The position numbers and the translations under genes were made by a program. The notes beneath the pieces were generated by a model. It worked only from the letters and a program-made list of their open reading frames with translations. It was not told the DNA's origin and made no database searches. A stretch of 64,000 nucleotides of DNA from Plumapathes pennacea (lineage: Eukaryota > Cnidaria > Anthozoa > Antipatharia > Myriopathidae): NCBI GenBank assembly GCA_964036295.1, contig OZ038464.1:10216001-10280000 (forward strand), in the 5' to 3' direction. Below, piece by piece: positions 1 through 64,000 of the stretch (positions are counted from its first letter, which is position 1; each line of letters opens with the position of its first letter).

Positions 1-100
1 TATTACAACTCACACACGAGTCTCATGCGACCCCAATAACCTGATGCGTTGTTAACTAGTTAACTAATAATAAATTACCTCTGACCTACTACACTTGCAG

Positions 101-2365
101 CTGGAACACTCTTTGGTCAAAAACATATGTTGTGTCAGTTGGACTGCCGGGCCAGTATCCAGCCTTCACAGTGTCACCAAGAGTACAGAGTGGAAGAACT
201 GCACAGCTATTGCACTGCCTTTTGGTGACATTCAAATCAAAACGACCTAAAATGAGTAAACAATAAAAGAATAAAGAAGATGGAATAAAAATGCAGTATT
301 ATGTCAGAAGCAATAACAATATAAATTGAATAGAAACATTTCATAATTCTCTCTTGAGTTGTATGAAAATAGAAATAATCTAAATTTACATTCCTGAGTG
401 CAAGAATAATACTACTGATGGAGAAGCACCCCTGTCTGCTGAAACTTTAGTGTACTGTGGTGTGGAAACATGCCGTAATTACCATTGTCCTTTTGAAAAA
501 TTTTCCAAAATATAAAAACTACAAATTTACCTTCTGGTGTGACAACACTCAATACTTCAGTAGCTGGTGAGATTGTGAGCGCTTCAGCCCTACTAGAAGG
601 GCAGCATTAAACACTTCCAAATGATACTAATTTTGCTAAAGGAAAAGGATCTCATCAAGGAAATACACAAACAAATCAATTAAAACAAAAATATCAACAA
701 CAATCAAGAGCTTTTGCAAAGAAGGCTTAATTATGTGGGTTTAAATCCAATTCACTGTAGTTACGTATGTATTTGCTTAAAGCAGCCATCACAGTCTACT
801 GCAGATGTTGGTGGAATCGGCTTAAAGTGTCCATCAACAAATGCATCTCTATCATGAAATGGGAGGTTTTTGTGATGAAATTCATCACATGGGCCACACA
901 ACATTCAATGACACTGCATCTGACTACACAGTTTGCAGTTTGACAAAGCTGAGAGGCTGCACCTGACATGCTCTCACGTGTCACCATGGCTTCAAACAAT
1001 TTCTATCGACAGCTGCTCCAATTCTCTGACAACGAGGTCATGCGCTCTACCCAAGTCTGTTTTAGTGGCTCATTATCGAGCAGAAGTTCTTGGCATTTTC
1101 CAAAGGCATCTTCAAGACTGTCACCTGTGAGTTTTCATTAAAATAAATTATGGTTTTTCTGTTTTTTAAACATTTTGATATCATTCAATCTTATATCAAC
1201 CTGTGTATAATATTCTTGGTATTATTTTATTGATTTGCACATTCTATCAGCAGACAATATTTTATCAGTGGTAATACACTGAAACTGCGTTTTTTTGTAG
1301 ATTTAGAATTTAAAAAGCAAACACCAGCAGTGTTTATGGTCACAAGCACTCACTGCATAAACTTCCTCTCAACAGAGATGTACTGCACTAATTTCTTAAC
1401 CACCACTACCAACCTGGTGATCAATGGCTATTCTATGCAAGAAGCACATACAGTACCTTCAGCTTCTGTTGATTCTTGATCACTCGGTTCCGTTGATGGT
1501 TCAACGTATCCGGCAGTGGCTTAAAAAGAAATAAAAAGAAATGAAATACATAAAATAAAAGTTGCCTTGTTAAAGTGCCTATAAGCCTTGAGACGTTACG
1601 TTTTTATATGAAAGTAAGAAGTAATCTAAACAACTTATGGCCAAAGAAACTCTGCTCCGAAGCGTTTTTTATATATTTTTCCGCCCAGCAAACATGCGAT
1701 TTTGACCGCCATTTTGAATCTGACCGCGCAAAGTTTTTCGATCGAGAGCCTGGGTTATGACGTCAGAGGAGGGATTCGTTTCTTGTCAAACAAGACTTTC
1801 ACACAGATTTTGCAGTTGACGAGGTGAGAATTATGCTCATAGATGTGTTGTCGAGAAAAACGTAACCAAGGGAAAAAACAACTAAGGTAAAGAGACGCCA
1901 AAGCGATGCCAGTGCCTTCTCTGACGTCACAGATCCAGTCTCCCATGTCGCTCGGTTAAGATTTCGGAATTCTGAGTTCAACCACGTGAAAAAAGTATAA
2001 GAACGCTTCGGAACGGAGTTTCTTTGAATATAAGTTGCTTAGATCACTTCCTACTTTCATATAAAAGCGTAACGTCTGAAGGCTTATAGGCACTTTAAAA
2101 GAGCACAATGTATTAGCATAATATTTACCATCAACAGGTAGGTGAGTTTTCTGCTACTCTGAGAATAACTTCTTGGTGGTGTTGGCCTGTACGGAGTCAC
2201 TGTTTTATGGATGCCAGTGACAGGGTCCTGGTGAAAGTCATAATATACTGGCTTCCTTGGCTTCTTGGGCTCCTTCAAGAGTTCGTAACACGTGCCTCTT
2301 CCAGTTCTTCTTTTGGGCTCTTTTTTACCTTTATCTTTTTCCGAGTTCTGGATGCCATTTTGCAA
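101..2365 (-). pseudogene. KDZ-like transposase, N-terminal exons (broken)
   Basis: Spliced minus-strand fragments resemble the cysteine-cluster N-terminal half of KDZ (Kyakuja-Dileera-Zisupton) transposases. The most upstream piece (about 2365-2129) is basic and Pro-rich and ends at a GTAAAT donor. A short acidic exon lies near 1523-1458. Around 1130-784 the frame shows a Cys/His cluster (C..C, LCGPCDEFHHK, PFHDRDAF) followed by FKPIPPTSAVD, and near 250-101 RQCNSC and GYWPGSPTD, both typical of the cluster preceding the KDZ catalytic core. The catalytic core would lie beyond the left edge of the window. An in-frame stop and a frame change interrupt the 1130-784 exon, so this copy looks dead. 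A MITE sits in the intron at 1574-2094. Family assignment is by recognition of the cysteine cluster and is moderately sure; exon borders are approximate. Confidence 0.5.
1574..2094. mobile_element. TTAA-type MITE with ~110-bp inverted ends
   Basis: The element begins AGTGCCTATAAGCCTT and ends with the inverted complement. The two arms match over roughly 110 bp with scattered substitutions (left 1574-1685, right 2094-1985). It is flanked on both sides by TTAA (1570-1573 and 2095-2098), the duplication typical of Kolobok and piggyBac elements. There is no transposase ORF, so it is non-autonomous. Its ends differ from those of the Kolobok at 18793-22777, so another autonomous family should mobilise it. 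Confidence 0.88.
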
Positions 2366-2494
2366 GTCAGAATGTGGGCCTCAATAAACTTTAGTGTCTA
2401 GAGTCTACTCCATTATGATCTATTGCATTCATGATATTCATTAATCTCAGTGAATTTGTAGCTTCATGATAGTCACTAGTCTTAGCTCGAGAAT

Positions 2495-3460
2495 GTGTTG
2501 ACTAGAGTCTTCGTCACAGGCAACTGATTCTTGTTCAGGTTTTTTTCTGAAGCTCGATCCTCTTCAGGAATATCCTCAAAAACTTCTGTGTGATTGGAGA
2601 TCCATTTGTGAATTTTTAAGCCCGCCTGGTCTCCCATCTTGTTCAGTTGTCATCTCGTTTTTTTAGCTTTGCTTGAACTATCGAGGGAAGGTATAAGAAT
2701 CTCCATGTACCAATGTTTCTGGACTGTGATGGCTACCAATGGGTACTCATTGCGGTGGTCTTCTGCATGTATTTGCCACATGTACTGTGCACAAAAGGGA
2801 TGTTCATAGATCTCTGGCTTCTTACTTTGGTCGAGATCACGCCACAGGAATTGGTGTAGCTGCTAATCTGCAGGCGGTAGGATTGACTGATGGTTACATT
2901 TGGCTTGTCTACAACAAGGGACACTTGTTCCTTGTGAAACTTGACCAGGATGTCAAAAACGTCACTCTGGAGCTTGGGACCTGTCTAGGCTTTTGCGTTC
3001 AAGCTTTTACCCTCAAATTGTGCCATTCCGTCAATTATGGTTTGCACTTTCGTTGTGTACTTGTCAGGGCGAACAACTGGAAAGTGTGGAAGGAGCCATT
3101 TACATTCAGGTCTTTGTTCTTCAGGAGGGATCCGGCAGATGTAGTTTTTATCCAAGTAGCCATTAAGGACTCACTGATGCACGGAAGCCACTTCTTTCTC
3201 CTTAAATAAGCTTCTGTTCCGTGTACACTAGCCATCTTTTACCCAAAGTTAGATTGTTGGGTAATCTTGGGCGATCTTCCCTCCAGGGAACTGCCCCCTG
3301 AGAGTGCCTGCCATCAAACTTCAAGGACTTGCTGACCTTCCTCCATGCCAGCTTTTCGTGTGGTGTCAATTTGGGGGTGGTTGCAGTGATTCCAGTTGTT
3401 TCCAGATCCCAAGACTGCTTTAGTAGTGCACTAAACTCTGAGATTATATTAACACAGAGT
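2495..3460 (-). pseudogene. BEL/Pao reverse-transcriptase fragment
   Basis: Minus-strand frames spell a BEL/Pao RT in the right order but with many frame changes and stops: the pre-RT stretch (KLTPHEKLAW, AVPWREDRPRLPNN) near 3400-3240, the middle palm near 3060-2800, the conserved Cys-rich segment next to AEDHRNEYPL near 2790-2740, and the post-RT stretch GDQAGLKIHKWISNHTEV near 2640-2560. The position of the catalytic YxDD box (near 2715) reads YMEI, so both acidic residues are disturbed. No LTR, integrase or gag is attached. This is an old truncated copy. Confidence 0.75.
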
Positions 3461-3640
3461 GGCTGTTGATTAAAACCTTATTATCTGTTCAGTAAACAAA
3501 CGTCACGTAATGGTAATACCTAATAATAGAAACATGTAATTACACGATTTTCTGTTAATTTTTTATTTATTTTGATGCATGATTAATCATGGGTTTTACT
3601 AAAATGTTAGTGAAGCCATGGCTGTTTATATTGAGGTGAT
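3440..3640 (+). repeat. ~190-bp interspersed repeat unit (single copy)
   Basis: One copy of a unit recognised by TTAACACAGAGTGGCTGTTG, then TTCAGTAAACAAACGTCAC, a run ending near CATGATTAATCATGGG and a closing ATGTTAGTGAAG. Further copies lie at 4228-4533, 36680-36830 and 40005-40560, all on the plus strand. It has no coding potential I can see. Confidence 0.7.
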
Positions 3641-4227
3641 TCCATCGAAAGTGAAGTTGCGGTGATTTTCTTTTGAAACTTTGCACAATTATTAATTAGC
3701 TATAGTACTTAGAAAAAATAGAACAAAAAAATGGGGTTATGGTGTTGTTTCCACGCTACATGGCTGTGTTGTAGACCTACTTTGCTATGTGACAACAGTA
3801 TGGAATAAATGTGAAAAGAGATCCTGAAGAGAGAATGTAGTATTGTTATTGTGATAATACATCATTACTGTGAAATGCCCATAGTGGCAAAAAATGGAAA
3901 ATAAAAAGTAAACACATATCAAGCTAATGAAATAATAGGTAATTTGGTCATTTTCACGCTTCCTGTGCCTAGCAACACATCGCAACAGTGATTTAATGGG
4001 AATGTTTCAAAATTGAGAGGTGAAAATTTCTTTAAATTCGACTATGTAATGGAGAGTCTTGTTTTCTTAAAATATATGAAATAAAAGAGGGGGTCACCGC
4101 ACTCGTTATAACTGCAGCGCTTGCAGATTAGTCTTTACTAGTGTACTAGTGCCCAGGCCCCTCATTGATATGATGGCAATCAAAAACGGCGTTTCTATCG
4201 TTTTCAAAAAGGTTTACTAGTTCGATT

Positions 4228-4533
4228 ATGTACTAAAGAGTGACTGTTGTATAAAACATTACTATCTGTGCAGTACAGAAACATCACATAACGTCATGGT
4301 GACGCCTTATATTACAAGCATCTAATGACAATTTCTGTTTAATTTCTATTTAGTTTATTACATGATTAATCATAACTTTTCCTTACAATGTTAGTAAAAC
4401 TACTGCTAGCTGTGCTTATTTTAACACAGTGACTGTTGTATAAAACATGATTATCTGCGCAGTATACAAATGTCACATCAGGTCATGGTGACGATTTATA
4501 ATTGAAGCATGCAATTAGATAGTTTCTGTTAAG
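4228..4533 (+). repeat. Two tandem copies of the ~190-bp unit
   Basis: Two partial head-to-tail copies of the unit seen at 3440-3640 (GTGACTGTTGTATAAAAC repeated about 195 bp apart). The array runs directly into the CCCCGAGC start of the 1.35-kb repeat. The 3641-4227 interval just before it is AT-rich with no recognisable gene. Confidence 0.65.
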
Positions 4534-5875
4534 TTTTCCCCGAGCAAAGCGAGGATAATAATCACAACACTGATGCTGCAAAATTGCCTTATTTTAAGAC
4601 TCCAAGCGTGCTACCATCTCGAAATTTAATGTTTGTATGCCGGTCTGTCGTACAACTTTTTAGGCCAAGTGCCTAAGGCAATGACGTAATGATTATCGAT
4701 TAGTGTCTCCACCAGTGTTTTTACTGACACTCGAAGGATTTGAATGAAGCAATAATTGTACATAACTGCGTTCACGAAAATGAATTGAAAACTTGAAACA
4801 GAACGGTCTCGTGAAACTCGTCTTCAAAAGAGAAGGGAACAGGCACAGGCAAGGCAAAATCGTGAAATGATCAAACAGCGGCAAATATGTCTAGAGAAAA
4901 GACAACAAACATGCTATAAGGCATGCTGAAGAAACGGCTCCGCAAAGGGAACAGCGCTTGAAAGCAAATCGGGAGCTTCAGATGCCGTTTTGTGTTAAAC
5001 TCAGATACTTATTCAGAAGGACAAGCAACAAAGGTTAGTCAGTGGAAATCGAACAATCACCGTGAGAAGTATATTCTACCCGTATCTTGTAACTTGATCA
5101 CTTCAAGAATGTATTAAAATTTGTATGCTGATCATTTTCCCTCAAGGTATTGTTTTAATGCGCTTCTTTTGCAAGTTTTGGCTACCGTATTTGCTCAGAG
5201 CAATCGAACTTAGAGTTCTAAATAATTTAGTCAGATGTCTTATTTTTTCTTTCAAGACTAAAACTGTAACAAATGCTGTAATCTGGCATATGGTGATTGC
5301 AGCAAGAATTGATCACAAGCCCTTAAAAGTATGACTAAGTCTGAAAGCCGTGTATAATTTGAAGTAAACTATTCAAGTTTTGCTTTGATTGTGGGAGAAA
5401 TCATGTTGTTTTGAACGGGGTCGCATACAAAACAATTCGAGATCATGAAACATGCATTCCTGAGTCTGGTGCATGCGGTCCAGAGTAAAAACAAATTGCA
5501 CAGGAAGCCCATTAAATTGAACTGCCTATAAATTCAAAATTGGAAAATCAGTGTTCCTTTTTTTCCTGTACAACGATGGTTGACCAACTTCAAAATTTGA
5601 GTATTAAATTTTGAGAATGTGCTTGGCAGACTGTATGAATTAATTTGATGTGCTGACCGTAGGAAATACGTACTTTGTCACGCAATCAACTCTTCTTTTC
5701 AGTGCAAAAGTATAACACGCCATTCTTTTTCTCCTTTCTTTGCGTGTAGCACTTGACTTAAAGATAAGATTGAGTCAACATTTCGGTAAGACAAAGGCTA
5801 CTCTTGTTGGGAGTACCAAAGTAAAAGTCCCATCAATGGCTGAGCAAGGGGTATCTGCGATTATTGTATTTCTAG
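4534..5875 (+). repeat. 1.35-kb long direct repeat, copy A
   Basis: This stretch is a diverged copy of 42666-44017 on the same strand. Shared landmarks are TTTTCCCCGAGC at the start, an Arg/Glu-rich reading stretch near 4805-4900 (LQKRRE, ARQNRE), a GTATTGTTTTAATGCGCTTC segment near 5147, and GGGTATCTGCGATTATTGTA at the end. In copy B the basic stretch is an open ORF of 93 aa; here it is closed by frame changes. Copy A is preceded by ~190-bp repeat units, and copy B is preceded by such units ~2.1 kb upstream, so the two may form part of a compound repeat. Confidence 0.8.
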
Positions 5876-6169
5876 CTTTGTTTAATACGTGCGTAATCAT
5901 GGGTAATCCTTTGGAGACTTAAAAACAAGGTTAACTGTGCTTATATTGTCACCACATGGCTTTTGATTAAAACATCCTTGCGGTGGAGACTGCAAGTGGG
6001 TCATCATCTCGAAATATGATGTTCGTGTGTCTGTCTGGTGTATGTCCTCTAGGTGGGGTTGCTAACAGTTTCCATAGAGCACTGAGGGAGATGATTTTGT
6101 ACAAGATGCTGATATGAAACAAAAAAGAGAGAAAGGTGCCAGGTGGATAACCAAGTGGTCACATCTTTA
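5876..6169. other. Intergenic stretch with a partial ~190-bp unit
   Basis: Contains a short remnant of the ~190-bp repeat (GGTTAACTGTGCTTATATTG and TGGCTTTTGATTAAAAC near 5930-5980). Otherwise nothing coding is visible. Confidence 0.4.
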
Positions 6170-6800
6170 TTGTTAGCAACACAGCTGGTGATAATGGTTA
6201 AGGGTCATCTGGGTCTGATGGTATTGCTGCAATCGGGGGCACATTGGCTGCACCATGAGGGTGACTAGCAGCTCATGCTTGAGCTGAGTGCTTCTGAGCT
6301 GCAAACATGGCATCCAACAAGCAACAGATGGTTCCTCCCTTATTCTCCCATACACCTCTGAAGTGCGAAGCATGAGGAGCTTAAAGATCCACTTGCACCA
6401 TTGGTCCTTGAGATACCGCTCTATTTTCTGCTGCTCCATCTCTTTCAAGGCTTCATCTAATTCAGACTTTCCTCTGATGAATTTTGCACCTCTCTCATCT
6501 AAGCAGAGTCAGCGGGCCATGCAGTGCGAGGAACTGTCTCAACATGCAGACGAAGGAACTTGCATCATAGAACTTGCCTCAGTGAGTATGGCTCTGCTGA
6601 GGCAGGTGAAGACGAGTCTCCAGCACTTTGAGTTAGCTGCTCTTCCTCTCATCATGCAGGTCTGGACTGACCAGAGGCCAGACACATCAAATCCGACGTT
6701 GTTTAATGGTGGTGCTATCCCTGTTCAGTCAGCTGGTAGGTCAGCCATGTATTGCTCCTCTGTGGTCCTCGTAGCTTCTCACAGATTACGCATAGACTGA
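6170..6800 (-). pseudogene. BEL/Pao integrase fragment
   Basis: The minus strand carries a degraded BEL/Pao integrase core. In order there are a MADLPAD-like segment near 6750, a GFDVSG segment at the position of the first catalytic region near 6700, and a C-terminal helix region reading ELDEALKEMEQQKIERYL near 6460-6400, followed by a frame-shifted remnant of the Glu-containing catalytic region near 6390-6340. Stops and frame changes are frequent and no LTR is recognisable. It may derive from the same decayed insertion as the RT piece at 2495-3460, since both are minus strand, but repeats lie between them. Confidence 0.65.
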
Positions 6801-8050
6801 CACAGCATGAAAAAGCAGATTTAATGAAGGTTAATGGTTGCATAAAAGTTGTGTAAACATCGAGTTTAAACGCCTTTACACCAGATTTATGACGTGTAAA
6901 GTTCAGCTTTACGTAAGCCTTGCTCTTGGGCTTAAGAGTGTGTCCATGGGAGGGCCAGGCAGGGGTGGCACATGCTATCTCTCCGATTTGGATGAAACCT
7001 GGCCAGTTTGAAGGGGTTACCTCAAAACTACTTAAGTCCAAGTTACTCGAAATTTGAACAAAACGGGGGGGTGGGGGGAGTTGACCACCCCCCTTGTTTT
7101 CAGGACCAAAGTCAATCACTAAAAAATGGCACTACATGTAGACGGCTCTCCTGTGCACAGGATTTGTTACATCTTCGTAATATTTTGTATCAGCAATGCT
7201 TAGTCCCTAATTAGTTGAATGTCAGGTTCTCAGCATTGTGTGTTAAATTACCTGTCAATCAAGACCTGCCAATCAACCACCATTTTGCACTCTTTTTTAC
7301 TAAGTGATAAAACATGGATATTTGAGTCAAAATATCTCAAAAAACCCAACTCATCTGGCAAGGAAAAGCATATCACCTCAAAACCAACACTTTCTACTAA
7401 CATCAACTGCAATAAAATTTTTGAGCATTCCTAATGTTTTTGCACAGCAGATCAGCAAACCCAAGGCTTAACACAGGGTACCCACATCAAATGGGAATCG
7501 AAAAATCTGTGATTGTGATGAATGGCAATGTGGAGCTTCAGAATTGAAAATTATTTTTCAGGTTAGCACTGACTAAAATAAATCTGCTAAAATCAGAAAA
7601 AATAACCCTGAAACTACATAAACAAGCAGTATAACACGTTTGCAATACTGAAAGGTCTCTTTTTACAACTAAGCTGAGCTAGTGGTTGAATAGATTGTAG
7701 CTGACAATAAATATACTCACAAGCTTATCTTAGCCAAGTTGTGTAAGTAGGTAATCTCTCAGGCTCGGAGCCTTCAAAGGTAAATAGTCATTCCAGATTA
7801 AATAGCCTAGCCACATATTCTCCAAGTTTATCAACAAATCAGACGTAGATGAACCCCTTTAACCCACTCTGTTAGCAGTTCTATATGAATTTCTAAGCTA
7901 GTCAAATATCCTGATTTTTTTTTTCATTCTAAATTCTTCGAGATTCATGGGAAATTTAGGGTTATCATAAGCTAAAATTATGTGTCCAAAATAATGACTT
8001 GCAAGTCACTCGCTATAAGTAAACAAGGCTTAGCCTAAAGCTCTACTTTT
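6801..8050. other. Non-coding stretch with a G-rich hairpin
   Basis: No gene is recognisable. The one structural item is a G-run block followed by its complement: GGGGGGTGG at 7066-7074 pairs with CCACCCCCC at 7085-7093 around a short loop. The remainder is AT-rich single-copy-looking sequence. Confidence 0.4.
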
Positions 8051-10635
8051 CTAATGTCTGGTGATCTCCTCTGCGTTGGTGACGAAGTCCTCTTCCTGCT
8101 CCTCTCTTGTGGTGGCTGTGGCTGCCTGAAAGCTGATTCTCCTACTGTGATATAGGGAAGATAGCCTGCTGAAATATTGTGCTACCTGATCAGGGGTGAG
8201 CCATTCGTTCTGGCGGAAAAGCTTGTTCCCGTCAGGGCCTTGAGCAGATCTCATTTTGGTGGCAACATTGGCAGCATTTGATGGCCTTCCTCGCCTTGCA
8301 TGAAGATTTCTTTAAGATGACTTCATACAACCTCAGGAAATCTTACTGTGTGCTTGGATCTCTTCAGGCCCCATCCGCGCTCACTGGACACACGCACCCG
8401 TCACTGGATTGGTCTCAGTAGTGGATGAGGAGGCCGAAGGCTGACTCTCGCTCGGGCTCCCTCATGTGTTTTCCAACATCCAGGTGTTTCTGTAAAGTAC
8501 TGAATGATTGGTAGCGCTTAATACAGCCTTCCTCTGGACAACAGAACGCTGAGGCTTCTGCCTGATCAGTACTCGGTGGAGGAGCTGTAGAAGTGCCAGG
8601 CTCTGAAGCAGGGGGTAGTGCTTGTACAACTCTGGTGTGGGCAGAAAATACCCCAGTCTCTACAGTAGGAGTGCTGAAGGGGTGGATGGTCAGGACATTG
8701 GTTGGGCCTTGCGGGTTGCCATAGCGAAGCAGCTGACTCTTGGTAAACACTTTTCCTGGACTGACTGGCATTGGCGATCTGCTGGTGACATGTCCTTCCC
8801 GGCCTGGGGCTCGCTGAAGTCGTAGTGCCTGACGTTAATGCCAACGTGATTACCAAGACAGGGCAAGGACAAGATCAGACATGCACAATGGTAGCATGCA
8901 GCATTATCTGATCTCAAGAATGCTTCTGTGACATTTGGTTGCAAAATCTTTACTGCTCAGAGGCTGTGCTCTATGATCGATAGGACAGCGAACCAATTCT
9001 GTGTACAGATGTTCACAGCATGAATGAAGCCCCTAGTCTAAAAATTAAGGACAAGACGAATAATAAAGTAAAATGATTAAAAGAAATACTACAAGTACAT
9101 ATATGCCTGCATAATATCTAGTTAGCGGCCATCTTTTTGGGCGACCATCATCTATTAAGCAGCCACTTGTCAGATCTTGTCAAAGTCCCAATATATGTAT
9201 TTATCAACTCATTCATTGTAATATCAAACCACTCATAAGCGGTCAACCTCTATTAAACAGCCAATTGTCAAGCTCCTGAGCATAGCCCCTTAATAGAAGT
9301 TCCGCAATCTCGTATAACAGCACAGTTAATCACTTCAATCTCTCCAGCTTTGTTCTTCATGATCAGAGCGCTGACATGCCCAGATTTGCCTTTCTTACCG
9401 AACCAGTCCCGCTGTGTTTCATGGAAACTGGCCAGCAGGAACTTCATGGCCCAGTCCATTACAATCAGCACTTGCTGGTTGCTAAGCTCATTAATGATAT
9501 TGCTCTTGGCATCATCCTGATGCGCAGCGTGGACAATGCGAGCCTTCCACTCCTTAATCTTGGGGATGGCTGTTTCTGTGTCATGCCGTATCTCTGCATG
9601 CTGATCATCTGGGCTGAAAGATGACAATGCAGCCGAATGATATAATCAAATAGTTTTTTTTAGTATAAGTACTTTACGTAAACAGGTTCAACTAGTGTGC
9701 AATGTGTTTGTCACTAATGTAGGGTCTCCATTAAGGTAATGTGATTGCACATGAGTGGTTTTACCAACTCTGTCAATTTTGACAACTGTGAAAGTTATGA
9801 GATCTTTTATGTTTTTCATGAGATTTTTACATAAAGAAACACAGCAGAGTTCACTTTCGTGGATGCTCTGCACCCCACATAATTTTTTGTGTTACAAATT
9901 ATTACGTCAATCCAACATGACTGCCGTGAGATAAGCCGAATTTCGGAAACACACAGGAATAACGCAAAAATTAGTTCAGTGACCTAGCCTGAAATTTTGG
10001 GTATAGGTTTCTTCGTGTAAGATTTGCATTTTGAAGAAAAAAGAAAAAAAATATGTGGAGCACTTGTTTCGGGAATTGGGTGAAAGCTGGTACGCTTATA
10101 TGTAAACTTGTTTTCGGGCAGAAAGCGAGTAATATACCAGCTACAGAGTCCGTGACCCCCCTTAGTTTTGTAAAGTCGAATCTGGTACACAAAAGGATTC
10201 TTTTTAGCGAATTTAAGCAAAATCTGTACAGTAGGAATTACAGGATTGCATTACCTTAAGCGGCGAGAAGGTATGAAGTGTGGCCACTTTATAGAGGTTT
10301 CATCAATTACCCAATTTCAGACTCACCCTCCCCCTACTACTACTACTACATGGCTGAATGCACTTGATTTTGCTGTGAAAGATCAATTTTCTATTGCTAA
10401 ATGTTTACCTGTATGCTATGTCATCAGAAGACATTGCCACTTGAATATCAAGAAGTACATTCTTGCTCTCTTCATAACGACCACACACGATGTCATGAAG
10501 GTGATTGCATGTGCCATTGAACTCTGGTTCGGATGTGCTCAGTGCATACACTGCAGTGGTCTTTAGGTATTGTCTGCTGCTCTTTAGCTGACGCTTCAGT
10601 TGCTGCGCCTTTTGCTCATTCAGACCTTTCATGCA
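8051..10635 (-). pseudogene. Family A: C2H2-containing DDE-like multi-copy gene, broken
   Basis: Read on minus: an N-terminal exon (about 10635-10407) ending at a GTAAAC donor; an exon at 9627-9268 with IPKIKEWKARIVHAAHQDDA and VLIVMDWAMKFL, then DWFGKKGKSGHVSAL; an exon near 8944-8750 with RSDNAACYHCA and YDFSEPQAGKD; a C2H2 finger near 8550-8440 (CCPEEGCIKRYQSFSTLQKH); and a C-terminal stretch at 8254-8051. Asp in VMDWAMK, Asp in SDNAACYH and the following acidic DFSEP suggest an RNase-H-fold, transposase-like core, but that is inference. The region between 8750 and 8720 has frame changes and lacks the expected middle. I recall this architecture as a multi-copy cnidarian family of unknown function. 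The N-terminal exon is split by the BEL/Pao element at 10636-15504. Confidence 0.55.
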
Positions 10636-10913
10636 TGTTCCAGACTTTTCACTTTAATGGCAAGATACACGTGACACGATTCAACTAGAACAGCAAATAA
10701 TACAGTTACGATTGCGCAAAAAAGCAGGAAAAGGAAAAACAAAGTTTACTTACTCACGTTGAGCTCCAGTGAAAAGTGAAAGAAAATACGCTTGCAGTAC
10801 AATATTTACTTTCGCATTTGCATACTAAAAGTTGAAAACAAAAGAGCGAAACAAAACGACTAATTAACAAAAAGACTTGGTGCGAGGCTTGAATTCCTGG
10901 ATTAGCCGTAACA
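10636..10913 (-). repeat. 3' LTR of the BEL/Pao element
   Basis: 278-bp repeat, TG...CA bounded, nearly identical to 15221-15504. Differences include a few substitutions and a short indel (CAAGATACACG here against CATTGCGAAGATATACG there). The low divergence points to an insertion younger than most other repeats here. Confidence 0.9.
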
Positions 10914-11027
10914 TTCCGGCCCCATGGACTGCATCCAACAAGATGAAGTTCGTCCTAATCTTATTTTAATTAAATCAGTCACTAATAGGCGGCCCCTTTG
11001 TCTGCTTAAGTCGACTCACACATAGTC

Positions 11028-12955
11028 ACTTGCGATCGTTTCCTTCCAAGAAGCACAGCTTGGTTATGGGTCTTGTCAACAGCGTCGATTTCGTCTGCAC
11101 TTTGGCACACCTCACGTAGCCTTTCTTGTCAGCATGGACTTCGGTGACTCATGCAAGTGGGCATTGGCCCCGAGGAAGTCTCTCGTACACAACTAGCACC
11201 AGGTCTCCGGCTGCGAAGTTTGGTTGCGGATCGGTCCATTTGTGCCGTTTCTGCAGGGTAGGTAGATACTCCTTGGACCATCTCCTCCAAAACAGATTTG
11301 CCAAATATTGGACTTGTCTCCAGCGCCGAATACTGTACAGCTCTTGCTTGTCAAACACTCCAGGCGGCATGCACTGGTTTGACCTCAAGGGTAGTAGGTG
11401 GTTGGGAGTCAGGCATTCGACGTCCATTGGATCGTCGCTAATCGAAGTAAGTGGTCGTCCGTTGATGATTGCTTCAACTTCAGCTATCAGCGTCAGCAAC
11501 ATTTCGTCTGAGACCAACTGCTCCTCTACGATGCCCTTCAGGATCTTCCGTACTGATCGTATCTGGCGCTCCCATACACCACCCATGTGAGATGCTGATG
11601 GAGGGTTGAATACCCAAGTGATTCCCTTCTGACACAGGAAGTCGCTTATCTTGTGTTGATTCCATCCCTCAATGGCTTCTCGAAGTTCTCTCTCGCCACC
11701 AACGAAATTTGTGCCATTGTTGCTGCGAATAACATCTGGACATCCACGACGACAGATGAACCTCCGAAGTGCGTTGACAAACGAATCAGTCTCCAGAGAA
11801 TGAGCGATCTCGATGTGCACAGCTCTGATTGTCAGGCAAGTGAACAGACATCCATATCGCTTAGTTTGGCCGCGTCCATGTTGCACGAAAAGCGGACCAA
11901 AAAAATCAACCCCCACGCTGGTAAACGGTGGTTTGTCTGGTGTTACACGGTCGTTCGGCAAGTCTGCCATGATTTGCTGCCCGCATATTGCTCTCCTCTT
12001 GCGGCAGCTGAAGCATCCTCTCAGAACTCGTCTCACGGCTGAGCGGCCTTTCAGGATCCAAAACCTTTCTCTCACATTCGACAGAACGTTTTCTTGACCA
12101 GCGTGGCCCGTTGCTTGATGATAGTGCATCACGACCAGGTCAGACAATTCATGCTTGCAGGGCAGAATTAGACGGTGTCTCGCCTCATAGCTGATGGGCA
12201 CATTCTTGAGTCTCCCGCCGATTTGGAGCAATCCCTTGTGGTCGAGTACAGGGACGAGCTTGTGGATGGAACCAAATTTCTTCAGGGACCATTTTCTTGG
12301 ATGGTCTGATTTCATGGTTTGCAGTACTTTAATCACTTCCGGGAAGGAAAGCCTTTGGACAAACTTGACTACGTCTCTTCCAGCGGTTTCAACTTCCTTG
12401 GGAGTCAGATCACCCTTTGGAACTTGGACGTTTGCGTCACCCGTTGTGCGCTCTTTGCAGCTCCACATGACGTACTGCTTGAATCTTGCAAGCCAAGCGA
12501 CTGCTTTCTTCAGTGTATACCAAGATGAATATCTCCTGATCATCAGACTCAGAGTGAGGTCATCAGGTTGACTTGTGACGAGGTTGACTTGCTCCTCGCG
12601 TCTTACTTCGGGGTCATCGACGAGCGGGCTGTTCGGTCGTACAGGCCAATCGTTCTCTTCCACAAGAATTCAGGTCCCCTCAACCGCCGATTATTGTTCA
12701 ACAGCTGGTTGACAGCCAGACCTCTTGTTGCGTCGTCAGCTGGGTTCAAATCTGAATTGACGTATCGCCACTGGGATGGGTCTGATCCATCATGGATCAT
12801 CGCTAGACGATTCGCGACGAAGGTGTGGAATCGTCTCCTTTGATACTCGATGTACTGTAGCACCGTCATTGAGTCTGTCCAAAAGATCGACTCGTGAATG
12901 TCGACATCTAGCTCCGACTGAAGCAATCTGTTTATGTTCACTGCTAGTGAGTAAC
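11028..12955 (-). pseudogene. BEL/Pao pol 3' part: RNase H, integrase, DUF5641
   Basis: RNase H is recognisable at 12941-12700 (FWTDSMTVLQYI, NPADDATRGL). A frame change leads into a 504-codon ORF (12663-11149) with the zinc-binding H..H..C..C of integrase near 12170-12000, the first catalytic Asp in GVDFFGP near 11905, and the Glu in GGVWERQIRS near 11575. At the second catalytic position the motif reads RSNNGTNF near 11725, with Asn where Asp is expected, so the strand-transfer centre should be inactive. The DUF5641 tail is cut by a TGA at 11149-11151, but the same frame continues to a natural-looking stop at 11028-11030. At the upstream end the sequence jumps directly from the protease linker to RNase H with no RT. 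Confidence 0.85.
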
Positions 12956-15197
12956 CTTACACTCTGCTGGTCCACCTTTGGTTGCTTTATGTTTCGCAAG
13001 TGAGCCCACATGTTGACGTCATCCACTCATGGGATACTGGATTCAGAAATGTTGAGGGTGTCAATTGCCCATACCCTGGGGATGCTGAGTCTGCCTTCTC
13101 CATCCATCGCTTCGACTGTAAGCGGGACTTCAAGCCCTATCTTGGAACTGTTCTTTGTCTCCTGAGTAGTCATAAGGAAGCTCCTCTCGATACTGCTGAC
13201 CCCTAGTTGCTCCACCAAGTATTTTGCACAAAGTAACATCTGAGCCACTGTCTAGTAAAGCGTAAGTTTCCACTACTTCGTTCCGTCCTTGTCCTCTGAT
13301 CTTGACTGGTACGATCTTAAGGAGAACTCTCTTCTCGCTAGCTGTGACGTCATCCGTGACTTCACGACTTGTGCCTCCGGCCCCGATGACGTTACACTGG
13401 GTGCTTACATCTATCTTTTCTACACTGACATCGGCATTATTGGAGCTGGCATGAATTATGGTCTGGTGCTTCTACAACCATCTACTGTGCAAGCAGCTCG
13501 TTCGGCGCACCCAACAGCGAAGTGTCCTTTCAGGAAACAGTTGTCGCAGATCCTGTTCTTGCGGAGGACTTCGATGCGTTCATGATGTGATTTGTTGCTA
13601 AAGTCTCTGCATTCTAGCAGATTATGAGCTCCGTTGCATGATGGGCAGGCTTCTCCGCGGTCGTTCTTCCTCGCGTGCGAAGTAATCGGTCTCGTAGTGT
13701 TTCTGGAATCTGAATCCTGGTGCATCGTAAGTGTGGTGACTTTGGGTGTGGCAATTCCTTGATTCGGCCTCTGAACTGCTACCCTGTCTCTCTTCGGGCC
13801 CTCCTTGTAAGTCTCCATAATGCTACCAAAAACTGGATCGTTGGCTTCTGCACTCTCTTTCACGAACTCCGACAGGTGATTTATCCTTGGTTTACTTCCG
13901 GCCTTGCGGATCTTTCTTGATTTTGTCAACCATTTGCCTTTCTGGTGAAAGGGGAGCCTTTCTGCAATCTTCCTCAAGTTGTCCGTGCTGTTGATTTCAT
14001 CCAGATATCCAATTGCCTTCAAAGTGTTTTCGCAGCTCCTCAAAGTATCTGAGAAATCTAACAGTGTTCCTCTCTCTGTTGACTTTAGCGGCTGGCCTTC
14101 TGTCACCTTTCTTACGTGGGCCATCGCAATTACATACGGTTCTCCAAATCATTCTGCTAACATCTTCCTGGCCTCGCGATATCCCTCTGATGGCTCCAGA
14201 GTGACGCAGCTTTGAATAACATCTTTGGCTTTGCCAATACAGTACTGCAACAGGTACGTTAACTTCTCGCAGTCGTTGGAGGCGTTCGCTTCAATGGCAT
14301 TCTCGAACAGCTGGACAAAGTTCCAATAATAAAGAGGATCGCCTTTAAAGGCTGTCAGCTCTGGTTTCGGGAGAACAAACCCTTGTTTGATGGTGGTGGC
14401 CAACTTCTTGTTATATTGTTGTTGCTGCAGAATCATTTCGAGAATGTTTCTTTCATTTGGTTCGTGGTCTCTGATCGTTTTATTCTCTTTTGTTTCTCGA
14501 TTCCTGGCTGCCACGCAGGCGCTTCTGGATTTAGTTGAATGCGACTCGGAGAATGGTCGTGTGCGCCAGAAATTAGCTTATCGGTTTCTTCCCAAATTCT
14601 GGCTTCCAAGGCTGCCTGTTCCAGTTCATTTTGCAATTCTATAGAATGGCGCTTTTGTTTCAATTCCAATTCTTCACGCTCTAGTTCCTGAGCCACTTTG
14701 AGTTGTATGGCCTTTAATTTTGCAACTGCCTGCTTGGCCTGTGCTTCTTTCATCCTCTGGTAGGAACTACTTGAACTCCTGGAACTCCTGGAGCCCCTGG
14801 AACTTCTGGATTTAGTTTCGCTGTTTTCGTCAAGAATTCCCGACCGTGGTTCTGGCGGAATACCTTCAGCGGCTTTAATCCAACCTTCAAAGTGTTCGTT
14901 AAATTCGATCTTTCCTTTGTTCTGATTCTCAAAATAGTTGCGAGCTTCTTCTTGGTCTGCTGGATCGTCCAGCAATTCCAATAGATTTTCGTTGAGGCGC
15001 TTAAAGTTTTCAAATCTGTCGTCAAGATCTTCTTTCTTCTTTACTGCTGCGTCCTTGTTCTCGTAGCTCAGCATCAGCAACTCGACATCTTTGTACGTCC
15101 GAGTCAGGTTGCCAACAACTCCCGAACGGGACCTCTTCAATGCAAGAATTTTCTCAGATTTGACTCCTTCCTCCGCACTCGTCGCCATTTCTTCCAT
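12956..15197 (-). pseudogene. BEL/Pao gag and protease (broken)
   Basis: The polyprotein starts at an ATG at 15197 (MEEMATSAEEG). A long charged coiled-coil-like region (to about 14520) shifts frame into a DUF1759-like gag segment (about 14514-13900), which has one in-frame TGA at 14149-14151. A zinc-knuckle cluster follows near 13640-13460 (CPSCNGAHNLLEC, CDNCFLKGHFAVGC). An aspartic protease motif LDSGSD lies near 13255-13235, followed by a frame change and the post-protease stretch ending in DDVNMWAHL near 13020. The order matches BEL/Pao up to the RT, which is missing. Confidence 0.82.
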
Positions 15198-15220
15198 TCA
15201 AAACTCACGATTGAATGTTG

Positions 15221-15504
15221 TGTTCCAGACTTTTCACGTTAATGGCATTGCGAAGATATACGTGACACGATTCAACTAGAACAGCAAATAATACAGTTAC
15301 GATTGCGCAAAAAAGCAGGAAAAGGAAAAACGAAGTGTACTTACTCGCGTTGAGCTCTGGTGAAAAGTGAAAGAAAATACACTTGCAGTACAATATTTAC
15401 TTTCGCATTTGCATACTAAAAGTTGAAAACAAAAGAGCGAAACAAAACGACTAATTAACAAAAAGACTTGACGCGACGCTTGAATTCCTGGATTAGCCGT
15501 AACA
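15221..15504 (-). repeat. 5' LTR of the BEL/Pao element
   Basis: 284-bp direct repeat of 10636-10913. On the element strand it starts TGTTACGGCTAATCC and ends GTCTGGAACA. The gag ATG lies about 25 bp downstream of its inner edge, so the untranslated leader is very short. Confidence 0.9.
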
Positions 15505-16108
15505 CATGCACATCGTTGTACAAACTATTTCGCATATCAAATTTGCCTTGGATAGGAGTTAATTTAAATTCCACAAGACATTCAGAGCATTAGATAATTA
15601 CAAACATTTAACTCCAAAAAGTGGAGTAACATTTACTCCACCAACAGACCCCCCCCCCCCCCAAAGTAAGTTCTACTCTGGGGTGGAGTGAAATTAATTC
15701 TGCAGTTGAGTTAAAATAGCTCCACTCTTCGTAGTTACTTTAGCTCCCTCAGTGGGATGAAAATGACCCCCTGAAAATAACTGTGGCTTTTTACTACAGC
15801 AGCAGCCCGTATTTGTCGAACATTTTCAACAGGTGGCACAGTATAACAATGTCATAATATATATGCATGGAAAGTATAAACATGCTAATGATGTTAAGTC
15901 ACACACAGTTGTTGTTTAAATTGTACCTTTACGCAGCATTTAAACTGCCTATAATAACTGTAAAAATCAATAAGTTAGGTTTATTATTAACATAAATGTG
16001 GCGTAAATTTAAGAAACCAGGTTTATGCAACCTTTACACCACCTATAATAGGAGACAGTAAAGTTTCGTTTAAATCGGAATTAAGATAAGCTTAAATGTG
16101 GTGTAAAG
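15505..16108. other. Non-coding, TSD copy, poly-C run
   Basis: Begins with the second CATGCA copy. The first bases continue the family A N-terminal exon on minus in an open frame. A poly-C run occupies about 15649-15662, and short inverted ACTCCA/TGGAGT motifs recur between 15610 and 15750. No gene is recognised. Confidence 0.4.
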
Positions 16109-17857
16109 GTAAACTAGACTGGCCTTGCCAGTGAGCTTGCGGCGTGAGTTGGGTCGAGACCAGAATATAAAATGGAAAGTAGGGGACAAGAGCGGAACTC
16201 CCAAGAGAGACTTCCAATTTCTCACCATAAAAATATCACACAGTATAGAGAACTTGGCTTTTGACACCTTGATTAAACTAAAAATTATTATTACAACACT
16301 CATACACTTGCTTCTTAAAGGTTGAGCGACCCTGCATCTTTAGAATGCATGACATCTTTTTATGCACAATCGGTTATGACAGTTTGACCTTGACTCTTAT
16401 TTCTAATCAGAGGCCACGATTAATCCAGCCTTCGCTTCACTACTTTTGTGTTTTCTTTTATCAACTCAATACGTTTCTTCTATCAGGCTTTCGAGTATTT
16501 GTGCTCTGTAACAAATATAAAATTGAAAGCGAGGAATGTCACATGAGAGATGTTTACAATATTATTGTGGTTTTGTTCAGTGTGTTCAGTCCATTTGTGA
16601 CTGCAAACTCAATCCTCAGAATTATTTTGGTGTATTTTTCATTTCTGGTATTTAATGAACATTGCAAAACAAAGGCTACATGATCGAATGAAAGAAACTT
16701 CAACAGGCAATTTACGATATGCAGAAGAATTTTATGAGGCAACAGATGTCATGTACAGAGTAAAGCATAAAGCGTCATTGTTTTACGGCTAAAGCTCACC
16801 GTAGCTTTGGTTTCTGTTTTTGCCCTGTTATCTTCCCAAAAGTATTTCGTGTTGCCACAGAAATTTTCGTTGGGACTAAATACTTATCGGTGACAGAGAT
16901 ATTTGCAGTCCCCCAGCGGTATCCATCACACATTTGTTTACGGCTATTCTCAAAGCTTCCGCGGTGAACGTGAGCCAAAATCTTTTCCAAAAATCCAGTT
17001 TATCTGTGCATATTCCACAGAGCCAAATGGCGTTGAGTTTGAATGGGATGCAGTTAACTTTTTCGCTTCACTACTTGTGTTTTTTATTAACTCAATACGT
17101 TTTTTCTATCAGGCTTTTGAGTATTCGTGCTCTGTAACAAATAAAATTGAAAGCGAGGAATGTCACACAAGAGATGTTTGCAGTATTATTGCGGTTTTGT
17201 TCACAGTGTGTTCAGTCCATTTGTGACTGCAAACTCAATCCTCAGAATTATTTCGGTGTATTTTTCATTTCTGGTATTCAGTGACCATTGCAAAACAAAG
17301 GCTACATGATCGAATGAAAGAAACACTTCAACAGGCAATGTACAATACGCAAAAGAATTTTATGAGGCAACAGATGTCATGTAAAGCATAATATGTCATT
17401 GTTTTACGGCTAAAGTTCACCATGGCTTTGGTTCTTGTTTTCGCCCTGTTATCTTCCCAGAAGTATTTCATGTCGCCACAGAAATTTTCGTCGGGACTAA
17501 ATATTTATCGGCAACAGAGATATTAGCAATCCCCCAGCGGTATCTATCAAATATTTGTTTTACAGCTATTCTCAAAGCTTCCGCGGTGAATGCAGCCGCA
17601 TCATGCGAGCCAAAGTCGTTCCTGAAAGTCCAGTTTATCTGTGCATATTCCACAGAGCCAAATGGTGTTGAGTTTGAATGGGATGCAGTTAACTTTTACA
17701 CACAAGTAATGAGCAATTCACAGGCCACATCTCGAGTTGTTTAGTGAAGTCAATTACGTCATCGCCTATCACGTGATAATCTGAACCAATCACCTTGTGC
17801 CCATTCTCGACTGACAAAAAGGAAAAATAAAAATAAAAATTTGCGTTTTTAAGCTCG
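16109..17857 (+). repeat. Long inverted repeat, copy A
   Basis: Matches 37234-38343 in reverse orientation, with landmarks AAACTAGACTGGCCTTGCC at the start, TTAAAGGTTGAGCGACCC near 16315, CTCAATACGTTTCTTC near 16464, GCAGTTAACTTTT, and AAGCTCG at the end. It is ~640 bp longer than copy B because of an internal tandem duplication. On minus, the segment read at 17653-17468 (YAQINWTFRNDFG, ADKYLVPTKIS) is partly preserved in the other copies, but no domain is recognised. Confidence 0.82.
16430..17697 (+). repeat. ~630-bp internal tandem duplication
   Basis: Two direct units, about 16430-17062 and 17063-17697. For example CTCAATACGTT recurs 627 bp apart (16464 and 17091), and GATGCAGTTAACTTTT recurs at the end of each unit. 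The inverted partner at 37 kb has only one unit, so the duplication arose after, or was lost from, the other copy. Confidence 0.8.
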
Positions 17858-18543
17858 TGCTGGGCCGCAATCTTTACGATACTTTAAGCTCCTTTAAGCT
17901 GCTTTTATTGGTAGCTTAAAGTAGATGTAGCATAATTCAGCTTAAATCTTCTTTTACGTGCTGTGTGAGTTCCTTGATGAGCAGGTGGTGGCTGCTATGA
18001 GCCAGCATCCAGCTTGGCGGATGGCATTGTGAGTAATTTGCTGTCTTTAATGTTGGTCTTGTTTGTGGTAGCGGCGAACTATTGGTTGAGAGACAGTACT
18101 CTTTGGATAGAATCACTGGATGCTTCTCTCCATACTAAATCTTTGCATACTGCAGCTGGCTGTTTACATGCAAGATTCTGTGAATGGATTTAGGTGGTAC
18201 AGAACTGATTTTTTTAGTGCATGATTTCTCTTGCAGGTTTGGTCGTGGCTGCTCTTTTATTTGGCATTGACAGAAAGCAGTGGTCTGTGGTCCTCGTTGA
18301 ACTCTTCTCCTTGAACCATGCATATGATCACCATCATGGCTTGCTGCAGCTCCTTCACTGTGGGGCTGCAAGGCTTGCTTTGGATGGTTTTCTAGTTTTG
18401 TTCTTTCTTTTTGTGAGGGTTGCTCTTCCTGCACTTGTTCTCCTTGGTAACAAGAATTACGTTCATGTTGACTTATCTCCACTGATTAGGACTGGAGACT
18501 TTCTGAATGATTTGGACTCGTTTGGCTACTTAGATATTTGTAC
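17858..18543. other. Stretch without a recognised gene
   Basis: Starts with a cluster of TTTAAGCT/AGCTTAAA motifs (17880-17950). Opposed ORFs of about 113-115 codons occupy 18135-18562; the minus one is Gln/His/Arg-rich, but neither resembles a known domain and they overlap each other, so I do not call either a gene. Confidence 0.35.
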
Positions 18544-18792
18544 AGTGTTGAAAAGTCCTTGAACATGGCTGCTGGTGCTTGAAAAGTGCTTGAATATGGA
18601 TGAAGCCTTGAAAAGGTCTTCAATTTTGACAGAAGGCCTTAGAAAGTACTTGAATTCTAAAAGGATACAATCATATTATAGCTTAGCTTGTGCTCACTCC
18701 TCATAAAAGCTCTTGTTGTGCAGAATTTCCTCAATCCAGAGATTATGATTCTGACAACTTGCCTAACCTGACCCCCTTCTTATCCCCCTTAA

Positions 18793-19004
18793 AGGATAAC
18801 TCCGACCTAAAATTGACCTATTTTTAAACAATTCTTAAATGTACGGAGAATTGATTTTCGAACTGCTTTTGTGCATATTGCCCTTTGCGAATTAAAAAAA
18901 ATTATGAAAGATCGCTATTTTGCTACTTTTGGCCTGAAACACCATGGCGCAGAAAACGTGTGTCAGTGGTACTTTTGTGAGCGTGTGACGTACTGTACGG
19001 GGAG
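18793..19004 (+). repeat. Kolobok left terminal inverted repeat
   Basis: About 210 bp. The first ~65 bp match the right arm with one or two changes, then similarity continues with more substitutions through GGCGCAGAA and GTGTGACGTA to GGGGAGC. The P2X7-like start codon at 19012 lies just inside the arm, so the TIR probably supplies its promoter and leader. Confidence 0.88.
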
Positions 19005-19011
19005 CGTGAAG

Positions 19012-19714
19012 ATGGCGTTGAGGAGAGTTCAGCCTTTTCAGTTCGAGTCTACCTATCGTCCTGGCGAAGAACCACCAATTAGAGGTGAAAACGAATCGGC
19101 AAACCACGGTGACTCTCCAGATTTACTCCGTACTGGAAATACCGATTGGTGTAGTTGCGATAATTGTATTTCTATGCCGAGCGAAGACGAGTGCTATTGA
19201 TGCCAAGAGCTTGACATACTCAACCAGAAGTTTGATATTTCAGGTATTTGTTGAAATTATTTTGTGTTCTAATTGAAACTTTAGGAACAAAAGCAACCCT
19301 TTTGCATTGCTCTTTCAACAGGGGTTGACTGTATAACAGAACATCCGAAATTCAACTTGGTGTGTTTAGACACAGACGTGCTCACAACTGCTCTGGTTGC
19401 AATTCACAATGCACGGTGCAACCCCATACCAGATCCAACAACAAACAGGTAAATTGTTTTTTACCGCGCAACTTTGTAGTACTCATTACGAGTTTATCTA
19501 ATATGAACAAGGTTTAAGGTACATTGTTTTGTTTTACAGAACCTGGCGTGTAGCCGCATACAGGCAATTTACTTGGTGGGCCAATGGCGCGTTAGGAAAG
19601 AAAAGAAGAAGGGTGATACCTTCATGTGTTGTTAAGAACATACGAGTACAATTTCCAGAGGAGAGTGGAGTGTATGTTGGGTTTAAACAAGCAGTTGTGG
19701 ACTTAGATTTTTAG
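19012..19714 (+). pseudogene. P2X7 ballast-domain-like gene, three exons, one nonsense codon
   Basis: Exons at 19012-19243, 19322-19448 and 19540-19714 join in phase with GT-AG introns. The ~177-residue product starts MALRRVQPFQFESTYRPGEE, then has the Cys cluster (TDWCSCDNCISMP, EC.C-type continuation), ITEHPKFNLVCL, and a basic Trp-rich end (AAYRQFTWWANGALG, VIPSCVV). This matches the zinc-coordinating C-terminal ballast domain of P2X7 receptors, also widespread as a stand-alone domain; no channel or membrane segment is present. A TGA at 19198-19200 falls inside the cluster where the family has a Cys codon. It shares the left TIR of the Kolobok and is transcribed opposite to the transposase, so it looks like element cargo. 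Function in the element is unknown. Confidence 0.8.
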
Positions 19715-19918
19715 GAATTTCACTCCCTGCTTACTAATTTAGCTTTCAAAAACTGTTTTAAAAACTGTTTATGATTGTTACTGTATATATTCAACCTAGT
19801 AAGCAACAGTATGCTGTTGTTTTGTTGTGCAATATCATTTTACTGATTTTGACTGATTGCCTACAATATAACAAATAGATTATGGACTAAAAATAACTTT
19901 CAATAAATTTCTCTAAAC

Positions 19919-22417
19919 CTAATTGTTTCCAAAACGAGTTGTGTGCTTTGCAATCAATTCTCTTCTCACTGGTCTGGGGACACTGGCAATGTTTCTTGAC
20001 AAGTTGCTGGTGTCGATACCAGCACTTCGCTCATCTGGATGCTGTATCTTACGCTCCACAATAGCATCTATCATAGGCTTCAGATGATCCCTGGTGGTTT
20101 TCTCCATCACTGGTTTTGCAACCCTTTGCTTGGTTTTTTTAGGAAAGACAAACTTGTATCTAAGTTCTCCTTCAGCCTCTCCTGTTGATGCCCTTGCTTG
20201 CTGTCTGCCTGTGTTGGCATTGTGATCCAGGGCTGCTAACTGTGTGCGAGCAATCATACCTTTGTATGAAAAGTGCTGACGCTTAGGGGCATACTTGGTG
20301 AGGACACTGTGGTAGACTTCCAGACTTCCAGTATGGCAACACAAGTTCAGCTGCTCAATATCTTTAAGAAGTTTCTTCCCAAGAATAACTTTCTTTACAG
20401 CCTTGTGTGGATCCCCACCTGCTTCTAGCCAAATTTTGGTTCGGCCAACATCTGGTGGAATGGGAGGATGGCAGCACTCGTGGTACAGGTCAGCGCTATC
20501 CCAAGAATGGATGTTTGCTATGTGATGGATCACAGACAGCCACATTTCCCTGAGCAGTAACTTATTACCCTTTCTTGTGCACAAAACCAAAAGGTGGTTT
20601 GAGATGGACTTAACCCAAGGTAAGATATCACTACAGCCCTTCTTCTTTCCTTGCTCTGTCAGCTTCTTAGTGATGCTTTTAGCCAAGTGCCATACATCAA
20701 ACTGGTGTTCTTTGTCAGGGTGGTCTCCATGTCTGCGGCTATGCCAATGTGTCAGTCAGTAGCAACGACTTTGACAACTCCCCCTTTGGCTGCTATCGTC
20801 TCCATGCAATGTTTGAAGCCTTCCCTTTCCATTGCATTGCTGTTTGCCACTTCAGTAACCTGCACTATGTGCAAGTCCACAATCTTATTGGTGTGTTGGT
20901 CCAGCATGGTGTAAGTGCCATACTTAGGACAGTGGCCTGGACTGTCACATCGGCCATCACCAGACAACCATAAGTCCCTCTGCCCTATTGTCTCCATCAC
21001 AGAGTTCTGTTCATTGCACCAAAATTCATTCATAACTGGGAATACATATGCATCTTGAATGCTGTAAAAGGTAGTTTCAGCCAAAAAGTTCAAATTTAAC
21101 AATTCACTGAAGGAGGCCATTTTAGTATACGTGGACCCACTCAGTAAAATGGCTGATGACACAAGTAAATTTCCTGCTGCCATTTTACCAAGCATGGGCT
21201 GACTCTGCCAGCAAAAAGTGTGATCTGCAAGGCAGGTAATTGTCACAGACAAAAAGGTTCCTTGGTGTTCACTCTTCCTCTCTGTGAAAGCAGCGCCACA
21301 CTTTGGGCACCACTTCAGTAGCTGATTAAGTTCAGTTTTGAAGACAATGTACTTGAGGACTCTTCCTGGTCTTCATCAGGTTCTGACTGAGAACTTGTTT
21401 CTGCTTCAGAATCATCCAATGATAAGACCCTCAGTCTACCCTTCTGTGGCGACACTGACTCCATGCTGTTGCACGAGTCAACATCCTGTGAAAAAAAACA
21501 ACTCATCTTCCAAGCATGGTTCCGTTTGGGTGCCCACTTCAGATTTAGATATGGTGCTATCATCTGTCTGGGTAGCAACAGAAACTAGCATCATGCTTTC
21601 CATCCTCATATTGACCTGGCAATACTGATTGGTATATTTTTTTGCAACCTTGTCTCGGATGAATTGCTTTGAAGGCTCACAGGATTCATCTTCAACATTA
21701 GGAATATATGAAGCCTCTTCTGCATCAGGAGGTTCACAGAATTCAGTTGAAGTGCATGTGCTAGTACTTGATGGAGCCACACAAGTCTCAGTGGGACAAT
21801 GGTGAGTCACAGAGGCAAGGAACTGGAAACACAGGCAGGCAGTTTGTGAGTGAGTGAGGTCATCCGTGTAGTGGTGTAAATAAAATATACATATGGTAAA
21901 GTGCTGGTATAATGTTGCATGTCAACACTGATTTCCTTCATTTGAATACACAAATAAATTTCTACTACTGTTATCAACCCATAGAAACACATCTTGACTA
22001 CAGATATGCGAACCAAACGCAACACAATCATCAGATGAGAGAATATGACGGCCAAACCACTGAATCGAAGTTTCCCTTACGTACCTTTTTATTTTCTGCT
22101 TCGTAAAGGCGTCTCTTGGACGATAAGCGAGGTTTCTTTGGAGGTGGTCGGTGACAAAAGATCGTAGGCACAGCGTTTGCCTTCAGCTTCGCAATTGACT
22201 TTTCGCCAAGAAGCTCTGCACTCATGTTACGCTCAAAGCAATCTGGAGTAAAGTGCTCGGAGCACAAGACAGAATTTTTTGAAATGACAGGATCTTCCCT
22301 AGAAATTTTTGCCAGCCATATCTTGCATCTTTCAGGATCACTGGGAAGTCGATGGTAGCTGATACCTTTGGTTTTCCTGGAGTCATTTGCGCAACCAAAC
22401 GCCATGCAATACACCAT
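19919..22417 (-). pseudogene. Kolobok transposase (THAP finger + DDE), frameshifted
   Basis: Exon 1 (22417-22085) encodes a THAP zinc finger (VYCMAFGC, HRLPSDPERCKIWL, LCSEHF) and ends at GTACGTAAG. Exon 2 starts at 21822 after a pyrimidine-rich acceptor and is acidic and Ser/Thr-rich. The catalytic part includes a knuckle KWCPKCGAAF near 21300, GDGRCDSPGHCPKYGTYT near 20960 (first acidic residue), VVKVVATD near 20760 (second), and a basic C-terminus to the stop at 19919. Disruptions: a frame change at a T8 run near 21490, another near 21350, and a two-base insertion right after the VATD motif near 20750. The role is cut-and-paste transposition at TTAA. Start chosen because THAP domains begin with M-x-x-C. 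Confidence 0.82.
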
Positions 22418-22572
22418 TGTAACGTTTCCAGAGGGTACGGAGTAGAACAAACTCAAAGGTCACTATAGAACACTTTAATATACTCGGGCACGTACTGTAA
22501 CATAATCACTTACTAACTAGACGCAACACAAGAAGCAGTGTTCGTACACCATCTTGCTTTGTTCAAATCTGC

Positions 22573-22777
22573 AGCTCCCCATACACTACGTCACACATTC
22601 ACAAAAGTACCGCTGACACGCATATTCTGCGCCACGGTATTCGAGGCCAAATAGCAATCTTTTATATATATTTTTTAATTCGCGAAGCGCAATATGCACA
22701 AAAGCAGTTCGAAAGTCAATTCTCTGTACATTTAAGAATTGTTTAAAAATAGGTCAATTTTAGGTCGGAGTTATCCT
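22573..22777 (-). repeat. Kolobok right terminal inverted repeat
   Basis: Inverted partner of 18793-19004. The outermost 65 bp are nearly identical; the inner part diverges. It lies upstream of the THAP exon and so probably carries the transposase promoter. Confidence 0.88.
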
Positions 22778-22781
22778 TTAA

Positions 22782-23265
22782 TGAATGTTGGTGCCTCGTT
22801 TTGAAACCTTGAGATCATGTGGGGTGGCCCACCTTGTGCATTTTCTGTAGGGTCTAAAGCTATTGTTTTGTTGTGTTAATGGGAAGTGTGTCTTTAACGG
22901 CAAATGGCTGATCCAACCCCCTACCCCCTTTCCATCGTCTTAGTGAATGTTGGTGCCTCGTTTTGAAACCTTGAGATCATGTGGGGTGGCCCACCTTGTG
23001 CATTTTCTGTAGGGTCTAAAGCTATTGTTTTGTTGTGTTAATGGGAAGTGTGTCTTTAACGGCAAATGGCTGATCCAACCCCCTACCCCCTTTCCATCGT
23101 CTTAGTGAATGTTGGTGCCTCGTTTTGAAACCTTGAGATCATGTGGGGTGGCCCACCTTGTGCATTTTCTGTAGGGTCTCTAACTGTTGTTTTGTTGTGG
23201 TAATGGGGAAGTGTGTATTTAACAGCAAATGGCTGATCCAAGTGAAGCTTAAGTGGGTCAGAGAG
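22782..23265 (+). repeat. 162-bp tandem repeat, three copies
   Basis: GAATGTTGGTGCCTCGTTTT recurs at 22783, 22945 and 23107, exactly 162 bp apart. The copies are nearly identical, and the third runs on into the BED-finger ORF. Each contains the ATGGGAAGTGTGT start of that ORF. The junction sequence is TTAG in copies 2 and 3 but TTAA at the Kolobok edge of copy 1. Confidence 0.9.
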
Positions 23266-23478
23266 TTCAAAACGGACTGTCACAACGCCAATTGTTCTGT
23301 TTGTAGTAAAATAATCGACACTGGACAAATGGGAGACAGTGAAATGAAGTTGCACATGAACTGTGCCAGGCATAAATTGCGAAGAGCCGACCATCAACCA
23401 TGTGCAAGTAACAGAGTTTTTGAGGTGGCCCCCCCCCCCCCCCCCCAACTGCCCCACCAGCAGAAAGTGACCTTTTAA
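23203..23478 (+). CDS. BED-type zinc-finger ORF (hAT-like N-terminus), truncated
   Basis: The frame reads MGKCVFNSKWL, WVREFKTDCHNANCSVCSK and SEMKLHMNCARHKL. The spacing C-x2-C then H-x4-H is that of the BED-like DNA-binding finger at the N-terminus of hAT transposases. After about 90 residues the frame reaches a poly-Pro stretch encoded by a C-run (23431-23446) and stops, with no catalytic domain downstream. It sits at the end of a 162-bp tandem array that repeats its first codons. Probably a fragment rather than a functional protein. Confidence 0.5.
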   Translation: MGKCVFNSKWLIQVKLKWVREFKTDCHNANCSVCSKIIDTGQMGDSEMKLHMNCARHKLRRADHQPCASNRVFEVAPPPPPQLPHQQKVTF

Positions 23479-23779
23479 GTGTTTTGGTGCCACCCAGCCG
23501 AGTGGAAGCAAGAATAAACTCTAAATCTGTTAGTCATGGATTTTTTAGCAAAGAATGGTTCTTTAAGAGACTTCAAGATTTGGTGTTAGGGTGTGAATAG
23601 TGAATTTTGCTTATGAACAATTAAGTGAGTTATTTTACCACACTCTAACAATGAGAGTAAAGCTGATAAATGAAAGTTCATTTGTGATCATAAAAAAGTT
23701 GAAGTAAAAGGAAAAATGGTTTTGTAAAGCCCTTCAAGAGTGCTTGAATTTAGTTTCAAAAAGCTGTAGAAACCCTGAT

Positions 23780-25180
23780 ATAAAATTTTGGACACTCGTT
23801 CTGAATATAGCCAAGGACAACTTTCAAGTCGGTGGAAAATAACATTGCTGATTACTGTGCCGATTTCTTTCTTTATCCCGGCCGCAGTTAGCAGAGCCAT
23901 GACAGCATCACAGAGGAATACTGGTAGTTTGAGCTTGTGTTCCTTTAGATTGGCCAAATAGCACCTTTCCTTTGTCATTCACCAGCCGCAAGTAGACTGA
24001 GGCTCTGATGGCGTCTTTGCTTGTGTTTGAGAATGCCTGAATTTCTGCCCCAGTAACTACCAAAACCTGGGTGATAGCAGTAGAGTACCACCATTCTCCC
24101 TAAGTTGGCCAGTGGGCTCTGCCAATGGTGCCAAAGTTGCCGTAGATCATGCAGGAGGTTATCGTCCCACCCCAAGGGGTGTCCTTATTTTTCTTCCCCA
24201 TGCTGACTAATTGCTGTAACAGCAGTGTTCCTTCTAGTAGCACGGGCATTTCTAAGCCGAGTGGGTTGTGGATGGAGTTGAAAACGAACAGCACTCTTCT
24301 CCTGGTGAACTGTTTATGAGGTAGGGAAACTTTGAAGGTAAATGCGTCTGCTTCTAGGTTCCAGTAGACACTGAGTGTCCGCTGGTCTGGCAGGCTGTGA
24401 CGCAGGTCCAGATCAGGAACATCTTTTGTCCTGTGTACAGTTGGAAATGCTTTCATGACTTCTCTAGAGTTGAATATGACGACACTTGTTGATTATCTTT
24501 TACATGAGCACTAAGTAGTCCTTCATTTGAGGCTTCTTGCATAGGGTTACGAAGTAGCCCATTTAGGTGGTGAGCCGTGTGGTTCCTGTTGTTTGGCATG
24601 TTTTAATTTTTGTGGCGGAAGGGAAATGGGTTTTTCCAGTTCCTTTTTTTGTCTTTATGGACACCACTCCATTGTTTTGAGAAATTTGCGGTCTTTACAG
24701 GACAGGCTTGGTTTGTTGTCCTCTCCAGTGGTGCAGAAGATATCGTCCCTGAGAGCAATCCCTCATTTAGCAAGGCTTTCTGTCACTCTAATCCGATCGG
24801 GACACAGCACTAGCTCATAAGTTTGTGGTGAGGCTGAGTTGTTGTTGTCAGCTGCGAGGAGACATTGACGAGGTCTATACTTATCTGTCCTGTTATGGTC
24901 CAGCCAAGGGACAGTTGTTGGGCCTGGAGAGCTCCTCTGGACCCTTTCTTGAACTCACTGACCTTGAGCAGCTCTGGTGCATCTTTGCCAATTGAGATGT
25001 TGAATGTTGTTGAAGGGCGGAATCCCTCTGGTGATCTGCTGCAAGTGGGAGAATCTCCCTGCCTTCTCCGGTGTAAGAATCTTGTGCTTATCCCACTGAA
25101 TGTTGCCACATTCGACTAGTGCTGGTAATGCTGACATAGCTCTATTCACGCATTGCACTTTTAGGCCTGTCATGCATATA
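23780..25180 (-). pseudogene. BEL/Pao remnant: post-protease region and connection/RNase H, RT missing
   Basis: On minus, 25180-24860 has the post-protease stretch (FSHLQQITRGIPP, GKDAPELLKV, LGWTITGQISIDLV). Near 24680-24570 is the linker into RT (LPF..KN.NMPNNRN). The frame then jumps near 24530 to the post-RT connection region at 24456-24180 (DLRHSLPDQRTLSVYWNLEA, RRVLFVFNSIHNPLGL). Further frame changes lead to an RNase H remnant near 23830-23790 (DLKVVLGYIQN). The catalytic palm is absent, as in the element at 10636. No LTRs are recognised. Confidence 0.75.
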
Positions 25181-26577
25181 TCCTTAAGTTCTCTCTCACT
25201 GCTGCACGTAGAGGTAGTATATTTCCAGAGCGTCAGTTCTGTGCTAGAACCTATTTTTTAGGATGTGGTGAACAACAGAGTGAGACTGGTAATAACATTA
25301 CCAAAACCAAACAGTTCAATCTCATTCACAGTTCGGAACATTCTACCACCCAGTGCAGGATAAATCTGACACACTCAGAGTTCTTCAAGTTCAACCTCCA
25401 GTTCAGCAGCTTTATCTGCAGCAATGGTTTTTAGTAAGTGCAGACCCTGCACTGGTCGGCACAGAAGTCCCTTAGTAGGTGTCCTCACACACTGGGTCAG
25501 ACACGACCCCTTTACGTATCATTAAATTCTGTCAATTTTTTTTCGTGCGAATGAGATAAAAGGAATGGGCACTAGTATCGAGATGACCGGAAGTCTAAAA
25601 CGGAAAGAACATCTCTTTGGGGGTGGTGTTCGGCACAAAATGTTTCCCGCCTTTTCAAGATGGCAGCCTCATTTTATAGCAGATAAGTCAGGCTTTCTTT
25701 TACTTTTTTCCGCTTTAAAATTGGACTATTATTTCTGGAGATATGATGGCTAACAATGAATGGTTAAAACGGGATTTCTCTCTGTCAACTACAAATATTA
25801 AGGTATTTTTACCTCTCGTTTGTTTGTTTTCTTATTGAGTAAAATGAAATTCGAAAATGATACGATTGTAAAGTGTTTTTTCTTCTTTAAGTATATCATA
25901 TCCTTATGCCATTGTGACAAAAAATGTATTTTTTAAACCAAGCCTTTCAACGACTACTCTCGTGCCAGTCGTATCGCAAAAACGGAAGTGATTCCCGATC
26001 GGTGACTATGCGACAGAAAAAGCTTGGAAGAGAACAACTGATCGAAGAAAAGCTGCGAGTCGATCAAAACACCAAACGTTTGTGAGGCAAGTTAAATTCT
26101 AGCAAAGAAAAGGTACATTTCCATGTTTTAAAAATAGCTTACTTTGCTAGATACCTACAAGCTAGAATTTGTCGTATTATTTGTTTGGCTTACTTTACTG
26201 CACTGCACTGCCCGGCACTTTTTTTCCCTATTTGCACTGCACTTCCGCATTACTGCACTTATATAGATCTAGTTTTTCATCCATGTAACGAGGAAGCCTA
26301 GATATCATAAGCGCCCCGGCTTCTTTCTGGGCTTTCTCACCACAAAATTTCTCAGCATGTAAAGCTATGCTTTGTAAGATAAATGATATGTGTGGTGAAT
26401 CAAATAAAAATGAAATTTTGTACTACTTTTGAGGGTAAACTTGTTGTTAATTCTAGCCTGTTTACTTTTGCGTTGCCTGTACTACCTGAATGTTTTCAAT
26501 GTCTTGAAGTAAATTTAGATTCCAATGAAATATATATAGAAAGCTTTTTTTACGATTGTCTTTATAATTTAATTTAA
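25181..26577. other. No recognised gene; presumed 5' flank of the Harbinger element
   Basis: A short ORF at 26007 starts MRQKKLGREQLIEEKLR and could be an upstream exon of the transposase, but no donor gives the right phase, so I do not call it. The left terminus of the Harbinger element should lie here, but nothing matching the right-end GGGTGCGTTCC motif was found. Confidence 0.35.
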
Positions 26578-26599
26578 GGAACAACGCCTAGTTGATGAC

Positions 26600-27835
26600 T
26601 TGGAGAACATTGAATCAATTTCAAATCAAGCTCAACCAAGAAGACTAAACATTGAAAGCAAAGTACAGCCGGATAACAGTCATCGTCTTCAACTTGGAAC
26701 TGCTCAGCAGGCAAGGTGTAAGCGCAAAACCTTGGCAGCTGAAAGCAAGATCCACTCAAGCACTGCCTCCAAGTCTGATAATAAGGCAGTTATGGATGGC
26801 CTTTGGACAACCATTGTCACAGATGTAAGTGAAAAACAGCTACAAAGGTACATTTCAACATCTAAAGTGTGCATGGAAAAGGGCTGTACCTGGAGAGGTA
26901 CGGTGGATTTTTTGCATGGTTTGCTTGGTGTCTTTCCAGAAATTCCACAGCATCAGACACACGGCGGGAGACCACCTGTTCTGCTGCAAAAGCAGATTCT
27001 GCTTTCATTATGGGTTCTGGGCAATCCCGAATGCCTTCGGTCCGTAGCTGATCGATTCGACGTTACGAGGTCGAGTGCATATTGCATCTACCGAAGAATT
27101 TGCAAGGCCATCGCACTTCATTTGTCCGGACAATTGATCAAATTTCCATGTGGCCAACGCGCACGTGAAGTAAGGGATAAATTTGAAGAAATGAGGGGGT
27201 TTCCTGGCGTCATGGGAGGCATTGATGGCTGCCAAATACCCGTTAAAGGTCCCAGAGAAAACTCGGAGCAGTACATCAACCGCAAAGGCTTCCACTCTGT
27301 CCAACTACAAGTCGTTTGTGATGGAAGCATGCAGTTTACGGATGTCTTTTGCGGGTACCCGGGATCTGTTCGCGATGCAAGAGTCTTTAGAAATTCTCCA
27401 CTGTATCACGATATAGAAGCGGACCCAAGGCAGTTATTTCCTGGAAATACACACTTAGTCGGAGATGCTGCATATCCCCTAAAGTCCTGGATTCTGACTC
27501 CCTTTAAGGACAATGGACGTCTAACAAGAAGCCAAAAAAGGTACAATTTCGTGCACAGCTCAACAAGAATGGTCGTGGAGAGGTCACTGGCACTTCTGAA
27601 GGGGAGGTTCCGAAAGCTGAAAACTGAAATGGACGTTAGTAGAATAGAGGACGTACCTGAGATTGTAGTTGCCTCGTGTGTGCTGCACAATATCTTTCTC
27701 CTGAGCGAAGATGATATCGGTGACTTTTTCGATAATGACTGTAATGATGGCCATGATGATCAAAATAATGATATTTTTCTAGCAGAGGTGGAGGGGGCAG
27801 ATAAAAGAAATGAAATAGTGAGATACCTAGCTTAA
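26600..27835 (+). CDS. PIF/Harbinger transposase (HARBI1-like, DDE_Tnp_4)
   Basis: An intact 411-residue ORF. The N-terminal ~100 residues are basic. A helix-turn-helix region (residues ~125-175) includes LLSLWVLGNPECLRSVADRF and TRSSAYCIYRRI. The catalytic core starts at GGIDGCQIPVKGP (first Asp, ~residue 210), then YPGSVRDARVFRNS (~255), GDAAYPLKSWI (second Asp, ~290) and ERSLALLKGRFRKL (Glu, ~330). The protein ends with an acidic tail. Length and motif order fit the family, which acts with a Myb/SANT partner. That partner is encoded convergently at 28410-29189. The M at 26600 may not be the true start, as an acceptor-like TTTAATTTAAG lies just upstream. This is the best-preserved transposase in the window. 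Confidence 0.92.
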   Translation: MENIESISNQAQPRRLNIESKVQPDNSHRLQLGTAQQARCKRKTLAAESKIHSSTASKSDNKAVMDGLWTTIVTDVSEKQLQRYISTSKVCMEKGCTWRGTVDFLHGLLGVFPEIPQHQTHGGRPPVLLQKQILLSLWVLGNPECLRSVADRFDVTRSSAYCIYRRICKAIALHLSGQLIKFPCGQRAREVRDKFEEMRGFPGVMGGIDGCQIPVKGPRENSEQYINRKGFHSVQLQVVCDGSMQFTDVFCGYPGSVRDARVFRNSPLYHDIEADPRQLFPGNTHLVGDAAYPLKSWILTPFKDNGRLTRSQKRYNFVHSSTRMVVERSLALLKGRFRKLKTEMDVSRIEDVPEIVVASCVLHNIFLLSEDDIGDFFDNDCNDGHDDQNNDIFLAEVEGADKRNEIVRYLA

Positions 27836-28409
27836 ACTGGGGAAGGAATCCATGGGGATTTTTGAGTAGCAAAATTCCCCTTCACCTTCACTTTCACTTT
27901 CTCTCTTGAAGTGTGAATGCTTATGCAAAATGTTGTACAACCACATAAACCTACCACAACCCTTTCCTGGCAAGCAACAATTCATACTTGATATCTGTAA
28001 CATGTTATCTTAGCACAAAACTGTTGATTCTATTGTTAGCCCAAAACCAGAATACATTAGCTCACATGCTCATGTGCAACAGCAACTGGGTTTGTACATT
28101 GTCAACCTTGTGAAATAATTCATGTATTTCTGCATTAAAGACATACTTCTTTGGATAATTCCCACTTGTACTGTATTGTTGTGTTTGTAAATAGAGTATA
28201 GATGGCATAAGTGCAGTGAAAACCATTTATTAGTACTTTTTAACCAACGATGTTACATAACAGTATGACATGGATGCAATCATTCAGAAAATCATTTAAA
28301 TATATGTATAAACAAACAGGAACAGGAATGTAAACAGTCAACAAATGGGAAATGAAATATCTTAAATGTCTCAAAAATACAATGAACTTCTTGAAAACCA
28401 AAAACAATA
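27836..28409. other. Spacer between convergent Harbinger genes
   Basis: AT-rich interval with probable 3' untranslated sequence of both genes; no other feature. Confidence 0.5.
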
Positions 28410-29189
28410 TTATTCCTTATCCACCTTATTCATGGATTTTTCAAATACCTGCAAAAATCTACCCATTACATTCATTTTGTCACTGTACATTTGCTCCAGT
28501 TTCAACATTTTCTCTTTTTCACTTTCTTCCCTGGACTTTGTAAATTCTTTGAATAATATCACCAGTTCACCTGTTTCTCTCTGGCGAGGTGTTTGAACCT
28601 TTTTCTTCTTCCTGGGAACTTCTTTATTCTGGGGAATGTCATCAGCATCTGTTGTTGATTCACTTGTTTCACAATAATTGGTGTCTCACATTGGTTGATT
28701 GCGAGTGTGCCCTCGGCGATTACTGCAAAGAGCGGCTTGATTGATTGTAGCATCCTTGTGAAACAAGTCGTGTAACTCATCGTAATAAGCACAGACTTTG
28801 CGTTCATTACCTGAAGTGTTGTTATGATCTACATTGTTCACATAGGCACGCTTTAAGTTTTTGAACTTTGTTTTGCAGTCCTTGCCGTTGTTATCTGGAA
28901 ATCCATTCTGCTGCATATCGTTACTAATCATCTCCCATATGTCCTTATTTCTTGTCCTGGGATTTCTGAATTCTTGCCTTCTCTCCTTATAGCTTTCTAG
29001 CAGAGCAAGGACCTCAGCTCTTGACCAGTTTTTTCTTCTATTTGAACTAGCGGTGGAACTTGGTTCATCTGCAGATAAACAGCTCGGACCCTGTGTTGAT
29101 GTGGAGGGCGCAGACTCTGGTGCAAACGGCTGCCACGAGTCATCACTTATAACACTGTAGTCAGTTGTATATAGCTGGTTGTTCCACAT
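28410..29189 (-). pseudogene. Harbinger Myb/SANT-like DNA-binding protein with one stop
   Basis: A single frame of 260 codons from ATG at 29189 to TAA at 28410, interrupted only by a TGA at 28686-28688. After an acidic Ser-rich N-terminus (residues 1-55) a trihelix/SANT-like domain reads NWSRAEVLALLESYKERR, NKDIWEMISNDMQQNG, DCKTKFKNLKRAY and CAYYDELHDLF (about 55-145). The part beyond the stop is a basic then coiled-coil-like tail (RKKKKVQTP, EKEKMLKLEQMYSDKM). In Harbinger elements this second protein brings the transposase to the nucleus and the TIRs. The single stop suggests recent loss, or a truncated but functional protein ending after the DNA-binding domain. Confidence 0.85.
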
Positions 29190-29475
29190 ACCTGCAAATA
29201 TTAAAACCGAAGATCGATAGTTGTCTTACAAAACGAGCGAGTCGAGATATATCAGAAAAAAGACCAATTGTGCAGTTGAAGAGTGCCTATTGACTCGTAC
29301 TAATTTCTGATTTCTGACGGGTAATTCATGCAAGCAAATATTAAAGCAAGTTGTGATGAACGAACAGAAGAAATCTCATACTAACATCGCAAGATGGCAT
29401 CAGTAAACTGTTACCAAAGAGTCTGCTCCACAAAAAATACCGCTGGTCAGTATGACGTTTTGCTAATCCGTGCCC

Positions 29476-29652
29476 CAAAGAAACGGAAAACCCGAAATCC
29501 AAGAAATCTGGATTAGGATTTAATCCTTGAAATCCTTCTCTTGCTTGGATTTCGAGGATTAAAATCCATTTTTGGATTTGTCCAAAGGAACAGAAAATCC
29601 ATTTCAGGATTCATAATCCGGATTTAGATTCAACCAAAGGAACGCACCCTAA
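29476..29652 (-). repeat. Probable right terminus of the Harbinger element
   Basis: On minus the edge reads GGGTGCGTTCCTTTGG and is followed inward by several GGATT/AATCC motifs in both orientations. The outer bases on plus are TAA, compatible with the 3-bp TWA target preferred by Harbinger. The matching left end was not found, so this could instead be a separate small element. Confidence 0.4.
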
Positions 29653-30670
29653 GTGTTGTTGCCAGGAATACAAACCATTTTTAAGGAAGTACATCAACTG
29701 TGCCATGCCTGACCCACTGCACAATACTAATAATGCATGGCAAAAATGGCAAATGCAGGTCCTTTACATAGCCAGAAAACTGACAAAGCATGATGTTATA
29801 GTGGCATCTGCGAATGATATCACGAAACTTCCAAATGATTGTGCATTTGTTGCATACCTCAACTGCCTTGAGTCTCAAGTCAAATGTGGTAGACTCGTAA
29901 AAAACATCAAAAAGTGGTTTAACGAAAAAGGAGCAAATTCCAAGGGAGAAGAGTTCTGTTACAGATTCACTGGAAAAGAAAGTAAGCTGTTTTGCTGGCA
30001 TTTCATGCTCATAATTTGCACACTCCTCGAATGTCGAGGAGTTGATGAGAAGACCTCAGTAAAGTTGCATTTCCTGGCATTCCAAGGTCTCAAGCTCGGA
30101 AACTTTGTATCTTTGTATAGCAGGGTAAATATTTCAGATGAAGATATTTAAATGCTAATACAAAACTGTGTTTTGTATTTTAATGCATGTTCACTGTTTG
30201 ATTTGAAAGCCAGTCAAGCTGCCTGGACAATAGGGTATGCTATCCCATATTGCTCAGAAGTGCTGTTTAGAGATTTGGGGTATGGACTTGGCCTAAACAC
30301 CACCCAGGGGAGAGAGGCAAAGCACACAAAATTGTCTAAGTTTGCAGAAAACATAATTAAGGCAAAAAGATGGGAGCAGGTAATGAAGCATGACTTTATT
30401 ACAAACATCTGGTTGAGGAAACAGCATCCACAAAAGTACTGTAACACTAAACGCAAGGGGCGTGTTAAAGATCAATACATTCTATCACACTGTGATGATG
30501 ATGGGTTTTGCCTCTGTGGGCTCAAGACAAACCCAGAGTCAAGAAGCAATTCAGATCTAATTCAAGCCAAGGCATGTGGTATATGCTCCAGTGAAAAAAT
30601 GGCTCTAATAAGGGAAAGCTGTTCATCTGGAAGAGTTAATCTTTTGCTCATTACCCATGCCATGAGATAG
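29653..30670 (+). pseudogene. Family B: unknown multi-copy cnidarian-type gene with one stop
   Basis: One open frame runs from about 29660 to 30670, broken by a TAA at 30149-30151. Upstream part: MPDPLHNTNNAWQKWQMQVL, KLPNDCAFVAYL, YRFTGKESKLFCWHFM, ISDEDI. Downstream part: AAWTIGYAIPYCSEVLF, GLGLNTTQGREAKHTKLSKF, MKHDFITNIWLRKQHP, and a final CGLKTN/CGICSS knuckle. I recognise the pattern as a repeated uncharacterised family in cnidarians, with a conserved GLGxNxxxGREAKH motif and a C-terminal Cys pair, but cannot name a function. The frame begins immediately at the putative Harbinger edge (TAA), so the 5' part may have been displaced by that insertion. Confidence 0.55.
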
Positions 30671-31752
30671 GAAGATTACTGATCCCACTGTATTCAATAG
30701 AATTTCCATTGCACTGAAAAGTGCCCAGTGTGCTGCCCACATTTATTCTTTGTAAAATATAAACTAATGCATGCCATTCCATGTTGTAACTAGATTTGAG
30801 CATCACTGGTCATTCATCATTACATAATAAAGGTAGACTTTTTGCTGTGCTACTAGTTGATGATGTCCTCTAGCTTCACTATTTTAATGTTTTGTCTTGT
30901 GCTTTAAAGGTACACTGCCTTTTTAAAATCATGGTAGGTTACATTGGCCATGTTTACATATGTAAATGATAAAGAATACATTAAAAGTATGTATAAAAAT
31001 GTATAAAGAGTTGTATAATAACGAAATAAAAGAACAAAAAGTACAATGCATAGTGTTTGCAATCCATGGTTTCCATATCGTTGGCATCCACGCTTCAGGG
31101 ATATCAAAACCACTGACCCTATACATTTTGTTAGGGTTCAATTAGATCTGAATTGCTTCTTGACTCTGGCTGAGCCAGTGTGAATCTCTGTCAAAACATT
31201 TGACATCAGTCCAACTGGGGCAATGCCTCTCCTTCATTGTGAATTTACTTCAGTGCTGAGCAATACTAAATGCATTCCAAAATCCATAATGAAATGTTAC
31301 TGTGAGTATTTCACTCTTGTTGTATTTCACCAGCATGCTCTCATCAGAAGATATCACAACTTGAGTTTGGCTGTTGTCTGGGAAGGACTTCATCAAAAGA
31401 TCACTTCGAGGCATATGAATAGTCTCATTGTTCATTCTATTAAAAATTTATTTGGCTTTCCTCATGATGAGGAGGAGGAGGAGGACCACGAACTTGATTT
31501 AAGTGCCAAACTGGAATAGCAGTTAACAAACCACTAAATAGGGACACTACATTCTAAAATCTAAATTCTAAAAATCTACATCAATCTAAACATGTAAAAT
31601 CTACATTCTAAAAAGAAAAAACGAAAAACGAAAAAACCTACATTCTAAAATCTTTAATCTAAAATTCAGCAGTATGTGCAAACTATCCTAATCCTTGTAC
31701 GAGCCATATCCTAATCCTAATCCTACTTCTAATCCTTATATGAACCAAATCT
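30671..31752. other. Simple repeats and unassigned ORFs
   Basis: Opposed ORFs at 31223-31519 (plus) and 31250-31435 (minus) are unrecognised. From 31545 to 31670 the sequence is built of CATTCTAAAAT-like repeats, and 31688-31740 has TCCTAA-type repeats that may be the 3' tail of the LINE that follows on minus. Confidence 0.4.
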
Positions 31753-32117
31753 TTATGCATTACATAAATGGCAGTTAGTACACTTGGCATCCGTGAGTCT
31801 AGAGGCAAGGTCCACTGTGTGAATATTTCTCTTGAAAGCGGATAATGTTGGTTTATCCCTAATATGTTTCAGTACAATGGCCCATATTTTTGGTCCCATG
31901 TATCGTAGTGAATGCTTACCAAAGGTGACAGTGTTGAATCTAGGTAGCACAAAATCATGATTGTGTAAGGCATAGTTTATGTTGGGTTGTTGAAAAAGAT
32001 TACAAATATAATCAGGTGATAGGTTTTTCTTGACCTTATACATGAGAGTGGCTATGTCATGCAATCTTCTGTTCTGTAAGGTACATAGGTTAGCCATATC
32101 TAGTAATTTACTCATGA
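31753..32117 (-). pseudogene. LINE ORF2 C-terminus (CR1/L2-like)
   Basis: Reads SKLLDMANLCTLQNRRLHDI, LMYKVKKNLSPDYICNLF, FVLPRFNTVTFGKHSLRYMG and LSAFKRNI, then stops. This is the thumb/C-terminal segment that in CR1/L2-like LINEs directly follows the ERALRVLYCDKSS stretch, which is found at 35400 on the same strand. The two halves are separated by the TIR element at 32112-35359. Confidence 0.8.
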
Positions 32118-32147
32118 TGAACTTCATGCGACTTTAACAACACGGCC

Positions 32148-32190
32148 CCCTGCCGATGTTCCCAATTTCAAATCGGGAACATCGGCAGGG
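32148..32190. repeat. Perfect 16-bp hairpin inside the TIR element
   Basis: Left arm CCCTGCCGATGTTCCC (32148-32163) and right arm GGGAACATCGGCAGGG (32175-32190) are perfect complements around an 11-base loop that is itself mostly self-complementary (ATTT/AAAT). Confidence 0.95.
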
Positions 32191-32785
32191 AGTCGAATTT
32201 GAGACACGCAACTAACTTTCAGAAGTTATCACTCTTAGTGTGAAGAGTTCTGCAAGGTGATTAGATGAGTGACGGGGGCCTTGTTTTTAATTAAAACTGG
32301 CTGGAAGGTGTTTCTCTGTGGAATGTTCACCGGCTTTGTAAAAATGCGTGTAATACGCAATTGAACAGCATGTTCAATTTAAAACCATGTTCTTAATTGC
32401 AGGCTCACTAGAATAAAGACTTTTGCTCAGATCTTCTAATGCTTAACCCTATTCTCTTTTGGGCATGTGGCCGACAGTTCTGGCCGTGTGAGGACAGCCG
32501 TGCATCACACTAAGAGTACACAAGAATGAAACTTTATTGCTACTGCCTCGGACAACTTGCTGTCATCGACTCATCCTTCTTTACAATAATACTAAATAAC
32601 AATAACAGATATTTTGTCAGAGTAAGTATCAAAATGTAAAGAACAAAAAGTATAAGCCGAAATAGACGAAATTACTGGAATGCCAAACTGGAATTCGGTC
32701 CCGAATTCAGTCGTGAAAAAACCGCCGTAATATAGCTAGTGTAGCTATTTGACACAATTTAGGAAAACTCCAATAGAATTACTGG

Positions 32786-33058
32786 CTAAATGTATTCAGT
32801 AGGAAAACGAACAAGTTCATCGACAGTTGGCTTGTCGTCTGGATTTTCTTTCTTTGCCTGGGAAACTAAACCAGGAAGTTTACCAGATTTCCCCACCCTT
32901 TTGAAAATTGACTCTGCCATCACTGCGAAACTGTACACATCCCTAGCAAAGCATTGCTTGCGCAGCCTCTGCAGTAATGCTTCCAGTAGTCGCAGTGGGC
33001 CTGTTCGGAGATATTTTTCAGTAGAGGGGTCAATGCCTGATGGACTCCTTCCAATCAC
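32786..33058 (-). pseudogene. Protein-kinase C-lobe fragment
   Basis: The 90-codon frame contains ARDVYSFAVMAESIFKRVG and KKENPDDKPTVDELVRF. DVYSFAV fits kinase subdomain IX and the KP-x-x-xEL pattern fits subdomain XI of a tyrosine-kinase-like domain. There is no glycine loop, catalytic HRD or DFG nearby, so this is a captured or residual piece inside the TIR element. It may have one neighbouring exon, but none is recognised. Confidence 0.55.
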
Positions 33059-33465
33059 AACTGCAGGAATTTAGTATCCATCACGTTTTTCGAGAACGAC
33101 GTACATATTGTTCCAATACGTGTGTAAATACGCGAAACCCCCGATAACCTCCAGACAAATTTACCACGGTTTCTTTAGGAGCAGGAATAACAAGTGACAG
33201 AGTCTCAACAAAAGGCCATACAATCTTAAAAACACATGCTACAGCCACAACACATCACGAACTTCTTCATTCCTATTCACAACACAGCCCTCTGACAATG
33301 CAGAATACTTCAAGGACGCACGAGAACTGAAACCCAACTGATAAGAATTTTTATTCATTGAAATGCACCCACGAAAAATGTCACACTTATCTATTCTTCA
33401 TATGGCGCCTTTCACAATGTTGGTATAGTCACATAACATAAAAAAAGCGTTGAGAAACTCTACCT

Positions 33466-34325
33466 GAAAAATATCAAAAGCGTTTAGTATGAGAAACAAA
33501 GTGTCTCAAAGTCACAGCCTTTTAAGCCACATTCCTCTGCTGTTTCAAGGTGTCCAATTGATTTTAAACAGATTATTATAAAAACAAATTCTATCTGAAA
33601 AAATTCAAAAGCTTCTTATTTTAGTACCCGGTGAAGCATCAAGAAACAATATGTTTCACAGAGTCACAGCCTTTCAGCCAAGTTCCTCTGCTGCTTCAAG
33701 GCGTCCAATTGATTAAACATACAATTGTTATGGAAACAAATTTATCTGAAAAACATCAAACGCTTTTTAGTGCCTAATGAAGCATCAAGAATCAATATAA
33801 TGTTTCGCAGAGTTACAGCCTTTCAGCCAAGTTCCTCTGCTGCTTCAAGGTGTCCAATTGATTGGACATACAACTGTTATGGAAACATTTATCTGAAAAA
33901 CAAACGCTTTTCAGTACCTAATGAAGCATCAAGAAACAAAAATATGTTTCACAGTCACGGCCTTTCAGCCAAGTTCCTCTGCTGCTTCAAGGCGTCCAAT
34001 TGATTAAACATACAATTGTTATGAAAACAAATTCTATCTGAAAAATATCAAACGCTTTTTAGTACCCAATGAAGCATCAAGAAACCAAAATTATGTTTCA
34101 CAGAGTCACAGCCTTTTAGGCAAGTTCCTCTGCTGCTTTAAGGTGTCCAATTGATTGGACATACAACTGTTATGGAAACAAATTTATCCGAAAAACATCA
34201 AATGCTTTTTAGTACCTAATGAAGTATCAAGAAACAAAAATATGTTTCACAGACTCACAGCCTTTCAGCCAAGTTCCTCTGTTGCTTCAAGGTGTCCAAT
34301 TGATTTACACAGTCACTTGTTATGA
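33466..34325 (+). repeat. ~150-bp tandem satellite, about six copies
   Basis: CCTCTGCTG recurs near 33534, 33685, 33834, 33977, 34127 and 34277 (spacing about 143-151). Each unit also carries GTGTCCAATTGATT, CATACAATTGTTATGGAAAC and TTCACAGAGTCACAGCC. Copies differ by substitutions and small indels, so the array is not recent. ORFs across it are by-products. Confidence 0.9.
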
Positions 34326-35359
34326 AACCCTTGCTTGGTTAATAAACTACAAAGGTACAGTATTTAATGCAAGAGACTGGTTTTACAAAATATTTAAAGA
34401 AAGGTGACAGAGTATGATATATGTAGGAAAGACACTGCAAGATCAGGAGCAAAGTTTGAATGGCATGACTGAGAGTACATCTGCAATGTTGGAACAAAAT
34501 TTTGAGGGTTGGGGCCAATATGATGAAAATTCAGTTAGAATGTGTTGAGCAAGCGAAACAGAAGAAAACGGCTCAAATATAAGTACTGCGTAAAGTCAAA
34601 GAATCTTGCTCATCCAGGTCTGTCCAACATTGGAAGCTTTAGCACATTTTGTCAAGCTGTGAGATTGAATTCCACAGGGCGCCGGCACCTCTTTGCTGCT
34701 GTCTCTGCGATTATGGCTCGTTTTATTCACCAGCGTAAGGCGAAATTGTGCCAGTTGCAAGAAGTAAATCCTGCTCCACGGCAGACAGCAGCTCCTTCGA
34801 TCGATCAGTTCACAAAAATGGCGCGAACATTGCCATCTCGTTCCCACGCTTCGACAAACAAACTCATTGCGCGATAGAACGGATCGGAACTTTATTAGTG
34901 AAAAATCGTCCATTTCCAGTTTTCTCTTTCTTGATGAGTTTGCCAAAGTCCCAAAAGATGTCTCCACAAGTAGTCTCTGAATTTCTTTTTGTGACAAGCT
35001 GAACAGGCCGATCAGGCTTTGATGTCTATTTCCATAAAACCAAAAAGAAATGCACAAAGTTTTCGCTGCGAGTGACACTACGAGATTTAATGGCATCGAG
35101 TTTGACCAAAAACGCAGCTGAACAGCATTTTACACTACTTTCACGGAGAGATCAAAGGGAGCAACAACACTTCAATCTCTGTGCGTGGTAAATAACTAAC
35201 TGTGCCCTTCTCTAGTTTCATTCTACTTGTCAACACTCCATCCGAAGGTGTGTGGGTTGATGGAAACTGTAATTTAATTGCGCGCATTTCCCATGCTAAC
35301 ACCGGAAATTTGACCAAACTCCTGCAGAATGCGTTAAAGTCACATGAAGTTCGTCATGA

Positions 35360-36585
35360 GCTTGATGACTTGTCACAGTAGAGTACCCTGAGTGCTCTTT
35401 CCTGTATACGTCCTAGCTTTCTGGTGTCACTTGCCCGGCAGAAATGCCAGACAAGGTGCAAGTAGGTCAAATACGGAATTGTGGCTGCTTTGAACAGTTG
35501 TAGCTTAGTATCTGTAGATATCATATTCTTAAGCCTCATCAGGACTCCTACACGCTGGCTACTCTTCTTACAGATAGTGTTGATATGTTCATCAAGTCGA
35601 AGATTGTTGTCAATTGACAACCCAAAAAGTTTAAGACATTTGGTAGTATCAATTTCATTCTCATCAATGATAATACTTTCCATAGGGTCATTTTTGTTGC
35701 CAAGTGTCATAGTCTTGTACTTACCACAGTTCACCTTTAGGAAATTAGAACCATACCACCTGGAAGCTAATTTAGCACTAGCAGTCAAATTATCATACAC
35801 ATCTGTAATAGTACTGCCTGTAGTGTAAAACTGGTGATCATCCGCATACATGTTGATATGTGAATCAACAGTATAAGTCAGGTCATTTTGAAAAATGTTC
35901 CATACCAGTGGTCCCATTGCAGATCCTTGGGGGCACCCTTTTGACACCTCCCAACTACTCACCAGTGAACCCAGCTTCACCCTGTTGTGCCTGTCAGTGA
36001 AATAGGAGTCCAGAGTCTCGTGCTGTTCTCCGCAACACCGTATGCTCTAAGTTTAGCCAGCACGAGTGGGTGATGTAGGGAGTCAAGAGCTTTGCTCATG
36101 TCCGAGGAAATGGCAACAACAACGTTGTGATTGTCTAGAGCCATTTTCCAGTTCTCCGTTAAATTCAATAGAGCTGTTTCACAGCTATAACTCTTTCTGT
36201 ATGCGGTTAATTTATCACAGACTTTGTCATTGAAGTCATTGCCCAGCTCCTTGGCAAGTAGCTGTTCAAAGATTTTATTTACAGTGACTTGGACAGTTAT
36301 TGGCCTGTAGTTCTCTTTCTCATGGGGGTTCTCCTTAAAAACTGGCATCCATTCCCCTTTCCACATTGTAGGCTATTCACCAAGAGCTATGCATGAGTTG
36401 TACAGTGAGGTCAGAGGCCTTGACAGCTCAATTGCTCCAAGCTTGATCGCTTTAGGGGGAATGCCATCCCAGCCAGTACTCTTTCTAGCATTAAGGCTTT
36501 GTAGTGCGATTTCCATCTCGTGTCTCTCGAATTTTTGGAATTGGAAGCTGTTAAGTGAAAGTCTTCCACTTGTGCTTGAGGCCAC
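35360..36585 (-). pseudogene. LINE reverse-transcriptase fragment (CR1/L2-like)
   Basis: Minus-strand order: ARKSTGWDGIPPKAIKLG (36490), ENYRPITVQVTVNKIFEQ (36320), AISSDMSKALDSLHHPLV (36110, first catalytic Asp), SKGCPQGSAMGPLVWNIFQN (35945), INMYADDHQFY (35855, YADD box), then RLDEHINTICKKSSQRVG and ERALRVLYCDKSS (35400). Frame changes lie at about 36370 and 35978. The endonuclease domain is missing. The C-terminus continues at 32117 beyond the TIR element. Confidence 0.85.
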
Positions 36586-37233
36586 TGCCCTCTTGATACA
36601 CGATCTTAACTGATGAGAACAGGATCACCTTTGTGTATCTCTTAGCTGACATCTCACCATTTCTTAAATGGGATCAATGACTTGATTAAAACATTACTAG
36701 TCGCATAGTATACAAACGTGACATCAGGTCATGGTGATGCCTTACAATAGAAGCATGTAAATACACAATTTCCATTAAATTTTTATTTAGTTTATTATAA
36801 AGGTAACCATAGGTAACCCTTAAGGTGTCACCCCCAAACGACCACTTTCCAGCAGAATTTTATTTAAATGGCATCAACTGACTAAACATAGGCATGCTAT
36901 ATATCAAACTGTAATTAAATTGTCTATATATGGCAAACGTTATTGTGCAATCGCTGACGTCACAGATTTTTTCATATTTTTGAGTTAATCTCCCTCAATT
37001 TTAACTGATTGTTACAAAACTAACGGCATTTGAAAGGGCTCATGGAGGGTCTAAATGTGTCTCAGTTTTCTTATTTTGATTCAAAACTTTTTTATGATTT
37101 TTAAAATTTTAATGTGAAAAGTTTTCAGTTTACATTAAAAAGTTCATGAAAGGTTTGAAGCCAAATTTTTAAGGGCAACTCCTGGATAATTGGATATTTT
37201 TTGCTCGCGGGGGCCTGGGGCCCAAGCGCCCAA
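36586..37233. other. Intergenic with one ~190-bp repeat unit
   Basis: A partial copy of the ~190-bp unit lies at about 36680-36830 (CATCAGGTCATGGTGATGCC). The rest is AT-rich. A GC-rich block at 37203-37240 (GCTCGCGGGGGCC...GCGAGC) is self-complementary and abuts the inverted-repeat copy. Confidence 0.5.
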
Positions 37234-38343
37234 GCGAGCTTAAAATTGGGCATTTTTATTTATTTTTCCTTTTTGTGGGTCGAGAATCAGCACACGGTGA
37301 TTGGTTCATATTATCACGTGCTGGGCGATGACGTAATTGACTTCGCTAAACAACTCGAGATGTGGCCAGTGAATTGCTTGTTACTTGTGTGTAAAAGTTA
37401 ACTGCATCCCATCCAAGCTCAACACCATTTGGCTCTGGAATATGCACGGATAAACTGGATTTTTGGGAACGATTTTGGCTCGCGTTCACCGCGGAAGCTT
37501 TGAGAATAGCCGTAAACAAATATTTGATGGTACCGCTGTCACCGATAAATATTTAGTCCCGACGAAACTTTCTGTGGCGACACGAAATACTTTTGGGAAG
37601 ATAACAGGGCGAAAGCAGAAACCAAAGCTACGGTGAGCTTTAGGCATAAAACAATGACGCTTTATCCTTTACTCTGTACATGACATCTGTTGCCTCATAA
37701 AATTCTTCTGCATATCGTACATTGCCTGTTGAAGTGTTTCTTTAATTCGATCATGTAGTCTTTGTTTCGCAATGTTCATTAAATACCAGAAATGAAAAAT
37801 ACACCAAAACAATTCTGAGGATTGAGTTTGCAGTCACAAATGGACTGAACACACTGAACAAAAGCGCAATAATATTGTAAACATCTCTTGTGTGACATTT
37901 CTCGCTTTCAATTTTATATTTGTTACAGAGCACAAATACTCGAAAGCCTGATAGAAGAAACGTATTGAGTTAACAAAAGAAAACACATAAGTAGTGAAGC
38001 GAAGGCTGGATTAATCGTGGCCTCTGATTAGAAATATGAGTCAAGGTCAAACTGTCATAATCGATTGTGCATAAAAGATATGTCACACATTCTCAAGATG
38101 CAGGGTCGCTCAACCTTTAAGAAGCAAGTGTGTGAGTGTTGTAATAATAATTTTTAGTTTAATCAAGGTGTCAAAAGAGCAAGGTGTCAAAAGCCAAGTT
38201 CTCTATACTGTGTGATATTTTTATGGTGAGAAATTGGAAGTCTCTCTTGGGAGTTCCGCTCTTGTCCCCTACTTTCCATTTTATATTCTGGTCTCTACCC
38301 AACTCACGCCGCGAGCTCACTGGCAAGGCCAGTCTAGTTTTAC
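37234..38343 (-). repeat. Long inverted repeat, copy B
   Basis: Inverted partner of 16109-17857, about 1.1 kb with a single internal unit. Shared landmarks include CAACTCGAGATGTGGCC near 37352, GTTAACTGCATCCC near 37398, GGGTCGCTCAACC near 38102 and GGCAAGGCCAGTCTAG near 38322. Confidence 0.82.
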
Positions 38344-38864
38344 TTTCATTACATTCGGCAGTATGTATAATCTCAATTTATGCCCTAAATTTGATTGAAG
38401 AAGCATCAATGCTTTGAAAAGAAACTTTTCAATGCATGCTTTCGGCGGCCATTTTGAAAATGCATGGTTTTGCGGTCAGGTGGTAAGATACGTCACGTGT
38501 GTAAAGCAAACTGGCGCTGTGGCTGCAAAGAGATGAATCAGTCACGCTGTGACGCACATGAAGGGCTACTTTGCGCTGCTCATCCTCGCGGCTACAGTAG
38601 CCAGCCAAGGTGCAAATTGATCTGAAGGGACTTATCAACGTGCGAGTATTTTGTAAAAGCAGGGCTTGTTCTTCCTCCGAGCGGGCGGGCTGCCCATAGC
38701 GAATGGATTTAGGTCAGGATCTACCCTCCCGGGGAAAACACCCGAGAACTCGATGCCGACTGCAACTATACGGAAACCCACACCCGTACATCCCACAGCA
38801 TATAAACGAGTGAATCGTCTGAATAAACCAGGTGAACTTCAGTGTCTACAGCTTTCATTCTGGG
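38344..38864. other. No recognised gene
   Basis: GC content rises around 38560-38720 and GCGGCCATTTTGAAAATG at 38444 resembles a metazoan promoter motif, but no coding exon is recognised apart from the P2X7-like fragment that follows. Confidence 0.3.
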
Positions 38865-39540
38865 TTATTTGCACGTGCGACAAAGCTTTGTATCGGAGGT
38901 AAACACGCAACGACCATGTCTGAAGAGAAGATGAATTGGAAACAAAGCAGTCTGCAGCACCCAGAAATTTAAATAAACCACTGCAAAACCTGGATAATTG
39001 GTAAAGCACCCTGGTACCTCCAGACCCATGACTTCAATAGCTTCGGTGTTTTTGTACACGACCTGTTCTATCTTGCAGCAACAAATGCATTCTACCTCCC
39101 TATCCATTATCGTGCAATGGCAACACGAACACCTGAAGAACCAAGACAACATAGCGAAGCGAACGCAACACACAATGCAAATGATTTGGCTTAATAGTTC
39201 GTTTACGAATTAATAGACTAAACAAAGCAGCGAAATGATGCTTATCTTCTTCAAAAGGTTACAATGCCTTATTAAATACAGTTAGGAAAAGTGGTGGATA
39301 CACCGCAAAAAAAATTACCAGTCAGAGTTGCCGAGATGAATATTTTGGTGTTTGCGAGCCTCATCGGGAATATTTTCATTTTCTGGTTTCCTCATGTGTC
39401 CTCGAGGCTCAAATTGCCAAGGCTATATCCCCTGAAATACCTCTACTTCGGAATCAGACAGTGGATTGACATCAGAAGCCCCGGACGAGGAATGTTCCAA
39501 AGACAAAGAGCTTGATTTGGCACTCATTTATCTTTTGGCC
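38865..39540 (-). pseudogene. Second P2X7 ballast-like fragment
   Basis: On minus, an acidic Ser-rich stretch (SDVNPLSDSEVEVFQG, 39500-39440) leads via an in-frame TAG to PWQFEP (39425), the N-terminal motif of this domain. An exon at 39160-38880 has FFRCSCCHCTIM, REVECICCCKIEQVV, VPGCFTNYPGFAVVYL and NFWVLQTALF, matching the Cys cluster and the following helix. The Trp-rich third exon seen in the Kolobok copy was not found. No Kolobok ends flank it, so this copy has a different context. Either a host-gene relic or remains of another element. Confidence 0.65.
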
Positions 39541-40004
39541 ATGGCAGCTTGCACGTGTGATGTATCCGATCAATCGACCCAAAATCGAAGCATTTCAGCG
39601 GAAGTGGCACATGAAACGCACGTAAATTTTTAAATCAACCCAATTCTATAATTGGAAGGTGTATAGTGAGCCATAACAAAGCTGTACCCGAAAAACGCCG
39701 TGCCATGCAAGAGTTGCCCTTTAAAATTCCGAGACACTTTTGTAGGCCCCCATTAGATCTTTCATATGCTGTTGGTTTTGTTCTGATTAATTAAAAATTT
39801 AGGGAGATTAACTAAAATATATAATATATGACGTCACCAATTGCACAATAGACTCCCCCATGCTCAGTAGCCATGGCAACCACCAACGTGAATCAATGTG
39901 TAAATCAACATTTTGATATATCGCATGCATATGTTTTGTTTTTATCAAGTAAAAAAATTGAAACTTGTATGCCATTTTGGGGGGTGATACCTTAAAGTGT
40001 TAGC
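39541..40004. other. No recognised gene
   Basis: AT-rich sequence with GACGTCACCAATTGCACAAT near 39830; nothing coding is seen. Confidence 0.4.
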
Positions 40005-40560
40005 AAAACCAAGGCTAACTGTGCTTATGTTAACACAGCGTGGCTGTTGATTAAAGCATTACTATAGTTTGCTGTAAACAAACGCCACATAATGTCATAG
40101 TGACGCCTTATAATACAAGCTTCTATTTACATAATTTCTGTTAAGTTTTTATTTAGTTTAATACGTGGTTAACCATGGGTTATTTTAAATGTGAGTAAAA
40201 CCACGGCTAACTGTGGTTATATTAGCACTGAGTGGCTTTTGACTTAAACATTACTATCCGCACAGTAAACATACTATATAAGGTTATGGTGACTCCTTAT
40301 GACACAGGCATCCAATTACGAATTCTGTTAAATTTTTCTGAAGCTTATTACATGGGTAACTATGGATAACCTCAAAAATGTTGGTAAAATCATGGTTAAC
40401 TGTGTTTATATTAACACAGAGTAGCTGTTAATTAAAACATTACCATTTGTGCATTAAAGAAATCACGTTATGGTGATGCTTCATATTAGAAGCTCGTAAT
40501 TATGCAATTTCTGTTAACTTTTTCTTTAGTTTATTACATGGATAACCATGGGAAACTCTT
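40005..40560 (+). repeat. Three tandem ~190-bp units
   Basis: Three head-to-tail copies, each with GGCTAACTGTG-like start, a GAGTGGCTGTTGATTAAA-type motif, a GTCATGGTGACGCC-type motif and CATGGTTAACCATGGG-type end. The related 4-kb array directly precedes the other copy of the 1.35-kb repeat. Confidence 0.75.
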
Positions 40561-41029
40561 TGTGACTCCCACCGGAGTTAAGTCGTAAATGAGAACTGGA
40601 CGAGTGTGACTGATCCTTTTAATGAAGAGACCATAAAACTATAGAAGAATATAAACGTAAACTAATGTAAATGACAATCATGAAATCGCCTGACGGCTGT
40701 GGCAGAAATATAAAGAGAAATACGAGATAGGCACAAGTGAGAACTAGAAAATACCTTCGTCCAGGAAAAGTCCGTGGAAACGCCCTAAAGCTTGATACTA
40801 GAGCAACGAATCCAAAAAAGAGGCATTAGAACAAGTGGCTGCATCGTAGCCCTTGTGCGACTCAAAACTAAGCCATGCGGAACGCAGTGGCGAACCACTA
40901 AACGACAGAAAGGTATAAAATGTGCTACATAGTTATAGTTCTCAATTGTGAGTAACAGTTCCTTAGAGTCAATATGCATCAGTGTCTGTCTCCTTGGTCT
41001 CTTGCTTGAAGCAGGACCAACTTCTGAAC

Positions 41030-41400
41030 CGGCCATTCGAAGTGCTGGACCTTGTGGAGTCTGTGACCCTGACTGTCTAGACGTGAAGTTGCCATGGCCA
41101 ACTTGTCCTTTCAGACAAGCCCGTCGTCACTTGGAAAGGTTTCCTCGACTCTTACCAGCTTCCACTCATTTCGGGCTGTGTGCTCGTCTTTCATCAGCAC
41201 GACGTCATCAACCTGCAAGTTTCTTCAAGGTTTGATCCATTTCTGTCTAGCTTGAAGCGTCTGCAGAAACTCTTTCCTCCATCTCTTCCAAAACTCGTTT
41301 GCAAGGTGTTGAACTCTGCGCCACCTTTTGCGAAGATAGAGATCTTCCCTCTGAAAGATGCATGGAGGGGGAAAAGGACTTTGGCTTTTGGATTGTAAGC
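41030..41400 (-). pseudogene. BEL/Pao C-terminal (DUF5641-like) fragment
   Basis: Minus frames read [20 protein letters not shown] near 41310, LQVDDVVLMKDEHTARNEW near 41190, and RVEETFPS near 41140. This is the segment after integrase in BEL/Pao polyproteins. The flank 40561-41029 begins TGTGACTCCCACCG on plus and could contain a degraded 3' LTR, but no second LTR was found to prove it. Confidence 0.7.
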
Positions 41401-41637
41401 AAGATTACCGAACCATCCATTTGGACCAGGTAGAGATGGTGGGCAAAGTACAGGTTACCTCCTCTATCAGGGACTGCACTTGATGCACGTGGAGAAGTTA
41501 AATCTCAAGAGTGTAGATGGAAATATTTGATGGATTTTTTCGATGTGGTTGCAGATGCTCTCCAGCTGCCTCAGTGAACTCATTTATGTTGTGATAACTG
41601 TTTCCAGCACTGTACCTGTGGACAGCTTGACTGCAAG
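41401..41637. other. Short gap, nothing recognised
   Basis: No coding or repeat signal beyond the end of the BEL/Pao fragment. Confidence 0.3.
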
Positions 41638-42214
41638 GTGATAGGTTATCCTCAACCTAGGATGCAATCTCCACCCCAAAAACCAGCAAAGGAATGTAAA
41701 GTGTCAGAATCACAGAGGATGCGGTTGAAGGCTGCACTTATCACCTATCACAAAAGCTTGCTAATGTCTGTTTTGAAACGAGATTGCAGTGGGAAATTGA
41801 AATCCTTCATCCCTCCTAAATTTTTACTTGCTTTTTCTGACATCCAGATCAGTCAAGTTTTAGATCACTGTTCCGAACTTTACTGTTGTTGATATTTGTA
41901 ACTCTGTGGAGATATGGGATTTGAAGCATGCCTTTCAGATCTACAAGATGATGCAGAGGGTTTTTGGCGACATGGACAAGGAAGGTGCAGTACTTGATGT
42001 TGAGGATGTGTCATCAGATGAAGAGGAGGATCTATGGTCCGATGAGTGGATGGATCTTGCATCAGATGAAGAACTTGCCAATTTGGTCATTGACAATTGT
42101 TCAGCTTCACAGTTAGATGATTCTAACAATGAACCAATTGACAATCCAGGAAATGATGTTCCTTTGGCAGCATCAAGTGCATTAATGAACCTAAGTTTTG
42201 ATGCCAGTATTTGA
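41638..42214 (+). pseudogene. 3' end of a conserved unknown gene
   Basis: Two plus-strand frames join into one protein tail if a one-base change in a short T-run near 41880 is ignored: SQRMRLKAALITYHKSLLMS, PPKFLLAFSDIQISQVLDHC, then VVDICNSVEIWDLKHAF, MMQRVFGDMD, and a strongly acidic end (DVSSDEEEDLWSDEW). I recall a similar tail downstream of RecQ-like helicase genes in corals, but no helicase motif is present here, so the function is not assigned. The upstream part is missing. It may be a processed or truncated copy. Confidence 0.4.
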
Positions 42215-42665
42215 ATATGGAATATGAAAATTTTGAAGGCATGCCAGAAGCAGTCTGGCCATTTGAAGGGTGTAATATAAGTAGCAAGTAATGTATTTGG
42301 ATTTTTTTTCAAGTAATAATATTTGGGAATTTGTAGGCTATGCAGAGTAAGTTCAAATGATCTGAAACATATGCTCTGCAATTAAGTCACTCAAGCACAT
42401 TTGTTTAGTAGGACCTGATTGGAATAATGTAATTTACTTCTGCAGAAAGCAGATGTGTACATATGGTACACCATGCAACTTCTTGCAAGGGAGAGATGGG
42501 CACATTTTTGTATAGGATTTTTTTCTTCTTTCATTACTACAACGCAACTTCAATTTTTGCAAGGGCACTACATGAAAAACACCACAGAAGCTAACTATTT
42601 TAGTATGTGATGTTTCTATAAATTAATGCATTTTACAGAGTTGAGCTATTTATTAGGCAGGATGA
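42215..42665. other. No recognised gene
   Basis: AT-rich spacer up to the CCCCGAGC start of repeat copy B. Confidence 0.4.
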
Positions 42666-44017
42666 TTTTCCCCGAGCGAAGCAAAGCGAAGTGAGGGTGA
42701 TAATCACAGCAGTAATGCAGCAAATTCGCTTTGTGTGGAGACTCCAAGTGAGTTGCCATCTCGAAATGTTCGTCTGTCAGTCTGTCATAGGGCGACCTCT
42801 AAGGCAATGACAATAATAATTATCAATTAGTGTCAAAGCGAGGTCAAACAAAGGTTTGAATGAAGCAACAACTGTACGTAACTGTTCACGAAAATGAATG
42901 AAAACTGGAAAACTTGACACAGCATGGTCTCCCGAAGCTCGTTTGCAAAAGAGAAGGGAACTAACACGGGCAAGGCAAAATCGTGAAACAATCGAACAGT
43001 GCCAAATACGTCTAGAGAAAGATGACAAACATTTGATAACCGACAGCATCATGAACGGAAGCATGCCGAAGAAACGGCTCCGCAAAGGGAACAGCGCTTG
43101 GAAGCAAATTGGGAGCTTCAGACGGTGTCTTGTGTTAAACTCAGATCCTTATTCAGAAAGGACAAGCAACAAAGGTTAGTCAGTGGAAAGCGAACAATCA
43201 CCTTGACAAATATATTCTACCTGTATCTTGTAACTCGATTACTTCAAGAATGTATTAAAATCTGTATGCTGATCATTTTCCCTCGAAGTATTGTTTTAAT
43301 ACGCTTCTGTCGCCAGTTTCGGCTACCGTATTGGCTCAGAGCAATCGGAACTTGGAGTCTTGAATGATTTAGTCAAATGTCTTATTTCTTTCAAGACTAA
43401 AACTGTAACAAATACTGTAATTTGACATGCGGTGATTGCAGCGAGAATCGTTCACAAGCCCTTAGAAGTATGACTAGGTCTGAAGCCTGTGTATAATTTG
43501 AAGTAAACCGTTCTAGTTTTGCTTTGATTCTGGGAGAAATCATGTTGTTTTGAGCGCGTTCACGTACAAAACAATTTGAGCTCATTAAACATGCATGCCT
43601 AAGTCTTGTGCATGCAGTCCAGAGTAAAAGCAAATTGCACAGGAAGCCTATTTAATTGTACTGCCTATAAATTCAAAATTGGAATCAGTGTTTCTTTTTT
43701 CCCATACTACGACGGCCGACCAACTTCAAAATTTGAGTATTAGATTTTGAGAACGTGCTTGGCAGACTGTATAAATTTGTTTGTCGTGCCCACCGACCGT
43801 GGGAAAAACGTACTTCATCACGCAATCGATTCTTTTTTTCAACACAAAAGTATAACACACACCATTCTTTTTCTCCTTCCTTTGCGTGTAGCATTTGACT
43901 TTGAAGAAAGATCGAGTCAACATTTTGGTAAAACAAAGGGTACTCTTCTTGGGAGTACCAAAGTAAAAGTCCCATCAATGTCAGAGCGAGGGGTATCTGC
44001 GATTATCGTATTTCTAG
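42666..44017 (+). repeat. 1.35-kb long direct repeat, copy B
   Basis: Direct partner of 4534-5875. It contains an open frame at 42898-43179 whose product is basic and Arg/Glu-rich (EARLQKRRELTRARQNRETI, QIRLEKDDKH), with a spacing similar to the 23-residue STPR-type repeats of some DNA-binding proteins encoded by mobile elements. The frame is closed in copy A, so coding is uncertain. Confidence 0.8.
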
Positions 44018-44589
44018 TATGTACTTATTCTTATCCATGATATGAGTTGGATAGTAATGGCTGTGTAGGACTGAGAGGAGTACAATGTGGTTTGAAATCA
44101 TGCAAATTATGATGACAAAATATTTTTTTCAATTAGTGCAAAATTGAAAGTCAGAGTTAGAGTGCAAGCACTGTAAGCCAAACTTATTCCTTGTGACTAC
44201 TAATATAAAGATTACATACATGTACTGCACTGTATTTGGGATAAACTCAAATGCTTTCTTTTTACAAAACAAGACTTGTGTTGGATATTTATGATTAAAC
44301 ACTTGTTTTGATGCTGTGAATTGATTTTATGACTAAAAATGCTTATTTTAATTTATTGTTGGCAAAACTACAGAGTTGGTCAATGAATCAATTATGGCTG
44401 ATAAACAGTCATGGCAATGATTATATATTAGATAGTCAAAATTAAGGATTTTCTTGATGATTATGTTCGTACATGTAAGTTTCCATTCATTGCTGCACGC
44501 GTTTCTCTTAGGTGAGACAGTCATTAGATTGTCTTGGGAGCATTTCTGCACTCTAGCAAACATTTTTGACAGCCATGGGAATACTTTCA
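44018..44589. other. No recognised gene
   Basis: AT-rich spacer; only short overlapping ORFs. Confidence 0.4.
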
Positions 44590-45429
44590 GTGTATTTATC
44601 TTGCTCTAATACCTGAAGACATTTTCCTCTTGTGCTCATTTATCCACTGGTAAACTTTTGAGATGTCTAAGCTCCCCAGAACATCTTTGGAAAAACCTTT
44701 AAAGTGCCTGTAGACCCGTCCTTCCTTTTGTGAAAAGACCCCAAATTCAACCAGTTTCTTTGTCACCTCATCCAAGTCTCCTGTGGGTAAAATTCGGCCA
44801 TGTTTACCGGAACGAACCATTCAGTGTAGGTCTTGTTCTAGTTTGTCTAAGATAGTTCTTGATGATTTCTCTGCCCTGCAAATTCTTCTGACAGCCTTCT
44901 CACTGACACTGATCCCCAGGTTTCTTATCCCTTGCTTAATGAAATGATTGTGTTCTACATCCAGATCAAATAGAATATTTCTTCCCATACCACCATGGTT
45001 GTTCACTTACCTGTTCCAGGTGAAGCAGTGGGAATTCCTTGGGTTGAGGATGCCATGTACAAGGAATAGCTGGTACAAACTCTGAAGGGCATATTTGGTA
45101 CTGTGAGGATCATCCGTTTTGCACAAAAGCATGAAATACTTGTACTGACGAATGCTCCTCTCTGTCACCCTCTGCCACTGCATCTAAGAAATTCAAGAAG
45201 AAGAGGCCTGCTAGAAGAGCAGTGTTGTAATTGAACACATCACTGCAGCTTGAAGTGGGGGACCCTAGCTGGATGCTGGAATTGTAGTTCTCAGAGATGT
45301 TAAGTGGGGGATTATGACTACGTTCATGTCTCCTACGAGTCTTGCCATTGTAATTAAATGACTTTGAGCATCCTGGGAAGCGACATGGAAAACGCCCATC
45401 TGCATTGAGTTCTTGGTTGAGCAGTTCTT
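44590..45429 (-). pseudogene. DUF6589 gene, C-terminal part (downstream of the Gypsy insertion)
   Basis: Read on minus from the Gypsy edge: a C2H2-like finger (RFPCRFPGCSKSF, KTRRRHERSH, about 45400-45330); CSDVFNYNTALLAGLFFLNF; after a 2-base loss near 45190, IRQYKYFMLLCKTDD and STKYALQSLYQLFLVHGIL; an in-frame TAA near 45009; NNHGGMGRNILFDLDVEHNH; an in-frame TGA at 44821-44823; and a final SGKHGRILP, ISKVYQWINEHKR. The order matches the C-terminal half of DUF6589 proteins. It continues the exons at 49723-52672 and is separated from them by the Gypsy element. Confidence 0.75.
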
Positions 45430-45572
45430 TGTAACAATAAGTCCGAGTTCAGTGAAATAGGTCGGTCTTTAATTGTTGTATATCAGTGTACGGTCACAGG
45501 AGAACTGCCTATGTAGTTATTCATAATCGGGGGTGAATCATATTTCAGATCATGTGTGAGGCATCTCGTTAC
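45430..45572 (-). repeat. 3' LTR of the Gypsy element
   Basis: 143 bp. On the element strand it begins TGTAACGAGATGCC and ends CTTATTGTTACA, giving TG...CA ends. It is immediately preceded by the polypurine tract AAGGGGAAAGA (45573-45584). No second copy is in the window, so the call rests on termini and the tract. Confidence 0.7.
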
Positions 45573-45798
45573 ATCTTTCCCCTTATAAAGAACATGCAGA
45601 ACCGCGACGCCTAACAACACAATGCTAACAAAACAAATAGTACATATATTGTCACTGCGCATCTCTGCTGCATCACTGCTGCCTCCAAGAGTCTCCACCG
45701 TACTTGGTCATGAGTATGCAGTCTTAAAACAAACTATAAACGGTATAATTTTCTTAATGGACACTGTAGAGATAATTGGTGTGTCCTAGGTCAACGCC

Positions 45799-47870
45799 CT
45801 ACACTGACGATATTACGAAGTCCTTGTGCCACACGGGCTTCCGTTGCAGGCGGCTGGACCTGCGTGGGCCAGTGTTGTCTGGGTAGGGTGTGTCGCTAGT
45901 GCTCGGCCCATGGCTGGCGGAGAAAGGTCTGGCCTGCTCAGTGGTCGGTGGCTCGTTGGCTGGTGTACTGGGTTTGACACGCTCGTCCATGGTGGGTGTT
46001 GGTAAGACCTCCACAGCATCAGGTAGTTCGGGTACTGGCGGTTCCTTGGTTTTCAGGATGTGTCTGCGGTTGCGCCTATACTCCGTGTCGCCAACCTTCA
46101 CCATGTAGCTCCTGTTGTCGAGACTCTGGGTGCAGGTTCCAGGATGCCACGTGTCCTGGCCAGGCGGTTTCATTCGCACCGTTTCTCCGTTGAGGATAGG
46201 CTGCAAAGGCTTGGCCTTCTTGTTATAATAGTACTGCTGTCGCTGCTTGGCTCCGGTCAGTGCCCGAGCATCTCCATTGATGTCAAAACGGGGCTTTAAA
46301 AGGGTGCCTGCCATCGGTAGCAGTGTCTTACACCGGCGTCCCATGAGCCGCTGTGCTGGGCTTGTTCCTATTCCCTCGGTTGGGGTGTTGCGCCAGTCCA
46401 GTAGCGCCAAGAACTCGGACTGGCCAGAGGCTTTGCACTTGCGGAAGAGATTCTTTACGGTCTTAACAGCATTCTCGGCCTTGCCGTTTGACTGTGGGTA
46501 CCGAGGCGATGACGTCACGTGATCAAGGCCCCAGGTTCGCGCAAAAACTGAGAATTCCGCTGAGGAAAACTGGGGGCCATTGTCTGTTACTAGCACATCG
46601 GGAATCCCAAATCTTGCGAAAATTCCTTTGAGCTCCTTTATGACTGCCCTTGAGGTGAAAGATGTCAGACGCGCGACCTCTATGAAGTTGCTGAAATAGT
46701 CGGATACGACCAGCAAGGTACGACCGTCATGGTCGCACAGATCAGCGGCTACTTTTGACCAGGGTCTTGCGACAAACTCGTGTTGCTGGATGGGTTCCTG
46801 GCTCTGGGCACTGCGATGAGCCAAACAGACGTCACATTTGGCGATGAATTCTTTCAATTCAGTTTGCATCCTTGGCCAGTAGAGGCTTTCACGTGCTCGC
46901 CGGATGCAGGCCTCGATACCCATGTGAGAGGAATGGGTGGCTGTCATCAGTTCCTTGCGAAGTGCGACTGGAACAACCAGTTGGTGCCCTTTGAACACCA
47001 GTTCCTCTTGCACTGTGAGCTCATCACGTATATCAAAGTAAGGATACAGGCATTGTGGAACATCTGATCTGCTGTCAGGCCATCCCCGACGTATCACTGA
47101 CTGCAACTCTCGGAGGGTGGGGTCGTCAGTTGATGCATGCTTGATTTGCTGCCATCGAGCTTCACTTACGGGAAGGTACTCCTCGTGGTTGATCTCCTCC
47201 AGCTGGTGCATAAATTCCGACGCATTCACTTCGGGCAGAAAGGCCCTGCTTAGGGTGTCTGCGAGGAACATGTCCCGGCCCTTCTTGTACTTTAGCTCGA
47301 GATTGAACTTTTGGAGACGTAGCAGCATTCGCTGGAGACGCTGTGGTGCCGAGTTGAGCGGCTTACGTACGATGGCCTCCAAGGGCTTGTGATCCGTTTC
47401 GACGGTGATCCCATCTCTCCCGTATATGTATGTGTCGAACCTCTCACAAGCAAAAACTATGGCTAGGAGTTCCTTCTCTATTTGCGCGTAGCGTGTCTCG
47501 GCAGATGTGAGAGCCCTTGAGGCATATGCTACAGGCTGCCCATTCTGCAACAGCGCAGCTCCTAGCCCATATTGAGATGCGTCACACTGGAGTGTGACTT
47601 CATCATCCAGGTTGTAGTAGCGGAGAACAGGCGTGCGGGTAACTGCCTCCTTTAACTGGTTTAATGCTGTAACTTGCGCATTTTCCCAGCACCACTCGAC
47701 ATCCTCCTGTGTCAGCTCTCTTAAGGGTTTTGTCAGGTCCGACAGGTTGGGAAGAAATTTGCTCAGGTACTGAGCCAGGCCCAGTAGACGCTGAACTCCT
47801 GCTTTGTCTGTTGGGTCTGGCATCTCACGTATGGCCTTTACTTTGGCTGGGTCGACTCGCAGGCCCTCGC
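45799..47870 (-). pseudogene. Gypsy pol 3' part: RNase H and integrase
   Basis: A 674-codon open frame plus upstream continuation to about 47870. RNase H begins with LQCDASQYGLGAALLQ (first acidic residue) and includes YAQIEKELLAIVFACERF and TDHKPLEAIV; integrase has the zinc-binding H-x3-H ... C-x2-C (HSSHMGIEAC, AKCDVCLAHRS), catalytic Asp near AADLCDHDG, Asp in VTDNGPQFSS and Glu in NGKAENAVKTVK; a GPY/F-like stretch follows (SYMVKVGDTEYRRNRRHI). All integrase catalytic residues appear intact. The protein lacks a chromodomain. It is in a different frame from the upstream RT. Confidence 0.9.
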
Positions 47871-49722
47871 CGTCTGCCTTAGTACGAGCTTGTCAGCATT
47901 GAGCTTGAGCCCGCGCTCTTGACACCGCTGAAGGAAGGCAATCAAATTCTTGTCGTGGTCTTTCGTTGCTAGCTCGTAGGTTTCCCCGTAGCCAACAACG
48001 ACAAAGTCGTCAGCCACAACTTCTACGTAAGGCACCCCTTCAACTAGCTCATGCATTTTCCGCTGGAAGACTTCTGGGGCTGACCGGATCCCAAAAGGCA
48101 TGCGCTTCCAGCAATACCGGCCGAACGGGGTGTTGAAGGTCGTTAGGAAGGATGAGTCCTCGTCCAGTTTGACGTGCCAGAAGCCATTTCTCACGTCAAG
48201 TTTCGTGAATACTTTGGCTCCATGCAACCGCGTGGCCACATCCTCTATCGTGGGAAGTGGGTAGTGCTCCCTCTGAATGGCTTTGTTTAGGTCCTTGGGG
48301 TCCAGGCACAATCTCAGCTTTCCATTTTTCTTTGGGACGACAACCAAAGAGCTGACCCATGGCGTGGGCGTGGTTACGGTGGCAATGATGTCTTTTCCTA
48401 CCATGTCGTCCAGCTCCGATTTCAGGGGCTTTCTGAGTGCAACAGGCACCTTGCGTGGTGCGTGCTGTACGGGATTGATGGTCTGGTCAATCTTTATGCG
48501 GTACTCGCCATCCAGCTCACCAACGTCTTCTGAGAACACTTGGGGATACCGGCGCAGAAGGCTCTCTTTTGACATGCCAGCTTTAAAAGTGTCATCCTTG
48601 ACTGCATAAACGGTGGCGTTGCCTACCTTTGGCTTGTTAATGGCATCATTATCTGTGTACGTGATAATGTTCATGCCGATGCATGCCTTTCGCCCTAGGA
48701 TCGGGCGGATTTCGTCATTATCTACCAGCTTGCAGTCTAGCAGACACTTGAAACTGTCCCGCCACACTCTGATGATGACCTGTCCAACAACTGGAAGTTT
48801 TGAACCCCCATAGGCTGAGATGGCTGAGTTCACTGGTTTGACGTGTCGTAGGTCGGGATCTTTAGCTGCCTTCTTATACAGATGGACTGGGATGACATTA
48901 CACTGGGCGCCCGTGTCTGCTTGGAATCGTAGACAGTTTCCGGACTCCAGTCGAAGAGTCACAAATTGTGAATCATCTAGTGCGACAGCAGCGATGTCAT
49001 TGACGGTGTACATTTCCTTGGAGTCTGCTGCGGAATCGAATTCCTCGTCAACCACTCTTACACTTCGGTGTGTGTTTGTTTCGCTCCGTTTGTTGCTGCG
49101 GCACATGGAGGCGAAGTGGTTCATTTTCCCACACTCGTTGCATGTTTTGCCGCGGGCTATGCAGTTGTCTGCTCCGTGAAACCGACCCCAGTTCCCGCAG
49201 GCTTTCTTAGCGTCGTTGGCTTTATCTCTTTGGCCACGTGGGAATTTCCGGTTGAAATTTATGGCGCTCACTGTATCTCCTTGACTGACCTCTTTCATTT
49301 GGGCGGCCGTGCTCTCGGATGCACGGCAAATCTCGTCTGTTTTCTGAAGTGTAAGGTTTGCCTCTCTCAGCAGCCTTTCCCGAACCTTCGCGTCGCGGAT
49401 GCCAAACACCAAACGATCGCGTAATATTTCCTCGGGTGTGATCGATGCGAATTCACCACCTTCGGCGAGTTTCCTCAGAGCCGTCTTGTACTGGTCATAC
49501 GTCTCGCCGGCTTCTTGAGCGCGTTTGTTGAAGCGATACCGCTCGAACGGAACGTTTTTTCGAGGTTGGCAATACTCCTCAAATTTCTTTAGCACCGCGC
49601 CAATTTTGTCGTTGTCTGTCTCGTCGAATGTGGAGTATACGTCTCTTGCGTCTTCCCCAATGATCGTTAGTAGGGTAGCTACTTGCACTGGTTCAGTTTT
49701 CTCGTTACATTCTTCTCTCGTG
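47838..49722 (-). pseudogene. Gypsy gag-protease-RT 5' part
   Basis: A 616-codon frame. Gag begins mid-domain (VATLLTIIGEDARDVYS). Two zinc knuckles follow; the second, CNECGKMNHFASMC, is canonical and the first has Trp in place of its second Cys (CGNWGRFHGADNC). Protease has QADTGAQCNVIP. RT runs from VSSLVVVPKKNGKLRLC through TKLDVRNGFWH (first Asp) to VEVVADDFVVVGY (ADD box). The frame ends soon after NADKLVLRQT, where roughly 30 bases appear lost, shifting the frame into nonsense. 5' sequence of gag is absent. Confidence 0.88.
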
Positions 49723-52672
49723 GGATGTTATCATGGTGGCAATGGTAGCATTCATTATTGTCTGATCTACAACCATCTCCACAATCAGGGCAGCAGCTCT
49801 GTGGAGGAACTGCAACTTCTTAAGTTTGCTTTGAGTGTGGAGATCTTCAGGGATGGGGCATTGTGATGGATTGCCATTCTTGTCTTGTAACCTAAGCACT
49901 TTAAAGGAAGCTGCAAGCACACGAGCTGTCACTTCCAGAATCATGAAGTCCCTATTTGCCCGACAAGCAGAGTGTGGATCCTCTCGCATATTGCGACGGT
50001 TTATGACATTTTGGTCAGCAAACAAGGTACAATGGTCATCTGCTGAACTTGCAGAGTAGAAGCGTCTAAAAATATACAATAACACTGGAATATGTACTAA
50101 ACAATCGAGTATTTCACCCCTCCCATCCAAGGTGAATGAGCCATGCAATTTTTAGTGAGATATGACCTGACTCCCTGGAATTAATTTAGGGAAAGTAGAC
50201 TAGAATATATGATTCAGTTGTTGCATGCAGTTGATGGTGTAAAACTGACCTATCCGTGGAAGTATTTGAAGGTTTTTTGACTCCTTGGTCATTTACAGGA
50301 TATTTTAATAATTTTACATCAACCTTGTAAGCTTTTTAAACACTTGGTTCTTTAGTTTTACTTTTTGAGCTAGACACTAACTATACCTCAAGAAACTTGA
50401 GTCCTGTGTGCCAATCACCCATCTGGAGCATAAACCCTTCTAGTCGGTCCTCAGCTGTGTAGCCATTAGACAAAGAGTGAATGGAGTTAACAGCTCTTTC
50501 AACGGACAGTTGGTCTCCCACACACAGTTTGTTAACAAATTGTTTTTGGCCATTGGCACTAATTGTGAAGGGGAGGTATGACTGAAACTGTTTCAAGATC
50601 CCAATCATCTCTTCAGTGACATTCTCGTACTTGAAGAGTATTCCCAAAGGGACCTGGAATAGTTAATTCCCACAACAATTAAATACTAAAATCTTATTGG
50701 ACAGTCACAAGTCATGCACTTTATTTTTGCTGTATTGCTAGTGAGAACTTACAGTCTTACTATATAATGAACTGATTAGTCCCTTTTTCACTCCTGGAGA
50801 TCATCTTCATTTATTTTTTCAATCTCTCACCAGAGATATACTAATCATTCAATATGGAGAACCTTGCTGAGATAAAAGCTTTATAGAACTATCAATATAT
50901 TCTTACCACATTTGTACATCACTCATATTTTCATAAATAATTGGGAGATTATTGAACTCTGGAGTGAAGGGTTAATTAAAACAATATTATTGTAAACATA
51001 ATATATGTGGACCTAGTGATGGATTTAATACACAGAAACAATGGTATTCCAGGATATTGTTATGTACTCACTTTCTGCATATGCTGCATGTATATTAGTA
51101 GTATTATTAAGTGAAGTTGAGTATAATTATGTAAATGAATATTAAACAATGTGAAACTACATTTATTTGGTGACTATATGTGATCTCATTTTGCACATTT
51201 AGGTTGACTGGCAAGAATTGCACTAAAGCCTGAAAATCCCCTTCCAGTCCAGCTGGACATTGCTACTCGGAAACAGCTAATTAAATGTTAATTATGGGTC
51301 CATTTCAAACGTCAAACTTTTCATGTGCCAAATTCAGTCTTAGCTCAAAACAATGGCTGTTGCTAATTTGCATTGAGTTTGGCAAGCAGTGGTGCAACAT
51401 TTGAAACGGACCTTGTGTGCAAAAAAAGATGACATACTTAACTGATTTAGATTTCCTGGTCATCTCCTTGGAATACTTGTGCGGAACATGATAAATACAC
51501 ACATCCTTCAGAAAAGCAAAGGACTCTAGGTTCTCCACAAGCATTTTTGCAACAAGGACAATGTAGTTGTACCTCTGACACTTCTGATCTTGCATACTTG
51601 GAAGGAAATGGATGTTGGAGACAGAGAGCAAATCTTTTGGAGCACTGTTTGGTTTTGTATCGGACACTCGATTAACTGATGCTTTGTGGTTAACCCAGTG
51701 GTAATCAATGTTCTGCAAATTCTTAGACATTTGTTTCCTTTCAAGTTTTCCATCAATGTTGTCAAATTGAATGGCAAAACCAGTGGGTAAAATTGACTGT
51801 GCCTTACACAAATCGCCTCTTGCTTTGTTCAGATCTTGTGTGCATTCGTCTGTACACAAATGCCCTTCTGATTGGCAGATTCCTTGTAGATTGGTGACTG
51901 CCTCTTTTGCTTTTTCCACCCATTGTTGCTCTTCTGAGATATTTTTCTGCAGGGTATGCACTTCCTGGTCATGATTCTCCCCAAGTAAGTCAAACTTTGC
52001 ACGGATGCACACTAGAACAAGTGACTTTCAGCTTTGATAGTCTATCCATTGTTGCCTGGAAAAATATAAAACAGTATTATTTTACTAATCAGACTATTAG
52101 GAGTCAGTCAAGATTGATGTTGATAGTACGGTGTACTTAAATATTCTGATATAAAACTATCATGTTGATAACTCTGAACCTAAAAATAATGAGCGTACAT
52201 GTAGTATTTAAGTTACTCGATGAACATCAAGGCAACATATTTACTGACCAATTCTGTATCTTGATTACTAAATTGAATATGGTCAACAAATCGAGTTTCT
52301 GTTCTTGAGACAGAAATGTGGACACATGGACTGATTCAGTATTAACTGCATGAAATTTACTAATCTCTTGATATTAGCCACACCGAGAAAGTGATACTTT
52401 TTCAGAGAAGAATGAAATATATATATAATAATAATAATGACAACAACAATAATAATACGAAAAGGGTTGAAATATTTTCGATCCCTTTACCTCAGCACTC
52501 ACAGATGAAGTAAGAAAACAGAAAATGCCAGGCTTACCTCCAGAGATCTACTCTTAATTAGCACACCCAGGAGAGTTGCACAGCTGTTCATATCAGTATT
52601 CCTCTGCTTTAAGAGCACTGAGCCAGCAATTGCAACACTCGGTAGCCATCCTGGGCTACTTTCGGACGACTT
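49723..52672 (-). pseudogene. DUF6589 gene, upstream exons
   Basis: Four exon regions on minus: 52672-52538 (PGWLPSVAIAGSVLLKQRN, ending GTAAGCC); about 52060-51446 (charged coiled-coil-like, then FDNIDGKLERKQMSKNLQNI, YHWVNHKASVNRVS, QRYNYIVLVAKMLVENL, HVPHKYSKEM) with a frame change near 52015; 50647-50383 (GILFKYENVTEEMIGIL, CVGDQLSVERAVNSI, AEDRLEGFMLQMGDWHTG); and about 50120-49723 (FRRFYSASSADDHCTLFADQ, INRRNMREDPH). The conserved GDQLxxER, DRLEG and DWH motifs identify DUF6589. The function of this family is not established. The last exon is cut by the Gypsy element. The 50648-51445 and 52070-52537 gaps are intronic; the latter includes an AAT-rich microsatellite near 52420. Confidence 0.75.
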
Positions 52673-54085
52673 AATGATGAATGAATGAATGAAGTTTATT
52701 TAAACTCGGAATTCCATCAATAAAAATAAATTGCTTTTCAAGGAAGCCGAAATAAAGCTAACTGATTATGCAATATTAAAAACTATCTAAATACATTGTA
52801 CTACTTAACTTACTAAATAGAATAAGTAACATTATACTGCCAATATTATATCGCACAACCTAAATTCCTAGTGATAGGAAGATGAGAGAGCCTTTTTGGA
52901 CGACTTTAATGTTTGGTTGTCTTTCAGATTGTTTGCTAATCCATTCCAAAGTCTAGCGCCGCAGTACTTGAAACTTTTTTACCATATTCCGTTCTCGGTA
53001 GTGGAAGAGAAAGGTTTTGGTTCCTTCCTCTTAAGCTATAATTGAAGTTTTTGCTATAAGATTTAAACAGATCAGATAGGTAAGCTGGTGCTTTGTTATT
53101 AAGTATCTTGAACATAGCAACAGCTTTGTGTTCGTTGCATCTCTCAACTAGCGTATTCCAAGCTAGATCGGAACAGATTTCATGCAATCTGACTTCGTAC
53201 CCCTGATGAGTGATGACCCGGGCTGCACGATTCTGTAGTTTTTGCAGTCTTTCGGCTGACGTTTTAGGTAGTGTATCCCAGGCTACATCACAGTAGTCAA
53301 ATAAGGGGAGAATTAATGAGCGATATATAGCTACTGCGGTTTTGGTCGATATAAATGGTCTCAATTGGCGTAGACCCGCAATTGCTGAGGATATTTTCTT
53401 CGAGATATAATCTACGTGGTCAGCCCATTGTAAGCGCTCATAAATGTTGACTCCTACTGATTTAGCAGATTTCACCCTTTTTATTGGGATACCGTTCATT
53501 GAAATCTGTGGAGCACATGTAATTTTTCCAAGGTTTGAGTCAGATGCTATGAAAAGTTGTTCAGTCTTACTAACATTGAGACTTAAGTTGTTGGCTAGAA
53601 GCCAATCTCCAATACTGATAAGGTCACAGTCGATAGTGTTTATGATTTTGCTCAGTGATGACCCGGACGTGGTAATATTGGTGTCATCCGCGTACATTCT
53701 AGGTGTTGAATAATGAAGGGAGCAAGGGAGATTGTTTATATATAACAGAAAGAGCAGGGGACCAAGGATGGATCCTTGGGGGACCCCGCATGTTATCTTT
53801 CTGGGGGATGAGATTCTCCCGTTTACACAGCATAATTGTTCTCCATCTGTGAGATACGATTTGAACCATTTACAGGACCTATCTCCTACTCCATATAATG
53901 ATAACTTTTTGAGCAAGATGCTGTGATTGACCATGTCGAATGCTTTGGAAAGGTCCAAAAATATTAGAGTTAATCAGCCCTTTATCTAATTTTGAAAACC
54001 ATTCCGTTGTGGAGTCCAGTAAAGCATAAAGCGTGGAATGTAAAGGGCGAAATCCTGACTGATGCCTGTGAAGCGTTTACCTGAA
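52673..54085 (-). mobile_element. 5'-truncated CR1/L2-like LINE with RT
   Basis: RT from QSGFRPLHSTLYALLD (54060) through LDLSKAFDMVNHSILL (first Asp), CGVPQGSILGPLLFLLYINN, MYADDTNI (YADD box), to NRAARVITHQGYEVRLHEI. A 340-codon frame (53958-52936) is continuous; two frame changes exist, one near 53965 and one at an A-run near 52985, after which the expected end (LWNGLANNLKDNQT) is readable. Endonuclease and ORF1 are missing, the usual 5' truncation. The 3' end carries a short TGAA/TTCA repeat (52677-52697), typical of these LINEs, and abuts a DUF6589 exon. Confidence 0.88.
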
Positions 54086-54109
54086 TCTCACTAGGTGGTG
54101 TCTTGTACA

Positions 54110-54420
54110 GTTTAACACTTTTAGGGAGAATTCTTTGCCAGCTGTTTGCCACCTGCATTAATCAGTTGGCAGGTACCCTTGTTACTTATGCGTGAAATTT
54201 TGTATGGGCTAAACCACTGATCTTCCATTTTGTGGCCTGCTTTGGTCTTTTGCAGCAAGTTATTTTAAAGGACAAAGTCCCCAACTTTGTATGGGCACTT
54301 ATAACCACCTTTTCTCTTCTTATGCTCTTCCTTCTGTTTTTCTTTGGTTTTTTTGTCTTATGGTCAACTGTTTCAAACAGGGTCTCTTTCGTGTGACTAA
54401 TTTCTTCTAACCTATTCTTA
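54110..54420 (-). pseudogene. Integrase C-terminal fragment (Gypsy/KRBA2-like)
   Basis: Minus frames read KKRKGGYKCPYKVGDFVL and KMEDQWFSPYKISRISNKGT. This is the SH3-like tail found after integrase cores in Gypsy or GIN/KRBA2-like proteins. In-frame stops (for example after DFVL) show decay, and no core is adjacent. Confidence 0.5.
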
Positions 54421-55281
54421 CAATGATTTCACGTTCATGAGGGCTATTCTCTTCGCTGAATGTCTTTTGATTTTGCTTCAAGCGCTTTTTGTGCAGCTTT
54501 TCTAATGTATTACGATGATTTCGAGTTTGTGAGAGCTGTTCTTCTCTTCATAGAATGTCAGGAAGTAGAGCACTCACACAATCTGTCATTTCGAAATGAG
54601 GCATTTCCATGACTAAACAAAGAGAATCAGCAGCCCATCACCTTCACAATATGGACATGGGAGCCATTTATGGTTGTACTCACACATGTGCATAGTGTGA
54701 GATTGTTCTGTTGCTTAGAAACGAACTGCTTGGCTTCTGAGTGCGAACGGAAATGGAGACGCAAAGGTAAGTCTTCGGCCAAGAAAACAAAACGTTTTAT
54801 GTACAATTTACAAAATTAACTCCAGAATAGTGGGAGAACGCTTTAAAGTATTTTGCATATCCTAATATTCAGAAAGGCGAAAATCCTCACGGCATGAAAT
54901 GACTCGAAAATGACCGACTGTAGTCAAGTAGATTTTATGTTAAATATATGTACAGTAGTGTATTATAAATATTTTGCTTGCAATTTGAAAAGGGGCATTT
55001 ACTCACAGTCTTTGGAGGGTATTGAGCTTAGTCTGTTTATGTTCCAGGATTTCAAAAGTGCCTTTGCACACTTAATTCTCCTAATCAATTGTTTGGTATT
55101 TGCATCTGACATCATGTTGGACCACATTGGAGATTGGAAATCATGATCGATAAAAAAGGTTTCGCACTTTTTCAATTCATTTTCCAGAACATATTTCTGA
55201 CTCAGAACTTTCGTTTGGAGTAGCACAAGGCTATTCATATAGCGGTCTTATAAGTATTTGTCGTGAGGAGCAGTTTTTACT
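54421..55281. other. No recognised gene
   Basis: AT-rich interval; short ORFs at 54910-55146 and 54999-55238 overlap on opposite strands and show no domain. Confidence 0.35.
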
Positions 55282-58112
55282 TTATTCTTCAGGTGGTCCA
55301 GTTCTTTGACTTGCTCTGTGCATCCCAAGAGGCCATACAAAGGCGAGTATGAGAGCACTGTTCAGGTGGATCTGGAATGTGGCCAACAACTTTGAACTCT
55401 GGGTCTGTAACAGCTGTGCCTGGAGAAGTGCATGTGTCTGGAACTGTTTCCTGAGGAATGTGGATCTTGGACTGCGATTGGATCTGGAAGAATGTGCGAG
55501 TCTGTATCTGGGCCTGGCATGGTCACAGCAATTATCTGCCTCTTCACATGGTTCTTCCTCATCATATTCAAGCTCTTGGTGATTATGCTCAGCTAGTGGG
55601 ATGTTGTCATCATCACTTTCATACTTATCCTGCTCTGGTGGCAACAGGAAACCAGTTGTAGCCTTGGTGACTATCAGGTTCTCCAGTTTGGTCAGGCAGG
55701 TACAGAAAGTGCCCTGGGAGGTTGATGTTTTGCTCAAGACACAAGGAGCAGGACTCCTCAAGGTGAGACTCCTTCTTGCTTGCAGTGCTTGAACGGAAGT
55801 GGTGAAGTGCTGGACCCTCTGGTATGGTTGGAGGTTTGGACTTGAAATATGACATTTTCACTTTCATTTGAGTTACGAAATATGACATTTTCACCATCAT
55901 AGTCCCACCACACACCAGGGCCTAGAACTAGGAAGTCACTTATCTTCTCCAGATGGGCTTGCCATTCTCTTGGATGCTGCTGAATAATGTTGGCAGAAAT
56001 AAGGGTGTCTGGAAACTCGATGAGGCTCTCAGACAGCTTGCTTATCTTTCTTCTCTGCTCTGCACTCCGTGATCCCTTACCTTGTTTTCGCAAATTGTCC
56101 TCAGCCTGCAGCCTGCTCAAAGGGTTGCCAATAATGTGACCATTTTCTGCATTCATTGCTGTGCCTGACATGATCCTAAGCTGTAGTGGTGCATGACTGA
56201 TTAGGCCACGGAAATGCTTGCCATACAGTTTCCGGCGTGTCATTGCAGAGCATGGCATGGCATGGCAGAAACTCAAGTTGTGGTATCTGAGGATGAGGCG
56301 TGGGGATCTCTTGCTTTCATCTGCATACAGGATTTCGTACATTTCATCAAGTGTGTTCATTATCTGCTGCACCTTGAGGGGAGCTCTTTATCTCAACTGG
56401 AAAGATGCAACAATTATTGAACACTTTTGGGCGAATGCTCTTTTCTTGTCCTTGTCCTCCACTGTCAGCTTTACAGCTTCACGCAGGAGTGATGCTGCTC
56501 CTTCTGGAACATGGTTAGGAAGCTCCTGCAACAGATTCCCAATATGTCTAGCCAAGTTATGCATTGGCGCACATGGTAGAACCTCATAATGTTCCAAGTT
56601 GAGGCTTTGAAGAGGAGGATCCGGGTTTAGGAAGAGCAGGGCTGGTACTCAGACCTTTCCTCTCAGATGACTTGTGAGTGCCCACTGCAGGTCAGGTTTG
56701 AGCTCACCTTGTGCCACTAATCCCCTTGCTGCTATTTCTCTTTCCAGGTCAGACTTGTTTTTGAAGGGCTTTGGGTGCATTGCCAGGGAGAGTCGCCTTC
56801 CAATAGGGCTACCAAGAACTGACTGCTGCCTTTCAAGGTATGTAACTACCTTGCATCTTGAAATATGGTCCAGTTCATAGACCCAGTTAGCATGTACAGC
56901 ACAATAAAAGTGCCCTCCCTTGTGCTGTCTACCTCCAGTTCAACTGCAGGGCTATCACCCTTGCAGAAACGCAACTTGTCATGAATGTGGACACCAGAGG
57001 GAAGTTCTAGTGGGTGTCTCAGATTCCTGAGACAATCACAACGGGTTTCTGTGTATGCTAACTGGCCAATATCTGCATCTCTACATTTGTAAGAAAAAAA
57101 TTCATGCATGTACGTATGAATGAATGTATGCATATATGTATGCATATGTATGTAACATATCATTATTGTCTGTTTTATTCACATTCTTGCTCCCCCATAT
57201 ACCGATATGGACTTGTAAATCAATAAAATTAGTGATATTAGTCGAAGCTCCCATAAGTGGACAAGTGGGAAGTATAAAGGTGTCTGGAACTGGAACTGAT
57301 GTGTAAATAAATAGCTTGACGGAGTTAAAGTTTAAATGGAATTTTGTAAAATCATTATAGTATAAGACGTAGAGCCCTGTCCATTTATGGGAGTTTCTGC
57401 CCAGAGAGATTTGACTTTATTATGCATAAACTTGCAGAGGTTGGAGTTAAATTTCACAAATGGTGCAGCTATACATTACAAAGCATATTTTTTAAAGATT
57501 AAAGCAATGTACAAAATAATTTTGTACAATATTGTATCTGAGGTTACTTTATCAGATTACTGGAGTATTATCAACACATCCCAAATGTGTATGAGGAGTT
57601 CTCCATTGCACTTGTGCACACTTACCTTGCAATAATGTAGACTTGTGGTTGTTCAACAGCTGCTTGTATGTCAACCTCCTGTTTCTTTTTATTCCTCTGA
57701 TGTGAGATGGAATGCAGGGTCATACAAAGTTGTGACCATGAACAGTAAATAGCCATGGTTGGCGACAGTTGAATGGTCATGCCAAATAATCAGATGCCTT
57801 GTTCTTTCTAGTATCTTCAACTTCCTCATGGATGCAAACCCCTCACTGTCATAAAATTCATTTAATGCTTGGAGTCGTGCAGCAACCTACAGCCTTGACA
57901 TTTCAGCATAATACTCATCTGGTTGATTCCGGATTAATTCTGATTGGTTGTGGAGCATTTTGGTTCTGATTTCTTCTAAAGGCCTTTTCCTTCCTTCAGC
58001 TATCACTTCAATTTGTTTGATGTTTTTGTCTTTGTCCAAAATCAGTTTCTTGAATTTTTTTGGGACAATGACCTCCCCAATAGAGAATTCACCAGAAGCA
58101 ATCTTGTCTTTG
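55282..58112 (-). pseudogene. Family C gene, C-terminal part
   Basis: On minus, from the insertion edge: KIASGEFSIGEVIVPKKFKK (58095), an in-frame stop near 57885, then RTRHLIIWHDHSTVANHGYL (57800) and LYDPAFHLTSEE; a second exon (about 57090-56850) with RFCKGDSPAVELEVD; then PIGRRLSLAMHPKPFKNK, a stop near 56650, VPALLFLNPDPPLQSLN, CAPMHNLARHIGNLLQELPN, a stop at 56388, and LYADESKRSPRLILRYHNLS, RKLYGKHFRGLISHAPLQLR, GHIIGNPLSRLQAE, HPREWQAHLEKISDFLVLG. A frame change near 55830 leads to an acidic tail. I know similar proteins as a large uncharacterised cnidarian family; no enzymatic motif is certain. A 33-bp tandem duplication occurs at 55844-55894. Confidence 0.6.
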
Positions 58113-58365
58113 ATGGAACTCCAACACTGTCTTATGTTACTTTACTCTATTATGTGTGGTACTTATCTCATTATATGTGGTACATAAATCATTATCTGTG
58201 GTACATAAAACATTATATGTGGTGCCTTCCTCATTATACTTGGTGCCTTCTTCGTTATATGCGGTGCATACTTTATTATATGAGGTGCTGAATCCTCAGG
58301 GACCTGGGTAAGAGCTGAATATGTCCTAGAATACCATGTGTGCACACTTTCTCCCGCCAATTTGT
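58113..58365 (+). repeat. Left minisatellite-containing TIR
   Basis: Outer part identical in order to the right arm (CTTATGTTACTTTACTCTAT), then about seven 21-bp units of CATTATATGTGGTACATAAA type, then GAGGTGCTGAATCCTCAGGG to CTCCCGCCAATTTGT. Confidence 0.9.
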
Positions 58366-58750
58366 CAGAAATTTTCAGTATGACACAAACTATGCATGCA
58401 GTCTTGATAAAAGTTCAAGACACATGTGGTGCCCCCGCATTCTTCATTCCAAAGTGTGTTCTCGTGAATTTACTCAAAGAGGGTTTACAATCAAGGAGAT
58501 GTCCACAGTACAACTGCAGAATCCAGTGGGGATTGAGCTTGAGAGTGCCACTGTAGAAATGTATGGTGTGGAGGGAGTCTTGGATCAAGATGATGATGAT
58601 GGCGACAACCGACCATCAGATATCCTCAGTGAGCAGTGTTTGCAATATTTAAATCACCACATTACACCAGGTTGGAATTCTACAAATTATGGAATAGATG
58701 TTTATTTGCAAGTCCTAAGCTGCATGAACAATTTTAGCCAGAACATTTGA
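58340..58750 (+). CDS. Unassigned ORF inside the SAM element
   Basis: 136 codons beginning inside the left TIR. The second half is acidic with a protein-like composition (GIELESATVEMYGVEGVLDQ, then a run of Asp, LNHHITPGWNSTNYG). No domain is recognised. It would be divergent from nothing and convergent with the SAM gene. May be a real second gene, an exon, or chance. Confidence 0.25.
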   Translation: MHTFSRQFVRNFQYDTNYACSLDKSSRHMWCPRILHSKVCSREFTQRGFTIKEMSTVQLQNPVGIELESATVEMYGVEGVLDQDDDDGDNRPSDILSEQCLQYLNHHITPGWNSTNYGIDVYLQVLSCMNNFSQNI

Positions 58751-59320
58751 CTTATTTCTTGAGAAAGTGACGTAAATACATGTTTGTTTACACAGCAATC
58801 AATAAAATGTCTTTTCACGTGGCGACTTTTTGGCTCAGGCTACTAAGATTTTTTGGCAGTTGTCAGGATTCTATAAGATTTGCTCGTTATCTCTTGCTCT
58901 CGCATTTGCTGGTTCGAATCGCAAAGCAGACCTCCAAAAAATCCTAATGTATTTTTTTCCACTTTTTTGTTGTTTGTTTCGAGTGTTTTAATTCAAGATG
59001 ATGCAGATAAAATAAAGTCACATAAAATGTTCTTCTATAAACCCATTAATTCTATTATCAGAGAAGCAACATAGAAACAATAGAATCAATACACCTTGCA
59101 ACAGCTATGTTAATTTGACTAAAACTATGAGTCTGTGAGTCCAGGAATACATGTACAATGTAAGTGGATTAATAAACACCAAAATATGCATTACAGAATG
59201 CAAGGTCATATAACTGGAATAGCTTGTCTGTTGGCTCCAGGTTACCACCCAGAGGGGCTATAGGGTCCATGTTTCTCACCAGAGGGACTGTAGGCTCCAT
59301 GTCTCCCATCATAGAAGCTC

Positions 59321-60373
59321 TTAAGGCTGCTGCTGAGTGCCAACTGACATGTTTTTCCGCAAAGGGGGCTGCTGGTCATGATTGACACGAGGCTCTTGGG
59401 TTATGGTTACCATGTCCCCATGTGAGGAAGACTGATGGGTTGCAGTAGAACTTGAATTTCCTTGATTAGAAACAGATTGTGGGACTGCACTGCTCGTACC
59501 CAGGCTTCCATTGACAGAGGGTGGAAGCCCTGTTTCATTGTTATCACCGTCATCAAAAATAGTTTCAGTACACTCCAATGCATGTTTCCTAAGGTTATGG
59601 ACGAGAATTTCCTTCAGGCACCATCGGCAATTTTCTTTCAGGAGAGACCCACTACTTTTTGGTGCCAAAGACCTGGTACTCAGATTCCTCTGAATAGGCC
59701 TCAGATAAATTTTGGCTTGCCCACCCACAGTTGACTTGAGATCTCTTGCAGACCATGAACTTTGAATGACAGCCAAGTCCCTACAATTTGACAAACACTG
59801 CAACATCTCAAAACCACCACAAGTATGGAGTTGGGGGAAGCCAAATGTGTCACCGTTTTTGTCCTTGGTATCACTCGTTAATTTGGCGAAAACATCTTCC
59901 TCTTTGTCTTCCACCAAGAGCTTGATCTTCTTGGACCCAAGTCCTGCCAAGTGTAAAATCTGCTTTTCCACTGAGGACGGGGTTTTGGTGACATGGCGAG
60001 ATGAAAGACACACAAACTGAACCGTTCATGTCCGTTGCGGACACGAGTTCTTTCGTTTTCTTCCTCTACCTCTTCCAGTACTGGTGCCTCTGTGCGAGCT
60101 TCCGCTCAGTTCAAAGAGAAGACTTCTCTCTTGCCTTACTGTTGATGCCAAACCAGAGAGATCACGGTTCTCGGCGTTCTCACCTTGGGCTTGGTTCTTT
60201 TCTGCAAATTTACCACACAAATTTCTGAGGCGTATGCGGTCTCCCACCGTAGACACGCCAAGTCCTGCCAAGGCGGTTTCGGACATTGACAAAACCACTT
60301 GCGGGTCAACCCTTTCTTCCTTAAACCTTTCTATAAGAGTGCCCAAGTTTAACTGATTTAAAATAAATTCCAT
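59321..60373 (-). pseudogene. SAM-domain, C2HC-finger protein (G2E3-like N-terminus), one stop
   Basis: One frame from ATG at 60373 to the stop at 59321, broken by a single TGA near 60025. Residues 1-60 form a SAM domain (MEFILNQLNLGTLIERFKEE, ALAGLGVSTVGDRIRLRNLC). A basic linker (RGRGRKRKNSC) follows, then VQFVCLSSRHVTKTPSS, LAGLGSKKIKLLVEDKEEDV, FPQLHTCGGFEMLQCLSNCR, AKIYLRPIQRNL, and a C2HC finger (CRWCLKEILVHNLRKHALEC). The tail is Ser/Gln-rich and low complexity. The order after the SAM domain recalls G2/M-phase-specific E3 ligase-like proteins expanded in fish and corals, but the HECT ligase domain is absent. The start lies 18 bp inside the right TIR, which therefore probably acts as promoter. 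Cargo or captured host gene. Confidence 0.7.
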
Positions 60374-60391
60374 GATAGCATCGACTGCAAT

Positions 60392-60768
60392 ACAAAATGG
60401 CAGGAGAAAATGTGCACACATTGCATTCTGGGACATATTCAGCTCTTACCCAGGCCCCTGAGGACTCAGCACCTCATGATAACGAAGAAAGCACCGCATA
60501 TAATGAAATAGGCACCGCATATAATGAAATAGGCACCGCATATAATGAAATAGGCGCTGCATATAACGAAGTATGCACCGCATATAATGAGAAAGGCACG
60601 CATATAATGAATAAGGCACCGCATATAATGAATAAGGCACCGCATATAATGAATAAGGCACCGCATATAATGAAGAAGGCACCACAGATAACGATTTATG
60701 TACCACATGATTAGATAAGTACCACACATAATAGAGTAAAGTAACATAAGACAGTGTTGGCGTTCCAT
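60392..60768 (-). repeat. Right minisatellite-containing TIR
   Basis: About thirteen 21-bp units of GCACCGCATATAATGAAATAG type at roughly 60490-60710, bracketed by the same inner (CTCCTGCCATTTTGT on minus) and outer (ATGGAACGCCAACACTG on minus) unique parts as the left arm. It is about 120 bp longer than the left arm because of extra units. Confidence 0.92.
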
Positions 60769-61991
60769 AGTCTTTGACCCTTGACTTGATGCTGGCATTG
60801 ATTTCCTGAGTTGGGAGAGTTACCTTACCTGACAGAGAAATTAAGCATTGAATCTCTTAGTTATTATCACACTGCATACATGTATTAAATATATGATATA
60901 TAACTTCGGGAAAAAAAGTAAAAAAAAAGCATTCTGTTAATTGCATATGCTGGAAATGTTGCTAACATGCACCTGCTGCTCCTCAAAGCTTCTTTCTGCT
61001 TGCTTGTCGCTCTCCACCAAGTCTGTTCTCTGGTACCTGGAACCGTTGGACATCTATTCCTTCACTAATCAACCAGTCTTTGACAACTTGTCCTCCATTT
61101 TTTGCCACTGCACCTGTCTTGTTGTTCACTTGATACTTTTTAGCCAATGCTGACCAGTTGAGTTTTGTCACTGGGGTATCCTTCCACCTCCAGCTGCAGA
61201 TCTTCCAACCCTGATAATTTTTGTAGATTCCCACTGATTTGTTGGCTTTTTCTTTCCCTCTCTAACTTTCAGCAAGTACGCATCACGTCTTTTGCCTCTC
61301 TCCTGCTTTCAAAACTAGATGCCAACCTTTCTCTTTGCGTGCTTGCATATGATTGTCGATTGCCAAGGCATCTGAAAAGATTTTTTATTATTATCTTGTT
61401 CTGGGATACTTGAATGAATTACTGTAGACCAGGGATCATGCATGTGAATTTATTGTGTGTGCTCATCAGAGGTTGGAGGTTGGCAATACTGCTAAGCTGA
61501 CATGATAAACATTGAAGCATTGTGTTCAATGTTGTTTTTTGACCCCATGGTGTCTCTTGAAGTAGTGCTTCAAAGTCTCCACTTTCCCACAAAAGCACAT
61601 AAAGACAATCAGAGATCATTTAATTCTACCTGAGCACTGAGGTTTCCTTCCAGTTTTCTTTCACCTTTGCTTTTGCTTTCCTCAAGACTTCTCCACTGCA
61701 GATCTTCTTTCAACATTAGCCCCTGGCACTTTAGTTGGCCTCTCCAAGTGACACACCAGACCATTTCTGAAAAACTGGGTTCAGGGTTTTGTAGATTGAA
61801 TTAGCCCCATCCAGTGCCTCTTTGATTAGTACTGTTTTGTTTGCTCTTGCTTGTAGATTTGCATTTAACTCTCGAGCTACTAAAAATGGATTTTCTCTTG
61901 CTTTGTAACGGACATTCAGCTCAAGGGATTTTGGTGAACTGCTAAGATGATCTTGCTGTTTTGCCGTTGATATTGCAGATTTTGCTGGCAT
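60769..61991 (-). pseudogene. Family C gene, N-terminal part
   Basis: Exon-like frames on minus: MPAKSAISTAKQQDHLSS to VFQKWSGVSLGE (61991-61731); KRRDAYLLKVREGK then, after a frame change at an A-run near 61245, SVGIYKNYQGWKICSWRWKD, LAKKYQVNNKTGAVAKNGGQ, VVKDWLISEGIDV (61230-60983); and a short exon starting at 60828 after a TTTCTCTGTCAG acceptor, reading VTLPTQEINASIKSRVKD up to the insertion. It is continuous in frame with KIASGEF at 58112 once the SAM element is removed. The KNGGQVVKDWL region could be DNA-binding, but this is a guess. The gap 61260-61730 is mostly intronic. Confidence 0.6.
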
Positions 61992-63078
61992 ATAGAGCTG
62001 TTATTTTTGCAAATCCGCAGGTTGTTGGTGATAAGAAACTGCCGGACATTTTGACCCAGAATCTCCAGCAATAGATGAAACACGACGTTGCTCATGAGTT
62101 TGTGATTACACTAATTTTACCGCCAGAAATTCAAAGAAAGTGTGCCCAAATAATTAGTGATCTGAGCCTGAACTGCAAGATTCTGGCGCAAAAACGTTGG
62201 CTATAGGCAGGAGGAAAAATCCCTTGCAAAGCGAACACCACAGAATGTAAATAAACCTGTTTATTCCCTACTCGTTTGGTAGTTTTACATCATATAAACA
62301 TGAACAAAGTATATCAAAAACCTGCTAACCCATTCTGGTTCCTCGATTCTCCAGCTAGTCTTCTTGAGAGCGACTGCAGTGCCTCTTTGTCCGCCATCTT
62401 GAAAATCACCGTTTCCATCGAAACCGGTGGTGTAACAGACCGCATACTCTTATATTTGTATCCAAAATGGCGTCAAGAGCTATCACCGAACATCAAGATG
62501 AACTTTATGGTGGCACAATGATTTTTCGTGTATCTAACCTGCCTTACTTTTTCTGGCACGTAAAATGTGCACGTTTTTGTCTAACGTCAATGAGGATGGA
62601 CGTCTATAATGAAAGTGGAAAAAGGAATTAGGGTTTAAGTGCGCCAAATAACAGTATTTTGACTATAAAGAGTCAGGCTTGCAAATGTAAGCAAGCAAAT
62701 CAACCATCATTGGCAAGAAATATTTCAAGACCTTTAATCTTTCTCAAACTAACAAGGTATTCAGTGTTCGTTTAGTTACTATGCTGGGCTAAGGAAAACG
62801 GGTATTCAAAATTGCACTATTTTTCAAACACTATCGGTCACGTGTTTGGTTGTCATGCCAACAAGAGAGCGCATTAGATAGCAAATATTTTTACCTTCTT
62901 TTTGAATATGACTTACTACCCTTGGATCCTTTTTCTTTGAGTTTTTAAAATTTATTCATTTAATTGGGTGTTTTTCCCACCCGACCCAGGCCTTAATCTA
63001 CTTGAGATTATAAAGATTTAGTAGTTTATCAGTACTATTTCATTGTAATGTAGGGTGTAAATTAAAGTTTCTGTAACA
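61992..63078. other. Presumed 5' flank of family C; no gene
   Basis: GTCCGCCATCTTGAAAATC at 62388 and AATGGCGTC at 62466 resemble metazoan YY1-type promoter motifs, compatible with a promoter region for either strand. No coding exon is recognised. Confidence 0.35.
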
Positions 63079-63390
63079 TTATTCCTCTGGGGAGAGGGGG
63101 TTAGATTTGGTTAATGCTTTAATTTTCTTAAATTTCTCCTTATGTGCTTTACATAGATGCTGTCCCATACGCATGACGATTTTCCCACAATCCAGGTATA
63201 CACATTGGTATGTGACAACCAGACTTCTGCAGCAGTTTCCTGTTGGAGCGTGCAATGACAAGACATAAAGTAGAGTTATCTCCAAGTTTGCCTTCATGCT
63301 GGCTCTTCAAGTGACGATTGAGATGAGTACCAAAGAAAGGACAAAAGAGGCAATGCCGCTTTTTGTTTTTGCAGTTTACTGCATACGATT
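63079..63390 (-). CDS. C2H2 zinc-finger exon, unassigned
   Basis: On minus, two finger-like segments: CLFCPFFGTHLNRHLKSQH near 63350-63290 and, in another frame, CVYLDCGKIVMRMGQHLCKA near 63215-63150, followed by a basic end (KFKKIKALTKSN) and a stop at 63079. The C-x2-C/H-x4-H spacing fits degenerate C2H2 fingers. A frame change between them means either an intron or damage. Upstream exons may lie beyond 63420. Confidence 0.35.
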
Positions 63391-64000
63391 CCCCAAAAAA
63401 GACATTTACAATAAACCTACAGAAAATAAATCATTAGTGTTATAGACATACTGTAATTCTGCTGCAGGTATGCACACCTGTATACTTTAATTGCTGTATT
63501 GAAGTCGAAAGTGCATGTATGTAATAAAAATACTGCATGAATGTCACCTTTAACAATATCAAAATTAAACTTCATCTAAAATAAAGGGGGTTGACATTTT
63601 CATTTTAATATGGGCCCATTAAATGAATGTACATGTGTGGCAGTGATACTTACATTTAAGTTATCAACATCTTCATCACTTAAACTATCACCTAATTCTT
63701 GTTTTGCTTTTTCTGATACCAATATTATAACATTGGAATAGAGCAATAACATATTAATATAGCATTCAAAATCCTGACTGCATAAAGCCAATAATAGTGT
63801 ATTTGCACATCCAAAGGATAAAACTTGCTTGCCTAAAGGTTTTCCAGTTGTAACTGAAAATGTCATACAGTACATGTTTTGTGAAAGCTACTCAAGGGTC
63901 TTTTCTTTTCTAATTTAAGCCTTGGAATCTGACCATCTGACAATTACAAATGAGCAACACCCCCTCTCCCTCTCTCTTCTATGGAAGGACTACATGGAAT
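63391..64000. other. No firmly recognised gene
   Basis: A 91-codon minus ORF at 63600-63875 ends with an acidic stretch (ELGDSLSDEDVDNLNV) that could be a further exon of the zinc-finger gene, but no domain supports it. Confidence 0.3.

What the first reader, a model, noticed from the sequence alone, without database searches (positions are those of the whole stretch)
58113..60768. Unclassified transposon with 21-bp minisatellites inside its TIRs and a SAM-domain gene as its main cargo
Seen: inverted arms with identical outer and inner unique parts but different numbers of 21-bp units (~7 vs ~13); a 7-of-8 match target duplication; and an interrupted family C reading frame that closes in phase when the element is removed. 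The interior is dominated by a SAM + C2HC-finger gene and has no recognisable transposase. TIR-embedded minisatellites could be subterminal transposase-binding sites that expand and contract. A SAM/G2E3-like protein carried by a TIR element would be an unusual gene-capture case.
Basis: partly seen in the sequence, partly recalled or inferred. Interest (0 to 1): 0.82.

Follow-up and report, generated by a model that had tools for sequence, protein, structure and literature searches.

The report
Foldback-type transposon carrying a SAM gene
This is a decayed piece of mobile DNA whose mirror-image ends contain a stuttered 21-letter repeat, a known style of transposon, and it carries a broken gene of uncertain origin close to one of those ends.

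Summary
Window 58114-60767 is a 2,654-bp inverted-repeat element. Its arms hold 7 and 13 units of a 21-bp repeat between nearly identical outer (54 of 56) and inner (78 of 86) parts. The best target duplication is 10 bp with 9 matches, not 8 with 7; as good a fit arose at 97 of 100,000 random position pairs. Removing element and duplication closes a reading frame, but 5,531 of 20,000 random joins do as well. Inside is one long minus-strand frame with a SAM-like domain, a possible C2HC finger, no HECT match and an in-frame stop. Its ATG lies 18 bp inside the right arm. Best reading: a non-autonomous foldback-type transposon, probably Mutator-like, close in anatomy to nematode Tm1, in which unequal unit numbers are already published. 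Whether SAM genes recur between such arms could not be tested: no genome of this organism is held, and scans for close relatives in viral and prokaryotic contigs found none. The G2E3 label is not supported.

The parts
58104..58113 (.). left target-site duplication TTGTCTTTGA
   Evidence: 9 of 10 matches with the right copy; inner 8 bases GTCTTTGA exact
60768..60777 (.). right target-site duplication TAGTCTTTGA
58114..60767 (.). whole element, 2,654 bp, ends TGGAAC...GTTCCA
58114..58365 (+). left arm: outer part, seven 21-bp units, inner part
58149..58295 (+). left array, 7 units of 21 bp
60392..60767 (-). right arm: outer part, 13 units, inner part
60462..60732 (-). right array, 13 units of 19-22 bp, with a 104-bp higher-order period (five units)
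59321..60373 (-). SAM-gene frame, 350 codons plus terminal stop; one of the 350 is an in-frame TGA
   Evidence: 0 of 2000 dinucleotide shuffles had so few stops in the best of three frames (lowest 4, here 2 with the terminal stop)
60227..60361 (-). SAM-like domain, residues 5-49
   Evidence: SAM_1 E 2.9e-4; Bicaudal-C SAM E 0.017
60026..60028 (-). in-frame stop codon within the SAM-gene frame
59570..59635 (-). possible C2HC finger (C-x2-C-x11-H-x3-C)
   Evidence: sequence, TRAFD1/XAF1 finger E 0.29, below cut-off
58367..58747 (+). 127-codon open frame facing inward from the left arm; no Pfam family
57890..58111 (-). left-flank part of the interrupted frame ('family C')
60778..60856 (-). right-flank part of the interrupted frame, joins in phase

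Best explanation
The element is a non-autonomous, decayed foldback-type DNA transposon, most likely of the Mutator-like (MULE) class, moved in trans by a transposase encoded elsewhere. Shown: composite inverted arms with collinear but unequal 21-bp arrays, a flanking duplication of 8-10 bp, no recognised transposase in what was scanned, and a single long interior gene frame that now contains a stop codon. Inferred: the 21-bp units (two helical turns, so repeated sites would face the same side of the DNA) act as a ladder of transposase-binding sites; the unit number changes by unequal exchange or slippage, including duplication of a five-unit block in the right arm; and the right arm supplies the promoter of the SAM gene, whose ATG lies 18 bp inside the arm's inner edge.
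For: Arms and units. Duplication: 97 of 100,000 random pairs as good. Unit order: L1 is most like R1, L2 like R2, L6 like R8, L7 like R13; L4 ties among R3-R7 and R12, L5 among R3-R6 and R12, and L3 is most like R2. So the arms share one ancestral array and then gained or lost units. The 104-bp period in the right arm equals five units. MULEs make 8-11 bp duplications and often have long arms (passages of PMC6446971). Tm1 has arms of 1-9 tandem units differing between the two ends, 9-bp duplications, members with non-transposase passenger sequence, and a Phantom-type MULE transposase in its autonomous member (PMC3169594, parts read). The interior frame is non-random: 0 of 2000 shuffles had as few stops.
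Against: Only one copy was seen; blastn of the element against the window finds only itself and its own repeats, and no genome could be searched. No transposase was found, so the superfamily rests on duplication length and anatomy alone. The 10-bp duplication has a mismatch, and an exact 8-bp reading also fits if the ends are unequal, which would suit hAT or P elements. A 9-bp duplication, the length given for Tm1 and Rehavkus, is not among the fits with symmetric ends; by eye it fits only with one extra base at one end and one mismatch. Unit conservation shows no significant binding-site-like block. Frame closure is matched by 5,531 of 20,000 random joins.
Confidence: 0.62

Rival explanations
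1. A foldback-type element of another class: P superfamily (Galileo-like) or hAT, with an 8-bp duplication and slightly unequal ends.
For: Exact 8-bp GTCTTTGA flanks the element if the right end carries two extra bases. Galileo shows that P elements can have long, internally repetitive arms with binding sites in the repeats (PMC3688188 abstract).
Against: With symmetric ends the 10-bp reading scores best. The termini TGGAAC do not look like recalled hAT or Galileo ends (recalled, not tested).
Confidence: 0.25
2. The SAM gene is a resident gene of the transposon family, spread with it and expressed from the arm, rather than a chance passenger.
For: The frame's first ATG inside the arms lies 18 bp from the right arm's inner edge and the SAM match begins at residue 5, so nothing upstream seems cut off. 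The frame fills 1,053 of 2,654 bp. I recall, without any call, that SAM plus C2HC proteins with this middle region are multicopy in cnidarian and fish annotations.
Against: One copy, with a stop codon; no relative found in viral contigs or prokaryotic genomes, which are not where one would expect it. No paper held the terms sterile alpha motif, DNA transposon and terminal inverted repeat together.
Confidence: 0.4
3. A Pack-MULE-like capture: a fragment of a host SAM gene picked up between the arms.
For: MULEs acquire host gene pieces in plants (PMC6446971 passages), and an insertion called suggestive of a pack-MULE, about 15 kb, is reported in a sea anemone (PMC9842752 passages). No HECT or other recognised C-terminal domain follows, as in a truncated capture.
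Against: The N-terminus looks complete and in place next to the arm, which fits a resident gene better than a random fragment. No parental host gene is available to compare.
Confidence: 0.4
4. A local inverted duplication around a host SAM gene, with minisatellite growth, not a transposon.
For: Only one copy was seen.
Against: Sharp ends at both arms and a flanking duplication rare by chance.
Confidence: 0.05

Closest known systems
Tm1 Mutator/foldback elements of root-knot nematodes (PMC3169594: abstract, part 1 of 3 of Results, the section on TIR motifs, part 1 of 2 of Discussion)
   Same: Composite arms with an outer motif, a variable number of short tandem units and an inner conserved block; unequal unit number between the two ends; most members lack a transposase; passenger sequence between arms; MULE-length duplication
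   Different: Unit most often 14 bp there, 21 bp here; 9-bp duplication there, 10 (or 8) here; Tm1 ends mostly carry asymmetric 7-bp motifs; a histone-hairpin passenger there, a SAM gene here
Galileo (P superfamily) of Drosophila (PMC3688188: abstract)
   Same: Long arms with internal tandem repeats that hold transposase-binding sites
   Different: Its transposase class is P; none is present here to compare
Tetris of Drosophila virilis (PMC4079207: abstract and introduction)
   Same: Apparently non-autonomous, foldback structure, tandem repeats within arms
   Different: Units of about 220 bp
Rehavkus elements (PMC6446971: passages)
   Same: Related to MULEs, long arms, a minisatellite in the element
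   Different: Minisatellite lies before the 3' arm, 9-bp duplication, PHD-finger transposase; these were not found here
Drosophila FB and sea-urchin TU elements (recalled only)
   Same: Arms built of short tandem units in varying number
   Different: Not compared by sequence

Membership tests
Foldback-type (structural class) | Long inverted arms containing tandem subrepeats that vary in number | tested here: met
   7 against 13 units; only the two arms of one copy compared
Foldback-type (structural class) | Target-site duplication | tested here: met
   9 of 10, or 8 of 8 with two extra bases; 97 of 100,000 random pairs as good as the former
Mutator-like elements (MULE) | Duplication of 8-11 bp | tested here: met
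   range from passages of PMC6446971
Mutator-like elements (MULE) | MULE-type transposase in the element or an autonomous relative | not testable with these tools
   none recognised in the interior pieces scanned; no genome held to look for a relative
Tm1 | Motif C unit of about 14 bp and 9-bp duplication | tested here: not met
   21-bp unit of another sequence, and no 9-bp fit with symmetric ends, against the sections read; the 3-bp Motif B (GGA) does occur within TGGAAC but is too short to count
Rehavkus | PHD-finger transposase and minisatellite before the 3' arm | tested here: not met
   arrays lie inside both arms; no PHD match in the pieces scanned
G2E3 / HECT ubiquitin ligase | HECT domain | tested here: not met
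   no HECT match in the two halves of the SAM frame or in 8 further interior pieces of the 21 listed
SAM-domain proteins | SAM domain | tested here: inconclusive
   SAM_1 E 2.9e-4, 21.6 bits against cut-off 23; PDB best E 0.017, a SAM domain; 36 of 43 fold matches name SAM domains but all have E of 1.3 or more, model pLDDT 62

The most novel reading that the evidence does not exclude
A family of animal foldback MULEs has adopted a SAM plus zinc-finger gene as a standing component, expressed from a promoter inside the repeat-bearing arm. The spread of this gene family across the genome would then be driven by transposition, much as Ulp1-like genes ride on plant MULEs (recalled).
Probability: 0.27. 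Interest if true: 0.62.

Novelty: new member of a known kind. Interest (0 to 1): 0.36.

Why it matters
If SAM genes recur between such arms, a lineage-specific animal gene family would turn out to be transposon cargo, which would change how its expansion is read in genome papers. Even if not, it adds a foldback element with collinear, unequal arrays in one copy, a clean case for studying how such arrays grow by block duplication. As a single decayed copy of a known structural type it is otherwise ordinary.

Tried and rejected
Other copies in the window: blastn found only the element itself and its own repeats. Of the other inverted pairs I looked at the ends of two (1570-2098 and 18789-22781): both have TTAA next to their ends and unrelated end sequences, so neither is the autonomous partner; the remaining pairs were not examined. 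Close relatives in viral contigs (6 pattern matches, none confirmed; no exact match) and prokaryotic genomes (no exact match; 116 pattern matches, none confirmed): none. Phage, plasmid, E. coli and metagenome collections were not searched. RNA families in 58000-60900: one hit far below its gathering score. tRNA genes in the window: none by ARAGORN. A coding role for the outward frame that runs from each inner arm through the array was rejected: of 8 codon differences between the arms over 27 codons, 6 change the amino acid, counting the start codon; such frames are expected since 21 is divisible by 3. Binding-site core in the unit: not significant. Structure of the second half of the SAM protein: pLDDT 41, not used.

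Literature for SAM or G2E3-type cargo in transposons: searches (9 papers; 18; 5; 1,899 held two of three terms, 20 listed; 28, 15 listed; 0; 470, 12 listed). No title or abstract start in those listings reports it; the listings are partial. Also looked at without use: PMC2872659 on coral MITEs (part 1 of 4), PMC6431247 (passages), PMC13359780 (passages).

Full report
What is there. The window stretch 58114-60767 is bounded by inverted arms. Read inward, each arm has an outer part, a tandem array of 21-bp units, and an inner part. The left arm holds 7 units. The right holds 13, of 19-22 bp. The first 56 bases of the arms agree at 54 positions and the inner 86 at 78, so they are close but not identical as the finding states.

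Target site. With symmetric ends shifted by up to four bases and a duplication of 4 to 13 bases, the best fit is 10 bases with one mismatch, next to ends TGGAAC...GTTCCA. The 7-of-8 version and a 6-of-6 version score lower. Fits as good as the best occurred at 97 of 100,000 random position pairs. If the two ends need not be symmetric, the exact 8-base word GTCTTTGA flanks the element, with two extra bases at the right end; that word occurs three times on the plus strand of the window.

Interrupted frame. Element plus one duplication copy is 2,664 bases, a multiple of three, and the joined minus-strand frame is open over 101 codons. A control weakens this: 5,531 of 20,000 random joins in the window gave a frame at least as long with at least 15 codons on each side. 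I recall that both sides resemble one multicopy cnidarian protein, but no call shows it. Two left-flank pieces have no Pfam match, nor has the nearest long open piece to the right; the short right-flank part itself was not scanned. The frame has no other copy in the window.

Arrays. Matching units of the two arms by identity, L1 pairs best with R1, L2 with R2, L6 with R8 and L7 with R13; L4 ties among R3-R7 and R12, L5 among R3-R6 and R12, and L3 is most like R2. So the arrays are collinear and differ by gains or losses in between. The right array shows a 104-bp period, the length of five consecutive units one of which has 20 bp, pointing to block duplication. Three consecutive right units are identical (R4-R6), and two others (R10-R11). 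Twenty-one bases is two helical turns, which would put repeated protein sites on one face; this is inference. A test for a conserved 14-base block among 14 distinct gapless units was not significant (19,356 of 100,000 permutations as good; three units with indels and three duplicate copies were left out of the 20).

Interior. The minus-strand frame 60373-59321 has 350 codons before its terminal stop, one of them an in-frame TGA at 60026-60028. None of 2,000 dinucleotide shuffles had as few stops in the best of three frames, so it is a former gene. Its start matches SAM_1 at E 2.9e-4, slightly below the curated cut-off, and a Bicaudal-C SAM domain in the PDB at E 0.017. A single-sequence model is of modest confidence (mean pLDDT 62). 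Of its 43 fold matches 36 name SAM domains, but the best E is 1.3. The second half has a C-x2-C-x11-H-x3-C pattern with only a sub-threshold match (E 0.29), one insignificant PDB match (E 0.28) and an unusable model. No HECT, PHD or transposase match was found in the two halves or in 8 further interior pieces of the 21 listed. The ATG is 18 bases inside the inner edge of the right arm, and the SAM match starts at residue 5, so the arm would have to supply the promoter if the gene was expressed.

How it most likely works. A transposase made elsewhere binds repeated sites in both arms, cuts out the element and inserts it with a staggered cut of about ten bases. Galileo gives a precedent for binding sites in arm repeats (abstract). 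Tm1 gives a precedent for a MULE transposase with such arms (sections read). The number of units can drift because arrays recombine. The copy here has a nonsense codon, diverged arms and a mismatched duplication, so it is probably dead. All of this paragraph is inference from anatomy.

Comparison. Tm1 is the closest in anatomy, but its unit, end motifs and duplication differ, so this is not a Tm1 member. Rehavkus has a minisatellite before its 3' arm (passages). The structural class foldback is met; MULE membership is likely but lacks its key test, a transposase. An insertion called suggestive of a pack-MULE is already reported in a sea anemone (passages). The G2E3 label fails on the HECT domain.

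Limits. No genome of the organism is held. That the host is a cnidarian is recall from protein resemblance, not a result.

Noticed in passing
18789-22781: Element with about 226-bp inverted arms, 86% alike, beginning AGGATAACTCC next to TTAA at both ends, with minus-strand frames between 19919 and 21372; looks Kolobok-like (name recalled). A 162-bp tandem array (22778-23241) starts at its right end.
   Followed up: partly
1570-2098: Small inverted-repeat element, arms about 112 bp and 87.5% alike, also with TTAA at the ends.
   Followed up: partly
26573-29225: DDE_Tnp_4 transposase frame and a convergent Myb/SANT-like frame, the usual pair of a Harbinger element (name recalled).
   Followed up: partly
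45799-49727: Retrotransposon frames with reverse transcriptase, RNase H and integrase matches; Gypsy-like (name recalled).
   Followed up: no
33510-34328: 149-bp tandem repeat, 5.5 copies.
   Followed up: no
58830-58960: Interior stretch with a 13-bp inverted repeat pair and a GGTTCGAATC word like a recalled tRNA B box; ARAGORN and Rfam found no tRNA there.
   Followed up: partly
60422-60433: Right inner arm holds TCCCAGAATGCA on the minus strand, like a recalled ZNF143-type promoter motif; degenerate in the left arm.
   Followed up: no
58163-58360 and 60397-60714: Outward open frames through both arrays from similar starts; 6 of 8 codon differences between the arms over 27 codons change the amino acid, so probably not coding.
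   Followed up: yes
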